From assembly GCA_944358895.1 (NCBI GenBank), contig CALVSB010000013.1, positions 1 through 47,182 of the forward strand: a stretch of 47,182 nt of DNA, in the 5' to 3' direction. The notes beneath the pieces were generated by a model that saw only the letters and a program-made list of their open reading frames with translations, had not been told where the DNA came from and did no database searches. Origin of the DNA: an uncultured Bacilli bacterium. GTDB lineage: Bacteria; Bacillota_I; Bacilli_A; RFN20; CAG-826. Positions 1 through 47,182 of the stretch are shown here, one piece after another (position 1 is the stretch's first letter; each line of letters begins with the position of its first letter). A program made the translations under genes and the position numbers.

Positions 1-24
1 GGTTCAAGCCCGGCCGGCCACCCC
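1..24 (+). tRNA. 3' end of a probable tRNA-His, cut by the window edge
   Basis: The first bases read as the end of a T arm (GG, then the seven-base loop TTCAAGC, then CCGGC), a seven-base acceptor strand CGGCCAC, then C and CC. A C at discriminator position 73 preceded by GCCAC is the hallmark of bacterial tRNA-His. The anticodon half lies outside the window, so the identity is inferred. The terminal A of CCA is not encoded (T follows), and the acceptor strand is part of the following terminator hairpin. Confidence 0.45.
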
Positions 25-51
25 TAGGGGTGGCGATGGCCGGTTTTCTTT
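10..51 (+). terminator. strong Rho-independent terminator
   Basis: CCGGCC pairs with GGCCGG, and CCACCCC pairs with GGGGTGG around a TA loop, followed by TTTTCTTT on the plus strand. It would end a plus-strand transcript entering from the left (probably the tRNA) and faces the convergent LRR locus. Confidence 0.8.
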
Positions 52-52
52 C

Positions 53-1249
53 TTACACAAGATTCATCCGTGGTCCCCAATAAACAGTTAAATCAACGCA
101 GTTGTGGTTAAAAACAAGTTCTCCCATCTCCGTTACACTTTCAGGAATTGTGATTTCTTTAATGGAAGAGTTTGCGAAAGCTTGATAACCAATTGTCATC
201 AAATTGTGGCATTGACTCATATCCACATTTTCAAGGAAAGAACATGTATTGAAAGCCTCTTCTTGGATGCTCTCTAACGAACTAGGTAATACCAAAGAAG
301 TAATCTTTAAACGGGCAAAACTTCTCACCCCAATATATTTAAGAGTAGACGGTAAGTTCAATGAGGTGATGGAAGTTGCCCTAGAAGGGAAAAGAGAAGT
401 ATCTTTCCCGTCGGCAATTCCGATAGTGCCTTCTTTCACGTTTAGCTCTGTCATTTTGACGTTCTCAACACTCACAAGCCAGTTTCCCACATAAAGAACG
501 TTGTTTTCCCAGTTAGCTGTATTATTTGCAATACCTGTACTGGAAAAAGCATTGTATTCAATTGTTTTCACACTAGAAGGAATGTTGATGGAATTTAATT
601 CCGTTAAGTTAGAGAAGGCATAAGTTCCTATATGGAGCAATCCCTCTGGCAAATGAATTGTTTGAACTTGAGGTTTGTTATTATTTTGAAAAGCATAACT
701 TGCAATAACAATGGTTCCCTCTTTGACTTGGTAATCCGTTACTTTGGAAAAATCGGCGTTTGTAGCAACAAGATAGTTATCGATATATAAAACACCATTT
801 TCCCAACTATTTTCGTCGTTATATAAACCTGTTCCATAGAAACTTTTATTGGTAATAGAAATAGGAAGGGAAGGCATTTGAATATCCATTAAACTAGTAC
901 AACCGCTAAAGGCATAAGTTCCGAGTTCTTCAAGAGAATCTGGTAGAGAAATGGAAGTTAACTTCGCGCAATTTTCAAAAGCCATATCGCCTAGAGAACT
1001 GATGGAGGCAAAATCAACTGAGGCTAACTCTGCGCACTCACTAAAGGCATAGCTCCAAATCTCTTTTAAATTTTTTGGAGCAACTAATTCAGTCAAACCG
1101 CTTTCGCTAAAAGCGTTCGAGCGGATTTGAACTAAACTTTCAGGAAGCGAAATTGTTCGCAAAGAGGAACACTTTTCAAAAGCGGAATCAGGAATGACGG
1201 TAATGGAATTTCCTAAATTCACTTCCTCTAAATTCGTGCACCATAACAC
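53..1249 (-). pseudogene. C-terminal part of frameshifted BspA-like leucine-rich-repeat surface protein
   Basis: The 398-residue frame is almost entirely BspA/LRR_5-type repeats (recurring pattern: LPxSLxxIGxxAFxxCxxL), the kind found in surface proteins of mucosal bacteria and protists. It has no signal peptide and no ribosome-binding site. Its apparent GTG start lies inside a repeat, and in its own reading frame the repeat continues upstream (LQNVLWCTNLEEVNLG). The gene upstream ends in the other half of the same repeat (LTLPDSVTILG). The two frames are therefore one ORF split by a single-base frameshift near 1250-1265, and this part would be untranslated unless the shift is a sequencing error or is bypassed. 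The base composition is much more AT-rich than the housekeeping genes, which suggests horizontal acquisition. Confidence 0.8.
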
Positions 1250-2451
1250 ATTTTGTAACCAAGAATGGTAACAGAGTCTGGAAGGGTTAACTTGGTAAGA
1301 TGAGTTTGATCAGAAAATACTTCTTTTGCAATTTCTTTTACCTCTATTCCATTGACTTTTGCAGGGATTTCTACTTCAGAAACATTTTCACTAATTCCGT
1401 TTACTTCTTCTAAGACGCCTTGCTGATTCACTACAAAAGTTAGAGTGTCTTCTTTCTTTTCTTCCCATTTTGCATAGAAAGTGACTTCATGCGTCACCTC
1501 ATAAGGAAAGGAAACTTTATGTTCAAACGTATTCTCTAAATACCAGCCTAAAAAAGTGAATCCTTCTTTTACAGGAACCGGTTCACTCTGTATTTCACTG
1601 ACCTTTTGATCTTCTACTCCCTCTCCTCCATTTAACTCAAAATGAACTAAATACGTATTTTTCTTCCATTTAGCATACAAAATTTCCTCTTTGGTAACTT
1701 CATGAGGAAAACTTACTTTGGTTAGAAAATTCTCTTCTAAATACCAGCCAAGAAAGGTATATCCTTCTTTTTCTGTATATGGTTCAGTCTCAATTCTTGA
1801 TGTTAATAAATCGTTTACCTTAGTTCCTCCTTTAGTGACAAAACTAACTTTAAATTCTTTTGGAACATCATTGATAATTTCATAATAAGCATAAACGCTT
1901 ACATCACTAGTTAAACTTATATTTTGATAATAATCTTCACTAAGTTTATTATTCCAAATATTTTTATCAAAATACCAACCTTTAAACTCGTAATTATCTT
2001 TTAAAGGTGCTTCTGGTAAAGAAATTGTTTCATTGCCAGATGTCTCAATAGTAGTATAAATTTCATCATCAACATAAAAGGATATTGTATATTCATTAGG
2101 AACGGGATCGACGATTTCTACATAATAAGCATAAACACTTACATCACTAGTTAAACTTGTATTTTGATAATAATCTTCGGTTAGCTTAACGCTCCAAACA
2201 TTTTTATCAAAATACCAACCTTTAAACTCGTAATTATCTTTTAAAGGTGCATCAGGTAAAGTAATTATCTCATGACCAGCAGTATTTAATTGATCAATCA
2301 AAATAGTGTCATCATAAAAAGAAATAGTGTGCATTTCATCACTTGTGTTTGCACTTGAAGAAACATCGTTAGTGGTACAAGAAATTAATAAAGCTGAAGG
2401 TATACCTATTATTAATATGCTTTTAATTAATGCGTGCATTTTATTTTTCAT
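1228..2451 (-). CDS. lipoprotein with four Listeria-Bacteroides (InlB B-type) repeats and start of BspA-like LRR; N-terminal part of the frameshifted gene
   Basis: The 407-residue frame begins with a lipoprotein signal: a basic start, a hydrophobic run, then LLISC, giving a likely lipidated Cys near residue 25. The mature protein would be anchored to the outer face of the membrane. Four repeats of the Flg_new/InlB B-repeat type follow (ending GWYFDKN or GWYLE...YAKW, roughly residues 40-330). The first two are near-identical at DNA level. A linker and the first LRR_5 unit follow, then the frame runs out at CYGARI. A good promoter (TTGTTA-N16-TATATT) and an AAAGGAG site precede the ATG, so transcription looks intact. 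As it stands the product lacks almost all of the LRR domain. The function is probably adhesion or glycan/protein binding (inference from family). Confidence 0.75.
   Translation of the reverse strand: MKNKMHALIKSILIIGIPSALLISCTTNDVSSSANTSDEMHTISFYDDTILIDQLNTAGHEIITLPDAPLKDNYEFKGWYFDKNVWSVKLTEDYYQNTSLTSDVSVYAYYVEIVDPVPNEYTISFYVDDEIYTTIETSGNETISLPEAPLKDNYEFKGWYFDKNIWNNKLSEDYYQNISLTSDVSVYAYYEIINDVPKEFKVSFVTKGGTKVNDLLTSRIETEPYTEKEGYTFLGWYLEENFLTKVSFPHEVTKEEILYAKWKKNTYLVHFELNGGEGVEDQKVSEIQSEPVPVKEGFTFLGWYLENTFEHKVSFPYEVTHEVTFYAKWEEKKEDTLTFVVNQQGVLEEVNGISENVSEVEIPAKVNGIEVKEIAKEVFSDQTHLTKLTLPDSVTILGYKMCYGARI
1878..2290 (-). repeat. tandem intragenic repeat (two copies of about 190 bp, offset about 240 bp)
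   Basis: Two copies of the same coding segment (NYEFKGWYFDKN and the flanking YYQN-SLTSDVSVYAYY) differ at only a few bases, for example the stretches around 1960-2010 and 2200-2250. Such a direct repeat can recombine and change the repeat number in the lipoprotein. Confidence 0.7.
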
Positions 2452-2479
2452 AAATAAGAATCTCCTTTAAAGTCCATCT

Positions 2480-2507
2480 AATATATAGGATTTTTTAAAA
2501 GTAACAA
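2480..2507 (-). promoter_or_regulatory. sigma-A-type promoter of the lipoprotein/LRR gene
   Basis: On the minus strand TTGTTA, a 16-bp spacer and TATATT lie about 28 bp before the start codon, with an AAAGGAG ribosome-binding site in between. Confidence 0.6.
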
Positions 2508-2658
2508 GAAATGTAAAATTATCCTTTGAAAAGATGAATTTATAAAAGAGATCTAATTTTGTAAAAAACAGGGATTTTACATAAAATATTCAATTTTGCT
2601 TTTGCTCAACTCATTAGTGAATATGACTAAAATATAATGAATTTGCGAGGGGTATGCA

Positions 2659-2800
2659 TTAGGCTTCTTCAAAAGCTTTACGCCGTTTAAACTTGGCTCT
2701 TAAAAATGATAAATTTTCTTCACCTAATGATAAGTTGCTCCACGGCGTTATTTTAAAAAGTGCGTATCTATCGGATAAAATAAAAAAGTCTGCACATCCT
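2659..2800 (-). other. intergenic region with possible 45-codon coding remnant
   Basis: The 387 bp between the LRR gene and tRNA-Arg is AT-rich. One minus-strand frame stays open for about 45 codons, ending LRAKFKRRKAFEEA before a TAA. It has no start codon with a ribosome-binding site and runs back into the tRNA terminator, so it may be a decayed gene end or chance. Nothing else is recognised between 2510 and 2650. Confidence 0.2.
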
Positions 2801-2825
2801 TAGAAGTTCTAAGTTTGTATCAGAC
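2782..2825 (-). terminator. terminator downstream of tRNA-Arg
   Basis: On the minus strand GTCTG...CAGAC closes a hairpin whose inner stem is CTTAGAA/TTCTAAG, followed immediately by six T. It sits 14 bp after the tRNA 3' end. Confidence 0.65.
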
Positions 2826-2838
2826 ATTCGTAGTAATC

Positions 2839-2915
2839 TGGCGCGCCCGAAGGGACTCGAACCCCTGGCCCACAGCTTAGAAGGCTGTTGCTCTATCCAG
2901 CTGAGCTACGGGCGC
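2839..2915 (-). tRNA. tRNA-Arg (anticodon UCU)
   Basis: This is a complete 77-nt cloverleaf. The acceptor GCGCCCG pairs with CGGGCGC, the discriminator is G and CCA is encoded. The D arm is GCTCAGCTGGATAGAGC. The anticodon arm ACAGC-CTTCTAA-GCTGT shows the UCU anticodon. The T arm is AGGGG-TTCGAGT-CCCTT. It reads AGA codons. It lies 45 bp downstream of uvrC on the same strand and may share its transcript. Confidence 0.95.
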
Positions 2916-2960
2916 ATCCAGCGATGGATTTTAAGCCTAGGAGCCGAAAAAGGGCAAGGC

Positions 2961-4733
2961 CTACTTGGAAGGGTACTTCTCCTTGATGAGGAGAGCCACT
3001 TCCTTCGGCACCAGCTGGGAGAGTTCCTCGACGCTCACGGCGCGGAGGCTGTCGGCGGTCGGGTAGCGTTCCCGGAGGACCGCTTCCCGTTTCTTACCGA
3101 TGCCCTTGATCCCCTCGTAGATGGAGGAAAGCATCCTCTTCCCCCGCCGCTCCCGGTGGAAGCCGATGGCGAAGCGATGGACCTCGTCCTGCATCCGCAT
3201 GAGGAGGAAGAAAAGGGGCGACTTCCGGTCGAGGGGATAGGTGTTTCCCTCCTCGTCGACGATCCCTTCCGTCTCGTGGCGGTCGTTTTTGTAGAGGCCG
3301 TAATGGGCGAGCTCGACCCCCGCTTCCTTAAGGGCCTCGGACGCCGCCCGGACCTGGGTGATGCCGCCGTCTAGGAGGAGGAGGTCGGGGAAGGGGCCGC
3401 CTTCTTCCTTGAGGCGGGAATAGCGCCGCCGCACCGCTTCCTTCATCGAGGCGACGTCATCACCGGCCGCCTCGTCGGAGAGCTTGAACTTCCGGTAGAG
3501 CCGCTTGGCCGGGGCGGCGTTGACGAAGGCCACTTCGCTCGCGACCGCTTCCTCGCCCTGGAGGTGGGAGTTGTCGAAAAGCTCGATCCAGGAGGGGGCC
3601 TCGATATGGAGGAGTTCCCCGAGGGAAGATAAGAGGGCATCGCTTTCCTCGCTCGCCCCCTTGGTCGCAAAATGGTGGTCGAGGGCGCTTTGGGCGTTGA
3701 GGGAGGCGATGGCGATCTGGTCGAGGAGCCGCCCTTCCTTCGGGTGGATGCTCTTCCCCTCGGGATAGATTTCCCGGAAGGCTTCGTCGAAGCCCTCGAT
3801 GGCCGTCGAGACCTCGGTCGGAAGAGGCTCGCTTTCGTAGAAGGAAAGGATGTGGTAGGTCGCTTCCTCGTTCGGCTCGCCCATGAGGGGGACGACGTAG
3901 CTCTTCTTCCCGAGGAGCCGCCCCTTCCGGTAGGTAAGGCGGGCGATCGAAAGGTAGCCCTCGCGGGTTTTGTAGGCGTAGACGTCCCGGTCGGTCCGGT
4001 CGCTATCGACCTCGACCGTCTGCTTGCTCACGGTGTTTCTCACCGCGTCGATCGTCTTCTTGTAGCGCCCCGCCTCCTCGTAGTCGAGGCGGGCGGCCGC
4101 CTTTTCCATCTTGGAAGTCAAATCGGAAACGACTTCCTGGACGTTCCCGTCGAGGAAGCTCTTGATCTTGGCGTAAAGCTCCTCGTAGGCCTTCGCGTCG
4201 ACCTTGTTGATGCACGGGGCGAGGCAAAGGCCCATGTGGTAATAAAGGCACGCCCGGGTCGGAAGGGAGTCGCACTTCCTGGTCGGGTAAAGGGAATTGA
4301 GGAGGTCGATCGTGAGATAGGCCTCGTGGGAGGACGGAAAAGGCCCGAAATAGAACTTGCCCTTTTTGTCGGCCCGCCGCTCGATCGAGAGGCGGGCATC
4401 CTTCTTGCTCAGGGCGATGTAGGGATAGTGGCTGTCGTCGACGAGCATCACGTTGTAGCGCGGGACGTACTGCTTGATGAGGTTCATCTCGAGGATGAAG
4501 GCTTCCTTGTCGCTCGAGACGCGAATCGTGTCGAAGCGGGCGACGTGGCTCACCATGGCCGCGACCTTCCCGACCTGGTCGCGGAGAAAATACTGGGAGA
4601 CCCGCTTCTTGAGCGACTTGGCCTTCCCGACGTAGATGATCTTCCCCGCCTCGTCCTTCATGAGGTAGCAGCCGGGGCTGTCCGGGAGGAGGGAGATGAG
4701 GCGCCTAAGTTCCTCGGTCAGGACCTTCTTCAT
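2961..4733 (-). CDS. uvrC: excinuclease ABC subunit C
   Basis: This is the UvrC nuclease of nucleotide excision repair; it makes both incisions flanking a lesion in the UvrB-DNA complex. The 590 residues match the usual length. The N-terminal GIY-YIG nuclease domain is clear (PGCYLMKD...IIYVGKAKSLKKRV, residues about 19-46). A UVR helix for UvrB contact lies near residues 195-235. The RNase H-like UvrC core follows (IELFDNSHLQGEEAVAS and LLLLDGGITQV, residues about 380-470). A C-terminal helix-hairpin-helix ends the protein (IKGIGKKREAVLRERY). The start overlaps the mutS2 stop by 4 bp (ATGA), so the two are translationally coupled. No separate promoter is seen. Confidence 0.97.
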   Translation of the reverse strand: MKKVLTEELRRLISLLPDSPGCYLMKDEAGKIIYVGKAKSLKKRVSQYFLRDQVGKVAAMVSHVARFDTIRVSSDKEAFILEMNLIKQYVPRYNVMLVDDSHYPYIALSKKDARLSIERRADKKGKFYFGPFPSSHEAYLTIDLLNSLYPTRKCDSLPTRACLYYHMGLCLAPCINKVDAKAYEELYAKIKSFLDGNVQEVVSDLTSKMEKAAARLDYEEAGRYKKTIDAVRNTVSKQTVEVDSDRTDRDVYAYKTREGYLSIARLTYRKGRLLGKKSYVVPLMGEPNEEATYHILSFYESEPLPTEVSTAIEGFDEAFREIYPEGKSIHPKEGRLLDQIAIASLNAQSALDHHFATKGASEESDALLSSLGELLHIEAPSWIELFDNSHLQGEEAVASEVAFVNAAPAKRLYRKFKLSDEAAGDDVASMKEAVRRRYSRLKEEGGPFPDLLLLDGGITQVRAASEALKEAGVELAHYGLYKNDRHETEGIVDEEGNTYPLDRKSPLFFLLMRMQDEVHRFAIGFHRERRGKRMLSSIYEGIKGIGKKREAVLRERYPTADSLRAVSVEELSQLVPKEVALLIKEKYPSK

Positions 4734-7045
4734 TTGAGGTAATAGATGGTGGCTCCGCCCATCCCTTCCGTCTCGCCTGCCCCCTCGAAGCGCTTGACGC
4801 GCTCAGGATGGGCTCGCGCATATTCCTCGACGACGTGGCGGAGGACGCCGCTCCCAAAACCGTGGATGATCCTTACCCGCCCGAAGCCCTTGAGGATGGC
4901 CTTGTCGACATAGCTATCGAGGGTGCTTTCGGCCTCGGCGGCCCGCATCCCGATGAGGTTGATCTCGAGGGGCAGGCTCTTGAGGGAGGAAACGTCGTCG
5001 AGGAGGCGCCCGTTCATCGGCTCCTTCTTTTCCTTCGGGGCCCGGCCTTTGCTACAAAGGGAGGGGTCGACCCGGAAAAGGGCGCCCGAGGAGGTGCGGA
5101 TCTCGAGCCTTTTCCCGACCCGTTCGACCCTTCCCTCGAGGCCGAGGCTCGCGACGAGGCAATAGTCCCCCACTTGGAGGGGCTCGCTCTTGGCGGGCGC
5201 TTCCGAGGGCTCTTCGGCTTTCGAATCGTCGAAGAGAGCCTCGATGTCCTTCTTGGCTTTGATGGCCTCGTGGAGCTTGCTATTGGGGTTCAAAGCCTTG
5301 ATGATGGCCTCGATTTTCTTCTCGTAGGAAGCGAGGAGGTCTTTCTTCAGGGCCTTCTCGCGGTTCATGACGTCCTCGCTCGAACGCTGGAGGCGGGCCT
5401 TTTCGGCAGCAAAAGCGGCTTCCTTTTTCCGGAATTCCTCGTTTTGGATGGCTAGTTCCTTTTCCTTTTCCTCGACTCTGGAAGTGGCCTCGGCCAGTTT
5501 CCGGAGGGCCCCTTCGAGGCTATCCTCGACCTCGCCATGGAGGTAGGAGGCCGCTTCCTCGACGACTTCCGGGGGAAGGTAACGCTTGGCCAGAGAAAGG
5601 CCGTAGCTTTCCCCCGGGACGTCCATCCGGAGGCGATAGGTCGGGGAGGAGGTGGCTTCGTCGTAGGCCATCGAGGCGTTTCTTACTTCCCCGCCGGAGA
5701 CGGCGAGGGCCTTGATGCCTTCGAAGTGGGAGGAGACCACCGCCTCGGCCCCGCACTTCTCGAGATAGGAAATGACGCCATAGGCGATGGCTTCCCCTTC
5801 CTTCGGGGCCGTCCCGGTCCCGAGCTCGTCGAGGAGAAGAAGGGAATCGGGCCCGACGTCTTTAATCGCGTCCCGAAGCCCCGAAAGGTGCCCCGAGAAG
5901 GTCGAGAGGGATTCCTCGAGGGACTGCTGGTCCCCGATGTCGGCCGCGATTTCCCGGTACATCGGGACGATGCTTCCTTCCTCGGCCGGGATCGGGAGGC
6001 CTAGTCGGGCCATATAGGAAAGGAGGCCGACCGTCTTGAGGGCGACCGTCTTGCCCCCGGCGTTGGGGCCGGAGATGACGAGGATCGGCTGGGCCGCGCT
6101 CAGTGAGAAATCGTTGGGGATGGCCTTCTCGAAGAGAAGCGGATGCCGGGCTTTCTTGAGGCGGAGCTCCTTCCCTTTTTTCACCTCGGGGATCGAGCCC
6201 TTGACCCGGTTCATGTAGCGGACTTTCCCGAAGGCGAAGTCGAGGCGGGCAATCCTTTCGTTGACGTCAAGTAGCGGCGTCGAGAAGGAGGCGACGAGGC
6301 CGGAAAGTTCCTTGAGGATCCGCTCGACTTCTTCCTTTTCCTCGTGGAGGAGGCGCTCCCGCTTGTCCTCGAGGGCGAGGAGGGCCATCGGCTCGACGAA
6401 GATCGTCTCCCCGGAGGCGCTCGAGGCGAGGATCGCCCCGCTCACCTTGCTCTTGTAGGCGTTCTTGACGGCCAGGACCATCTTCCCGTTCCGCATCGAG
6501 GGAAGGGGCGAGGAAAGGTACTCGGCCTTGGCGAGCCGTTCCTTTTCGAGGGCCGCCTTCATCTCGCCATCGATCCCGCGGAGGGACATCCGGATGGCAT
6601 AAAGCTTCCCCGAGGCCTTGTCCTTGACCTTGAGGTCGGCCCCGATGGCCTTATCGATCGCTTTTCCAAGCGGCAAAAGCTCGGGGAGCCCCCGGGCGAG
6701 AAGGAGGAGTCCGTTATGGGGCAGGTCGTCGCTGCTGAAGGCCTTGTATATCTTCTCCCGGTTGTCGCTTTCGTTTTTGCAACGGTAAAGCTCCTCCGGA
6801 GTAAGCTCCCCGCCCTTGTAGGCCCGCTCGACGTAGCCCGTGAGGTCGAAGGAGACCTCGAGGGGGAGGTCGATCCGGTTGAGGAGAGCCTCGGCATCGA
6901 GCATGTCGGAGCGTTCCTTCTTCTCTTCCTCCTCGCTCAGGAAGGAGAGGGCCTTGAACTTGGCCTTGGCCCGCTCGCTCCGCATCTCGCGGAGGAAGAG
7001 GGGCTCGACTTCGTCATATGAGAGTAATGCGCGCACGTTTTTCAT
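4730..7045 (-). CDS. mutS2: MutS2 endonuclease/ribosome-rescue ATPase
   Basis: The 771-residue protein has the MutS2 order: an N-terminal clamp/core region, a MutS ATPase with Walker A GPNAGGKT (about residue 328), Walker B LLLLDELGTGT, a long charged coiled coil (about 510-600), a KOW-like segment and a C-terminal Smr domain (LIGMRAAEAE...IIHGFGSG). It lacks the MutS mismatch-recognition domain. In Bacillota MutS2 restricts recombination and splits collided ribosomes; the Smr domain has nuclease activity in some homologues. The -10 box TATACT lies only 7 nt before ATG and no Shine-Dalgarno is present, so the mRNA is probably leaderless. It is first gene of an operon with uvrC and divergent from rnhC. 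Confidence 0.97.
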   Translation of the reverse strand: MKNVRALLSYDEVEPLFLREMRSERAKAKFKALSFLSEEEEKKERSDMLDAEALLNRIDLPLEVSFDLTGYVERAYKGGELTPEELYRCKNESDNREKIYKAFSSDDLPHNGLLLLARGLPELLPLGKAIDKAIGADLKVKDKASGKLYAIRMSLRGIDGEMKAALEKERLAKAEYLSSPLPSMRNGKMVLAVKNAYKSKVSGAILASSASGETIFVEPMALLALEDKRERLLHEEKEEVERILKELSGLVASFSTPLLDVNERIARLDFAFGKVRYMNRVKGSIPEVKKGKELRLKKARHPLLFEKAIPNDFSLSAAQPILVISGPNAGGKTVALKTVGLLSYMARLGLPIPAEEGSIVPMYREIAADIGDQQSLEESLSTFSGHLSGLRDAIKDVGPDSLLLLDELGTGTAPKEGEAIAYGVISYLEKCGAEAVVSSHFEGIKALAVSGGEVRNASMAYDEATSSPTYRLRMDVPGESYGLSLAKRYLPPEVVEEAASYLHGEVEDSLEGALRKLAEATSRVEEKEKELAIQNEEFRKKEAAFAAEKARLQRSSEDVMNREKALKKDLLASYEKKIEAIIKALNPNSKLHEAIKAKKDIEALFDDSKAEEPSEAPAKSEPLQVGDYCLVASLGLEGRVERVGKRLEIRTSSGALFRVDPSLCSKGRAPKEKKEPMNGRLLDDVSSLKSLPLEINLIGMRAAEAESTLDSYVDKAILKGFGRVRIIHGFGSGVLRHVVEEYARAHPERVKRFEGAGETEGMGGATIYYLK

Positions 7046-7052
7046 CGCCGGA

Positions 7053-7058
7053 AGTATA
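7053..7058 (-). promoter_or_regulatory. -10 box of mutS2 implying a leaderless mRNA
   Basis: TATACT on the minus strand is separated from the mutS2 ATG by 7 nt. Transcription would then start at or next to the A of the start codon. No convincing -35 is visible. Confidence 0.55.
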
Positions 7059-7111
7059 GCACCTCTCCCCCTTTCTTCTCACTTTCGCGCGCGAAAGGCC
7101 GCCCTTTGTCC

Positions 7112-7117
7112 TAAGAT
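7112..7117 (+). promoter_or_regulatory. -10 box of rnhC implying a leaderless mRNA
   Basis: TAAGAT ends 7 nt before the rnhC ATG, the same arrangement as on the opposite strand for mutS2. There is no ribosome-binding site in the 7-nt gap. Confidence 0.5.
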
Positions 7118-7124
7118 AAGGGCC

Positions 7125-8018
7125 ATGAACGAGCAAGAGATCTTCGTCATCCCTCTCCGCCCGGCGGAAGAAAAGGAAGTCCGCGCCCACTACGGGAAGG
7201 GCCTCGTCGAAGGGGCGACCTTCGCTTCCTACCGGGGAGACGGCTTTGTCCTCTCCATCTACCGCAAGGTCCACGGCGACGGGACGAAGAAAATGGTCAT
7301 CCAGGGCCCTTCGGCCGCGCGGGAAGCCCGGAAATGGGGCGCGAAACCCGAGGAAAAGCACCGCTTTCTTTCCCCGAACCTCTATCCCCAGATCGGCTCC
7401 GACGAGGTCGGGACCGGGGATTTCTTCGGCCCGGTCGTCGTCGTCGCGAGCTACGTCGAGGAAAAGGACCTGCCGCGCTTAAAAGAGCTCGGCATCGGCG
7501 ACTCGAAGGAATACGACGATGCCGCCATTCTTGCGGTAGCCCCGAAGCTCATCGCCTTTCTCCCCTATGCCCTCGTGAGCCTCAAGCCGGCCATCCTCAA
7601 CGCCCACCCCGAGATCAATCTCAATGCCTACAAGGCGATGATGCACGACAAGGCCTATCAGCTCCTTTTGGCCAAGCTAGCAATCAAGCCGGCCGCCATC
7701 TACCAGGACCAGTTCGCCCCGAAGGAGCTTTACTACCATTATCTCGAAGGCCGGAGCAATGTCGTAAAAGGCGTCCGCTTCGACGTGAAGGGCGAGAACA
7801 AGCACCCGGCGGTCGCCGCCGCCTCGATGATCGCCCGCTACGCCTTCTTGAAGAAGATGGAGGCCATGGGCCAAGAGTACGGGGTCCATTTCCCCCTCGG
7901 GGCCTCGAAGGAGGTCGAGCGCTTCGCCGCCTCCTTCTATAAGAAAAAGGGCCTCGCGGCCCTGAAGGAAACCTCGAAGGAGCGCTTTTCTACCTTCGGA
8001 CGGATCGTAGGTAAGTAA
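7125..8018 (+). CDS. rnhC: ribonuclease HIII
   Basis: The enzyme cleaves the RNA strand of RNA-DNA hybrids. The 297-residue product has the N-terminal TBP-like substrate-binding domain of RNase HIII (about residues 1-75). The catalytic domain opens with the signature DEVGTGDFFGP (about 90-100), and later acidic residues follow (GDSKEYDD and the VKGENKHPAVAAASM segment). The frame is open further upstream, but ATG 7125 fits the family length and sits 7 nt after a -10 box. The gene is transcribed divergently from mutS2. Its last 29 bp overlap the convergent rluD-like gene. Confidence 0.96.
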   Translation: MNEQEIFVIPLRPAEEKEVRAHYGKGLVEGATFASYRGDGFVLSIYRKVHGDGTKKMVIQGPSAAREARKWGAKPEEKHRFLSPNLYPQIGSDEVGTGDFFGPVVVVASYVEEKDLPRLKELGIGDSKEYDDAAILAVAPKLIAFLPYALVSLKPAILNAHPEINLNAYKAMMHDKAYQLLLAKLAIKPAAIYQDQFAPKELYYHYLEGRSNVVKGVRFDVKGENKHPAVAAASMIARYAFLKKMEAMGQEYGVHFPLGASKEVERFAASFYKKKGLAALKETSKERFSTFGRIVGK

Positions 8019-8889
8019 GGACCTCCTTGTAGGCTTCCGGAAGCGGAGCGTAGAAGCTCATTTCCTTCCCCGTCCTGGGGTGGGCGAAGACAAGGTGGTA
8101 AGCGTGGAGGAGCTGCCCCTTGTCGTAAAGGGTACGGTTCCCGCTTCCGTAGACGGGATCGCCCTCGACCGGGTAGCCGATCGAAGCGAGATGGACCCTG
8201 ATCTGGTGGGTCCGCCCGGTCCGTAGCCGCGCCCGGAGGAGGGTGTAGCCTTTGTACTGCTCGGCCCGGATGATTTCGGTGTAGGCCGGCTTCCCCCCGC
8301 GGACGACCGCCATTTTCTCGCGGTCGACCGGGTCGCGGCCGATCGGGGACTCGATGCTGGCCCGGACGTCGGGGAACTCGCCTTTCACGAGGGCGAGGTA
8401 CTCCCGGTGGGCGCTATGGGTCGAGAGCTGGGCGACGAGAGAGTCGTAGGCCAATTGGCTTTTGGCCACGACGAGGAGGCCCGAGGTATCCTTGTCGAGC
8501 CGGTGGACGATGCCCGGGCGGTCGGTGTCGCTATTGGGTAAGCCTTCGTAACGGTAGGCTAGGGCGTTCGCGATCGTCCCCGAGTGCCGCCCGGCCCCCG
8601 GATGGACGCTCATCCCGGCCGGTTTATTGATTACCAGCACATCGTCATCCTCGTAGACGATCTCTAGCGGCAGGTCTTCCTTCAAGAGGATGGTCGAAGG
8701 CTCGACGTAGACCTCGCTTTCGACGACGTCGCCGCTTTTTAGGCGGTAGTCGCCTTCTTCCTTCTTCCCGTTGACGAGGACCTTGCCCTCATTAATGAGG
8801 TCGAGGGCCTTGCTCCTACTTGGCGCGAGGTTCTCACTCCGGAGGAAGGCGTCGAGCCGCATCGGCTCACTTACCGTTCGCTTTTCCAT
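7990..8889 (-). CDS. rluD: RluD-family 23S rRNA pseudouridine synthase
   Basis: The 299-residue protein converts uridines to pseudouridine in large-subunit rRNA. It has an N-terminal S4 RNA-binding domain (MRLDAFLRSENLAPSRSKA, about 10-60) and the RsuA/RluD catalytic domain, with the motif HRLDKDTSG carrying the catalytic Asp (about residue 137) and RTGRTHQIRVH later. The start overlaps the end of lspA by 23 bp, as in the common Bacillota pair lspA-rluD, so the genes form an operon with ileS. The family assignment is firm; which uridine it modifies cannot be told. Confidence 0.95.
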   Translation of the reverse strand: MEKRTVSEPMRLDAFLRSENLAPSRSKALDLINEGKVLVNGKKEEGDYRLKSGDVVESEVYVEPSTILLKEDLPLEIVYEDDDVLVINKPAGMSVHPGAGRHSGTIANALAYRYEGLPNSDTDRPGIVHRLDKDTSGLLVVAKSQLAYDSLVAQLSTHSAHREYLALVKGEFPDVRASIESPIGRDPVDREKMAVVRGGKPAYTEIIRAEQYKGYTLLRARLRTGRTHQIRVHLASIGYPVEGDPVYGSGNRTLYDKGQLLHAYHLVFAHPRTGKEMSFYAPLPEAYKEVLTYLRSVRR

Positions 8890-9562
8890 GCTTTTCGAGT
8901 TCTTCCTTCACGAAGCGGACGAGGAAGATGAGGAGGAGCAGGACGATCCCGACGCTCAGGCAGGCATCGGCCACGTTGAAGATGGCGAAAGGCGCCTTGT
9001 CGGGGCCGTAGATATAAAAGCAGAAGAAGTCGATGACCCCGGAAAAGCCGGTCGTCGACGGCCAATAGAAGGTCCGATCTATGAGGTTCCCGGCCGCGCC
9101 GGCGAAGCAGAGGGCGAAGACGGCGTTGATCCAGTAGTCGCGCTTCCGAAGGTAATGCCAATGGAAGATGGGGATGAGGATCGAAGCCACCCAGCTGATG
9201 ATGATGAAGATAATCCGGGCCCAGGCGGCCGAGTCGCCGAGGCCGAAGGCGCTTCCCTGGTTGTAGGTCAGGTAGATCGAGAAGAATTCGGGGATGACGA
9301 AGCGCTCGCCGCCCGGGCCGGGACTAAGGGATAGCTGCACCGCCCATTTGCTCGCGAAGTCGAGGGCGAGGAGGAGAAGCCCCAGCCAGGCGAAGGAAAA
9401 GAAGAAGCTTTTCGGGGTGAGCTTCCACTCCTTGCCCTCCTGGAGGAAGAGGGAAAGGCGCTCCTTGAGGGTCATCTCTTCCTTCTTCGTTTCGGAAAGG
9501 GAATTCCCCTCTTCCTTCTTCCCGTCGGGGGTTCCGACGATCGGGGTCTCTTCCTTTTTCAC
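8867..9562 (-). CDS. lspA: prolipoprotein signal peptidase (signal peptidase II)
   Basis: LspA is a membrane aspartic protease that removes the signal peptide from diacylglyceryl-modified prolipoproteins. The 231-residue protein has four predicted membrane helices and the family motifs NQGSAFGLG, GAAGNLIDR (first catalytic Asp) and FAIFNVADACLSVG (second catalytic Asp). It carries an unusual hydrophilic N-terminal extension of about 45 residues rich in Lys and Glu before the first helix. The start overlaps the ileS stop by 4 bp. Its substrates would include the lipoprotein at the left end of the window. Confidence 0.96.
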   Translation of the reverse strand: MKKEETPIVGTPDGKKEEGNSLSETKKEEMTLKERLSLFLQEGKEWKLTPKSFFFSFAWLGLLLLALDFASKWAVQLSLSPGPGGERFVIPEFFSIYLTYNQGSAFGLGDSAAWARIIFIIISWVASILIPIFHWHYLRKRDYWINAVFALCFAGAAGNLIDRTFYWPSTTGFSGVIDFFCFYIYGPDKAPFAIFNVADACLSVGIVLLLLIFLVRFVKEELEKHGKANGK

Positions 9563-12258
9563 TCCTTTTCCTCCAAGGCGGCGAGGCAGCGGGAGCAGAC
9601 TTCCTCCCCGTGGTATTCGTGGAGGTCGTGGTTCTTCTTCCGGCAGCGGGCGCAGATGTGCCCGCCGTGGACGAGGGCAAGGGCATCGTCCTTCCCCTTC
9701 TTGAGGCTCACTTCCCCGACGAGGAAGAGTCGGGACAATGAATCGTAGTCCTCTTTCGAGAGGGCCTCGTAGAGCTTCCCGTCGCAGGCGAGGTCGAGCT
9801 CGGCCTCGAGGAAGGAAGCGATCTTGCCGCTGGAGCGGAGGGCTTCGAGGCTCTTATTGGCCTTCTCGCGGAGGGCGGAAAGGTCCGCGTCGACCTCGGC
9901 GAGCCCTTTCTTCGGCTCCGGGACCTCCTTGAAGGTCTCGAGGGCGAGGGCGGCCTTGTGTTCCTTCCGCGGCAAAGCGAAGTAAACCTCTTCCATCGTG
10001 AAGGGGAGGATCGGGGCCAAGAGGCGGAGGAGGACGTCGGCGATCTCGTAGAAGACGGCCTGAATGGCCTTCTTCCGCCCCGAGGAAGAAGGATCGCAAT
10101 AAAGGACGTCCTTCGAGCTTTCGAAGTAGGAGGCGGAGACCTCGGTCACGAAGGAAAGGATCTTCATCGTGGCCGAAGGGAAAGCAAAGGTGGCATAGTC
10201 GTCCCTCACCTCGCGGGAAAGCTCATAGAGTTCGTTGAGGACGAGGCGGTCGCCGAGGGAAAGCTCGTCGCCGAGCTCGCCTTCCACCGCGTTCATGAGG
10301 AGGAAGCGGAAGAAATTCCGGATCTTCCGATAGCCGTCCGAGGCGGCGGCCACGAGGCCTTCGCCGAGCCGGACATCGCTTTGGTAGTTGACCGAGGCGG
10401 CATAGAGGCGGAGGACGTCGGCCCCGAGGACGTCGGCGACCTTGCTCGGGTCGATGCCGTTGCCGGAGCTCTTCGACATCTTCTTCCAGTTCTCGTCCAT
10501 CACCCAGCCGTGGGTGAGGTTGCATTTGTAGGGGGCCTTCCCGTTGACCGCGACCGAAAGGATGAGGGAGGAGTTGAACCAGCCCCGGTACTGGTCGTTG
10601 CCCTCGAGGTAGAGGTCGGCCGGGTAGTTCATCCCCCGGCGGAGGAGGACGCTCTTCCACGAGGAGCCCGAATCGAACCAGACGTCCATCGTGTCGACTT
10701 CCTTCCGGTAGTTCCCGTGCGGGGACTTCTCGCTATGGTAGCCTTCGGGGAGGAGTTCCTTGGCATCGAGCTCGAACCAGGCGTTGGTTCCCTTCTCCTC
10801 GACGATCGAGGCGATGTGCTCGAAGACCTCGCGGCTCACGATCGGGGTGCCGTCTTCCTCGTAGATGATGGGAAGGGGGACGCCCCAGGCCCGCTGGCGC
10901 GAGATGCACCAGTCGGTCCGGCCCTCGATCATGTTGACCATCTTCTGCTTGCCCCAGGCGGGCTTCCACTCGACTTCGTCCACCGCCTTCAGGAGTTCCT
11001 CCTTGATCGGGGCGATCGAGCAGAACCACTGCGGGGTGGCCCGGAAGATGAGGGGGGTATGGGTCCGCCAGTCATGCGGGTAGCTGTGCTTGATCTTGAC
11101 TTCCTTCAGGACGAGGCCCTTTTCGGTCAGGATGTCCACCACCTTGTCGTTGGCTTCCGCGTAGAAAAGCCCGTCGAGGGGGTCGCCCTTCTCGAGGTGG
11201 AGATAGCCTTTCTCGTCGACCGGGCAGAAGGGCTTGATGCCGTATTTCGCGCAGGCATTGAAGTCATCGACGCCGTGGTCGGGGGCCGTATGGACGCACC
11301 CGGTGCCGGTGTCGGAAGTGACGTAGTCGTTCACGATGACCGGCGAGGTCCGCTCGTACAGCGGGTGCTGTAGGAGGATCCCTTCGAGCTCCTTGCCCTT
11401 GAACGTCTTGATGAGTTCGCACATCTTGAGGCCGAGGGTCGCAACGAGGCTGTCCTTGAGGTCGCTCAGGAAGACGAGTTCCCCGCGGTCGGTGTCATAT
11501 AGTCCGTAGACGAAGCGCGGGTTCAAGGTGACGGCCAGGTCGGCCGGGATCGTCCACGGGGTCGTCGTCCAGATAGCGAAGGAGGCGCTTTCCGGCACCT
11601 TGCCCTTCCCGTCGGCGACCTTGAAGGCCACGTAGATAGTCCGGGCCTCGACGTCCTTGTACTCGACCTCGGCCTCGGCGAGGGCGCTTTCGCTCTTCGG
11701 GGACCAATAGACCGGCTTCACGCCCTTGTAGACGAGGCCCTTGAGGGCGAGCTCGCCGAAAAGGCGGATCTCGTCGGCCTCGTAATGGCGGTCAAGCGTG
11801 ACATAGGGATGCTCGAAGTCGGCGAGGATCCCGAGGCGCTTGATCTGGGCCTTCTGCCGCTCGACTTGGCTAAGGGCGTACTCCCGGCACTTCTCGCGGA
11901 AGGCGCTCGTCGACATCTTCTTCCTACTCACCCCGCTCTTCTCGAGCTTGCTTTCGATCGGGAGGCCGTGGGTGTCCCAGCCCGGGACGAAAGGCGTGAG
12001 GTAGCCTTCCATCGACTTGCTCCGGACGACGAAGTCCTTGAGGAGGCGGTTGAGCATGTGGCCGCAGTGCATGTCGCCGTTGGCGTAGGGCGGCCCGTCG
12101 TGGAGGGCGTATTCCTTCGCCCCGGCCCGCTCCTTCATCAAAAGCTCGTAGAGGGAAATCTCTTCCCACCTCTTGAGCATCGCCGGTTCCTTCTTGGCGA
12201 GGTTGCCCCGCATCTCGAACGTGGTCGAGCCGAAGCTCAGCGTGCTTTTAAGATCCAT
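9559..12258 (-). CDS. ileS: isoleucyl-tRNA synthetase
   Basis: This class I synthetase charges tRNA-Ile. The 899 residues include the HIGH-equivalent motif (NGDMHCGHMLNR, here HCGH), an editing CP1 domain (TTPWTIPADLAV and the following Thr-rich segment), KMSKS (WKKMSKSSGNGIDP, about residue 590), an anticodon-binding domain, and a C-terminal zinc ribbon (CARCRKKNHDLHEYHGEEVCSRC) typical of bacterial IleS. The ATG is preceded by AAAGGAG. A T-box leader with its own terminator controls expression by uncharged tRNA-Ile. It is first gene of the ileS-lspA-rluD operon. Confidence 0.98.
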   Translation of the reverse strand: MDLKSTLSFGSTTFEMRGNLAKKEPAMLKRWEEISLYELLMKERAGAKEYALHDGPPYANGDMHCGHMLNRLLKDFVVRSKSMEGYLTPFVPGWDTHGLPIESKLEKSGVSRKKMSTSAFREKCREYALSQVERQKAQIKRLGILADFEHPYVTLDRHYEADEIRLFGELALKGLVYKGVKPVYWSPKSESALAEAEVEYKDVEARTIYVAFKVADGKGKVPESASFAIWTTTPWTIPADLAVTLNPRFVYGLYDTDRGELVFLSDLKDSLVATLGLKMCELIKTFKGKELEGILLQHPLYERTSPVIVNDYVTSDTGTGCVHTAPDHGVDDFNACAKYGIKPFCPVDEKGYLHLEKGDPLDGLFYAEANDKVVDILTEKGLVLKEVKIKHSYPHDWRTHTPLIFRATPQWFCSIAPIKEELLKAVDEVEWKPAWGKQKMVNMIEGRTDWCISRQRAWGVPLPIIYEEDGTPIVSREVFEHIASIVEEKGTNAWFELDAKELLPEGYHSEKSPHGNYRKEVDTMDVWFDSGSSWKSVLLRRGMNYPADLYLEGNDQYRGWFNSSLILSVAVNGKAPYKCNLTHGWVMDENWKKMSKSSGNGIDPSKVADVLGADVLRLYAASVNYQSDVRLGEGLVAAASDGYRKIRNFFRFLLMNAVEGELGDELSLGDRLVLNELYELSREVRDDYATFAFPSATMKILSFVTEVSASYFESSKDVLYCDPSSSGRKKAIQAVFYEIADVLLRLLAPILPFTMEEVYFALPRKEHKAALALETFKEVPEPKKGLAEVDADLSALREKANKSLEALRSSGKIASFLEAELDLACDGKLYEALSKEDYDSLSRLFLVGEVSLKKGKDDALALVHGGHICARCRKKNHDLHEYHGEEVCSRCLAALEEKE

Positions 12259-12490
12259 TCCTTGCTCCTTTGGGCATAAAAAAGGGCCCCTAGAGGGCGC
12301 ATTGTTTGCGCGGTGCCACCTCTATTCGACGCTCTCTCGAGAGTCGCGCTACTCTCCAGGTAACGACTGGGAACGGCCGCCTTACTCTCCTTCGGGCGGC
12401 AGCCTCCGCGGTGATGGCCTTTCGCGTGCCCCGTTCTCATCCAGGGGGCTCGCTCTTATTTGCTACTCGGTCGTGTCCGCTTCCTCGGCG
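12259..12490 (-). promoter_or_regulatory. T-box riboswitch leader of ileS
   Basis: Reading the minus strand, a stem I with the GAGTA element is followed by a candidate specifier ATC (Ile) near 12416. The T-box antiterminator is GAGG-TGGCACC-GCGC, closed by GCGC-CCTC. A competing GC hairpin and six T (12278-12283) form the terminator just before the ileS ribosome-binding site. Uncharged tRNA-Ile should stabilise the antiterminator. The variable base of the tRNA-binding UGGN is C, not the U expected to pair with A73 of tRNA-Ile. Confidence 0.88.
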
Positions 12491-12496
12491 CCTTGA

Positions 12497-12502
12497 ATTG
12501 TA
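12497..12502 (-). promoter_or_regulatory. -10 box of the ileS T-box transcript
   Basis: TACAAT on the minus strand lies just before the start of the T-box leader. The -35 (TTCTAA at a 17-bp spacing) is weak. Confidence 0.45.
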
Positions 12503-12559
12503 GCCAAGATTGCCTCTTCTTAGAAGAGGGAGAAGGAGCCTCGGCCTTCATAGCGGACG

Positions 12560-12583
12560 AAAAAAGCCCCGGCAGCCGGGGCT
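12560..12583 (-). terminator. terminator after ftsZ
   Basis: A perfect 9-bp GC hairpin (AGCCCCGGC/GCCGGGGCT) followed by a run of T on the minus strand, 7 bp beyond the ftsZ stop. Confidence 0.9.
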
Positions 12584-12589
12584 CGAGCC

Positions 12590-13747
12590 TCACGAGATCT
12601 TGTCTTTGAGGAAGTTCGGGAGGATGGCGTCGGCGATGTCGCTTTCCTTCACCGTCGCTTCCTCTTCCTTGGCCTTTTCCTGGAAGGCATCGATGTCGTC
12701 GTAGGTCGGGGTCTTCGTGAAGTCGAAGCTCTCCTTGAAGTCGGAGGCGATGACACTCACGAGGAGGGAATCCCCAAGCGAGGGGTTGGTGTTGACGCTG
12801 AACTTGATGTCGAGGGCGTTCCCGGCGAGGTCGGAGATGATCTTGACGCACTGCTGGGCTTCCATGAGGCGGACCCCGGAGCCGCAGGTGACGGCGCAGA
12901 TAGCGCGCCGGGCCCCGCTGATCGAGGCCTCGAGGAGGTCGCTATTGACGGCGTTTTCCGCCGCTTCTTCGGCCTTGTTGGGGCCGCTTCCCATCCCGAA
13001 GCCGATGAGGGCGACGCCGCTATGCTCGAGGGTCGTCTTCACGTCGGCGAAGTCGAGGTTGATCATCGAGGGATAAAGGATGAGCTCGGTGATCGTCTTG
13101 ACCGACTGGGCCAAGATGCCGTCCGACTTGGCGAAGGCCTGGTCGACCGGGACGTCGCTTGCCACCCGAAGCAATTTGTCGTTGCTCACGATGATGACGG
13201 AGTCGACGACGTCCTTCAGGGCGTTGAGGCCCTTGACGGCGTTTTCGACCCGGACCGGCCCTTCGAAGGCGAAGGGGCGGGTCACGATGGCGACGGTAAG
13301 GGCCCCGGCTTCCTTGGCGCACTTGGCGACGATCGGGGAGGCGCCGGTCCCGGTGCCTTTGCCCATGCCGGCCGCGATGAAGACCATGTCGGCTCCCTTG
13401 ACGAGGGCCTTGATCTTCTCGATCGATTCCTCGGCCGCTTCCTTGCCGCGGGCCGGGTTCCCGCCGGCCCCGAGGCCGTGGGTCTTCTGGTCGCCGAGAA
13501 TCATCCGGATCGGGGCTCTCGAGGTCGCGAGGGCCTGGGTATCGGTATTGAGGACGGCAAAGCGCACGTCCTGGATGCCTTCCTCGATCATGCGGTTGAC
13601 GGCGTTATTGCCGGCCCCGCCGACCCCGACGACCACGATCTTGGCGACCGGGTCGAAGCTGTCGAGCTTCTTCGAGTCGTTGAGGGCCAACTGCTCGAGG
13701 GTCGAGGTATCGTCGTAGCTTTCGATCGTCTTTTCTTCTTCGTCCAT
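12590..13747 (-). CDS. ftsZ: cell division protein FtsZ
   Basis: This tubulin-like GTPase forms the cytokinetic ring. The 385 residues include an acidic N-terminal extension of about 33 residues, the nucleotide-binding GVGGAGNNAVNRM, the tubulin signature loop GMGKGTGTGASP (about 127-138), the catalytic T7-loop region, and a flexible acidic linker ending in a conserved C-terminal peptide (ILPNFLKDKIS) that should bind FtsA. An AGGAGG site precedes the ATG, and the gene follows ftsA by 13 bp in the same operon. Confidence 0.98.
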   Translation of the reverse strand: MDEEEKTIESYDDTSTLEQLALNDSKKLDSFDPVAKIVVVGVGGAGNNAVNRMIEEGIQDVRFAVLNTDTQALATSRAPIRMILGDQKTHGLGAGGNPARGKEAAEESIEKIKALVKGADMVFIAAGMGKGTGTGASPIVAKCAKEAGALTVAIVTRPFAFEGPVRVENAVKGLNALKDVVDSVIIVSNDKLLRVASDVPVDQAFAKSDGILAQSVKTITELILYPSMINLDFADVKTTLEHSGVALIGFGMGSGPNKAEEAAENAVNSDLLEASISGARRAICAVTCGSGVRLMEAQQCVKIISDLAGNALDIKFSVNTNPSLGDSLLVSVIASDFKESFDFTKTPTYDDIDAFQEKAKEEEATVKESDIADAILPNFLKDKIS

Positions 13748-13760
13748 AAACTATGGCCTC

Positions 13761-14963
13761 CTAGGAGCGCGACAGGCGCGAAAGGGATCCGACCCCGACT
13801 CCTTCCTCTTCGGCGGCGTTCCGGTAGGCCGCCTCCGAAGCGATGAAGCCGAGCATCGCCGCCAGCGAAGGGTCGCGGGCCCCGATCGAGCGGGGAACGA
13901 GGAAGACGGACTTCCGCCCCGACAGGGTCTTGGGCAAAAGCTCCCCGATGCCGTTAAGGGCGCTCAGCCCGCCGACGAAGATCAGGGGAAGGCTCCCGAG
14001 GCGGCCCGAGGAGCCGCCATAGTCGCGCTCGATGGTAAGAATCGAATTGGAGATGTATTTGTCGTAGGAGAGGAAGGGGACCTTGAGGGCCTCGTAAACG
14101 TCCTCGAGCTTGACGCTCGCCCCGTTATCGAGGGTCACGTCGGCTTCCCGCCGCTTGCTCGAGCGGTAGCCGTAGCGTTCCTTGAGGTAGCGGGCGCTCC
14201 GGGTGTCGAGGCCGAGGGTCGAAGCCACCGCATCGTCGATGTCCTTCCCGCCGTAGGGGAAGAGGACGCTCGAGACCGGCTCGCCGTTCCCGATGAGGGC
14301 AACCTTGGTCGTCCCGGCCCCAAGATCGATGAGGAAGTAGGCCTGGGGCAAATCGCGGTAGCTCTTCACGAGGTTGCTGACCGCCGCCGTCGAGACGGAG
14401 AGGCGGGAGGTCCTTATGCCGGCCTCCTCGAGGAGGCTCCGGTAGGCGTGGACGACCTCGCCCGGAAGGGTATGGACCTGGGCCCGGACGCCGAGATGGG
14501 CGCTCTTCGAGCCAATCGGCGGGGCGGCGAACATCCGCCCGTCCTCGAGGTAGAAAACCTCGGGCACGATTTCGACGACGTCGTTGCCGTTGGGCACCTT
14601 TTCCTTGTTCACGAGGGAGAGGACGTTGCTTACGTCGACCCGGTCGATCATGTTGTTGGCCGCCACGACGGTCGTGTTTTTCTCGCAAGAATAGATCTTG
14701 AAGCCGACCGGCGGGAGAAGGAGCGAGGTAATCGAGGAATCGACCTTCCGGGCGACGGCCTCGTCCTCGATCGAGGTTGCCTTCTTGATGGCCTCGACGA
14801 CGGCCGGGCGGTCTTTGACGAGCCCTTCCTTCACGGCCCCTTTGGAGAGGGGAACCCGCTTGAGGAAAAGGACCTCCGGCACCCCTTGGAGGGAAATTCC
14901 GGCGAGGAAGCGGACTTCGCTTTCCCCGATTTCGACAAGAGAAATCGCGCGTGTGCTTTCCAT
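13761..14963 (-). CDS. ftsA: cell division protein FtsA (actin-like FtsZ anchor)
   Basis: FtsA is an actin-fold ATPase that tethers FtsZ filaments to the membrane. The 400-residue protein shows the phosphate-1 motif near the N-terminus (SLVEIGESEVRF, diverged), a SHS2/1C domain region, and the phosphate-2/adenosine motifs IDLGAGTTKVAL (about 208-219) and LIFVGGLSALNGI. The C-terminus is short and only weakly amphipathic. Promoter TTGCTA-N17-TAAGAT lies upstream; the predicted leader is about 11 nt and lacks a clear Shine-Dalgarno. It is the first gene of the ftsA-ftsZ unit, separated from rsmH by a terminator. Confidence 0.93.
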   Translation of the reverse strand: MESTRAISLVEIGESEVRFLAGISLQGVPEVLFLKRVPLSKGAVKEGLVKDRPAVVEAIKKATSIEDEAVARKVDSSITSLLLPPVGFKIYSCEKNTTVVAANNMIDRVDVSNVLSLVNKEKVPNGNDVVEIVPEVFYLEDGRMFAAPPIGSKSAHLGVRAQVHTLPGEVVHAYRSLLEEAGIRTSRLSVSTAAVSNLVKSYRDLPQAYFLIDLGAGTTKVALIGNGEPVSSVLFPYGGKDIDDAVASTLGLDTRSARYLKERYGYRSSKRREADVTLDNGASVKLEDVYEALKVPFLSYDKYISNSILTIERDYGGSSGRLGSLPLIFVGGLSALNGIGELLPKTLSGRKSVFLVPRSIGARDPSLAAMLGFIASEAAYRNAAEEEGVGVGSLSRLSRS

Positions 14964-14981
14964 GGTTTCTGATTCGAGGCT

Positions 14982-15010
14982 ATCTTAGGGCACGCGCGTG
15001 AAGTTAGCAA
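14982..15010 (-). promoter_or_regulatory. promoter of ftsA-ftsZ
   Basis: TTGCTA, a 17-bp spacer and TAAGAT on the minus strand. The spacer contains the perfect palindrome CACGCGCGTG, a possible regulator site. Confidence 0.6.
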
Positions 15011-15223
15011 TAATATAGAATTTTGTTAGTAGTTTTCTAGTATAATGGATTAGTAGTTTTAAAGGCTTGCCATCGAAATAATGTCCTTCTTGGCCTCCGC
15101 TCTTCTATCATTCGTGTTTTTGTTTTGGTGTCACTAGGATCGTCGGAAGGAGGTTGGCCTTTTGATGAGTGAGGAAGGCATTTTTCCGCTCTTCCTTTTC
15201 GCTCCTAGGCCCATAGGGGCATG
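15011..15223 (+). other. non-coding stretch with a possible plus-strand transcript
   Basis: In the 334 bp between ftsA and the FtsL-like gene, a perfect TATAAT occurs on the plus strand at 15041. Downstream are GGAAGGAGG and a 19-codon ORF starting at ATG 15164 (MSEEGIFPLFLFAPRPIGA). The -35 is poor and the peptide is not recognised, so this could be a small RNA, a leader peptide or nothing. Confidence 0.2.
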
Positions 15224-15256
15224 AAAAAAAGGGATGCCTGCACCGTTAGGCATCCC
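15224..15256 (-). terminator. terminator of the mraZ-rsmH operon
   Basis: GGGATGCCT/AGGCATCCC hairpin with seven T on the minus strand, about 40 bp after the FtsL-like gene. It separates the mraZ-rsmH unit from ftsA-ftsZ. Confidence 0.88.
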
Positions 15257-15297
15257 AAGGAGGAGAACCCCATGTCGGGGTGGCATCAACCGCCGCT

Positions 15298-15552
15298 TCA
15301 GCGTTCGGGCACGAAGTGAAGTAGAGGCTCTTCACCCGGCTCGTCGCTCACGAAGGGCGATGACGTTTCACTGTTAAGCGAAGAATCGTCCCGACTTTCG
15401 GCCCGCGCCTCCGCCTCGGCCAGCTGGATCGAGATCCCGACCGGGATGGCGCTCGCGGCGATGGCCGTGAGGACGAAAAGGAAGGCCACGACGAAGTAAC
15501 GGAACTGGTAATAGCGTTTCCGGTGGCCGGTTTTCTCAAGCTTGTCCTTCAT
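15298..15552 (-). CDS. small single-span membrane protein, positional FtsL candidate
   Basis: The 84-residue protein has a basic, aromatic N-terminus (KTGHRKRYYQFRY), one transmembrane helix (about residues 18-42) and an acidic, serine-rich extracytoplasmic tail. It starts 17 bp inside the end of rsmH, exactly where ftsL sits in the canonical dcw cluster. FtsL normally has a leucine-zipper coiled coil after the membrane span. Only a short QLAEAEARAES stretch is present here, so the identity rests on position and topology, not on sequence. It is the last gene before the operon terminator. Confidence 0.6.
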   Translation of the reverse strand: MKDKLEKTGHRKRYYQFRYFVVAFLFVLTAIAASAIPVGISIQLAEAEARAESRDDSSLNSETSSPFVSDEPGEEPLLHFVPER

Positions 15553-16498
15553 CCTGCACTCCTTTCTTCTTTTCGATGGCCCTAAGCTTCGCCGAGAGGG
15601 AACGACGGTTCTCGCTTTGCTCGGCGAGGCTCGGGACGATGGGACGGGGGGTAAGGTCGAGGAAGGCGGGCGAGGAGGTCGGGATGAGGTAGCTATTCGG
15701 GTCGTTGCGGCCGACTTTCTCGTTCCGGGTCAGGGAACGGAAAGCGCGCTTGACGAGGGTATCTTCGAGGGAGTGGAAGGAGATGACGGCGGCCCTCCCG
15801 CCGGGGGCGAGCATCCGGGGGATACTCTCGAGGGCCTTCTCGAGAACGTCGAGCTCGTGGTTGACCTCGATTCTGATCGCCTGGAAGGTCTGCTTGGCCG
15901 GGTGGCCTTTCTTGGCCCGTTCCTTCGGACTTTTGGCGGCCACGACGATTTCGGCCAGCTCGGTCGTCGTCCTAATGGGGCCGTTTTCGCGGGCCAGGAC
16001 GATCGCGTGGGCGATCTTCCTCGCTTCGTAGTCTTCCCCATAGAGGCGGATGACGTCGCCGAGGCGGCGTTCGCCATAGGAGTTGACGACGTCGAAGGCA
16101 CTTTCCTTGAGGGTCGGGTCCATCCTCATGTCGAGGGGGCCTTCCTTCATGTAGGAGAAGCCGCGGGAGGGATCGTCGAAGTCGGGCGAGGAGACGCCGA
16201 GGTCCATGAGGATCCCGTCGACTTCCTTGACCCCCCGCCGCTTCAGCTCGGCCTCGAAGGTCGCGAAGTTCGCTTCGATGAGCTGGAAGGGCTTGCCGGT
16301 CAGTTCGAGCCGGGGCGTGCTTTCGGCGATGGCCGCCGGGTCGACGTCGAAGGCGAAGAGCCGCCCGTTTTCGCCTAAGCGCTTCAGGATGGCTTCGCTA
16401 TGGCCGCCGCGGCCGAGGGTAAGGTCGACGTAGGTTCCGCTTTCTTTCACGGACAAAAGGTCGATGGCCTCGTGGAGGAGGACTGGGACATGTTCCAT
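15536..16498 (-). CDS. rsmH: 16S rRNA (cytosine-1402-N4)-methyltransferase
   Basis: RsmH (MraW) methylates N4 of C1402 in the ribosomal decoding centre using S-adenosylmethionine. The 320-residue protein opens with HVPVLLHEAIDLL and the SAM motif VDLTLGRGGHSEAIL (about 24-38). Later family motifs are GILMDLGVSSPDFDDPSRGFSY and PGGRAAVISFHSLED. It starts 3 bp after the mraZ stop and overlaps the following small membrane-protein gene, so it belongs to a tight operon. Confidence 0.97.
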   Translation of the reverse strand: MEHVPVLLHEAIDLLSVKESGTYVDLTLGRGGHSEAILKRLGENGRLFAFDVDPAAIAESTPRLELTGKPFQLIEANFATFEAELKRRGVKEVDGILMDLGVSSPDFDDPSRGFSYMKEGPLDMRMDPTLKESAFDVVNSYGERRLGDVIRLYGEDYEARKIAHAIVLARENGPIRTTTELAEIVVAAKSPKERAKKGHPAKQTFQAIRIEVNHELDVLEKALESIPRMLAPGGRAAVISFHSLEDTLVKRAFRSLTRNEKVGRNDPNSYLIPTSSPAFLDLTPRPIVPSLAEQSENRRSLSAKLRAIEKKKGVQDEGQA

Positions 16499-16501
16499 GG
16501 C

Positions 16502-16942
16502 CTAGTTCTCCTTGACCCCGATGGAGGTCGCAAGGTCTTCGTAGTCTGAAGCGTAAGAGGAGACGTACTTCTCGTAGGCTTCCTGGCTCCAAAGCTCGAA
16601 ATGGTCGAGGGTTCCGAGGATGACGATGACGCCCGATAGCCCGTGGGCCCTGGCGACGTCGCGGGGGATGACGAGGCGTCCCCGGCCGTCGATCGCAAGC
16701 TCGAGAGCGCTATCGAGGGCCAAGCGGACGTAAGCCCGCTTCCGGGGATCGGCATAGTCGGCGTGGCGGAGGCGGTCAAGCTCCCGGTCGAAGTCTTCCT
16801 TCGGGTAGACGCTCAGGCAGCCATCGAGCCCCTTGAGGGCGTAAAAGGCGGCCGGGAGATCCTTCCCGACGAGCTTCGGAGGAAGCGGGAGGCGGCACTT
16901 CTCGTCGATGTTGCGTTCGTAGTGCCCAAAGAAATTTCCCAC
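16502..16942 (-). CDS. mraZ: transcriptional regulator MraZ
   Basis: MraZ is an AbrB-fold DNA-binding protein that controls the division cluster. The 146 residues contain the two swapped-hairpin repeats: FFGHYERNIDEKCRLPLPPKL (residues 4-24) and the second ending in the DGRGRLVIP segment. GTG at 16942 is chosen as start because an AGGTGG ribosome-binding site precedes it and the family begins one or two residues before the GxY motif. Starting at the farther upstream ATG would add 21 residues, absent from the family, that overlap the promoter. It heads the operon with rsmH. Confidence 0.92.
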   Translation of the reverse strand: MGNFFGHYERNIDEKCRLPLPPKLVGKDLPAAFYALKGLDGCLSVYPKEDFDRELDRLRHADYADPRKRAYVRLALDSALELAIDGRGRLVIPRDVARAHGLSGVIVILGTLDHFELWSQEAYEKYVSSYASDYEDLATSIGVKEN

Positions 16943-16963
16943 TTTTTCCCACCTCGTACTTAG

Positions 16964-16992
16964 ATAATATGGCGTATCAGCGCGATAGGCAA
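16964..16992 (-). promoter_or_regulatory. promoter of mraZ-rsmH operon
   Basis: TTGCCT, a 17-bp spacer and TATTAT on the minus strand, 21 nt before the GTG start. This supports the shorter mraZ start. No clear set of GTGGG-type MraZ boxes could be counted, although GGTGGGA and AGTGGGA occur in the leader. Confidence 0.6.
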
Positions 16993-17093
16993 AGGAATTT
17001 CGCAAAAACTATTGATTTTTCGCATGGTCAGGTCCCACGGGGGGTGGGCGGCGGCTGCCTTTCTCCCACCGCTGCCCCCCCCCGAGGGAGACG

Positions 17094-17119
17094 AAAAAAG
17101 CCGCCGGGGACCGGCGGCT
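17094..17119 (-). terminator. terminator of the pheST operon
   Basis: AGCCGCCGG/CCGGCGGCT hairpin followed by a T run on the minus strand, just after the YceD-like gene. Confidence 0.88.
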
Positions 17120-17134
17120 AGCCTGGGCTAGGCC

Positions 17135-17506
17135 TTACTTCCGAGTAAGCTTCATCGGAAGCTCGCTGTAGATGAAGGAAAGGGCGATTTCCTCGAGGGT
17201 CATCCCCTCTTTCGGGAAGACGAGGCCCTCCCCTTCGTCGTCTTCTTCCTCCATGGCGTCGAAGGCTCTATGGAAAGCGATGTCGTAAAGGAAGCGTTCG
17301 TCGTCGATGGCGTCCCGCACCTTGAGGGTGGCCTCGACGTCGAGGTAGCACCGGGGATAGGGCCGCCCCGGGCGGGAGGAAAGCCTCGCCTTGAGGGAGG
17401 GCACCTCGACGAGGGGGTAGGATAGCTTTCCCTCGTAAGGCCCCTCGCGGCTAACGGCAATCCCCTGCCCGGCCCCGAGTTCCTTGTAGAGGATCTCTTT
17501 CTTCAT
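17135..17506 (-). CDS. YceD/DUF177-family protein
   Basis: The 123-residue protein has the YceD pattern: a beta-rich N-terminal half, an acidic middle (EEEDDEGEG) and a C-terminal EEIALSFIYSELPMKL that matches the family's ending (E-x-x-x-x-x-I-x-x-x-L-P-M). YceD proteins are linked to large-subunit rRNA accumulation and normally precede rpmF (L32). Here the gene starts inside the pheT stop (ATGA overlap) and no rpmF follows. The paired cysteines found in many homologues are missing (only one Cys). Family call from the C-terminal signature; moderate certainty. Confidence 0.6.
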   Translation of the reverse strand: MKKEILYKELGAGQGIAVSREGPYEGKLSYPLVEVPSLKARLSSRPGRPYPRCYLDVEATLKVRDAIDDERFLYDIAFHRAFDAMEEEDDEGEGLVFPKEGMTLEEIALSFIYSELPMKLTRK

Positions 17507-19878
17507 TGCCGGAGCTTCCCGCCGAGGCGCTCGAGGGCGGCAAGGGCCTTCTTCACTGCTTCTTCGATCTCGCCTTCGACCAAGGTGCCGTCCTTCTTTC
17601 TTAGGAAGAGGGCGTAGGCGACCCGCTTTCCGTCTTCCCCTTGATAGACGTCGAAGGGCTCGACCCGCTCGATGAAGGAGGACGAGCGCTTGATGGCCAT
17701 GACGGCCTCGCTACTAACCACTTCCGTCTCGTAGACGATCGATAGATCGCGCCGGACGGAGGGGAAGGAAGGCGGGACGACGGCCTTGGCCGCGTTCCCC
17801 TTGAGGGCAAGGAGAGCGCCGAGATCGAGTTCAAGGCCGAGGGCCGGCTTCGGGAGGGCGAAGGCTCGGACCAGGGAGGGATGGAGCTCGCCGAAGACGG
17901 CGATCCTTTCCTTCCCGAGGGCGAGATAGGCGCTTCTGCCCGGATGGAAGAGCGGATGGTCGCTCAAGGCCGCGAGGCGGACCCGCTGCTCATTGATCCC
18001 AAGGAGGAAGAGAATCCCTTCGAGATATCCCTTGAGGTCGTAGAAGGACCAGTCGCGGGAGGCGATCATCCCCTGCCCCGGGCGCTTCCCGGTCAGGACG
18101 ATCGAAAGCCGGAGGTCGCTATAGCCTTCGCCGTAGACCTTGGAGGTCTCGAAGAAGGAAAGATCGTTTTCCCCGTGGGCAGCGTTATAGGAAGCGACCT
18201 GGAGGAGGGAGGGCAGGACGTCCTGCCGCATGATCGAATGGTCGACGGTCAAGGGATTGACCGGCTTCACGTCCTCTTTCTTCGGAAGGAGGACCTCATA
18301 GGCGGAAAGCTTCGGGGAAACGAGGGAATAGGTGATCGTCTCGTCGAGGCCAAGATGGGTGAGGTAACGCCGGACAGCGTCCTGCTTTTTCTTTTGAAGA
18401 GACCTTCCGGGGGCATAAGGCAGGACCGTATGCGGGAGGACGCTTTTGATTTCCTCAATCCCGATGAGGCGGATCGCCTCTTCCGAGAGGTCGGCCTCCT
18501 CGAGGAGGTCTTTCCGATAGGAAGGCACGACGGCCACGAGGCTGCCGTTTTCCTCCTTGACGATGAGATGGTCGCGCTTCAAGGCCTCGATGATCCTTTC
18601 GGAGGAGAAGGAGGTGCCGAGGCGGGCGTTGATCCGCTCGACCGAGAAAGGAATCTCGACCTTCTTTTCGTCCTTCGCGCCATAGCAGGCGACTTTGGAG
18701 ACGTCCGCGGCCCCGCAGATGCTCTTGAGGAGGGCGGCGACGATGGCGAGGGTCCGCCGCGAAACGGCCGGGTCGATGCCCTTGCTGAAGCGGAGGGAGG
18801 ACTCGCTTGCGAGGCCGAGGCGGAGGGAGGTCCGCCTAATGTCGGCTCCCGCGAAGGAGGCGGCCTCGACGGCCACCCGGGTCGTCTTCGGCCCGACCGA
18901 AGCCTCAAGGGAGGTCATGATCCCGGCCAGGCACGCCGGGACGCCGCCCGAGGAGATGACGACGTCGCCTTTGATAAGATCGCGCTCTTTCCCGTCCATC
19001 GTGACGAATTTCCCCTCGTAGTCGTCGACGGCCGTGAGGTCATTTCCCTTGAGGGCGCCGAGGTCGTACATGTTGAGGGGCTGCCCGGTGAGGAGCATCG
19101 CGTAGTTGCCGATGTCGACGATGGCGTCGATCGGGCGGATGCCCGAGGCGACGAGCCGGCTCCTCAGCCAGGCGGGCGATTCCTTGTTCTTCAGCCCTTC
19201 GGCCGTGATGAGGAGGAAGGAGCTGCACTTTTCGGTCGTGCTCGCAGGCTGGACCAAAGGTTCCTTGCCTTCCGGAGCCGCCGCTTCCTTTTCCTCGTAG
19301 GGAAGGCCGAGGTCGCTAGAAAGCTCGCGGGCCACCCCTTCGTAGGAGAGGAGATCGCCGCGGTTGGAAAGGACCTCGAGGTCGAAGACGGTGCTATCTA
19401 GCCCGAGGGCCTTCACCGCGTCTTCCCCGATCTTGACCGATGAGGGATCGAACTCGTGGATGCCGGTGAGGTCGCAATCGTCGGCGTACTTCTCCTCGAG
19501 CCCGAGCTCGAGGGTCGAGCAGCACATGCCGTCGGAAAGGATGCCGTGCACCGCTCCCGACTTGATGGTCTTCCCGCCGGGGAGCTTGGCCCCGGGGAGA
19601 GCGACGGCCGTGACGAGGCCAGCGCGGGCGTTCGGGGCGCCGCAGACGATCTGGCGCGGTTTCTCTTCCCCGACGTCGACGCTAAGTAGATGAAGATGGT
19701 CGCTATCCTCGACCTTGTCGCAGGTGAGGATCTTCCCGACGACGATGCCGGTCGCCGTGGAGAGAGGGGCATAGGAGCCGACCTCGGTCCCGGCCTTCGT
19801 GAGGGCCGAGGCGATCTCTTCGTCGCTGTATGAGGAAACGTCGAGCAGCTCTTCGAGCCATTCGCGGACGATTTTCAT
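17503..19878 (-). CDS. pheT: phenylalanyl-tRNA synthetase beta subunit
   Basis: PheT forms the alpha2-beta2 synthetase with PheS and edits mischarged Tyr-tRNA-Phe. The 791-residue protein has the N-terminal EMAP-like tRNA-binding domain (GIVVGKILTCDKVEDSDHLHLLSVD, about 44-68, and ICGAPNARAG-type VCGAPNARAG), B3/B4 editing domain, B5 domain, a catalytic-like core and a C-terminal anticodon-binding FDX-ACB domain (SVRRDLSIVYETEVVSSEAV). It starts 2 bp after pheS and overlaps the YceD-like gene. Confidence 0.98.
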   Translation of the reverse strand: MKIVREWLEELLDVSSYSDEEIASALTKAGTEVGSYAPLSTATGIVVGKILTCDKVEDSDHLHLLSVDVGEEKPRQIVCGAPNARAGLVTAVALPGAKLPGGKTIKSGAVHGILSDGMCCSTLELGLEEKYADDCDLTGIHEFDPSSVKIGEDAVKALGLDSTVFDLEVLSNRGDLLSYEGVARELSSDLGLPYEEKEAAAPEGKEPLVQPASTTEKCSSFLLITAEGLKNKESPAWLRSRLVASGIRPIDAIVDIGNYAMLLTGQPLNMYDLGALKGNDLTAVDDYEGKFVTMDGKERDLIKGDVVISSGGVPACLAGIMTSLEASVGPKTTRVAVEAASFAGADIRRTSLRLGLASESSLRFSKGIDPAVSRRTLAIVAALLKSICGAADVSKVACYGAKDEKKVEIPFSVERINARLGTSFSSERIIEALKRDHLIVKEENGSLVAVVPSYRKDLLEEADLSEEAIRLIGIEEIKSVLPHTVLPYAPGRSLQKKKQDAVRRYLTHLGLDETITYSLVSPKLSAYEVLLPKKEDVKPVNPLTVDHSIMRQDVLPSLLQVASYNAAHGENDLSFFETSKVYGEGYSDLRLSIVLTGKRPGQGMIASRDWSFYDLKGYLEGILFLLGINEQRVRLAALSDHPLFHPGRSAYLALGKERIAVFGELHPSLVRAFALPKPALGLELDLGALLALKGNAAKAVVPPSFPSVRRDLSIVYETEVVSSEAVMAIKRSSSFIERVEPFDVYQGEDGKRVAYALFLRKKDGTLVEGEIEEAVKKALAALERLGGKLRQ

Positions 19879-19880
19879 GC

Positions 19881-20912
19881 TTATTTCTCCTCCTTGAAGG
19901 CGCTTAGGAATCGCTTGTCGTTGCTATAGATCCGCCGGATGTCGTCGATCCCATAACGCAAAATGGCGACCCGGTCGATCCCGACCCCGAAGGCGAAGCC
20001 ACTATAGATAGAGGGATCGTAGCCGTTCATCCGGAGGACATTGGGGTGGACTTCCCCGGCCCCGAGGATCTCGATCCAGCCGCTTCCCTTGCACATGGGG
20101 CAGCCTTTCCCGCCACAGGAAGCGCAGCTGACGTCGACCTCGACGCTTGGCTCGGTGAAGGGGAAATAGGAGGAACGGAAGCGGATTTCCCGCTTCTCGC
20201 CGAACATTTTCTTCACGAAGATCTCGAGGGTTCCCTTGAGCTCGGCTAGGGAGACGCCCTTATCGACGACGAGGCCCTCGACCTGACCGAACTGATGGCT
20301 ATGGGTGAGGTCGTCCTCATCCCGGCGGTAGCACTTCCCCGGGGAAATGAGCTTGATGGCACCCTTTCCCTCGTGGCGCTGCATCTCGTGGCCCTGGGCG
20401 GCCGAGGTCTGGGTCCTTAGGACGCCGTCGCCTTTGAGGTAGAAGGTATCGCTCGGGTCGCGGGAAGGATGGTCTTCCGGGATGTTGAGGAGGGAGAAGT
20501 TATAGGGCACCGTCTCCACGTCCTCGCCCTCCACCACGTCGTAGCCCATCGAGACGAAGATGTCGATGATCTCGTCGACGATGAGGTAGAAGGGGTTGGT
20601 ATGCCCTTCCGCGAGGCTCGTCCCCGGGAGGGTTACGTCGATCTTTTCCTTGAGGAGGCGTTCTTTTTCCTCGCTAGCGAGGGCTTCCTTGAGCTTCGCC
20701 TCGAGGGCGAGGCTCACTTCGTTCCGGGCATCGTTGATGGCCTTCCCGAAAGGGCCTTTCTCTTCCGGCGGGAGCTTCCCGAGTTCCTTGTAGAGGGCCG
20801 CGAAGGGGCCTTTCTTGGCCAAGTACTTGTTCTTGACCTCGAGGACCTCACGGCTGTCGGAGGCCTTCAGGAGTTCCTCCAAGGCCGCGGCTTTGATTTC
20901 TTCGATTTCCAT
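19881..20912 (-). CDS. pheS: phenylalanyl-tRNA synthetase alpha subunit
   Basis: This is the catalytic subunit, charging tRNA-Phe. The 343-residue product starts MEIEEIKAAAL with a coiled-coil tRNA-binding region. The class II core follows with THPxx-type segment (EDHPSRDPSDTFYL), motif 2 (CYRRDEDDLTHSHQFGQVEGLVVD) and motif 3 (GFAFGVGIDRVAILRYG). A CASCGGKGCPMC segment (about 245-256) is a likely zinc knuckle. The frame is open 111 nt further upstream, but that part lies in the T-box terminator, and GGAGAAAAGG precedes this ATG, so the shorter start is chosen. Confidence 0.97.
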   Translation of the reverse strand: MEIEEIKAAALEELLKASDSREVLEVKNKYLAKKGPFAALYKELGKLPPEEKGPFGKAINDARNEVSLALEAKLKEALASEEKERLLKEKIDVTLPGTSLAEGHTNPFYLIVDEIIDIFVSMGYDVVEGEDVETVPYNFSLLNIPEDHPSRDPSDTFYLKGDGVLRTQTSAAQGHEMQRHEGKGAIKLISPGKCYRRDEDDLTHSHQFGQVEGLVVDKGVSLAELKGTLEIFVKKMFGEKREIRFRSSYFPFTEPSVEVDVSCASCGGKGCPMCKGSGWIEILGAGEVHPNVLRMNGYDPSIYSGFAFGVGIDRVAILRYGIDDIRRIYSNDKRFLSAFKEEK

Positions 20913-21144
20913 CCTTTTCTCCAAAATAAAAACGGGGTTCCGGGAACGCCCGTGGGCGCGCTTCCATCCCGGTTCGGCCGCGATAGGGCCGCACCTCGCT
21001 TCCGCCCGGTAACCTCGGGCCAAGGGGGGATTATGGATTCACCCCGTCCTCGGGGACGAACTTCGCGAAGGCTTCCTACGGGTGGTTGCTCTATTCACCC
21101 GTCCCAGCTTAGGAGGGCCTTCGTTACTCTTCCCGTCGTGGGAC
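20913..21144 (-). promoter_or_regulatory. T-box riboswitch leader of pheST
   Basis: On the minus strand, a GAAGAGTAA stem I element and TTC candidate specifiers near 21050-21070 precede a GAGGTGCGG...CCGAA stem III. The antiterminator is CCGGGA-TGGAAGC-GCGCCC closed by GGGCG-TTCCCGG. The terminator CGGGCGTTC/GAACCCCG plus five T (20928-20952) uses the 3' half of the antiterminator. The seven-base tRNA-binding bulge reads UGGAAGC instead of UGGNACC. Confidence 0.8.
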
Positions 21145-21150
21145 AAGGAT

Positions 21151-21156
21151 ATTTTA
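21151..21156 (-). promoter_or_regulatory. probable -10 box of the pheST transcript
   Basis: TAAAAT on the minus strand just before the T-box leader. No convincing -35 at 16-18 bp. Confidence 0.35.
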
Positions 21157-21211
21157 GCCGCCCGGCCGCGCTTTCCTAGAGCGAACTCCGCTCCCCTCAT
21201 ATAAAGAAAGG

Positions 21212-21236
21212 AAAAGCGGGCCGCGGGGCCCGCTTT
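21212..21236 (-). terminator. terminator after the flavin reductase gene
   Basis: AAAGCGGGCC/GGCCCGCTTT hairpin with a T-rich tail on the minus strand, about 8 bp past the stop codon. Confidence 0.85.
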
Positions 21237-21244
21237 CAGCTTCC

Positions 21245-21805
21245 TTACTTCTTGAGGGCGAGTCCGTCGTGGAAGGCCTTCCCGACCCTCCCCTTCACGA
21301 GGAGATAGTCGTGGGAATCGGGATCGTAGGCGATGGCCTCCAGCTTGTCGGTATCGATATGTCCATTCGTGAGGATCGATTCGTCGGCTCTCACGTTCTC
21401 GATCGAGGCGATGAGGAAGCCCGTCTCCTCGTCGAGGGAGAGGACCTTGCATTCGAGGGTCAAGGGGAATTCCTCGAAGATCGGGGCGTTCACCTTGTCG
21501 CTTTTGATGGCGTGGAGGCCGGCTTTCGCGACCTTGTCAGGGACGTCGTTTCCCGAGACGAGGCCGAGGTAATCGGCTTCCTTCACCGTCCTAGCGGTCG
21601 CCGGGGCGATGGTGAGGGCGCCGGTCTTCTTGAAGTTGGCGACGGTCTTATGCTCGAGAGCGAGGCAGACGCACACCTTGTCGTAGTCGCCCATCATTCC
21701 CCAGGCCGCTGTCATGGCGTCGGGGACGCCCTTTTCGTCGTAGGTCCCGAGGACGAGGACGGCTTGGGGATAGAGATAGCCTTTCTTTCCGAGATCGATA
21801 GCCAT
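21245..21805 (-). CDS. flavin reductase-like (FMN-binding split-barrel) protein
   Basis: The 186-residue protein matches the flavin-reductase-like split-barrel family: YPQAVLVLGTYDEKGVPDAMTAAWG at the N-terminus, then CVCLALEHKTVANFKKTGALTIA, a flavin-site pattern, and FPLTLECKVLSLDEETGFLIASIENVRADE. It probably binds FMN and reduces it or a quinone-like substrate; the substrate is unknown. ATG 21805 is used because AAGGAG lies before it. The open frame upstream overlaps the TIR-NTPase gene. TATAAT at 21833-21838 gives its own promoter inside the end of that gene, and a terminator follows, so it is monocistronic. Confidence 0.85.
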   Translation of the reverse strand: MAIDLGKKGYLYPQAVLVLGTYDEKGVPDAMTAAWGMMGDYDKVCVCLALEHKTVANFKKTGALTIAPATARTVKEADYLGLVSGNDVPDKVAKAGLHAIKSDKVNAPIFEEFPLTLECKVLSLDEETGFLIASIENVRADESILTNGHIDTDKLEAIAYDPDSHDYLLVKGRVGKAFHDGLALKK

Positions 21806-21833
21806 ATGGTTTGCTCCTTGTTGCTTATAAGGA

Positions 21834-24800
21834 TTATAGCTTCCCGCCCGGGGAGCGGGGATCGATCCCCTGCCCTTCTTTGAGGAGGAAGTCGTAAAGC
21901 TCCTCGGCGCTAGCAAACGGCAGGCGGTAGGAAGGATGGCTGGCAGATAGAGCCTTCAGCTTCATGAGGTAGCGCCCGGCGTTTTTGACCCCCTCCTCCC
22001 TATTTTGGAGGGGCAGCTCGATGAGGAGGCGGAGGACGTCGATCGTCGCGCTTTTGACCTCCTCCATGTCGCGGTAGGCCTTGATCGCGGCTTTGGAGGA
22101 AACGGGATCGAGCTCGGGGAAGGCCCGGAAGTAGGCGTCGAGAAGCTCTTTTTCCTGAGCTTCCTCGTAGAACATCTTGTGGAGGTGGATGGCGAGGTCG
22201 TAGAGAGGATCGGTAAGCTGGAAGAGCTCCCAGTCGATGAGGGAGAGGGCTCCCTTATCGTCCACGAGGACGTTCCCCCGGTGGAGGTCGCAGTGGCACA
22301 TCGCGAAAGGGCGTTCCCCGATCTTCCCTTCCTCGTCGGGGAAAAGGAGGCCGAGGTCGGAGGGATAACCTAGTTTCTCGTAGAAAGCCTGGTAACGGCC
22401 GAACCACTTCCCGACGAGGGCCACGATGAAGGAACGGTCGTAACGATAGAAAGAATGGCAGTCCTCGTAGTCACCCCGCTTCGGGAGGGGGATTTCCTTC
22501 CGGGCATGGAGTTCCTTCAGGATCGAAAGGAAGCCCGGGAGGTACTTGGATGGTAGGGCCTCGTCGTTCGGGAGGAGGGAACGGAGGGCCTCGCCCGGGA
22601 GATAGCTATGGACGGAGGCCGGGCGCCCCTCGAGGTAAAAGGTTCCGAGATACCGGGGATGGGGAATGGGGAAAGCGATCTCCTCGAGGGCCAAAAGGAC
22701 CTCGTTCTCGTCGTAGAGGCGGATGTCGACCGTATCGAAGTCGGCAACCGGGATCCGGATGACGTATCGCTTTTCATTGACGCTAATTTCGTGGTTCTCG
22801 TTATGGTAGCCGATCCGGAATTCTTCCTTGGGCGAAGAGGCATAAGCAGCGAGGGCGGAGAGCCCTTCAGAGAGCTCGTCGATGGCCTTGAGGAGGCTAT
22901 CGTCGCTCCCCCGCTTTTCCTGGATGGCCGATAGGAGTTCCGGCTCGATGGGCGAATAGTCGCCCTCCATCGTCTTGGCTTCGAGATAGAGGCGGAGAGA
23001 GGCGAGGACCCGTTTTCCCGAGGAGCCCGAGCGGTTCAAATCGAGGACGTTCTTCCGCATGGCTTCCCTGGCCGCGGAGGGCTTCCCACCATGGAGCTCG
23101 CAAAGGGCGAGGAGGTAGCGGGCGTTGCAGATGCCGCCGAGGTAGCCGACTTCGCTCTGGGCCTTGAGGGAGAGTCTGGCATAGCCTTCGGCCTCTGCCA
23201 GTTTCTTGGCCTTGTAGGCCAGGTTTCCCAGCTCGAGATAGGCTTTCCCGAGCTCGAGCTTGTAGCCGTGCCCTTCGGCCTGCTCGACGGCCCGGCGAAG
23301 GAGCGTTTCGGCTTCGGCTAGGGGAACGACGGTCGCGAGGGAATTGAGGCTTTCGACGATGGCGTACATCTTGCTCATGTCGCGGGCGATCTTCAGGGCC
23401 TCCTCGTAATGGGCCCGGGCTTCCTTGTCCTTCTTCATCGCGTGGTAGATGTGCCCGAGGACCCGCTCCCGCGCGAAGTTACCCTCCTCGTTCCCCCTAT
23501 CGAGGCGGAGGGAGGAGGCAATCTTCAGGGCTTCCTCGTAGCGGCCGAAGACGAAATGGAGGTCGCTGATCTTGATGGAGGACATGTAGTAGGCGAACTG
23601 GTCCTGGCCCTTCGAGAGGGAGCGGCTCTTCTCATAAAGAGAGAGGGCTTCCTCGTACTTTCCGAGCTCCCGGCTCGCCTCGGCCCGGTAGTAGTAATAG
23701 TCGGCCTTGACCTCGCCCGGGGCCTGAAGGAAGGGATCTTCCGGCGTGTTATAGGCATCCTCGATCCGGACTTCCATCCGGCTTTGGACGAGGGAGGCGT
23801 AAGGGAGGACCCACTCGTGGCCGGGATTGGTGGCCATCAGGTAGCCGATCCCGTCCTTCATCGCGTCGTAGACCCCGTACTCGACGAAGGAGCGGACGAT
23901 TTCCCGGAGGGGGAAAGCGTCGCCCAGGGCGCTGAAGCCGCTAAGGAGGAAAGAGAAGATGTCGCCGAAGCGGGAAGGATCCTCGGCCGTCCGGGAAAGG
24001 AAGAGGGAGAGGGAATCGACAAGCCCCTCGTGGCCGGGAAAGGGGGCTTTCAAAAGGCGGTAGATCCCTTCGTAGTCCCCTTCGTCGAAGAGGTGCTCGA
24101 TCCCGTAACGGCGGAAGTAGGGATCGAAGAGGAAGGCCGATAGGTCCTTGGAAAGGTAATCGGCGATGAGGCGGTTCCCCGCTTCTTTGGAAACGTAGAA
24201 ACGGTTGCTCGGCTCGCTCAGCCAGTCGCCGAGGGACTTGTGGTAAAGGAAAGGCCGGTCGTCGTCGAGGACGATGAGGGTCTTGAACTTCTTGACGAGG
24301 GCATAGAGGTCGTCTTTGTTGAGGCCGAGGATCTTGGCCAGGCGCGGGATCGGAAGCGGCTCCTTGAGGGCGAGGAGAAGGGAGAGGAAGCGCTTGGCTT
24401 CCCCTTCGAACCCATCCTTCCCGAAGGAGGTTCTAAAGGACTGGGCGAAGACGGCGTTCATGCCGCCCCGGAAGGTATCGACGTCGAGACGCCGGCCAGC
24501 CGAGAGCTCGAAGAAAGTCTTGACGAGGAGGAAGTTCCCCTGGGCCAAGGCGACGATTTCCTTGAGTTGATCGGGCGTGACCGCGACCTTCAGCTGCTTC
24601 GAGAGGAGGTGGACGTAGCCTTCCATGTCGCTTTCCTTCGAGAGGAGGTCGTAGCGCTTGGTGAATGACATCCCGTAATCGACCGCCGCCCCGTTCCGCG
24701 AGGTGACGAGGATCTTCATCCAGCGCGGGAGGGAGGAGAGATTCTCGAAGAGGGCGAGGCCGATGTCCCCGATGTCGGCGTCCCGGCACTCGTCGAGACC

Positions 24801-25730
24801 GTCGATCACGAAGACGAGATTGCTCTCGGGCGATAGCCACTTGGTCGAGCGGACGAAGAAGTCATAGAAATTCTTAGAAATGTCGTTTTTGTCAAGCGAT
24901 GAGAAGTCGATATTCTCCTCGAGGGCGAGACCGTAGGAAGGGAAGCGGACGGAAAGGCTATAGGCAAGGTCCTTCAGGATGAGGAGGGGGTCGAGGCTCT
25001 TCTCGTCGCGCCGGAGGCAGAAATGGATGCCGACGACCCGGGGGTCTTCGTTAGCCAAATGGCTCGAAAGGTAGCTTTTGCCGCTCCCCGGGGCGGCGAC
25101 GAGCCACATGAGGTGGCTCATGGGGTCGTCCATCCAGGCGGCGTAGGCCTTCTCGAAGTCGGGCCGCGGGGCGTAGAAGCCGCCGGGGGCCAGGGTCTTC
25201 GCGAGCTCGGAGGAGGGGTCCTGCGGGGAGAGTTTCTTCTTGAGGTCGATGGCCGTGCCGCTCACGTCGTCGTCCTGGATGCCGTTTTGAAGGGAGGCGA
25301 GGATCGCCTTGAGCTTCCCTTGGTAGCGGGCCTCGATGACGAGGCCGTTCACCGCGTCAATCGCGTCCCGGGCATCGAGCCAGTTGATCCTCGAGACCAA
25401 AAAGGGCGGGGTCGCATCCTCGATGAGGACGGGGACGACCGGGAGGTTGACGCTCCGGGCGTAGGCGATTTCGTCGAGGCAGACCGAGTCGGGGCGCCGC
25501 GTCGAGTGGCGCGACATGAAATAGAGGACGACGTCGCTTTGGGCGAGCCGCGCCTGGATCCAGTCGTCGAAGGGCTCGCCCTTCCCCATGTCCTGGTCGA
25601 AATAGACCTCGTGGCCTTCCTTCTTGAGGTCGCTTGCGACCCGTTCCGGGAAGAAGGAAAGGTAATCCCGCCCGTAGGAAATGAAAATGCGGCGACGAGG
25701 GGCCGCTATCTGTCTCTCGGTTGCTTCCAT
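21834..25730 (-). CDS. TIR-STAND NTPase-TPR-APH kinase fusion protein
   Basis: This is a single 1298-residue protein. Residues about 13-125 form a TIR domain (RRRIFISYGRDYL; CLDEIAYA with Glu87 at the NADase catalytic position). A STAND/NACHT-type NTPase follows with Walker A APGSGKS (213-219), Walker B LVFVIDGLDE (305-314) and a winged-helix-like segment (about 443-500). A TPR superhelix covers about 675-900. The C-terminus (about 970-1290) is an aminoglycoside-phosphotransferase-type kinase with HCDLHRGN (about 1142-1149) and LIDWE (about 1165). TIR-STAND proteins act as immune sensors whose TIR domain depletes NAD; the added kinase is unexpected. TACAAT lies 6 nt before ATG, implying a leaderless mRNA. 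It is alone in its transcript, with GC content like the core genes. Anti-phage function is inference. Confidence 0.85.
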   Translation of the reverse strand: MEATERQIAAPRRRIFISYGRDYLSFFPERVASDLKKEGHEVYFDQDMGKGEPFDDWIQARLAQSDVVLYFMSRHSTRRPDSVCLDEIAYARSVNLPVVPVLIEDATPPFLVSRINWLDARDAIDAVNGLVIEARYQGKLKAILASLQNGIQDDDVSGTAIDLKKKLSPQDPSSELAKTLAPGGFYAPRPDFEKAYAAWMDDPMSHLMWLVAAPGSGKSYLSSHLANEDPRVVGIHFCLRRDEKSLDPLLILKDLAYSLSVRFPSYGLALEENIDFSSLDKNDISKNFYDFFVRSTKWLSPESNLVFVIDGLDECRDADIGDIGLALFENLSSLPRWMKILVTSRNGAAVDYGMSFTKRYDLLSKESDMEGYVHLLSKQLKVAVTPDQLKEIVALAQGNFLLVKTFFELSAGRRLDVDTFRGGMNAVFAQSFRTSFGKDGFEGEAKRFLSLLLALKEPLPIPRLAKILGLNKDDLYALVKKFKTLIVLDDDRPFLYHKSLGDWLSEPSNRFYVSKEAGNRLIADYLSKDLSAFLFDPYFRRYGIEHLFDEGDYEGIYRLLKAPFPGHEGLVDSLSLFLSRTAEDPSRFGDIFSFLLSGFSALGDAFPLREIVRSFVEYGVYDAMKDGIGYLMATNPGHEWVLPYASLVQSRMEVRIEDAYNTPEDPFLQAPGEVKADYYYYRAEASRELGKYEEALSLYEKSRSLSKGQDQFAYYMSSIKISDLHFVFGRYEEALKIASSLRLDRGNEEGNFARERVLGHIYHAMKKDKEARAHYEEALKIARDMSKMYAIVESLNSLATVVPLAEAETLLRRAVEQAEGHGYKLELGKAYLELGNLAYKAKKLAEAEGYARLSLKAQSEVGYLGGICNARYLLALCELHGGKPSAAREAMRKNVLDLNRSGSSGKRVLASLRLYLEAKTMEGDYSPIEPELLSAIQEKRGSDDSLLKAIDELSEGLSALAAYASSPKEEFRIGYHNENHEISVNEKRYVIRIPVADFDTVDIRLYDENEVLLALEEIAFPIPHPRYLGTFYLEGRPASVHSYLPGEALRSLLPNDEALPSKYLPGFLSILKELHARKEIPLPKRGDYEDCHSFYRYDRSFIVALVGKWFGRYQAFYEKLGYPSDLGLLFPDEEGKIGERPFAMCHCDLHRGNVLVDDKGALSLIDWELFQLTDPLYDLAIHLHKMFYEEAQEKELLDAYFRAFPELDPVSSKAAIKAYRDMEEVKSATIDVLRLLIELPLQNREEGVKNAGRYLMKLKALSASHPSYRLPFASAEELYDFLLKEGQGIDPRSPGGKL

Positions 25731-25736
25731 AGGCCG

Positions 25737-25742
25737 ATTGTA
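25737..25742 (-). promoter_or_regulatory. -10 box of the TIR-STAND gene implying a leaderless mRNA
   Basis: TACAAT on the minus strand ends 6 nt before the ATG. A weak TTCCAC lies 17 bp further upstream. Confidence 0.5.
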
Positions 25743-25855
25743 AAAGAGGCGCTTCCTCAGTGGAAGGGAAAAACGATGCCTTTCTCCCCTTGAGCGTCTT
25801 CTTTGCCTCTCTTAGGCTCCTTCCGTTAGCCTAGAGAAGAAAGGGAGGAACCTCC

Positions 25856-27517
25856 ATGAAAGTCATCATCGTCGGCGGCGTGGCCGCCGGGGCGAGCGCG
25901 GCCGCCCGGCTCAGGCGGCTCGACGAGCGGGCCGAAATCACCATTTTCGAGAAGGGGAAGCACGTCTCCTTCGCCAATTGCGGCCTCCCCTACTACGTCG
26001 GGAACGTCATCCGGGCCGAGGGGAGCCTCCTCCTCGTCACCCCGGAGCTCTTCAAGGAACGTTTCAACATCGAGGTAAAGACCGAGCACGAGGTCGTTTC
26101 GATCGACCGCGCGAGGAAGGAAACCGAGGTGAAGGACCTTAAGAGTGGACAGGTCTTCCGCGCTTCTTACGACGTCCTCGTCCTCGCGACCGGCTCGACG
26201 CCCCTCAAGCCGAAGATGGAAGGGATCGACCTCCCAGGCGTCATGACCCTTAGGAGCGTCGAGGACGCCCGAGCCATCAAGGAAAAGGCCCTCGGAGGGA
26301 AGAAGGTCGCGGTCGTCGGGGGTGGCTTCATCGGCCTCGAAGCGGCCGAGAACCTCGTCCATCTCAGGAAGGAAGTCCACCTCTACCAGCTTCTGCCCCA
26401 GGTCCTCCCGGCCTACGACCCGGAAGTCGTCGCCTACGTCCACCACGAGCTGAGGGGCAATGGGGTCCGCCTCCACCTCGGGGCCGAAGTCCAGGGCTTT
26501 GCCGAGGAAAGCGGGCGGCTGACCGTCAAGACGAAAGAAGGAGACGATCGGGGCTACGACTTCGTCCTCTTCGCCATCGGGGTCCGGCCCGATTCGGGGC
26601 TGGCTGCCGCCGCTGGCTTAGAACTCACCCCACGGGGTTCAATCGTTGTAGACGAGCACCTAAGGACGAGCGATCCCTATATCTACGCGGCCGGCGATGC
26701 CGTGGCCATCCTAAATCACGTGACCGGGGATAGGCAGATGATCGCCTTGGCCGGGCCGGCCAACAAGGAAGGAAGGATCGTGGCCGACAACATTGCCGGG
26801 CGGGACTCCGTCTACCGCGGGGCTCTCGGCACCTCGATTCTCAAGGTCTTCTCCTTGGCCGTCGGGATGGTCGGGATCGGGGAGAAAGACGCCCTCCGTC
26901 GGGGCATCAAGGCCCGGAGCGTCCTCTTGGCCCCAGCCGACCACGCGACCTATTACCCCGGGGCCAGCACCATGATCCTGAAGCTCGTCTACGAGGAAGG
27001 AAGTCAGCGGATCCTCGGGGCCCAGGCCCTCGGCCCCTCGGGGGTCGACAAGCGGATCGACGTCATCGCGACGGCCATGAAGGCCGGAATGAATGCAAGT
27101 GAGCTAAAGGAGCTCGACCTCGCCTATGCCCCGCCCTTCGGGTCGGCCAAGGACCCGATCAACATGCTCGGCTTCGTCGCCGAGAACCTCGAGGACGGGC
27201 TTCTCAAGACCTTCCATTACGACGAGGTCGACGCCCTTCCCCGCGACGGGTCGATCACCCTCCTCGACGTCCGGACGGAAGAAGAATACCGAGCCGGCCA
27301 TATCAAAGGGTTTAAGAACATCCCCATCGACGAGCTCCGGGAACGTCTTAAGGAAATCCCGAACGGGAAGAAGGTTTACCTCCACTGCCTGAGCGGCCTC
27401 CGAAGCTACCTCGCGGCCCGCCTCCTCATGAACGAAGGCTACGACGCCTCTTCCCTCGACGGCGGCTACCTGGTCTACATGGCCTATCAGGACGACGTCG
27501 CGGCCAGGCGGCGTTAA
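25856..27517 (+). CDS. CoA-disulfide reductase with C-terminal rhodanese domain
   Basis: This FAD-dependent pyridine-nucleotide disulfide reductase keeps CoA, or related persulfides and polysulfides, reduced. The 553 residues comprise an FAD-binding GGVAAGASAAARLRR (7-21), a single active-site cysteine in SFANCGLPYY (Cys42), an NAD(P)H-binding VAVVGGGFIGLEAAENL (about 151-167), a dimerisation domain, and a rhodanese domain (about 460-545) with active-site loop HCLSGLRS (Cys about 511). This fusion is the CoADR-RHD/NADH-dependent persulfide reductase type. GGGAGG precedes the ATG. A terminator follows the gene. Confidence 0.93.
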   Translation: MKVIIVGGVAAGASAAARLRRLDERAEITIFEKGKHVSFANCGLPYYVGNVIRAEGSLLLVTPELFKERFNIEVKTEHEVVSIDRARKETEVKDLKSGQVFRASYDVLVLATGSTPLKPKMEGIDLPGVMTLRSVEDARAIKEKALGGKKVAVVGGGFIGLEAAENLVHLRKEVHLYQLLPQVLPAYDPEVVAYVHHELRGNGVRLHLGAEVQGFAEESGRLTVKTKEGDDRGYDFVLFAIGVRPDSGLAAAAGLELTPRGSIVVDEHLRTSDPYIYAAGDAVAILNHVTGDRQMIALAGPANKEGRIVADNIAGRDSVYRGALGTSILKVFSLAVGMVGIGEKDALRRGIKARSVLLAPADHATYYPGASTMILKLVYEEGSQRILGAQALGPSGVDKRIDVIATAMKAGMNASELKELDLAYAPPFGSAKDPINMLGFVAENLEDGLLKTFHYDEVDALPRDGSITLLDVRTEEEYRAGHIKGFKNIPIDELRERLKEIPNGKKVYLHCLSGLRSYLAARLLMNEGYDASSLDGGYLVYMAYQDDVAARRR

Positions 27518-27557
27518 GAAATGTGGGCTTCGGGGCCCGCTTTCTGGTTAGAGGATG

Positions 27558-27586
27558 GCCCTTATCGCCAAAGATAAGGGCTTTTT
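27558..27586 (+). terminator. terminator of the CoA-disulfide reductase gene
   Basis: GCCCTTATC/GATAAGGGC hairpin with five T on the plus strand, 40 bp after the stop. Confidence 0.9.
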
Positions 27587-27601
27587 GCATGGATTTTTGA
27601 T

Positions 27602-28519
27602 TCAAATTCCGTCTTTTCGGGCACGGATAAGGCCCTTGGCCGACCTGACGATAGAACTGATTGAAAGCCCAGCCGTTAGGGCAACCGCGGCAAAACCGAC
27701 CGTGGCCTTCATGGGCAGCAAATCAGTCCCTTCGCTGAAGGTCGCGATCATGAGGACGGTGAGGGAGACCATGCTCATGAGGGCATCGGCGAAGGCGACG
27801 AGGCGGATCGTCGCGACGGCGGGATCGCCTCGATTGCTCTTGTTGACGAGGCGGACGATCGCGGCGATGAACTTGTAGAAGGCATAGGCCGCGGCCGCGA
27901 TGGCGTAGACGGTTCCCTTGACCGAGGGCGGCCCTACCATGACCATCATGGTGACGGCTCCGCCCATCAGGAGGTCGAAGGGTAGTAGCAAGGAAGCCTC
28001 GACGAGGCGGATTTTCTCCTTGGCCCGGAGGAAGGCTTCCGGATGATCCCCCAGCTTCTTGCCGGCGAGGTAGGAGGAGACGACGGTCGATAGGCGAAGG
28101 GTGAGAAGCAGGAAATAGTAGGCCGCGAGACTGCCGTACCAGATGGAGGAATAGGCGATCCCGAGGAAGAGGTTCATCCCGGCGAAGGCAAGATTGATTA
28201 GAGAGGAAAGGCCGGTGAAGAAGATCGTCCGGTAGGCCGTGCCTTCCGGGAAGAAGGAGGCCAAGCGGGAAGTCTCGAGCCTAGGAATGAGATAGGAATA
28301 ATAAAGACCGATGAGCAAGCGGATAAAAAGGAAGGCTAGGTAGCAAGTCGTAATCCCGATGAGGGAATAGGAGGCGACGGCTAGCGTTTCGTTATCCAAG
28401 TAGACCGCGTTCAAGACGGCCGCGAGGATTGATAAAACGTCGACCACGACTACCAAAGGCACGAACCACTTAGGCGGATGGGCCAACCAATGTCCAAGAC
28501 GGATAAAGAAATCCTTCAC
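27602..28519 (-). CDS. polytopic membrane protein of unknown function
   Basis: The 305-residue protein has about eight hydrophobic segments (first at about 18-40, then about 48-75, 98-128, 130-155, 182-200, 203-225, 240-262, 270-290) joined by short basic loops. No transporter, permease or enzyme motif is recognised. It starts with GTG, 6 nt after a TAGGAT -10 box and without a ribosome-binding site. It stands alone, convergent with the CoA-disulfide reductase gene, and marks the last gene of core-like GC before the lower-GC accessory block. Confidence 0.8.
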   Translation of the reverse strand: MKDFFIRLGHWLAHPPKWFVPLVVVVDVLSILAAVLNAVYLDNETLAVASYSLIGITTCYLAFLFIRLLIGLYYSYLIPRLETSRLASFFPEGTAYRTIFFTGLSSLINLAFAGMNLFLGIAYSSIWYGSLAAYYFLLLTLRLSTVVSSYLAGKKLGDHPEAFLRAKEKIRLVEASLLLPFDLLMGGAVTMMVMVGPPSVKGTVYAIAAAAYAFYKFIAAIVRLVNKSNRGDPAVATIRLVAFADALMSMVSLTVLMIATFSEGTDLLPMKATVGFAAVALTAGLSISSIVRSAKGLIRARKDGI

Positions 28520-28525
28520 GGGTCT

Positions 28526-28531
28526 ATCCTA
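28526..28531 (-). promoter_or_regulatory. -10 box implying a leaderless GTG-start mRNA
   Basis: TAGGAT on the minus strand is 6 nt before the GTG of the membrane-protein gene. Confidence 0.45.
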
Positions 28532-28662
28532 GCCGAGAAAGGCGGTCTTCTTAAGGACATAGTGGGCAGGAAGTGTCGGAAAGCAAATGATTCTCACTAA
28601 GCCTGTCCTTTTTCAAACGACCCAAAAGATTTCGAATGGCGAAGGCAAGTCTAAGGTAATTA

Positions 28663-28749
28663 ATGTTTGTTGCAGGAGCAGGAACCAACAATGACATGCA
28701 CTTCATCGGCACGCCGAATGGCTTAGCAATTGATATCTATCTAAAATAA
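28663..28749 (+). pseudogene. 28-codon coding remnant at the edge of the accessory block
   Basis: The plus strand encodes MFVAGAGTNNDMHFIGTPNGLAIDIYLK and a stop. It reads like the conserved end of a larger protein: the HFIGTPNGLAIDI pattern resembles C-terminal ends of secreted or polymorphic-toxin proteins, but this is not certain. An in-frame stop lies 4-6 nt upstream. A neighbouring frame (ISNGEGKSKVIN) may be the continuation after a frameshift. It has no ribosome-binding site, and its stop codon overlaps the -10 region of the next gene. Confidence 0.35.
28742..28747 (+). promoter_or_regulatory. -10 box of the metallophosphoesterase gene implying a leaderless mRNA
   Basis: TAAAAT ends 6 nt before the ATG, and there is no Shine-Dalgarno in between. 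Confidence 0.5.
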
Positions 28750-28753
28750 GTCC

Positions 28754-30775
28754 ATGGCCAAGTTCGGGAACAAGTTGATCTCCGGTAAATATAGCTTCTT
28801 CGAACGTAAGTTTTTGGTTGAAGAAACGACGGAGATTGACGGCAAAAAGACAAAAATCATCCGCAAAACCAAGTCCTTTAGCGAGTTTGTAGCTTTGCTT
28901 GGCGAACTTAAACACGCCGACATCAGGTGGTATTCCCCTACTCCGGCCGAAATTGAGAAATACGATTTCGAAGGAGCGACCGTCGGTTTCATGACCCGCC
29001 TGCTTCTCAAAAAGAGAGCTCGGAGAAAAGAGCAGGAAGAAAGGGACGAAAAAGCCAGATCCATCATCAGGGAATGCCTAGCGGCCAAACCGGAAAGCAT
29101 ACCTGAAGTCCCAAATCGCTTTCTTCCTTCTACCCAAGCCGAAGACGAAAGCCGGCTCCTCGATAAGCCCGATTTCCAGATTTTCTACATCTCGGACATC
29201 CATCTCGACATGAAAATCGCCGCCCCGTTCATGGCCCAGGATGTTGACTCCCTAAAAGCAAAGCAGATTGAAAAGGCAGTCGATAAGAAAGCCGCTGAAT
29301 TGGCCAAAAGCTATTTCGACCAATTGAAATCAAATAGGACCGTCATCCTCATCGGAGGGGATACGGCCAGCGACCCCTACCTCTTCGGCCTGTTCGCCAA
29401 GGGGCTCAAAAAGCACGGCTTGCCGGCCGAACGGACTTTCTTCGTGCTCGGCAACCACGAACTTCGGGACGATTCACATGGAATCGAAGATAAGGATGAA
29501 TATCAAAAATTGGTGGATTCGTATCGCGAGGCCCTCGCACCATACGGGATGCAGCTTTTGGAAAACGAGCTCTATATTCCAGGCTACGACGAAGGCCGCG
29601 GAATCGTTCTTCATGCCGACCAAATCAAGGGCTTGACCAAACGCGGGGCGACCATTCTTTTCGGGTCATGCCCCTTTGCCGTTTTCGGGGCGATGGGCCA
29701 TTCGCACCTAGATGCGCATAATCCCAAACCCGTTGACTTAGACGGGAGACTCGAAGCAAATAACAGCCTCAATGTGCATTTGGCCGACTTGGCCAATCAG
29801 CTGGTAGAGAAGTTAGAGGAAGTCTTGCCCGACGGAAGGACGCAGATTGTCCTCACCCACACCCCGCCGCGCTTTTGGAAGCGGAACGATCCGGCGGCCG
29901 GCTTTTATTTCGTGTATGGCCATGTCCACCAGAACGTGCTGAGAAACTACGGGCGGATCCGTTACTACGGCGACAACATGATTGGGGAGGAAGAGTTGCC
30001 CCTCGTGTTCAAATCTTTCTTCGTCGGAATGGCGATTGACCCATTTGCCAATGTCGGCGATGGCATCAGGGAAATAAGTCCCGAGATGTATTCCGACTTC
30101 AATTCCTCCCGGTCGATCGTGGCTAGGGCAAGAAAGGGCCTCCAACATATCTATCTCGTGAAAAGAGGCGGCTATTGTGCCTTCTTCGGGCGGCGAGAGG
30201 GCCATTCGCTTCTGATGCTCAACGGTGGAGCTGTCCGCCGCGTGCAAAACCAAGACCTCCATTACTACTTCGACCATTTGACCGAATACGTAAGAGCGGC
30301 AACGGATCTACTTAGGCCCTTTCTCAAAATGAGACACGATCTTTCAAACGACGTGAAAATGATCGGCGGCCTTGGAAATGAACATGGCGCCATCGTGGAT
30401 ATCGATTTCTATAACCACGTTTTCCTCAATCCGCTCGACGGCAAGAGAACTTGCTATTTTGCGACGAGCACGGCCGATAAATATGTCTTTCCCAACCTTA
30501 CTAGCCTTCTAGCGTCGCACTGCCCGAATTTGCTCCCTCGCTTCAACCATCTTCCAGCCGTTCGAAAGGAAAGTTGGGAAAAGGGCGGCAAATCGTCTAG
30601 CAAGGGGATAAGGGAAACAAGGACCGATATTTACCGCTATTCGAATCTTATCTACGCCCTTGAATACATTTTGAAATCAAAGGTTGTACGGGTTTGGGTC
30701 GACGAAATACTTGATGGCAGGAAAATCGAATTAGCAAACGTCCAGGGCTTATTGGAAGATTTGCAAGAGGATTAG
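28754..30775 (+). CDS. large calcineurin-like metallophosphoesterase
   Basis: The 673-residue protein has a central metallophosphoesterase domain with all metal-binding motifs in order: SDIHLD (about 148), GGDTAS (about 200), GNHE (about 233), THTPP (about 367) and GHVHQN (about 388). The first 140 residues are charged and not recognised. The last 240 residues hold a second conserved-looking block (GNEHGAIVDIDFYNHVFLNPLDG, about 539-561). The substrate is unknown; related enzymes hydrolyse phosphodiesters in nucleic acids or nucleotides. It opens the lower-GC block that continues with nuclease and ATPase defence genes and is convergent with the DUF4420-like gene. A defence role is inferred from context. 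Confidence 0.8.
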   Translation: MAKFGNKLISGKYSFFERKFLVEETTEIDGKKTKIIRKTKSFSEFVALLGELKHADIRWYSPTPAEIEKYDFEGATVGFMTRLLLKKRARRKEQEERDEKARSIIRECLAAKPESIPEVPNRFLPSTQAEDESRLLDKPDFQIFYISDIHLDMKIAAPFMAQDVDSLKAKQIEKAVDKKAAELAKSYFDQLKSNRTVILIGGDTASDPYLFGLFAKGLKKHGLPAERTFFVLGNHELRDDSHGIEDKDEYQKLVDSYREALAPYGMQLLENELYIPGYDEGRGIVLHADQIKGLTKRGATILFGSCPFAVFGAMGHSHLDAHNPKPVDLDGRLEANNSLNVHLADLANQLVEKLEEVLPDGRTQIVLTHTPPRFWKRNDPAAGFYFVYGHVHQNVLRNYGRIRYYGDNMIGEEELPLVFKSFFVGMAIDPFANVGDGIREISPEMYSDFNSSRSIVARARKGLQHIYLVKRGGYCAFFGRREGHSLLMLNGGAVRRVQNQDLHYYFDHLTEYVRAATDLLRPFLKMRHDLSNDVKMIGGLGNEHGAIVDIDFYNHVFLNPLDGKRTCYFATSTADKYVFPNLTSLLASHCPNLLPRFNHLPAVRKESWEKGGKSSSKGIRETRTDIYRYSNLIYALEYILKSKVVRVWVDEILDGRKIELANVQGLLEDLQED

Positions 30776-30842
30776 TAGCCGTTCCGGAGCCTGGTTAAAT
30801 TTCGTTTGAATAAGTATTACGAGCCTTGTTTTTGGCAAAAAG

Positions 30843-31796
30843 CTAAGCCCATCTCATGTTTTTAAGAGTTATATGGTTCCCAATTTCCTTTAGTACGTCG
30901 GCCATGTCCAGTGCCTTTAACCCTTGGCAGTTTACGCGGTAGGAGACGTCGTCGATCGCTGAAGGGCAATTTGAGATATCGAGGCGAGGCATGTCTTCGA
31001 GACGGTAGAAAGATAAAGCCTCCAGGGCCTCCTCCTTATTGAAACGAGGGCCGCGATTTTCCTTATCGACCCTCGCTTCTTTCATGAGTTGGTTGAGAGC
31101 CAAATAGATATCGGGGTCATCATCATCGAGGAGATCGATCGCTTCTTTGAAGAGGCCATAAAGAGAATCTTCGGAAGAAGGAGAAGGCGAAAGGACGACC
31201 GAGGCCACGATTCTCTTTGTAGAATTGACAGTCAATTCCTCGTGGCTGAAGCGATGAAGCCGCTTCGGTCCGGGAGCCGTTTTGACAAGGACATGCGGGC
31301 CTAGATGGTCTAAGGAAGTAAGATCTTCCGGTCTGATGGTTGAGGTCCAGCCGGCTTTCTTGAGATAGATGTAGACAAGCAAAAACCCGGTTAGCTTTAG
31401 CCGATAGGAAACAAGGCTGCAAGCCGGCTTGGCTTTTAGGAAGACGCTCAAAGAAGCGATGAGCTTTTCCAACTCGCTTTTGGAAATGGGCCGCTTAACA
31501 GCTTCGAAGAGATAATTGAAAATGACTTCGAAATCGCCCCTGAAAGACCGGGGATAGTCTTTGGGTGAGACGGCATGGTAGATGATTTTAGTACCGTCGT
31601 CTTCGCAATGGACGGAGTTGAAATGGATGGTCAGGTAGTCGCCATGATAGGCCATCTCTTCGATCGTTGTTTCACTGCTCCGAATGAGAATGGCAGGTTT
31701 CCGGTCGAAGTCCATCGTCACGACGATGTTATGGGTCTTCAGGTCATCCCAAGCGTCGAGTATTGCCTGATTCAATAGCTTCTCATAGTCGATCAT
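30843..31796 (-). CDS. PD-(D/E)XK-motif (DUF4420-like) protein, catalytic acids apparently lost
   Basis: The 317-residue protein follows the pattern of the PD-(D/E)XK-motif family PF14390 (DUF4420). It has the LxxEGELL-like helix (here KLTGFLLVYIYL), the nuclease strand (here HVLVKTAPG, where the family has EVKT), the FSHEELT segment, and a C-terminal ALSFYRLEDMPRLDISNCPSAIDDVSYRVN that matches the family end. In both catalytic positions the acidic residue is replaced (GEL to GFL, EVK to LVK), so it may be a non-cutting partner. ATG 31796 is preferred to the farther start; TACAAT lies 20 nt upstream of it. Family partners (methyltransferase, Z1 and AIPR proteins) are absent here. Confidence 0.6.
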   Translation of the reverse strand: MIDYEKLLNQAILDAWDDLKTHNIVVTMDFDRKPAILIRSSETTIEEMAYHGDYLTIHFNSVHCEDDGTKIIYHAVSPKDYPRSFRGDFEVIFNYLFEAVKRPISKSELEKLIASLSVFLKAKPACSLVSYRLKLTGFLLVYIYLKKAGWTSTIRPEDLTSLDHLGPHVLVKTAPGPKRLHRFSHEELTVNSTKRIVASVVLSPSPSSEDSLYGLFKEAIDLLDDDDPDIYLALNQLMKEARVDKENRGPRFNKEEALEALSFYRLEDMPRLDISNCPSAIDDVSYRVNCQGLKALDMADVLKEIGNHITLKNMRWA

Positions 31797-31933
31797 GCAT
31801 AGACATCCGATCAGAACATATTGTAGCATCGGGATTAATGAAAAAAGATCGATCAATCCTGAACTTTTTAACTTATGGTATGCTTCGAAGAATACGGATG
31901 ATGCTCAAAATGTGATATATGCAAAATGTGAAT

Positions 31934-32482
31934 TTACTCACTTATTTTTGCAAATCTCTCAACAATACTTTTAAAGATTGAGAGGATGTTCGATTTTCCA
32001 TTGATATATGAGAACAAAGCATTTTTGAGATTATTTTCGCTAAAGTGAGGATGCCCATAAAACACTAGAGCCTTTTTCCCTTTGTCTCCGCTCGAAACGG
32101 AGTGACCAAGGAAAACGTTCTCCACATCCTCCGCAAAATAGATAAGGAAATACCCTCTTTCCTCGCAGTATTGAATAATCTTTCTATTGAGATTTTCTGA
32201 CTCAAAACCACTATCGGTATCGATTGCATAGGCGACGAAACTCATAGACTCACGTGACTTATCGTGATGACTATAAGAATCTGCCAATTTCTGGATTTTG
32301 CTTTGAACCGCTTTGTCATCATATTTGCTCTTGCCATTCATATGGACAAAGCTGATTTTCCAGTCGTGAGGAAAGCAGTCGAAGTGTTCAATGGTTGCAT
32401 TGATGTATAGCTCATCAGTCTTGGTGTTTTTTGCTCCTTCGACCACGATGATCAACTGTACCCTTAACTGACGGCCCGTCAC
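31934..32482 (-). CDS. RloB/AbiLii-like TOPRIM-domain protein
   Basis: The 182-residue protein has a TOPRIM-type arrangement: LIIVVEGAKNTKTDELY at the N-terminus (Glu15) and the DxD motif in YAIDTDSGF (about 88-96), followed by a segment (YFAEDVENVFLGH) in the place of the NPcFElWLLLH region of RloB proteins. RloB-like TOPRIM proteins are thought to be nucleases partnered with AAA ATPases, as in AbiL (AbiLi/AbiLii) and, more distantly, PARIS. Its GTG start overlaps the stop of the AAA ATPase gene (GTGA), confirming a coupled pair. Confidence 0.65.
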   Translation of the reverse strand: MTGRQLRVQLIIVVEGAKNTKTDELYINATIEHFDCFPHDWKISFVHMNGKSKYDDKAVQSKIQKLADSYSHHDKSRESMSFVAYAIDTDSGFESENLNRKIIQYCEERGYFLIYFAEDVENVFLGHSVSSGDKGKKALVFYGHPHFSENNLKNALFSYINGKSNILSIFKSIVERFAKISE

Positions 32483-33804
32483 TTCATCTCTCCTTCTCCG
32501 AGAAAAATGCGATAGAACGTATAGTCATGCACATTAAAGGGATTGCCGGCAATCATTCCTTCCGGATAGAGGCGGCTTGCCTTGTAGCGTGAATGGCGCG
32601 TCCACTCCTCATGTTCGCCTTGATCGCTTATGAAATCGATGGCGTGTTTGCTGTTTTCAAGAGCCCGCATGGGGGCAATGTTTTGACTAGTAAAGACGAG
32701 TTGCCCTTCGGAATAAGAAGCAAAAAAGGATATAAGTTTCTCCAAATATACTTCGTGGATTGAAGCGTCTAGTTCATCGAAAAAACCAATGCCGCCTTTC
32801 GCTACTTTTTCTAGCATTTGGAAGAGGTTCACTATCCGCCGGATGCCTTTGCTTTCAAGCGAGAGGGCAACGGAATAGTCCTCATAGACGAAAACGAGAT
32901 TGCACACAACAAAAGGCCCAACAGGTTTCTCACTGATTTCTATCTCTCTGAGGGAAGGCTTAAATAGATGAACAAAATCCCTTAAATGAGTAATAGACTC
33001 ACGGAGCTTCGGAAGATCATCTTTCATTGAAACGATGTCATAACCGGGTAGTTCGAGATAATTGAAAGATAATCCCTTTTGAGCTTGTTCCATGGCATCC
33101 ACGGCTTTTCTCATCGCCTCGGTTGATCGCAAGATATTTTGAGGGTTGAACGGAACATTTTGATCTTCGACAAAAATGCTAAGAGACCCGAAAAACGACT
33201 TTATCAAATCGACGATTCGCCTAAGTTCCGATCCGCTTTCAGCCCTTTCTGAATTCGAAACGAAAGAGGACGAAAGAAGAAGGTTGTGGAGCTTATCCTT
33301 TAAATCGTTCAAAACCGTCTCAGACAAGTCCTTAGGAAGAAAACAAATTTCTCCTTCTTTGGCCTCGAAGACAGGTTTCTCACTTCGATTAATAGAATTC
33401 CCGATGATTTTGCAGATTTTTTCTTCGGCTAGGCTCCAGTGGCCAGCATCGGATTTCAAAACAATTTCATACGAAAGGAAATCCGTGATTTCGTTATCTT
33501 TCTCTTCGTCATAGCATGCAAAATAAACTTTCGCGTGAAAAGGGATTCCCAAAAAGGAAAGATGACTTGATAGATAATCATCGGAGAAGGAAAGATACCT
33601 GGAATTTGTCGCTACGCTTTTTAGTAAAAGAAGGGATAGCAGAATCGAGGTCTTTCCTGATCCATTGGTTCCGTAAATTGATTTTACGTTAGTTGTCTTA
33701 ACTTCTAAATTCTTCGGTATCTTGGCATCATGAAAGTTGAGGACGAGCGGCTTGGCGATGTTTCGCATCCCTGATGTTTCAAAACGATAAAGAAAGAAAC
33801 GCAT
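32479..33804 (-). CDS. AAA15/ABC-type ATPase, AbiLi/RloA-like
   Basis: The 441-residue protein begins with the RecF/OLD-like strand-turn (MRFFLYRFETSGMRNIAKPLVLNF) and Walker A YGTNGSGKTS (44-53). A long helical insertion follows. The ABC-like signature is LESKGIRRIV (about 325), Walker B is GIGFFDELDASIH (about 346-358) and the switch segment is LVFTSQN. Such ATPases sense phage infection and release or activate a partner nuclease. The downstream RloB/TOPRIM gene overlaps by 4 bp. An SD (GGAGGG) and TATAAT precede the ATG, and a perfect inverted repeat overlaps the -35 position, suggesting repression. Confidence 0.75.
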   Translation of the reverse strand: MRFFLYRFETSGMRNIAKPLVLNFHDAKIPKNLEVKTTNVKSIYGTNGSGKTSILLSLLLLKSVATNSRYLSFSDDYLSSHLSFLGIPFHAKVYFACYDEEKDNEITDFLSYEIVLKSDAGHWSLAEEKICKIIGNSINRSEKPVFEAKEGEICFLPKDLSETVLNDLKDKLHNLLLSSSFVSNSERAESGSELRRIVDLIKSFFGSLSIFVEDQNVPFNPQNILRSTEAMRKAVDAMEQAQKGLSFNYLELPGYDIVSMKDDLPKLRESITHLRDFVHLFKPSLREIEISEKPVGPFVVCNLVFVYEDYSVALSLESKGIRRIVNLFQMLEKVAKGGIGFFDELDASIHEVYLEKLISFFASYSEGQLVFTSQNIAPMRALENSKHAIDFISDQGEHEEWTRHSRYKASRLYPEGMIAGNPFNVHDYTFYRIFLGEGEMK

Positions 33805-33825
33805 GGACTTTTTCCCTCCGATTGC

Positions 33826-33831
33826 ATTATA
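33826..33831 (-). promoter_or_regulatory. -10 box of the AAA-RloB operon
   Basis: TATAAT on the minus strand, 21 nt before the ATG and upstream of a GGAGGG ribosome-binding site. Confidence 0.55.
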
Positions 33832-33846
33832 TACGACTAATCAATA

Positions 33847-33866
33847 TAAGTGATAATCTTCACTTA
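33847..33866. promoter_or_regulatory. 20-bp palindrome, candidate operator
   Basis: TAAGTGA and TCACTTA form a perfect 7-bp inverted repeat around TAATCT. It is centred about 28 bp upstream of the -10 box, overlapping where a -35 hexamer would be. Confidence 0.45.
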
Positions 33867-33930
33867 AGTTTAATTGTCAAAAGCTAAGAAGACTAATATG
33901 AAGAATTGCTTTCACAAAGCCTATATAGAG

Positions 33931-34248
33931 TCATCCTTCCACCTTCAATAGGACAATTCCCTTCGCAAAACCCCCACGCTTTTCCTTCTTTTCGAGCCGA
34001 ATGGCCTCAACTTCCTGCTTATCGAGGCCGATTTCTTCTTCAAGGGAGTACACCACTTCAAGTAGGTCGGCCATTTCCTCGGCCGAAAGGGAAGAGCGCA
34101 GTTCCTCGGTTTCCTCGCCGATCTTGTCTAAGAGATAGCCTATCTTTTCGGCCCGATTGGCAATCCTCGTCTCGCAGGTCTTGCCATCCGCTTCGATGAT
34201 CTCGGGAATGCGGTCGCGGACTAACTTGTCGTAGAGCTTGATGGCCAT
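33931..34248 (-). CDS. MazG-like/PRA-PH-type nucleotide pyrophosphatase
   Basis: The 105-residue all-alpha protein starts KLYDKLVRDRIPEII and shows the NTP-pyrophosphatase motif GEETEEL ... EEMADLLEVV (EExxE followed by ExxD, about residues 44-62), which binds magnesium. Such house-cleaning enzymes split NTPs or dNTPs to monophosphates. It lies 4 bp after the HNH gene as last gene of the four-gene DruH/DruE-like operon. In that setting it could deplete or adjust nucleotide pools during phage attack (inference), or could be a passenger. Confidence 0.75.
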   Translation of the reverse strand: MAIKLYDKLVRDRIPEIIEADGKTCETRIANRAEKIGYLLDKIGEETEELRSSLSAEEMADLLEVVYSLEEEIGLDKQEVEAIRLEKKEKRGGFAKGIVLLKVEG

Positions 34249-34252
34249 GGTA

Positions 34253-35260
34253 CTACCCTTTCTTCGGCTTCCAGCCGGTCTTTACTCCATTGTAAGCAGC
34301 AATCCGGGCAAGGGCACGCATATCGTGATTGCCCAGGTTGAACCGCTCGTTTCTCTTTTGGACGAGGTCTAGATACTCAGTTGACGGTATGGCATCGCGT
34401 TTCCCATTATTGCAGCTACGGCAGGCGAAGACAAAGTTCCATTCGGGGTCACTTTTGATGAATGACCAAGGTATGACGTGGTCGAGTTCGCCTTCGCCTT
34501 TTCGGAGAGGCTTGCCGCAGTAAAAGCAGATGTTGTTTCCACCGCAATCGCGTTCCAGGGCTTCCTTGAATGGCTGGAGGTTGACCCGCTTCGTTATTTC
34601 TTCGAGTTTGGTCGAAAGATAAGGTATCGGTTCAAGCCCGTGTTCTTTCAAGATCTTCTCGCACATCTTCAGCCATTCGTAGTAATTGACCTGATCGATC
34701 AGGCTCTTGTGGTGAGAAAGGAAGTCCATCGAATTTTGGTTTAGCCAAAGGCAGTTTTCTTTCTTGGAGAAACCATAGATGAGGCCTTCGGTATCGTAGT
34801 AGAAAGCCCCGATGACGTTTTCCTTGAAGACCGGATATGCCTTCTTCATCGCCTCGATTTTCACGTCAGTCCGAAGAGACTCAAAAGGAGCTTTCAGCAA
34901 AGGATTCGCAGAAAGCATATCCTTAAAAACGCGGGCAATGCCGCTTGTTTTGCCTTCGCTCGTCATCGGCATCTGCGGAATGTCATAGAGAACCACCGCA
35001 TTCCAATAGATTGTCACGAAAGTCGAAGCGATAGTTCTTAAGTCGAGATAGAAAAGGCCATCGTCACCCTTTTCGGACGAAAAAAGATTGTCGAGGAGCG
35101 ATTTCAAGAAGCCGAACTTATAGGTTGCGCTATGTTTGCCTTCAAAAAGGGAATGAGCCAGGCAGGCAAAGAAATCAGCCGAAGAATTGTCCTTTAGTTC
35201 TCCTTCTTTGAGGCGGTGTCCACCGCCGTACATTTTCCCCATACTTCCAGAATGCGCCAT
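34253..35260 (-). CDS. HNH endonuclease
   Basis: The 335-residue protein has a C-terminal HNH domain: CFYCGKPL (about 245), ELDHVIPWSF (the DH pair, about 260), then the Asn in EWNFVFACRSCNNGKRD with the second zinc CxxC (about 275-290). The first 230 residues are a helical domain without a recognised motif. The start codon shares one base with the stop of the DruE-like helicase gene (TGATG), so the nuclease is translated in step with it. It probably cuts DNA as part of that system. Second in-frame ATG codons at residues 7 and 10 are alternative starts. Confidence 0.8.
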   Translation of the reverse strand: MAHSGSMGKMYGGGHRLKEGELKDNSSADFFACLAHSLFEGKHSATYKFGFLKSLLDNLFSSEKGDDGLFYLDLRTIASTFVTIYWNAVVLYDIPQMPMTSEGKTSGIARVFKDMLSANPLLKAPFESLRTDVKIEAMKKAYPVFKENVIGAFYYDTEGLIYGFSKKENCLWLNQNSMDFLSHHKSLIDQVNYYEWLKMCEKILKEHGLEPIPYLSTKLEEITKRVNLQPFKEALERDCGGNNICFYCGKPLRKGEGELDHVIPWSFIKSDPEWNFVFACRSCNNGKRDAIPSTEYLDLVQKRNERFNLGNHDMRALARIAAYNGVKTGWKPKKG

Positions 35261-38200
35261 CAGAACATCAATATTTTAGATGCTAATTTTTCCTCTTTGA
35301 CATCGTTTTTTTCCACGAAATGAGAAAGGAAATCAATAGCTGCAAAACGGTCCAAGCTGTCGTGAGCCCTTTGATTTTCGTAGCTTCGAAGGCACTTATA
35401 GCAGGATGGATTGCAATCGCAGTTCACCATATTCCGATACGCCACATTGAAAATTGCTTCAATCACATCGCCCTCATTCTCAATGATTTTCCGAGCATAC
35501 CCGGCTCCGCCCGGCACGGCATCATAGAAGACGATGGAATAGGAGAGCCGACCATCATTTGCCGAAGGCGCCAAAACGGCCTTTAGCTCGCTCCTTTCAA
35601 TACTTAGCAAATCGGTTGCAGCAAATAGAAGAGCATACATAGCCGAGAGCATCGTTTTGTAATCTGAAGTATCAATGCCAAAACTTAATTTAACAACGTC
35701 GGTATTAAAGACGTGATGTAGCCCAAACCGTTGGAGGTCATGCGATGAGCAGTCATGCGAACCAAAGAATGAGCGATGAGCTCTCTTGGTGTGGATGACG
35801 TTTGCTTTATTCGCCATTTCCTTTGTGGCTTTCAAATCACCTTCGATTTTCTCGTCCTCGCAGAGAGAGTAGCCACAAACCGGGCACACGTAGAACGATT
35901 CGACCGAACGGATAAGAAGGGAGTCATTAGACGAGGACTCAGCAACGATCGGTATTCCACCAAGTTGAAATTCAATGGTTTCGATATGCCGCCGCTCAGC
36001 GTTCCCAATATAAATGTCTTCAGATCGATAGTTCTTTTGCTGATGCCCCATCGGAACTCTTTTTCCATCGCCCTCTGTCAAGAAACCAGCTCGCGGTTCG
36101 ATGCTCGGAGAGAAATCGGCGCGTTCGATGATCCTTCCGCAACTAGCGCATGAAACTCCGTCAGCCGGGACATCAGTCAAGCGGAAATTGATAGCCCCAC
36201 AATCGTCATGGGAACATTTGGCAATATAGGAAGTATGAAACGAGTGAGCGGCAGCTCCGACAGCGGTTCTCCTTATATATCGGCTGGTGTACATCTTTCC
36301 GTTCGCGATTACCTCGCTCGACGGTGCATATTCGGCAATGGCCAAAGACAAATCACGTGCAAGCCGTAAATCGCAGCGATCGACATTGTTTTTTACCTCG
36401 AGTTCAACCGTATCGACCGGGAATCCGTAATGAGGAAGAATATTTCCTCTGACCAGGAATTCGATGAGAGGCGACGACTGATAAAGTTTGAGCCGCCTAG
36501 CGATTCGATTAACTTCGTCCCATTTCTCTGCCTTCTTCATGCTTTCGATGGCCCCGTTAAATTCCGTGACATTGTTGTCGTATTCGCTAATTAGAGTCGT
36601 AAAAGTCCCTGTGGGGCCTATGAATGAGTCAAGCCACGAAAAATCAGTTATTCCAAGGCGCTTATGAAGATCGTTAACGTCAGGGATTGAGGCTTTCAGC
36701 ATTTCGAGCAAGCGAACGGGACGAGTCAAAAGCCATTTTTCGAAATCCTCATATCCCTTTTTGTTTATAAACATCTCAATCCTGTTGCCGGCATATTGCT
36801 CAGGATGGTCGGAGAAGTACATCGAAAGAGCCACGTCATATATGTGGCGACGAACAATTTTCTCGTTATCCAGTTTGAAAACTGGCGGGTTGATTATTCC
36901 ATCGATCATTAAAGTAGGGTTTTTGAAATAATTGAGGTCGTGGGAATTCGTCCTTGCATAGGTTAAGCAGTAAGCCGCCGCATCAAGACTTCGGCCGGCC
37001 CGGCCGGCCCTCTGGGCATAATTCGATGGCAATGGCGGGATGTTGCGGAGAAAGACCGTCTCGAGATCGCCGACGTCGACGCCCATCTCAAATGTCGTAG
37101 AGCAAGAAAGGGCATTGATTTCTTTCTTTATGAACTCTTCTTGGTACCGCAGACTTTCCTCTCGGCTCAGCTGGGCAGTATGTTCCTTCACAAAAAGAGG
37201 AGACATCAATTTAGAGTTATATAAAGCGGCATAATGGTTTTTCGTTTGAAGATCGAGGGGATCAACCTCGTGAACAACACCGCCGCAAGAAACGTCTGAG
37301 CGATGGCCTTCATGGCAAAAAGCCGAAATCCGTCCGCATTTCTCGCAAAAATACCAGTGGGCTCCCTCCATTCCTGGGACAAGTATTTTAAAAAGGGAAG
37401 TGGGAATGGCAAAAGACTCGGGCGAGTGCCCTGCAATTCTTTTTAAACCACAGCATCCAATCAGGACGTAATCCCAAAACTCGCTAAGGAAGTCGATTGC
37501 CGCATCGACTTCCAACTTTAAAAAGTTTTGAACAAGTTTGACTCTATTATTTAGGATGTAGGACCCATTCTTTCGCTTGGATGGGAGGAAAGGAGTCGCA
37601 AATAAATTCTCCGAAATGTCGGAACCATTTTTGAAAACCCCGCGCTGAATCGGGGTATAGAAAATGTACTCACGGTCATCATCGCTGAGCAAGGCAGAAT
37701 CAGCAGGGACGACCGCGCCAGCCTTAACAAATTCGAACGCCAGTAAGTTAACAAACGAACGTGCATCCTCTTCTGAAATGTTAACGCCCGGCCACTTCAC
37801 GATAGCATTGATAAGCTCGGCATTGCTTGCTCCCTCAAATGAAAATTGCATAAAGCCAAGAGAAGCCAAAGACGTTGGGCTTGTGGCACGAGATAGTTCA
37901 TTGAGAAGAGCCACCCAGGCTTGCGATTCACTTACATCGGTTAATTTGCTCTGATCTGAATAGCTGGCCGCAAAAGTCCGTTTGGAGCAAAAATACGACT
38001 TAAGAGGCCCAACCAAGTCATCGATGGTAACACCGTTCTTTATGTCATCATGCCTGGCTTGAAGAATGTGGCAGATGCCCCGGCGACGGAGGAACTCTTT
38101 GTAGTTGTCCGCTAGATAACATGCAAATTTGGCAGCTTCTTGACGGCTATCAGAAAAGATAAGGAATTGCCGTGCTTTTTTCTCTTCATCAGGCGGCAAA

Positions 38201-40077
38201 GATCGCGCCAAACTTGAGAAGTGGCTGAGCCCGCTAGAAGTTTTGGCAGCGGGACGATAGATTGTTTCCGGGAGCTCTTCGTAGAGAGCAACAGCTAAAA
38301 CAGAGGTGGCTGCATCGTTTCCAAGGTAGAACCGTGAATAGTGAGAATTGTTTCTGTCGCAGGCGAGGCAACGGTCACCTGTTTTTCGCGCTTCAACGAG
38401 TACATAGGCAGATGGGTCATGGTCGCACGGCCTGGTAGAGCGTCTTTCTTCCACAATGGCTCCGCAATGAGGGCAGAGAAGATAGCGTTTTGTTTTTTCT
38501 TCATCTTTTTTCTCTTCATTGCCACCGGTGGCGATGGGATGAAGATATGTTGTATCTCTATCGAGACGGCTTGCTTGAACAAAGCGTGAGCCTTGTGTCT
38601 TCCCTACTAGAGCATAGTCGCCGCAGTCATTGCAGATGGCAATCTCAAAAACGGCATCGCCTTTGTCATCCTCTTTCTTTCTTGTGAGATAGAGTTTCGG
38701 GCCATCGACCAATGAAACGTAAGCCCCTTCCAAACCCCTAACAAAAAAGTGGTATCGGGCATCGACCAAGCATTCATTGGCGCGGCGGGCTTTTGATGCA
38801 AGCGAAACCAAAGAAATTAGTTCTTCCTCGGAACTCAATCCGATGGATTCCCAAAGTCCTTTGAGATTTACGGACTTCCCACCTATCCCTGTAAAAAAGG
38901 AGCGAAGGCGATTGAATTCCAGACTTTTGGGAAGAAAGTCAAAAAGTATTTCCTCGTCAGTCCCCGCGATGTGCTCGATACCATAGCTGTCGAGAACTTC
39001 CGAAACGCTATTCTTTTCGTCAGCGAGCTTAAGAAAAAGTGAGGGGTCAAAGGAAACAGCATCTTTGCTTGGCTCAAAGGCTACGCGCGAAGAGCGAATA
39101 ATGGATGATTCATTAAAGAATGAACCAGTCAAATTCTTGGCAAAGCGAACGATGTCATCATCGGAACCAGGACCAGTTCCTAGCGTTGCGCTGGTAAGGA
39201 TGAACTGAACATCGCCGCCATCATGTATCCGGGCTTTCAAACGCCTTAGAAGCATCGAAGTCTCGATTCCAGTTGCCCCACTATATACATGGGATTCGTC
39301 CAACACGACATAGCGAAACGATGAACCAGAAAAGATAACGTCGTCAGCCGGGCGAAAAAGCAAATGCTCAAGCATAGCGTAATTGGTAAAGAGAATGTTA
39401 GGCGGCGTTTCCTTCATCCGGTCGCGCGAAACAAGTTCATTAGGAAGGACATCCCTTAGCTTCTCGATCGTTTCGCCGGCGAACATAGAACGATAAAGAC
39501 TGATCGCATCTTCTTCCTTGTTTTCAGTTCCACCGTTGTATACCCCAAAAGTTATGTCTGGATAGTCCATCAGGATTTTGCGGAGGTTTTTAACCTGATC
39601 ATTGGCCAGAGCATTCATTGGATAAATAATCATCGCTCGAATGCCAGGTCCGAGAGTTTCCTTCTCTTTCTCCCGCAGCAACTCGTTAATAACCGGAATG
39701 AGGAAGCAATTGGTTTTGCCGCTCCCCGTCCCGGTCGTGATAACTGCATTATTCCCTCCGACAATCTGACGGATGGCCTTTTCCTGGTGGCGGTAAAGAG
39801 GTCTATTTAAAGGCAAAACCGGCGGCACGCCCGGTCGGTGTCCTGACTCCAGTTCAGCAAATAGAGGAGAAAGAACCCCCTCATCGATAAGGCTTGCAAT
39901 TGAATGGCCTTTTTCAAAAACGCTATTCATTTCCAAAAAGGGGCCATTAGAAACGAAGTTTTCGAGACTGCTTTCAAACTGCGAGCGCAAAAGCGGATCC
40001 CTAAGTCTGTAGGCCGTATCGATGTAGTTCGCGAATTCCTCTTTGATTGCCTTGGAAGCTTTGAGCGGGTTGAACAT
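35260..40077 (-). CDS. DruE-like superfamily 2 helicase with DUF1998 domain
   Basis: The 1605-residue protein has SF2 helicase motifs: YRHQEKAI (about 95), Walker A TTGTGSGKT (114-122), DEAH-type LDESH (about 257), SATLG, helicase-C STTFEMGVDVGD (about 995) and QRAGRAGR (about 1023). Cysteine pairs suggest several zinc knuckles, for example CNDCG, CPHCG, CEKCG and CPVCG. The C-terminal DUF1998 has GGAGYA and CDCNPSCYKCLRSYENQRAHDSLDR (about 1550). Length and domain order fit DruE, the signature helicase of Druantia anti-phage systems. It follows the DruH-like gene by 13 bp, with AGAGG before its ATG. DISARM and MrfA-type helicases are less likely, on length and domain order. Confidence 0.8.
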   Translation of the reverse strand: MFNPLKASKAIKEEFANYIDTAYRLRDPLLRSQFESSLENFVSNGPFLEMNSVFEKGHSIASLIDEGVLSPLFAELESGHRPGVPPVLPLNRPLYRHQEKAIRQIVGGNNAVITTGTGSGKTNCFLIPVINELLREKEKETLGPGIRAMIIYPMNALANDQVKNLRKILMDYPDITFGVYNGGTENKEEDAISLYRSMFAGETIEKLRDVLPNELVSRDRMKETPPNILFTNYAMLEHLLFRPADDVIFSGSSFRYVVLDESHVYSGATGIETSMLLRRLKARIHDGGDVQFILTSATLGTGPGSDDDIVRFAKNLTGSFFNESSIIRSSRVAFEPSKDAVSFDPSLFLKLADEKNSVSEVLDSYGIEHIAGTDEEILFDFLPKSLEFNRLRSFFTGIGGKSVNLKGLWESIGLSSEEELISLVSLASKARRANECLVDARYHFFVRGLEGAYVSLVDGPKLYLTRKKEDDKGDAVFEIAICNDCGDYALVGKTQGSRFVQASRLDRDTTYLHPIATGGNEEKKDEEKTKRYLLCPHCGAIVEERRSTRPCDHDPSAYVLVEARKTGDRCLACDRNNSHYSRFYLGNDAATSVLAVALYEELPETIYRPAAKTSSGLSHFSSLARSLPPDEEKKARQFLIFSDSRQEAAKFACYLADNYKEFLRRRGICHILQARHDDIKNGVTIDDLVGPLKSYFCSKRTFAASYSDQSKLTDVSESQAWVALLNELSRATSPTSLASLGFMQFSFEGASNAELINAIVKWPGVNISEEDARSFVNLLAFEFVKAGAVVPADSALLSDDDREYIFYTPIQRGVFKNGSDISENLFATPFLPSKRKNGSYILNNRVKLVQNFLKLEVDAAIDFLSEFWDYVLIGCCGLKRIAGHSPESFAIPTSLFKILVPGMEGAHWYFCEKCGRISAFCHEGHRSDVSCGGVVHEVDPLDLQTKNHYAALYNSKLMSPLFVKEHTAQLSREESLRYQEEFIKKEINALSCSTTFEMGVDVGDLETVFLRNIPPLPSNYAQRAGRAGRSLDAAAYCLTYARTNSHDLNYFKNPTLMIDGIINPPVFKLDNEKIVRRHIYDVALSMYFSDHPEQYAGNRIEMFINKKGYEDFEKWLLTRPVRLLEMLKASIPDVNDLHKRLGITDFSWLDSFIGPTGTFTTLISEYDNNVTEFNGAIESMKKAEKWDEVNRIARRLKLYQSSPLIEFLVRGNILPHYGFPVDTVELEVKNNVDRCDLRLARDLSLAIAEYAPSSEVIANGKMYTSRYIRRTAVGAAAHSFHTSYIAKCSHDDCGAINFRLTDVPADGVSCASCGRIIERADFSPSIEPRAGFLTEGDGKRVPMGHQQKNYRSEDIYIGNAERRHIETIEFQLGGIPIVAESSSNDSLLIRSVESFYVCPVCGYSLCEDEKIEGDLKATKEMANKANVIHTKRAHRSFFGSHDCSSHDLQRFGLHHVFNTDVVKLSFGIDTSDYKTMLSAMYALLFAATDLLSIERSELKAVLAPSANDGRLSYSIVFYDAVPGGAGYARKIIENEGDVIEAIFNVAYRNMVNCDCNPSCYKCLRSYENQRAHDSLDRFAAIDFLSHFVEKNDVKEEKLASKILMF

Positions 40078-40090
40078 AGGGTGCTACCTC

Positions 40091-42865
40091 TTATAACTTG
40101 CCGAAATAGAAATAATCAACGCTAGAATAGACCATGTTCGTTAGGTTCGATTGGCAAACAAGGTATTTGCTTTGGGTATCGATTGCAAAGTCATTTTGCC
40201 AATCGATGGTCGGATCATCTTCGTCAATGCCAAAACCGGCCAGGCATTTTCCGTTTCCCATTATGAGCACTCTAGCGTGAGAAACGAAAACCTTGGAACC
40301 ATCAGATTGCTTTAGGTGCCGCATGGGCGTTATCTCGTTTTTGCCATCGCGGAACGGCACTCCTTCGAACAGATGACCGTCATCTGAGTCGCGAATGAAC
40401 TGGAGGTCGCGAATAATCAACGGCTGAGCAAGGTGAAGTAAACGTGATTCATGTGTCTTGGAGTCTGAAACGACGGCTTTATCAATGCGTATAGAACTTC
40501 CTTCGTAAAGGACTTTTGTAGAGTCGCCAAACACGGCGAAGCGCTTTGCCAAGTCGTCAATTTCGCGCTTTCCGAAATGCCCGTGGATACCACGCAATGT
40601 GAAACAATATCTCCCATTGTGCAAAAAAGACACATCAATCTCTTTCCGCTCGAATCCGCCAAGCGAAATTAAACGATCCTCATCCAAATGGGATGGAGAA
40701 GTCACAAGAACCTCAAATTGTTCGTCCGAAGGCCCGAGAAAGGGGGGATTGGGATCGAATATTAGTCTCTTTTTATCCTTGTCGATTAGGAGCGGTCCGA
40801 CCGCGCCAACAAATGCCGGCTTGTTGTAGATTCTAAACAAATCAATGACACTGTCGTCTTCAAGGACAACCCGACAAAGACAATCTTTAAGATGGCTAGT
40901 TATTTCGAGAATCTGTCCGGCAGACAAAACGTTTGTCTTTGTTTCAAAGGAATAAAGAGCGTTGTCAATTGGTAATTGAACATATTTGGCCGGCAGGGAA
41001 GAGAACAATTCTACTCTTCCGGCCTTATCCAACGTACCACAGTAAATATTCTCTGGTTTGCTCTTCCAAACGCCGTCAATTCCGAGACGCCATTGAAAAA
41101 TGGGACACGTAAGGCAAATAAGCCCGTCTTTATACGGAACCATGCAGCCTTGCTGAGCATCGAAGGAATAGGCAATGTCTCCTCCCGGCAAACAAAGTCT
41201 GACGTTGCCGCGTGAATTCTCACCATAGTAAATGCGACGGTCGAAAGAGTAGGAAAAGCCCGGGAGTAAGAGAACATCATAGGCAGCTATCGTCTTTCCG
41301 CTCGCATAATCAAAGGCCTCAATGGTCGTAGGGGTTGCCAATAGCGAATCTTCTTTAAGCCTGAAAGAGACAAAACCGTCACAATCTAGACGGTCAAAAT
41401 CATTCGATTTTAAAACCCTTCCCCGCATCCTTAGGCCGAGTCGATCGGCCAAAGTTTTGTCGGAAAAGCAAAATTCAACGTTCCCCTTCGCAATCTCGTA
41501 GGAAATACCCTGTCGCTCAAAGAACGAGTCGTCTGTCTTTTCACTCGAAAACCAGTATCGCCTGCTAGGCTTTTCCTCAAAGAAAAATGGTTTCGTTCCC
41601 GACAAGACATCGCCTTCCCTGGCATGAATCGAATACGAAAAACGGTCTGTTTTTATCGCCTCAAGATTTTTTAAAGGTGGCAAAGAATCTTGCGGTCCGA
41701 AAAGAACATAGTTACCTGGTGGCAAAGACAAACGGGTGGCTTCTCGCCCATCGCCAAAGAAAAGAATAAAAGGCCTTTTTAGTGCGTCTTTTGAGTCGTA
41801 TTTAATGTCATCGTTGACAATCTGAACGGCGAAGTCTAGGGAATCACCGATAAGGTCATCGATGGGTATTCTTTCCTCGTCGCTTGTTAGATATAGTCCC
41901 GATCCAGAGATGGCTAGCGGTCGCATCAATTTAGGTTGGCCATTCGTCAAAACAACGAGAGTCAAACTTTTAGATTCGGCTTGAAAATCGTTTAGGAAGC
42001 GGCACCGAGGAACGACCAGATACGCATGGCAATTATCAAAAATATAGCGAGGCCGGAGATTAGCGAAACCATCGCTCACCCGCAATGCCTTTTTCCGGGC
42101 TTTTTCGATGTCTGACCCTAAAGTGCATTCGTATTTTTCCCACCACGTCTTCTGCAAATCATCGATGTGGTTCTGAACTTGAATCGAGCCGCTGGCGGCT
42201 GTCGAAAAATTCAAAAATGCCTGTAAAACAACAGTTTTCAAAATTTCTTTTCTTTCGACGGCAAGTTGACGTATTCCAACCAAAATTCGATATGAGGTGG
42301 CCCCTATTTTCAAGTCCGCATCCGGGTTCATATCACGGGAAAAAGCCTTTTCGATAGCCTCGACTATTTCGTCAATCCTTGCTTTTGTCTCATAGATGTC
42401 GCAAGAGAAATCGCTGGCATATACCTTCCATAAAAATTTGAAGAAGGATTCCCATGATTCTTCCGGCATCAACGCGTATGAACAAATGGTGGCATAGTAC
42501 TTTTTCCGCAATTTTTTGAAGAGGAAAATATCAGAGGCTTTATCCAGGCGGACAAGACAGTCGCAAATGCGCTGGTCCAAATAAATATCTTTGAACTTGT
42601 CGTCAAAGGAACCAACAATCGAGGAAAGCCACGAGCCATTATCAATCGACCAGTTTCTTGTAGCTACCACGAGGTATATGAAAAAAGGCCTAAGACAAAA
42701 TTTGGGGAGATTCCTTTTTCCATTGTCGGCAGACAAAAGCTCTTTGATCAAAAAATCCTTGAGACAGACCGTCTCCTCATCGGAAAGAGATACTTTAGTT
42801 CCGAATTGAAAACCTTTGTCCCCAAAAAGCGAATCAATTTTTGCAAATAAGCCAGATTCTTCCAC
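40091..42865 (-). CDS. large protein of unknown fold, positional DruH candidate
   Basis: The 924-residue protein has a helical N-terminal third (about 1-260) and a beta-rich remainder with repeated FSY/SF and LPG patterns (for example LPPGNYVLFGP, LLPGFSYSFD, LCLPGGDIAYSFD). No catalytic motif, signal or membrane segment is seen. It is encoded directly upstream of the DruE-like helicase, the place DruH has in Druantia type III, whose DruH is also a large protein without known domains. The identity is inferred from context, not sequence. Expression looks leaderless: TTGAAG-N16-TAAAGT ends 6 nt before the GTG start. Base composition is lower in GC than the core. Confidence 0.6.
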   Translation of the reverse strand: MEESGLFAKIDSLFGDKGFQFGTKVSLSDEETVCLKDFLIKELLSADNGKRNLPKFCLRPFFIYLVVATRNWSIDNGSWLSSIVGSFDDKFKDIYLDQRICDCLVRLDKASDIFLFKKLRKKYYATICSYALMPEESWESFFKFLWKVYASDFSCDIYETKARIDEIVEAIEKAFSRDMNPDADLKIGATSYRILVGIRQLAVERKEILKTVVLQAFLNFSTAASGSIQVQNHIDDLQKTWWEKYECTLGSDIEKARKKALRVSDGFANLRPRYIFDNCHAYLVVPRCRFLNDFQAESKSLTLVVLTNGQPKLMRPLAISGSGLYLTSDEERIPIDDLIGDSLDFAVQIVNDDIKYDSKDALKRPFILFFGDGREATRLSLPPGNYVLFGPQDSLPPLKNLEAIKTDRFSYSIHAREGDVLSGTKPFFFEEKPSRRYWFSSEKTDDSFFERQGISYEIAKGNVEFCFSDKTLADRLGLRMRGRVLKSNDFDRLDCDGFVSFRLKEDSLLATPTTIEAFDYASGKTIAAYDVLLLPGFSYSFDRRIYYGENSRGNVRLCLPGGDIAYSFDAQQGCMVPYKDGLICLTCPIFQWRLGIDGVWKSKPENIYCGTLDKAGRVELFSSLPAKYVQLPIDNALYSFETKTNVLSAGQILEITSHLKDCLCRVVLEDDSVIDLFRIYNKPAFVGAVGPLLIDKDKKRLIFDPNPPFLGPSDEQFEVLVTSPSHLDEDRLISLGGFERKEIDVSFLHNGRYCFTLRGIHGHFGKREIDDLAKRFAVFGDSTKVLYEGSSIRIDKAVVSDSKTHESRLLHLAQPLIIRDLQFIRDSDDGHLFEGVPFRDGKNEITPMRHLKQSDGSKVFVSHARVLIMGNGKCLAGFGIDEDDPTIDWQNDFAIDTQSKYLVCQSNLTNMVYSSVDYFYFGKL

Positions 42866-42871
42866 GCCTCT

Positions 42872-42899
42872 ACTTTAATTGCAATTCACTCAGCTTCAA
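42872..42899 (-). promoter_or_regulatory. promoter of the DruH/DruE-like operon
   Basis: TTGAAG, a 16-bp spacer and TAAAGT on the minus strand; the -10 ends 6 nt before the GTG start, which implies a leaderless transcript. Confidence 0.65.
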
Positions 42900-42983
42900 T
42901 AAAAATGTAGGAATTAGATTTCTACAAATTTTTTGGCACATATCTGAAGCGAAAAAGAATGGTTCTTCGCTTCGGCTTCCCAG

Positions 42984-42994
42984 TAGTCTAAACT
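42984..42994 (+). promoter_or_regulatory. -10 region of the zinc-finger nuclease gene
   Basis: Overlapping TAGTCT and TAAACT; the latter ends 10 nt before the ATG, giving a near-leaderless transcript without a ribosome-binding site. Confidence 0.35.
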
Positions 42995-43004
42995 AAACCG
43001 CGAT

Positions 43005-43982
43005 ATGGGAAACTTTGAAAAAACGTGCCCGATTTGCGGGAAACCTACCCGTTCAATGTACGGGCGTTCGGCGAGCGACGGACTTTGTATCTACCACGGT
43101 ACCCTCCTCAAGGAGGGAAAAATTAAAAAGGGGTCTGATGGCCAGTATGCCTACACGGATAGCGGGAAACCCGTCGGCTCCTCAACAAGCCAAGTAAAAG
43201 CGCCATACCACCCGTCTTCCAAAGACTTCGGAAAATGCATCGTTTGCGGCAAGCCAAAATCCAGCATGGGTCCCCTTTGTAAGGACTGCTATCGGCACGC
43301 CCTCGAGGAGGCAGCCCTCTCGAGCGAATCCCAAAGCCAGCTGATTGAACATTATCAAAACCTCAAGGCAAACATGTACCGCATGTACGGGGACGACGCT
43401 TTTCAAAGCGCGTCGATCCGTCTTTACGCAATCGCTTATAACCTCTCGAGCAAATTCCACTACGGGGCTTGTTTGTCCTTCTTTGAAGACGACATTCCGG
43501 ACATCAAAAAGAAAATAGCGGCAAAGGAAGAGAAGAAAAAGCTCGACAAAGAAAGTGCCGAAAGAAAGAACGATTCGCTTTTGAAGGACAATATTAGTGA
43601 AGACATGCACATGCTAGATAGCGATGGCGAAGTCAAAATCGACAATGCCATTTGGCATTTGACCCCGGAGCTCGGCATCATGCACGTCCCTCATCAATAC
43701 GTAACCGAAATCGACAGCGAGGAAGCGGGCCGGACAGTGAAAAGCGACTGGAAGATTTCCTTCTACAAAAATCCTGGATGCCACTTCTATATCGAGTACT
43801 GGGGCATGAAAAACGACCGCCGCTACGAAGAAAACAAGCAGGAAAAGAAATCGCTTTATGACCGTTACGGCATTACCTACATCGGAATCGAAGCCGATGA
43901 AATAAGCGATCAAAACGCCCTGATGGACCGTCTAAGGCGCGAAATTTACAAAATCAAACGGTCAAAAGGCATTCCCGAATAA
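43005..43982 (+). CDS. zinc-finger protein with C-terminal PD-(D/E)XK-type nuclease domain
   Basis: The 325-residue protein has two N-terminal cysteine clusters (CPICGKPTRSMYGRSASDGLC, residues 9-29, and CIVCGKP...CKDC, about 77-94), a charged linker rich in Lys and Glu, and a C-terminal domain. That domain has VKSDWKIS (Asp), FYIEYWGMKND (Glu in IEYWG) and EENKQEKKSLYDRYGITYIGI (Lys), the order of the Vsr/UvrD-associated PD-(D/E)XK nucleases. It is divergent from the DruH-like gene and shares its intergenic region. It probably cleaves DNA, and its zinc fingers may target it; the substrate is unknown. Confidence 0.65.
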   Translation: MGNFEKTCPICGKPTRSMYGRSASDGLCIYHGTLLKEGKIKKGSDGQYAYTDSGKPVGSSTSQVKAPYHPSSKDFGKCIVCGKPKSSMGPLCKDCYRHALEEAALSSESQSQLIEHYQNLKANMYRMYGDDAFQSASIRLYAIAYNLSSKFHYGACLSFFEDDIPDIKKKIAAKEEKKKLDKESAERKNDSLLKDNISEDMHMLDSDGEVKIDNAIWHLTPELGIMHVPHQYVTEIDSEEAGRTVKSDWKISFYKNPGCHFYIEYWGMKNDRRYEENKQEKKSLYDRYGITYIGIEADEISDQNALMDRLRREIYKIKRSKGIPE

Positions 43983-44035
43983 CAAACAGATATTTCCCTT
44001 GAGGCATCATAAACGTGCCATCAGGGGCGATTAGA

Positions 44036-45415
44036 CTATTTTTTGTACTTTCTCAAAGCTTTGTCCAGCGGCTCCCCCGCTATCCGCGCCCGATAAAGGA
44101 TGAAGGGCACCGGAAGGCCGAGATCACCCTTCTTTTTGAGCTCCTTCGCCTTCTTTTCCCATTCCTTGGCCTTCGCCTTGTCTTTCGGAACTCCCACCCC
44201 GCTTCGGCATAACTTGCTCATAAGAAGACAGGACATCCCGAATCCCCTCTCCGCCCCGAGCTTTGTCAATTCGATTGTCTTGTTGGCATCCTTCTTCACA
44301 CCGAGGCCCCGCCCATAGAAATCGGCCAGAAGCTGGCAAGCCGGACCATGCCCCGCATCTACGGCTTTTTGCAGGTCCATGGCCCCGATCTCGGGGCAAG
44401 GAGGCGTTCCGATGCCCGCGGCATGAAACGCCCCGGCGCCATAAGAGCCTTCCGCGTCCCCTAGGCTCGAGGCCAGATTAAAGAAGGTAAGTGCGGATCT
44501 CTCGTCAATCGGAAGGTATTCCCCAGTGCAATAGGCATAGGCAGCAAATAGAGCGGCATCGGCATTGCCGGCGACCGCGGCATTCATGACGAGGATAATC
44601 CCCTGTTGCGGATTCTTCTCGAATCCCCATTCGCCTTTTAAGAGGGCGCGGCCAAGGGCAAACTGGGCCCTGGGGTATCCTAGATCAGCTCCGCGCTTCA
44701 TGTAGGAAGCCGCGGCCTTATCGTCTTTTTCGACGAGCGTGGCACCGTTCTTGTAGGCAACGAAAAGGCGGTAAGCCGCCTCCCCGTTTCTTCTCTCGGC
44801 CGCCTCCTTGTAGTGGGCAAGGGCCTGCTCTTTGTCGCCGTTGGTTTCATAGTAATAGCCCAGCGCGTAATGGCAAAAGGCATCGCCCAGCCTTGCCCCG
44901 GAGGCCGCTATTTTCATTCCCTGCCGATAGTCCTTTTGAGCCCTCTCGCCCCTCAAATAGATCTTGGCCAGGGCTCCATAGGCCGGTGGATAGTCCTTTT
45001 CGGTCAATTGGACTAAAAGGTCATGACCCCTTTGGGCTTCTTCCTCGCTTCTCCAGTCCTTGCGTAGCTCCTCGGCCAGGCGGAAGCTGGCCTCGGAATA
45101 GCCGGCCTCGGAGGCGCGTTCGATGATCTTGAAACCCTGCGCGTATTCTTTGGAAGACGAGCTTTTGAGGTAATCCGAGGCCACGCGGACGATCGCCTCC
45201 CCGTCCGTCAGGAAGTCATGGTCTGAATACCGATGCAAAATATCCATCTTCGAAGCATGAAAGGAAGCGAGATTCCTTTCACCAAGAATCTTGGCGAGTT
45301 GGGCCTCCCTTTCTTCCACCTCGGAAGGAAGGAAGTTTTCGTGGCAAAAGGTGCATTGAAGGGCCTCGCTATCCTCGACGAGCTCCTTTCCGCAATGGGG
45401 GCAATGGCAGTTCAT
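44036..45415 (-). CDS. Sel1-repeat protein with N-terminal zinc ribbon
   Basis: The 459-residue protein starts MNCHCPHCGKELVEDSEALQCTFCHENF, a four-cysteine ribbon, then carries about nine Sel1-like TPR units (pattern A-x-x-x-LG-x-x-Y-x-x-G, for example AFCHYALGYYYETNGDKEQALAHYKEAAE and ACQLLADFYGRGLGVKKDANKTI), ending in a basic tail. Sel1 repeats are protein-binding scaffolds. ATG 45415 is preferred over the farther start because TACAAT and an AAGGA site stand just upstream. It has no signal peptide, so is cytoplasmic. It follows the accessory block and may or may not belong to it. Confidence 0.85.
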   Translation of the reverse strand: MNCHCPHCGKELVEDSEALQCTFCHENFLPSEVEEREAQLAKILGERNLASFHASKMDILHRYSDHDFLTDGEAIVRVASDYLKSSSSKEYAQGFKIIERASEAGYSEASFRLAEELRKDWRSEEEAQRGHDLLVQLTEKDYPPAYGALAKIYLRGERAQKDYRQGMKIAASGARLGDAFCHYALGYYYETNGDKEQALAHYKEAAERRNGEAAYRLFVAYKNGATLVEKDDKAAASYMKRGADLGYPRAQFALGRALLKGEWGFEKNPQQGIILVMNAAVAGNADAALFAAYAYCTGEYLPIDERSALTFFNLASSLGDAEGSYGAGAFHAAGIGTPPCPEIGAMDLQKAVDAGHGPACQLLADFYGRGLGVKKDANKTIELTKLGAERGFGMSCLLMSKLCRSGVGVPKDKAKAKEWEKKAKELKKKGDLGLPVPFILYRARIAGEPLDKALRKYKK

Positions 45416-45433
45416 GGGGTTGTCCTTTTTTAC

Positions 45434-45439
45434 ATTGTA
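45434..45439 (-). promoter_or_regulatory. -10 box of the Sel1-repeat gene
   Basis: TACAAT on the minus strand, 18 nt before the ATG, followed by an AAAAGGA ribosome-binding site. Confidence 0.45.
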
Positions 45440-45505
45440 ACATTTGCCCATACGGTATCGGCTATGAAAAAAGAGTGGAGCGTCCCCTCTGGAATTCAAT
45501 GCCGC

Positions 45506-46234
45506 CTACTTCCTCAACCCGTACATCAAAATCCCGCCGGCCACCGCGACATTGAGGGAGTCGATGTGGCCCATCTCGATCCGGACCCGGCCGTCGCTAT
45601 GGTCGCGGATGTAGGAAGAAATGCCGTGGGACTCACTTCCGAGGACCAGGGCCAGTTTCCCCTTCCCGAGGTAATCCTCGGGCGGAAGGGAAGATTGAAG
45701 GTCGCTGGCCAAGAGGAAATAGCCGCTTTCCTTGAGCCTTACCACTGCTTCCTCGGCCTTCAGGAAATGGAGGCGGAGCTGGAAGATGGCTCCTTGGGAG
45801 GCCATGAGAGCCTTGCTCGAATAAGGGGAAGTCGAAGGAGGAAGGACCACGACGTCGAAATAGGAGAAAGCCAAAGCCGTCCGAAGAATCGTCCCAAGAT
45901 TCCCCGGATCGCCTACCCCGTCGAGGACGAGAACGCGGGACGAGGAAAAAGGTTCTTCTTCTTTCTTCCGACATACGGCCAAGACCCCTTCCGGGTGAAC
46001 GAGGGAAGTAACTTTCCTATAGGCCCGCTCGGAAAGGCGGGTCGTCTTCGGGAAGGAGAAGCCGAAGTCCTCCGTTTCATAGAGCTCGAGGACTTGCCCA
46101 TGGGAGAGGGCTTCCTCGACGAGGTGCTTGCCCTCGACGAGAAAGCAGTCGCTTTTTCCATCCTTGAGGGAGACGAGCTCCTTGAGGCGGGGATTCGAGG
46201 GGCTATCGATGAACGGTATGTCGCTAGGTTTCAT
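45506..46234 (-). CDS. TrmH/SpoU-family RNA 2'-O-methyltransferase
   Basis: The 242-residue protein has the small N-terminal substrate-binding domain (SPSNPRLKELVSLKDGKSDCFLVEGKHLVEEAL) and the knotted SPOUT domain with its three motifs: DGVGDPGNLGTILRTA (motif 1, about 100-115), LALVLGSESHGIS (motif 2, about 190-202) and GHIDSLNVAVAGGILMYGL (motif 3, C-terminal). It methylates a ribose in rRNA or tRNA using SAM; the exact target is unknown. ATG 46234 is chosen because the family begins near this point; the open frame upstream overlaps the divergent promoter region. Confidence 0.92.
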   Translation of the reverse strand: MKPSDIPFIDSPSNPRLKELVSLKDGKSDCFLVEGKHLVEEALSHGQVLELYETEDFGFSFPKTTRLSERAYRKVTSLVHPEGVLAVCRKKEEEPFSSSRVLVLDGVGDPGNLGTILRTALAFSYFDVVVLPPSTSPYSSKALMASQGAIFQLRLHFLKAEEAVVRLKESGYFLLASDLQSSLPPEDYLGKGKLALVLGSESHGISSYIRDHSDGRVRIEMGHIDSLNVAVAGGILMYGLRK

Positions 46235-46311
46235 GCAAGGGGATTGTGGGCCAGTTTCGCGCAAAAAGAAACCGACTGGAGCGAAAAGGCCATGAAAAGA
46301 CTGAAAAAAAC

Positions 46312-46340
46312 GAGACAGTTCGTTGGGCAAAGGATATATT
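46312..46340 (+). promoter_or_regulatory. promoter of the zinc-ribbon membrane protein gene
   Basis: GAGACA, a 17-bp spacer and TATATT, 34 nt before an ATG that has an AGGAGG ribosome-binding site. Confidence 0.5.
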
Positions 46341-46374
46341 GAAAACAGCATTTAGCATATAGGAGGAACAACAT

Positions 46375-46722
46375 ATGCCATTCTGCCAAAAGTGCGGCCA
46401 TGAAATCATGGACGGGGAAACCGTCTGCCCGAGCTGCGGCGCCCCCGTCGGCGGCCAAGCGCCCCTCAAGGCGACCCCGGCCCCGCAAGTCGGCCTCACC
46501 ACCATCGAGCTCGTCGCCTTCGTCTTCATGATCATCGGAACCATCGCGATGGCTTTTGCCATCATCCCCCTCGTCTGGTGCATCCCGATGACGATCCATG
46601 CCAAGAAGGCGATGGACGACCACCAGAAGATCGGGGTCGGCTTCAAAGTCTGCACCCTCCTCTTCGTGAGCCTCATCGGCGGCATCCTGCTCCTCGTCCG
46701 CGACGAAAGCGCCTGCAACTGA
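46375..46722 (+). CDS. small zinc-ribbon membrane protein
   Basis: The 115-residue protein starts MPFCQKCGHEIMDGETVCPSCG, a zinc-ribbon of the zinc_ribbon_2 type, followed by a Pro/Ala linker and two membrane segments (about 44-73 and 88-106) around a short basic loop (HAKKAMDDHQKIG). Such proteins are common and mostly uncharacterised. The ribosome-binding site AGGAGG and a -10 TATATT are clear. A frameshifted paralogue lies just downstream after a terminator. Confidence 0.85.
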   Translation: MPFCQKCGHEIMDGETVCPSCGAPVGGQAPLKATPAPQVGLTTIELVAFVFMIIGTIAMAFAIIPLVWCIPMTIHAKKAMDDHQKIGVGFKVCTLLFVSLIGGILLLVRDESACN

Positions 46723-46734
46723 TTCAAAACGTCA

Positions 46735-46766
46735 AAAAGAAGGCCGTTTTTGCGGCCTTTTTCTTT
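46735..46766 (+). terminator. terminator after the zinc-ribbon gene
   Basis: AGGCCG/CGGCCT hairpin around a T-rich loop, followed by TTTTTCTTT on the plus strand. Confidence 0.8.
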
Positions 46767-46843
46767 ATCTTCCCTCTTTGTAATATTTCGTTCCAGCCGT
46801 TCCTCCGCAAGGTCCATGATGATATCATCAACAGCAGAAAGCC

Positions 46844-47109
46844 ATGATCGTTTGCCCCCTATGCGGAAGCGAAGCCCCGAGCGGCGCCCGGCATTGCCCT
46901 CAGTGTGGGAGGCGCCTTTCGGCCGGCCCTTTCGCCCTCGGTGAGAAGCCGTCCCCGAGAAGAGCAGCATCGAAGTCGCGGCCTTTGCCTTCTACGTCAT
47001 ATCCTGCGTCAGCATTTCCTTCTTCATCGTCCCGCTCATCTGGGCCATCCCGGCAACCATCTACGTGAAGAATCGGATCGACCGGCGGAAAAAGATCAGC
47101 CTCCTTTAA
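46844..47109 (+). pseudogene. frameshifted paralogue of the zinc-ribbon membrane protein
   Basis: The first frame gives MIVCPLCGSEAPSGARHCPQCG, a zinc ribbon like that of the upstream gene. The membrane part (IEVAAFAFYVISCVSISFF...PLIWAIPATIYVKNRIDRRKKISLL, then TAA) is in a different frame and aligns with IELVAFVFMIIGTIAMAFAIIPLVWCIPMTI of the neighbour. A one-base shift between about 46940 and 46969 separates them, so the gene is broken or the sequence has an error there. No strong ribosome-binding site is seen. Confidence 0.7.
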
Positions 47110-47111
47110 AC

Positions 47112-47182
47112 TGGACCCCGTAATTCGGACAGTCTAGAAAAAACCACGACCAAAAGATTGCCTCCGATTACAATGTGATTGG
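47112..47182 (+). mobile_element. probable left end of an IS3-family (IS150-group-like) element, cut by the window edge
   Basis: Starting 2 bp after the stop of the broken paralogue, TGGACCCCGTAATTCGGACA resembles the terminal inverted repeats of IS3/IS150-group elements (TG...GACCCC...AA..GGACA). No transposase start lies in the remaining bases, so the identity is tentative. Confidence 0.35.

Follow-up and report, generated by a model that had tools for sequence, protein, structure and literature searches.

The window, a stretch of 47,182 nucleotides from an uncultured Bacilli bacterium (contig CALVSB010000013.1), carries on its minus strand, as do all features given below, a frame that opens with ATG and runs uninterrupted for 1298 codons plus a stop (21834..25730). 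It encodes a protein in which a TIR domain, a STAND NTPase of the NPHP3_N type, a TPR array and an APH-fold kinase follow one another, and a full-length relative at 44% identity exists in another genus. The original prediction had read these four domains into a single frame, which is borne out by the ORF and by Pfam-A matches that are all above the gathering cut-off (TIR_2, NPHP3_N, TPR_12/TPR_2 and APH). The protein also gave a weak Pfam match to TCAD9; a literature search for TCAD returned unrelated papers only. Neighboring genes encode a flavin reductase (just downstream), PheS and an oxidoreductase, and the gene lies outside the window's defense island.

The N-terminal TIR domain (aa 15-123; 25362..25688; Pfam TIR_2, E 8e-18) is a predicted NADase effector. 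Searched as a profile against the PDB, it matched SARM1 and RPP1, and the glutamate in the SARM1 segment DWVHKEI, which we take to be the catalytic Glu642 of SARM1, aligned with Glu87 (25470..25472), a residue invariant in five TIR-NTPase homologues. The profile, alignment and fold matches (the N-terminal model matched the TIRs of RPP1, SARM1 and SPARTA) agree on a TIR fold with the catalytic Glu in the alphaC region, so the earlier placement of Glu87 at the NADase position stands, and the domain would be expected to have NADase activity.

Next in the chain is the STAND NTPase (aa 194-345; 24696..25151; Pfam NPHP3_N, E 3.3e-21). Both nucleotide-binding motifs are intact, as had been claimed: the Walker A motif APGSGKS (aa 213-219; 25074..25094), whose G215, G217 and K218 are conserved in five homologues, and a Walker B region (aa 307-314; 24789..24812) that ends in IDGLDE (aa 309-314), where I309, D310, D313 and E314 are conserved. 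Behind them lies a predicted winged-helix segment (aa 445-529; 24144..24398), a weak match to HTH_TANC1 that falls short of the curated cut-off (E 0.007); the two Walker motifs in an NPHP3_N NTPase with this segment behind are what a STAND protein should present. The TPR-like repeats are likewise confirmed, as an array at about aa 676-940 (22911..23705) matching TPR_12 in five stretches (E 1.4e-10) and TPR_2 (E 8.7e-9), and this array is the predicted ligand-binding or autoinhibitory arm.

The C-terminal domain, comprising an APH-fold small-molecule kinase and a conserved extension (aa 970-1285; 21876..22823), was assigned from its Pfam APH match (aa 970-1204, E 2.9e-25), from the alignment of its clade and from profile matches to the structures of choline kinase, Mph and the ACAD11 kinase. 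R992 (22755..22757) occupies the position of the ATP-binding lysine in the kinase N-lobe, where clade and structure-profile alignments place an Arg as in Mph macrolide kinases. The catalytic loop HCDLHRGN (aa 1146-1153; 22272..22295) does not vary among the four fused homologues and reads HxDLHRxN in an actinobacterial clade of standalone kinases, and the metal-binding DWE motif (aa 1166-1168; 22227..22235) is invariant in the clade. Across seven aligned clade members, fused and standalone, R992, E1008, D1148, N1153, D1166 and E1168 are all invariant. The domain thus has what defines the APH superfamily, namely an HxDxxxxN loop, a metal-binding Asp and an N-lobe Lys/Arg and Glu, and the kinase call with its two motifs holds. 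It does not score as a member of the aminoglycoside or macrolide resistance kinases (APH(3'), Mph and similar), for which all NCBIfam scores were far below the cut-offs (APH_3p, for example, scored 16.8 against 205).

Structure prediction, which had been proposed as a check on the domain calls, was informative for the first half of the protein. A fold search with the model of the TIR-NTPase half, which is of low confidence (mean pLDDT 54), retrieved the plant TIR-NLR RPP1 (E 9e-9), Avs3 and SARM1. The AlphaFold model of the APH half, built from a two-sequence alignment, reached a pLDDT of 41 and gave no significant fold match, and the APH assignment therefore rests on sequence profiles.

We looked for the same architecture in other genomes, and it recurs full-length in a second genus of the same family (genome G055), with all four domains and all kinase motifs present and identities of 61% in the TIR, 45% in the NTPase, 48% in the TPR and 45% in the APH domain. 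Two further genomes of the window's genus hold syntenic fragments of the gene, every measurable segment is under purifying selection, and in a third genome, counted after the window's own and G055, the frame is unbroken from the end of the TPRs through the kinase. The dN/dS values were 0.10 for the TIR, 0.19 for the NTPase and 0.21-0.23 for the APH domain, the last indicating that the kinase is maintained. We conclude that the 1298-aa protein is, as its sequence supports, a TIR-STAND-TPR receptor to which an apparently active APH kinase is genuinely fused.

The gene is accessory, and its distribution is patchy and mobile. Any match to it was found in 12 of 196 family genomes and the APH-bearing form or its pieces in only four; in a congener, the equivalent site between pheS and the oxidoreductase gene is without it. 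In G055, the neighborhood resembles a conjugative element, with a VirD4/TraG coupling-protein gene nearby. Scanning genome contigs with the single protein as query gave no match and with the alignment as query gave the G055 contig only, and no relatives of the protein were found in viral collections. The neighborhoods of the two genera have no partner gene in common. The flavin reductase gene was considered as a co-inserted partner and rejected, because it is present in 21 of 37 genomes of the genus, lies on another contig in the congener G024 and has no match in G055.

We tentatively favor, at somewhat short of even confidence, a model in which this is a single-protein, NLR-like TIR-STAND receptor whose C-terminal kinase lies on the input side, sensing or licensing, and passes a trigger via the TPRs to the TIR. 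The TIR would be the effector, cleaving NAD+ once oligomerized and so stopping or killing the cell; the NPHP3-type NTPase would be a nucleotide-driven oligomerization switch; and the TPR array would keep this switch off and receive the trigger. The basis for these three steps is the families to which the domains belong, together with the validated TIR-STAND-TPR system found on P4 satellites, and a defense role for the gene is likely. The kinase would bind, and probably phosphorylate, a small hydroxylated ligand, or read the state of ATP or a metabolite, and the kinase event, or its failure in infection, would be relayed by way of the TPRs, so that the TIR effector is licensed or released. It is possible, if doubtful, that the integrated kinase is active as such in triggering, sensing or converting a metabolite, in which case phosphotransfer within the one polypeptide would gate NAD+ depletion. 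We infer the input side from the position of the kinase at the C terminus behind the repeats, which fits the sensor side of characterized STAND proteins at least as well as it fits the activities first suggested for it, that is, acting on the TIR product, inactivating a ligand or serving as a second effector. The sequence itself speaks neither for nor against these three activities.

The conservation of the kinase fits the last of these equally well. After STAND oligomerization, the APH domain could phosphorylate a small molecule of host or phage (a nucleoside, a sugar, a choline-like compound or a lipid precursor) while the TIR destroys NAD+, and the active site of the kinase is indeed intact and subject to purifying selection. 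There is precedent as well: for the vWA/MoxR ternary systems, a few active APH kinases have been reported to serve as effectors (Kaur et al. 2020, PMC7159879), and an aminoglycoside-kinase-like small-molecule kinase is listed among the effectors of iSTAND2/TERNS3 systems (Kaur et al. 2021, PMC8195603). In known STAND proteins, however, the effector is N-terminal and the sensing part C-terminal, and here the TIR already holds the effector place. A second effector is unlikely but the strongest alternative. Faster evolution of the APH/TPR half was examined as possible evidence of an arms race, but APH-less homologues show similar regional patterns, and since their TPRs are equally conserved, regional rates do not tell a sensor from an effector.

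Three further explanations are each improbable. That one chain, conserved in two genera, joins a TIR to a small-molecule kinase could mean that the kinase acts on the TIR product, whether ADP-ribose or an isomer of cyclic ADP-ribose, and so generates or removes a signal, but the standalone clade relatives in Streptomyces and Nocardia have no annotated TIR gene nearby, and no ThsA-like receptor was recognized beside the gene in either genus. The kinase could instead serve as an integrated bait that copies a metabolic or resistance kinase targeted by a phage factor, with catalysis incidental. Plant NLRs are known to carry integrated domains of this bait type, and the APH module has been added to a backbone otherwise without one; yet no phage protein related to the APH domain was found in viral collections, and all the catalytic residues are preserved, although a bait would not strictly depend on them. 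Finally, the same parts could make a signaling or stress regulator with no role in defense, for example in nutrient or cell-state control, consistent with the gene's place outside the defense island and with a GC content matching that of its host in both genera (0.61 and 0.34), which indicates long residence; against this stand the patchy distribution, the gene-free site, the conjugative neighbor in the other genus and a validated antiphage TIR-NLR that shares the first three domains. Nothing was found in favor of two separate genes having been merged through an error of assembly or frame, and this is ruled out for practical purposes by the collinear relative, assembled independently in another genus, together with the synteny within the genus and the continuous TPR-kinase frame in the third genome.

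The usual view of STAND immune receptors is that their repeat arms recognize phage proteins or nucleic acids. An enzyme placed where sensing would occur, and with its active site intact, suggests that small-molecule chemistry may be what some bacterial NLR-like proteins read instead, or that they carry two enzymatic outputs, and, with three separate active sites in one polypeptide, these possibilities can be addressed directly with point mutants.

The closest known system is the TIR-NLR of P4-like satellites, a TIR-STAND-TPR protein that protects E. coli from phages and for which the authors propose sensing by the TPRs, oligomerization driven by NTP and NAD+ loss (Rousset et al. 2022, PMC9122126). 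By Pfam architecture it is alike in being one protein with an N-terminal TIR, a central STAND NTPase and C-terminal TPRs, but no APH kinase is described there. Whether or not its library holds this TIR-NLR, a PADLOC scan of the window protein returned only weak ThsB1 and Aga matches. The TIR-NPHP3_N-TPR homologues without APH (L004, L005, L015, L017, L018 and others) belong to the same class and share the invariant catalytic Glu and the Walker motifs, at 18-23% overall identity in the three that were aligned, but the complete ones are about 950-1000 aa long and stop behind the TPRs, with no kinase domain.

The original prediction also did not recognize a kinase at the end of such a protein as something described. 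This stands for the exact TIR-STAND-TPR-APH architecture, a known type of receptor with a small-molecule kinase at its C terminus in two related genera, which we did not find in the part of the literature accessible to search, but not for APH kinases in conflict systems, which had already been reported as effectors (PMC7159879, PMC8195603). The vWA/MoxR ternary, iSTAND2 and TERNS3 systems resemble the present protein in that an NTPase-based conflict system contains an active small-molecule kinase from the aminoglycoside-kinase superfamily, but they are multi-gene systems with vWA/MoxR or iSTAND proteins, whereas here the kinase shares one chain with TIR, STAND and TPR. By Pfam, no vWA, MoxR or VMAP genes lie around the gene in L021 or among the window's nearest genes. 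The standalone kinases of Streptomyces plasmids and a Nocardia relative, which mostly sit beside a HAD hydrolase and a GntR regulator, belong to the same APH clade and share HxDLHRxN, DWEL, DPxxDxAxHL and a C-terminal DxxR, but they are roughly 355-410 aa long and have no TIR, STAND or TPR. The shared clade concretely links TIR-STAND receptors to actinobacterial HAD-APH operons, which have been proposed as a source of other conflict-system domains.

Thoeris ThsB/ThcB shares the TIR domain at the level of weak profile similarity, but the window protein adds STAND-TPR-APH, the ThcB4 score was 30.7 against a cut-off of 220, and no ThsA-like partner was seen beside the gene. Avs (AVAST) proteins, of which Avs3 appeared in the fold search, likewise combine an N-terminal effector, a STAND NTPase and a C-terminal repeat sensor; the PADLOC Avs models gave no match at E 0.01, and we know of no Avs protein with a C-terminal kinase. 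Activation of Avs5 requires its C-terminal repeat region, which is also a proposed sensor (PMC12931631), and these repeats occupy the same end of the protein that the APH kinase occupies here.

The gene at 21834-25730 on the reverse strand runs from ATG to stop through 1298 uninterrupted codons, and a Pfam-A scan of its product found four domain types, all above curated cut-offs. From the N terminus, these are TIR_2 (aa 15-123; E 8e-18), an NPHP3_N STAND-type NTPase (aa 194-345; E 3.3e-21), TPRs matched by several models (about aa 676-940; best E 1.4e-10), and an APH phosphotransferase (aa 970-1204; E 2.9e-25). A PDB profile search aligned Glu87 with the catalytic Glu of the SARM1 'KEI' motif; five TIR-NTPase homologues all keep this residue, together with G215, G217, and K218 of Walker A and D310, D313, and E314 of Walker B. 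The kinase carries HCDLHRGN and IDWE motifs, and its N-lobe has R992 and E1008; Arg at the former position is found too in macrolide kinases of the structure-profile alignment. A structural model of the TIR-NTPase half (two-sequence input; mean pLDDT 54) best matched the folds of the plant TIR-NLR RPP1 (E 9e-9) and Avs3, with SARM1 and SPARTA TIR proteins ranking close behind. The kinase-half model was unusable (pLDDT 41), and the predicted APH identity of this half comes from Pfam and from profile matches to APH-family structures, some covering both lobes; choline kinase LicA, macrolide kinases, and the ACAD11 kinase were among the best.

The original prediction of four domains in a single frame was borne out, one chain being backed by four genomes, two of which (G189 and G268, of the window's genus) give fragments only. 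The same architecture, which the prediction proposed to seek elsewhere, was found in G055, a genome from another genus of the family, as a collinear 1273-aa relative that is 44% identical end to end and retains every catalytic motif. A pattern scan of about 85,000 species genomes, which relies on short exact motifs and does not prove absence elsewhere, matched solely this already known contig. In G189, the N-terminal half (84%) adjoins the same oxidoreductase as in the window and the C-terminal half (77%) the same flavin reductase and pheS, each stopping at a contig end; G268 has the C-terminal half only, also stopping at a contig end. Codon comparison gave dN/dS values of 0.10 (TIR), 0.19 (NTPase), and 0.21-0.23 (kinase), indicating purifying selection on each measurable domain.

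The full-length protein was searched against family-, order-, and class-level sets of 196, 279, and 395 genomes, which partly overlap, and the kinase profile against 392 genomes from across the phylum. Within this scope, the window's phylum and named collections, no APH-bearing form was found outside the window's genome, G055, G189, and G268. APH-less TIR-NTPase homologues, up to about 1000 aa, are more widespread in the class, and those observed in full stop after the TPRs, so the kinase is best regarded as a C-terminal module added to a common TIR-STAND-TPR backbone. In G024, another genome of the window's genus, pheS directly adjoins the oxidoreductase, 545 bp apart, and thus marks an equivalent site without the fused gene. 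The G055 gene has same-strand neighbors, among them genes for a VirD4/TraG-type coupling protein and a ClpP protease, which makes its neighborhood look like a conjugative element. The distribution is patchy and mobile, the gene's GC is in line with its host's in both genera (0.61 and 0.34), and it is best seen as an accessory gene.

The flavin reductase, whose gene lies between pheS and the oxidoreductase in the window, was rejected as a partner because it is widespread in the genus. Its likely ATG lies about 28 bp past the stop of the fused gene, and both may thus share a transcript in the window's genus; a strong terminator-like hairpin (21212-21237) lies 3' of the reductase gene. Elsewhere in the window, a low-GC island (30843-43982; 0.47 versus 0.615 for 4-28 kb), edged by a 673-aa calcineurin-like phosphoesterase (28754-30775), encodes a DUF4420 PD-(D/E)XK protein, an AbiLi/OLD-like ATPase (PADLOC E 9e-28), an HNH protein, a 1605-aa DruE-family helicase (E 7e-168), and unannotated 924-aa and 325-aa proteins, making it a candidate divergent Druantia-like defense cluster. 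At the G055 locus (L021), a predicted surface protein of 1039 aa (2844-5963), with long repeats rich in Gly, Asn, and Asp, is encoded immediately upstream of the fused gene. A 725-aa protein without a Pfam match (12704-14881) adjoins the coupling protein there; on visual inspection, its N terminus has membrane segments and its C terminus a EHQRWNAYMISKG-like stretch resembling a RyR-type domain.

Single-protein TIR-STAND-TPR systems of P4 satellites are experimentally validated antiphage systems, for which TPR sensing, NTP-driven oligomerization, and NAD+ degradation were proposed (PMC9122126), and Avs5 needs its C-terminal repeat domain, a proposed phage sensor, to become active (PMC12931631). 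By analogy with both, we infer that the kinase sits on the input side of the receptor: the N-terminal TIR domain, presumably an NADase, would be the effector and the C-terminal part the input, with the kinase binding and probably phosphorylating a small ligand, or reading ATP or metabolite state, and governing release of the TIR effector. A defense role is likewise inferred. The main rival places the kinase at the output, as a second effector; APH enzymes in conflict systems are already a known idea, since Kaur et al. described a small number of active APH kinases as effectors of vWA/MoxR ternary systems (PMC7159879), and the follow-up to that study counts an aminoglycoside-kinase-like small-molecule kinase among effectors (PMC8195603). 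It is less probable that the kinase acts on the TIR product, because standalone kinases of its clade are found with no annotated TIR gene in their vicinity.

The closest such relatives found are plasmid-borne actinobacterial enzymes (Streptomyces, Nocardia; 25-28% identity, E down to 3e-17), which share with the window kinase a signature that extends past the generic APH motifs. In three Streptomyces lineages, the standalone kinase clusters with a HAD-family hydrolase and a GntR-type winged-helix regulator; these conserved plasmid clusters are at L022:4005-9038, L024:5751-9125, and L025:5977-9005, and Mrr-type restriction enzyme and type I-E cas6e genes lie near that of L024.

The window protein has all the sequence features that define TIR NADase domains, STAND NTPases, and APH kinases. 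It does not classify as Thoeris, Avs, or an antibiotic-resistance kinase, nor do it and its neighborhood form a vWA/MoxR ternary system, and no description of an APH domain fused to TIR-STAND-TPR was found in the open-licence literature searched. The TIR-STAND-TPR architecture is common to this protein and the TIR-NLR system, and, judged by its sequence, the full chain appears to be a receptor of this kind with an added kinase.
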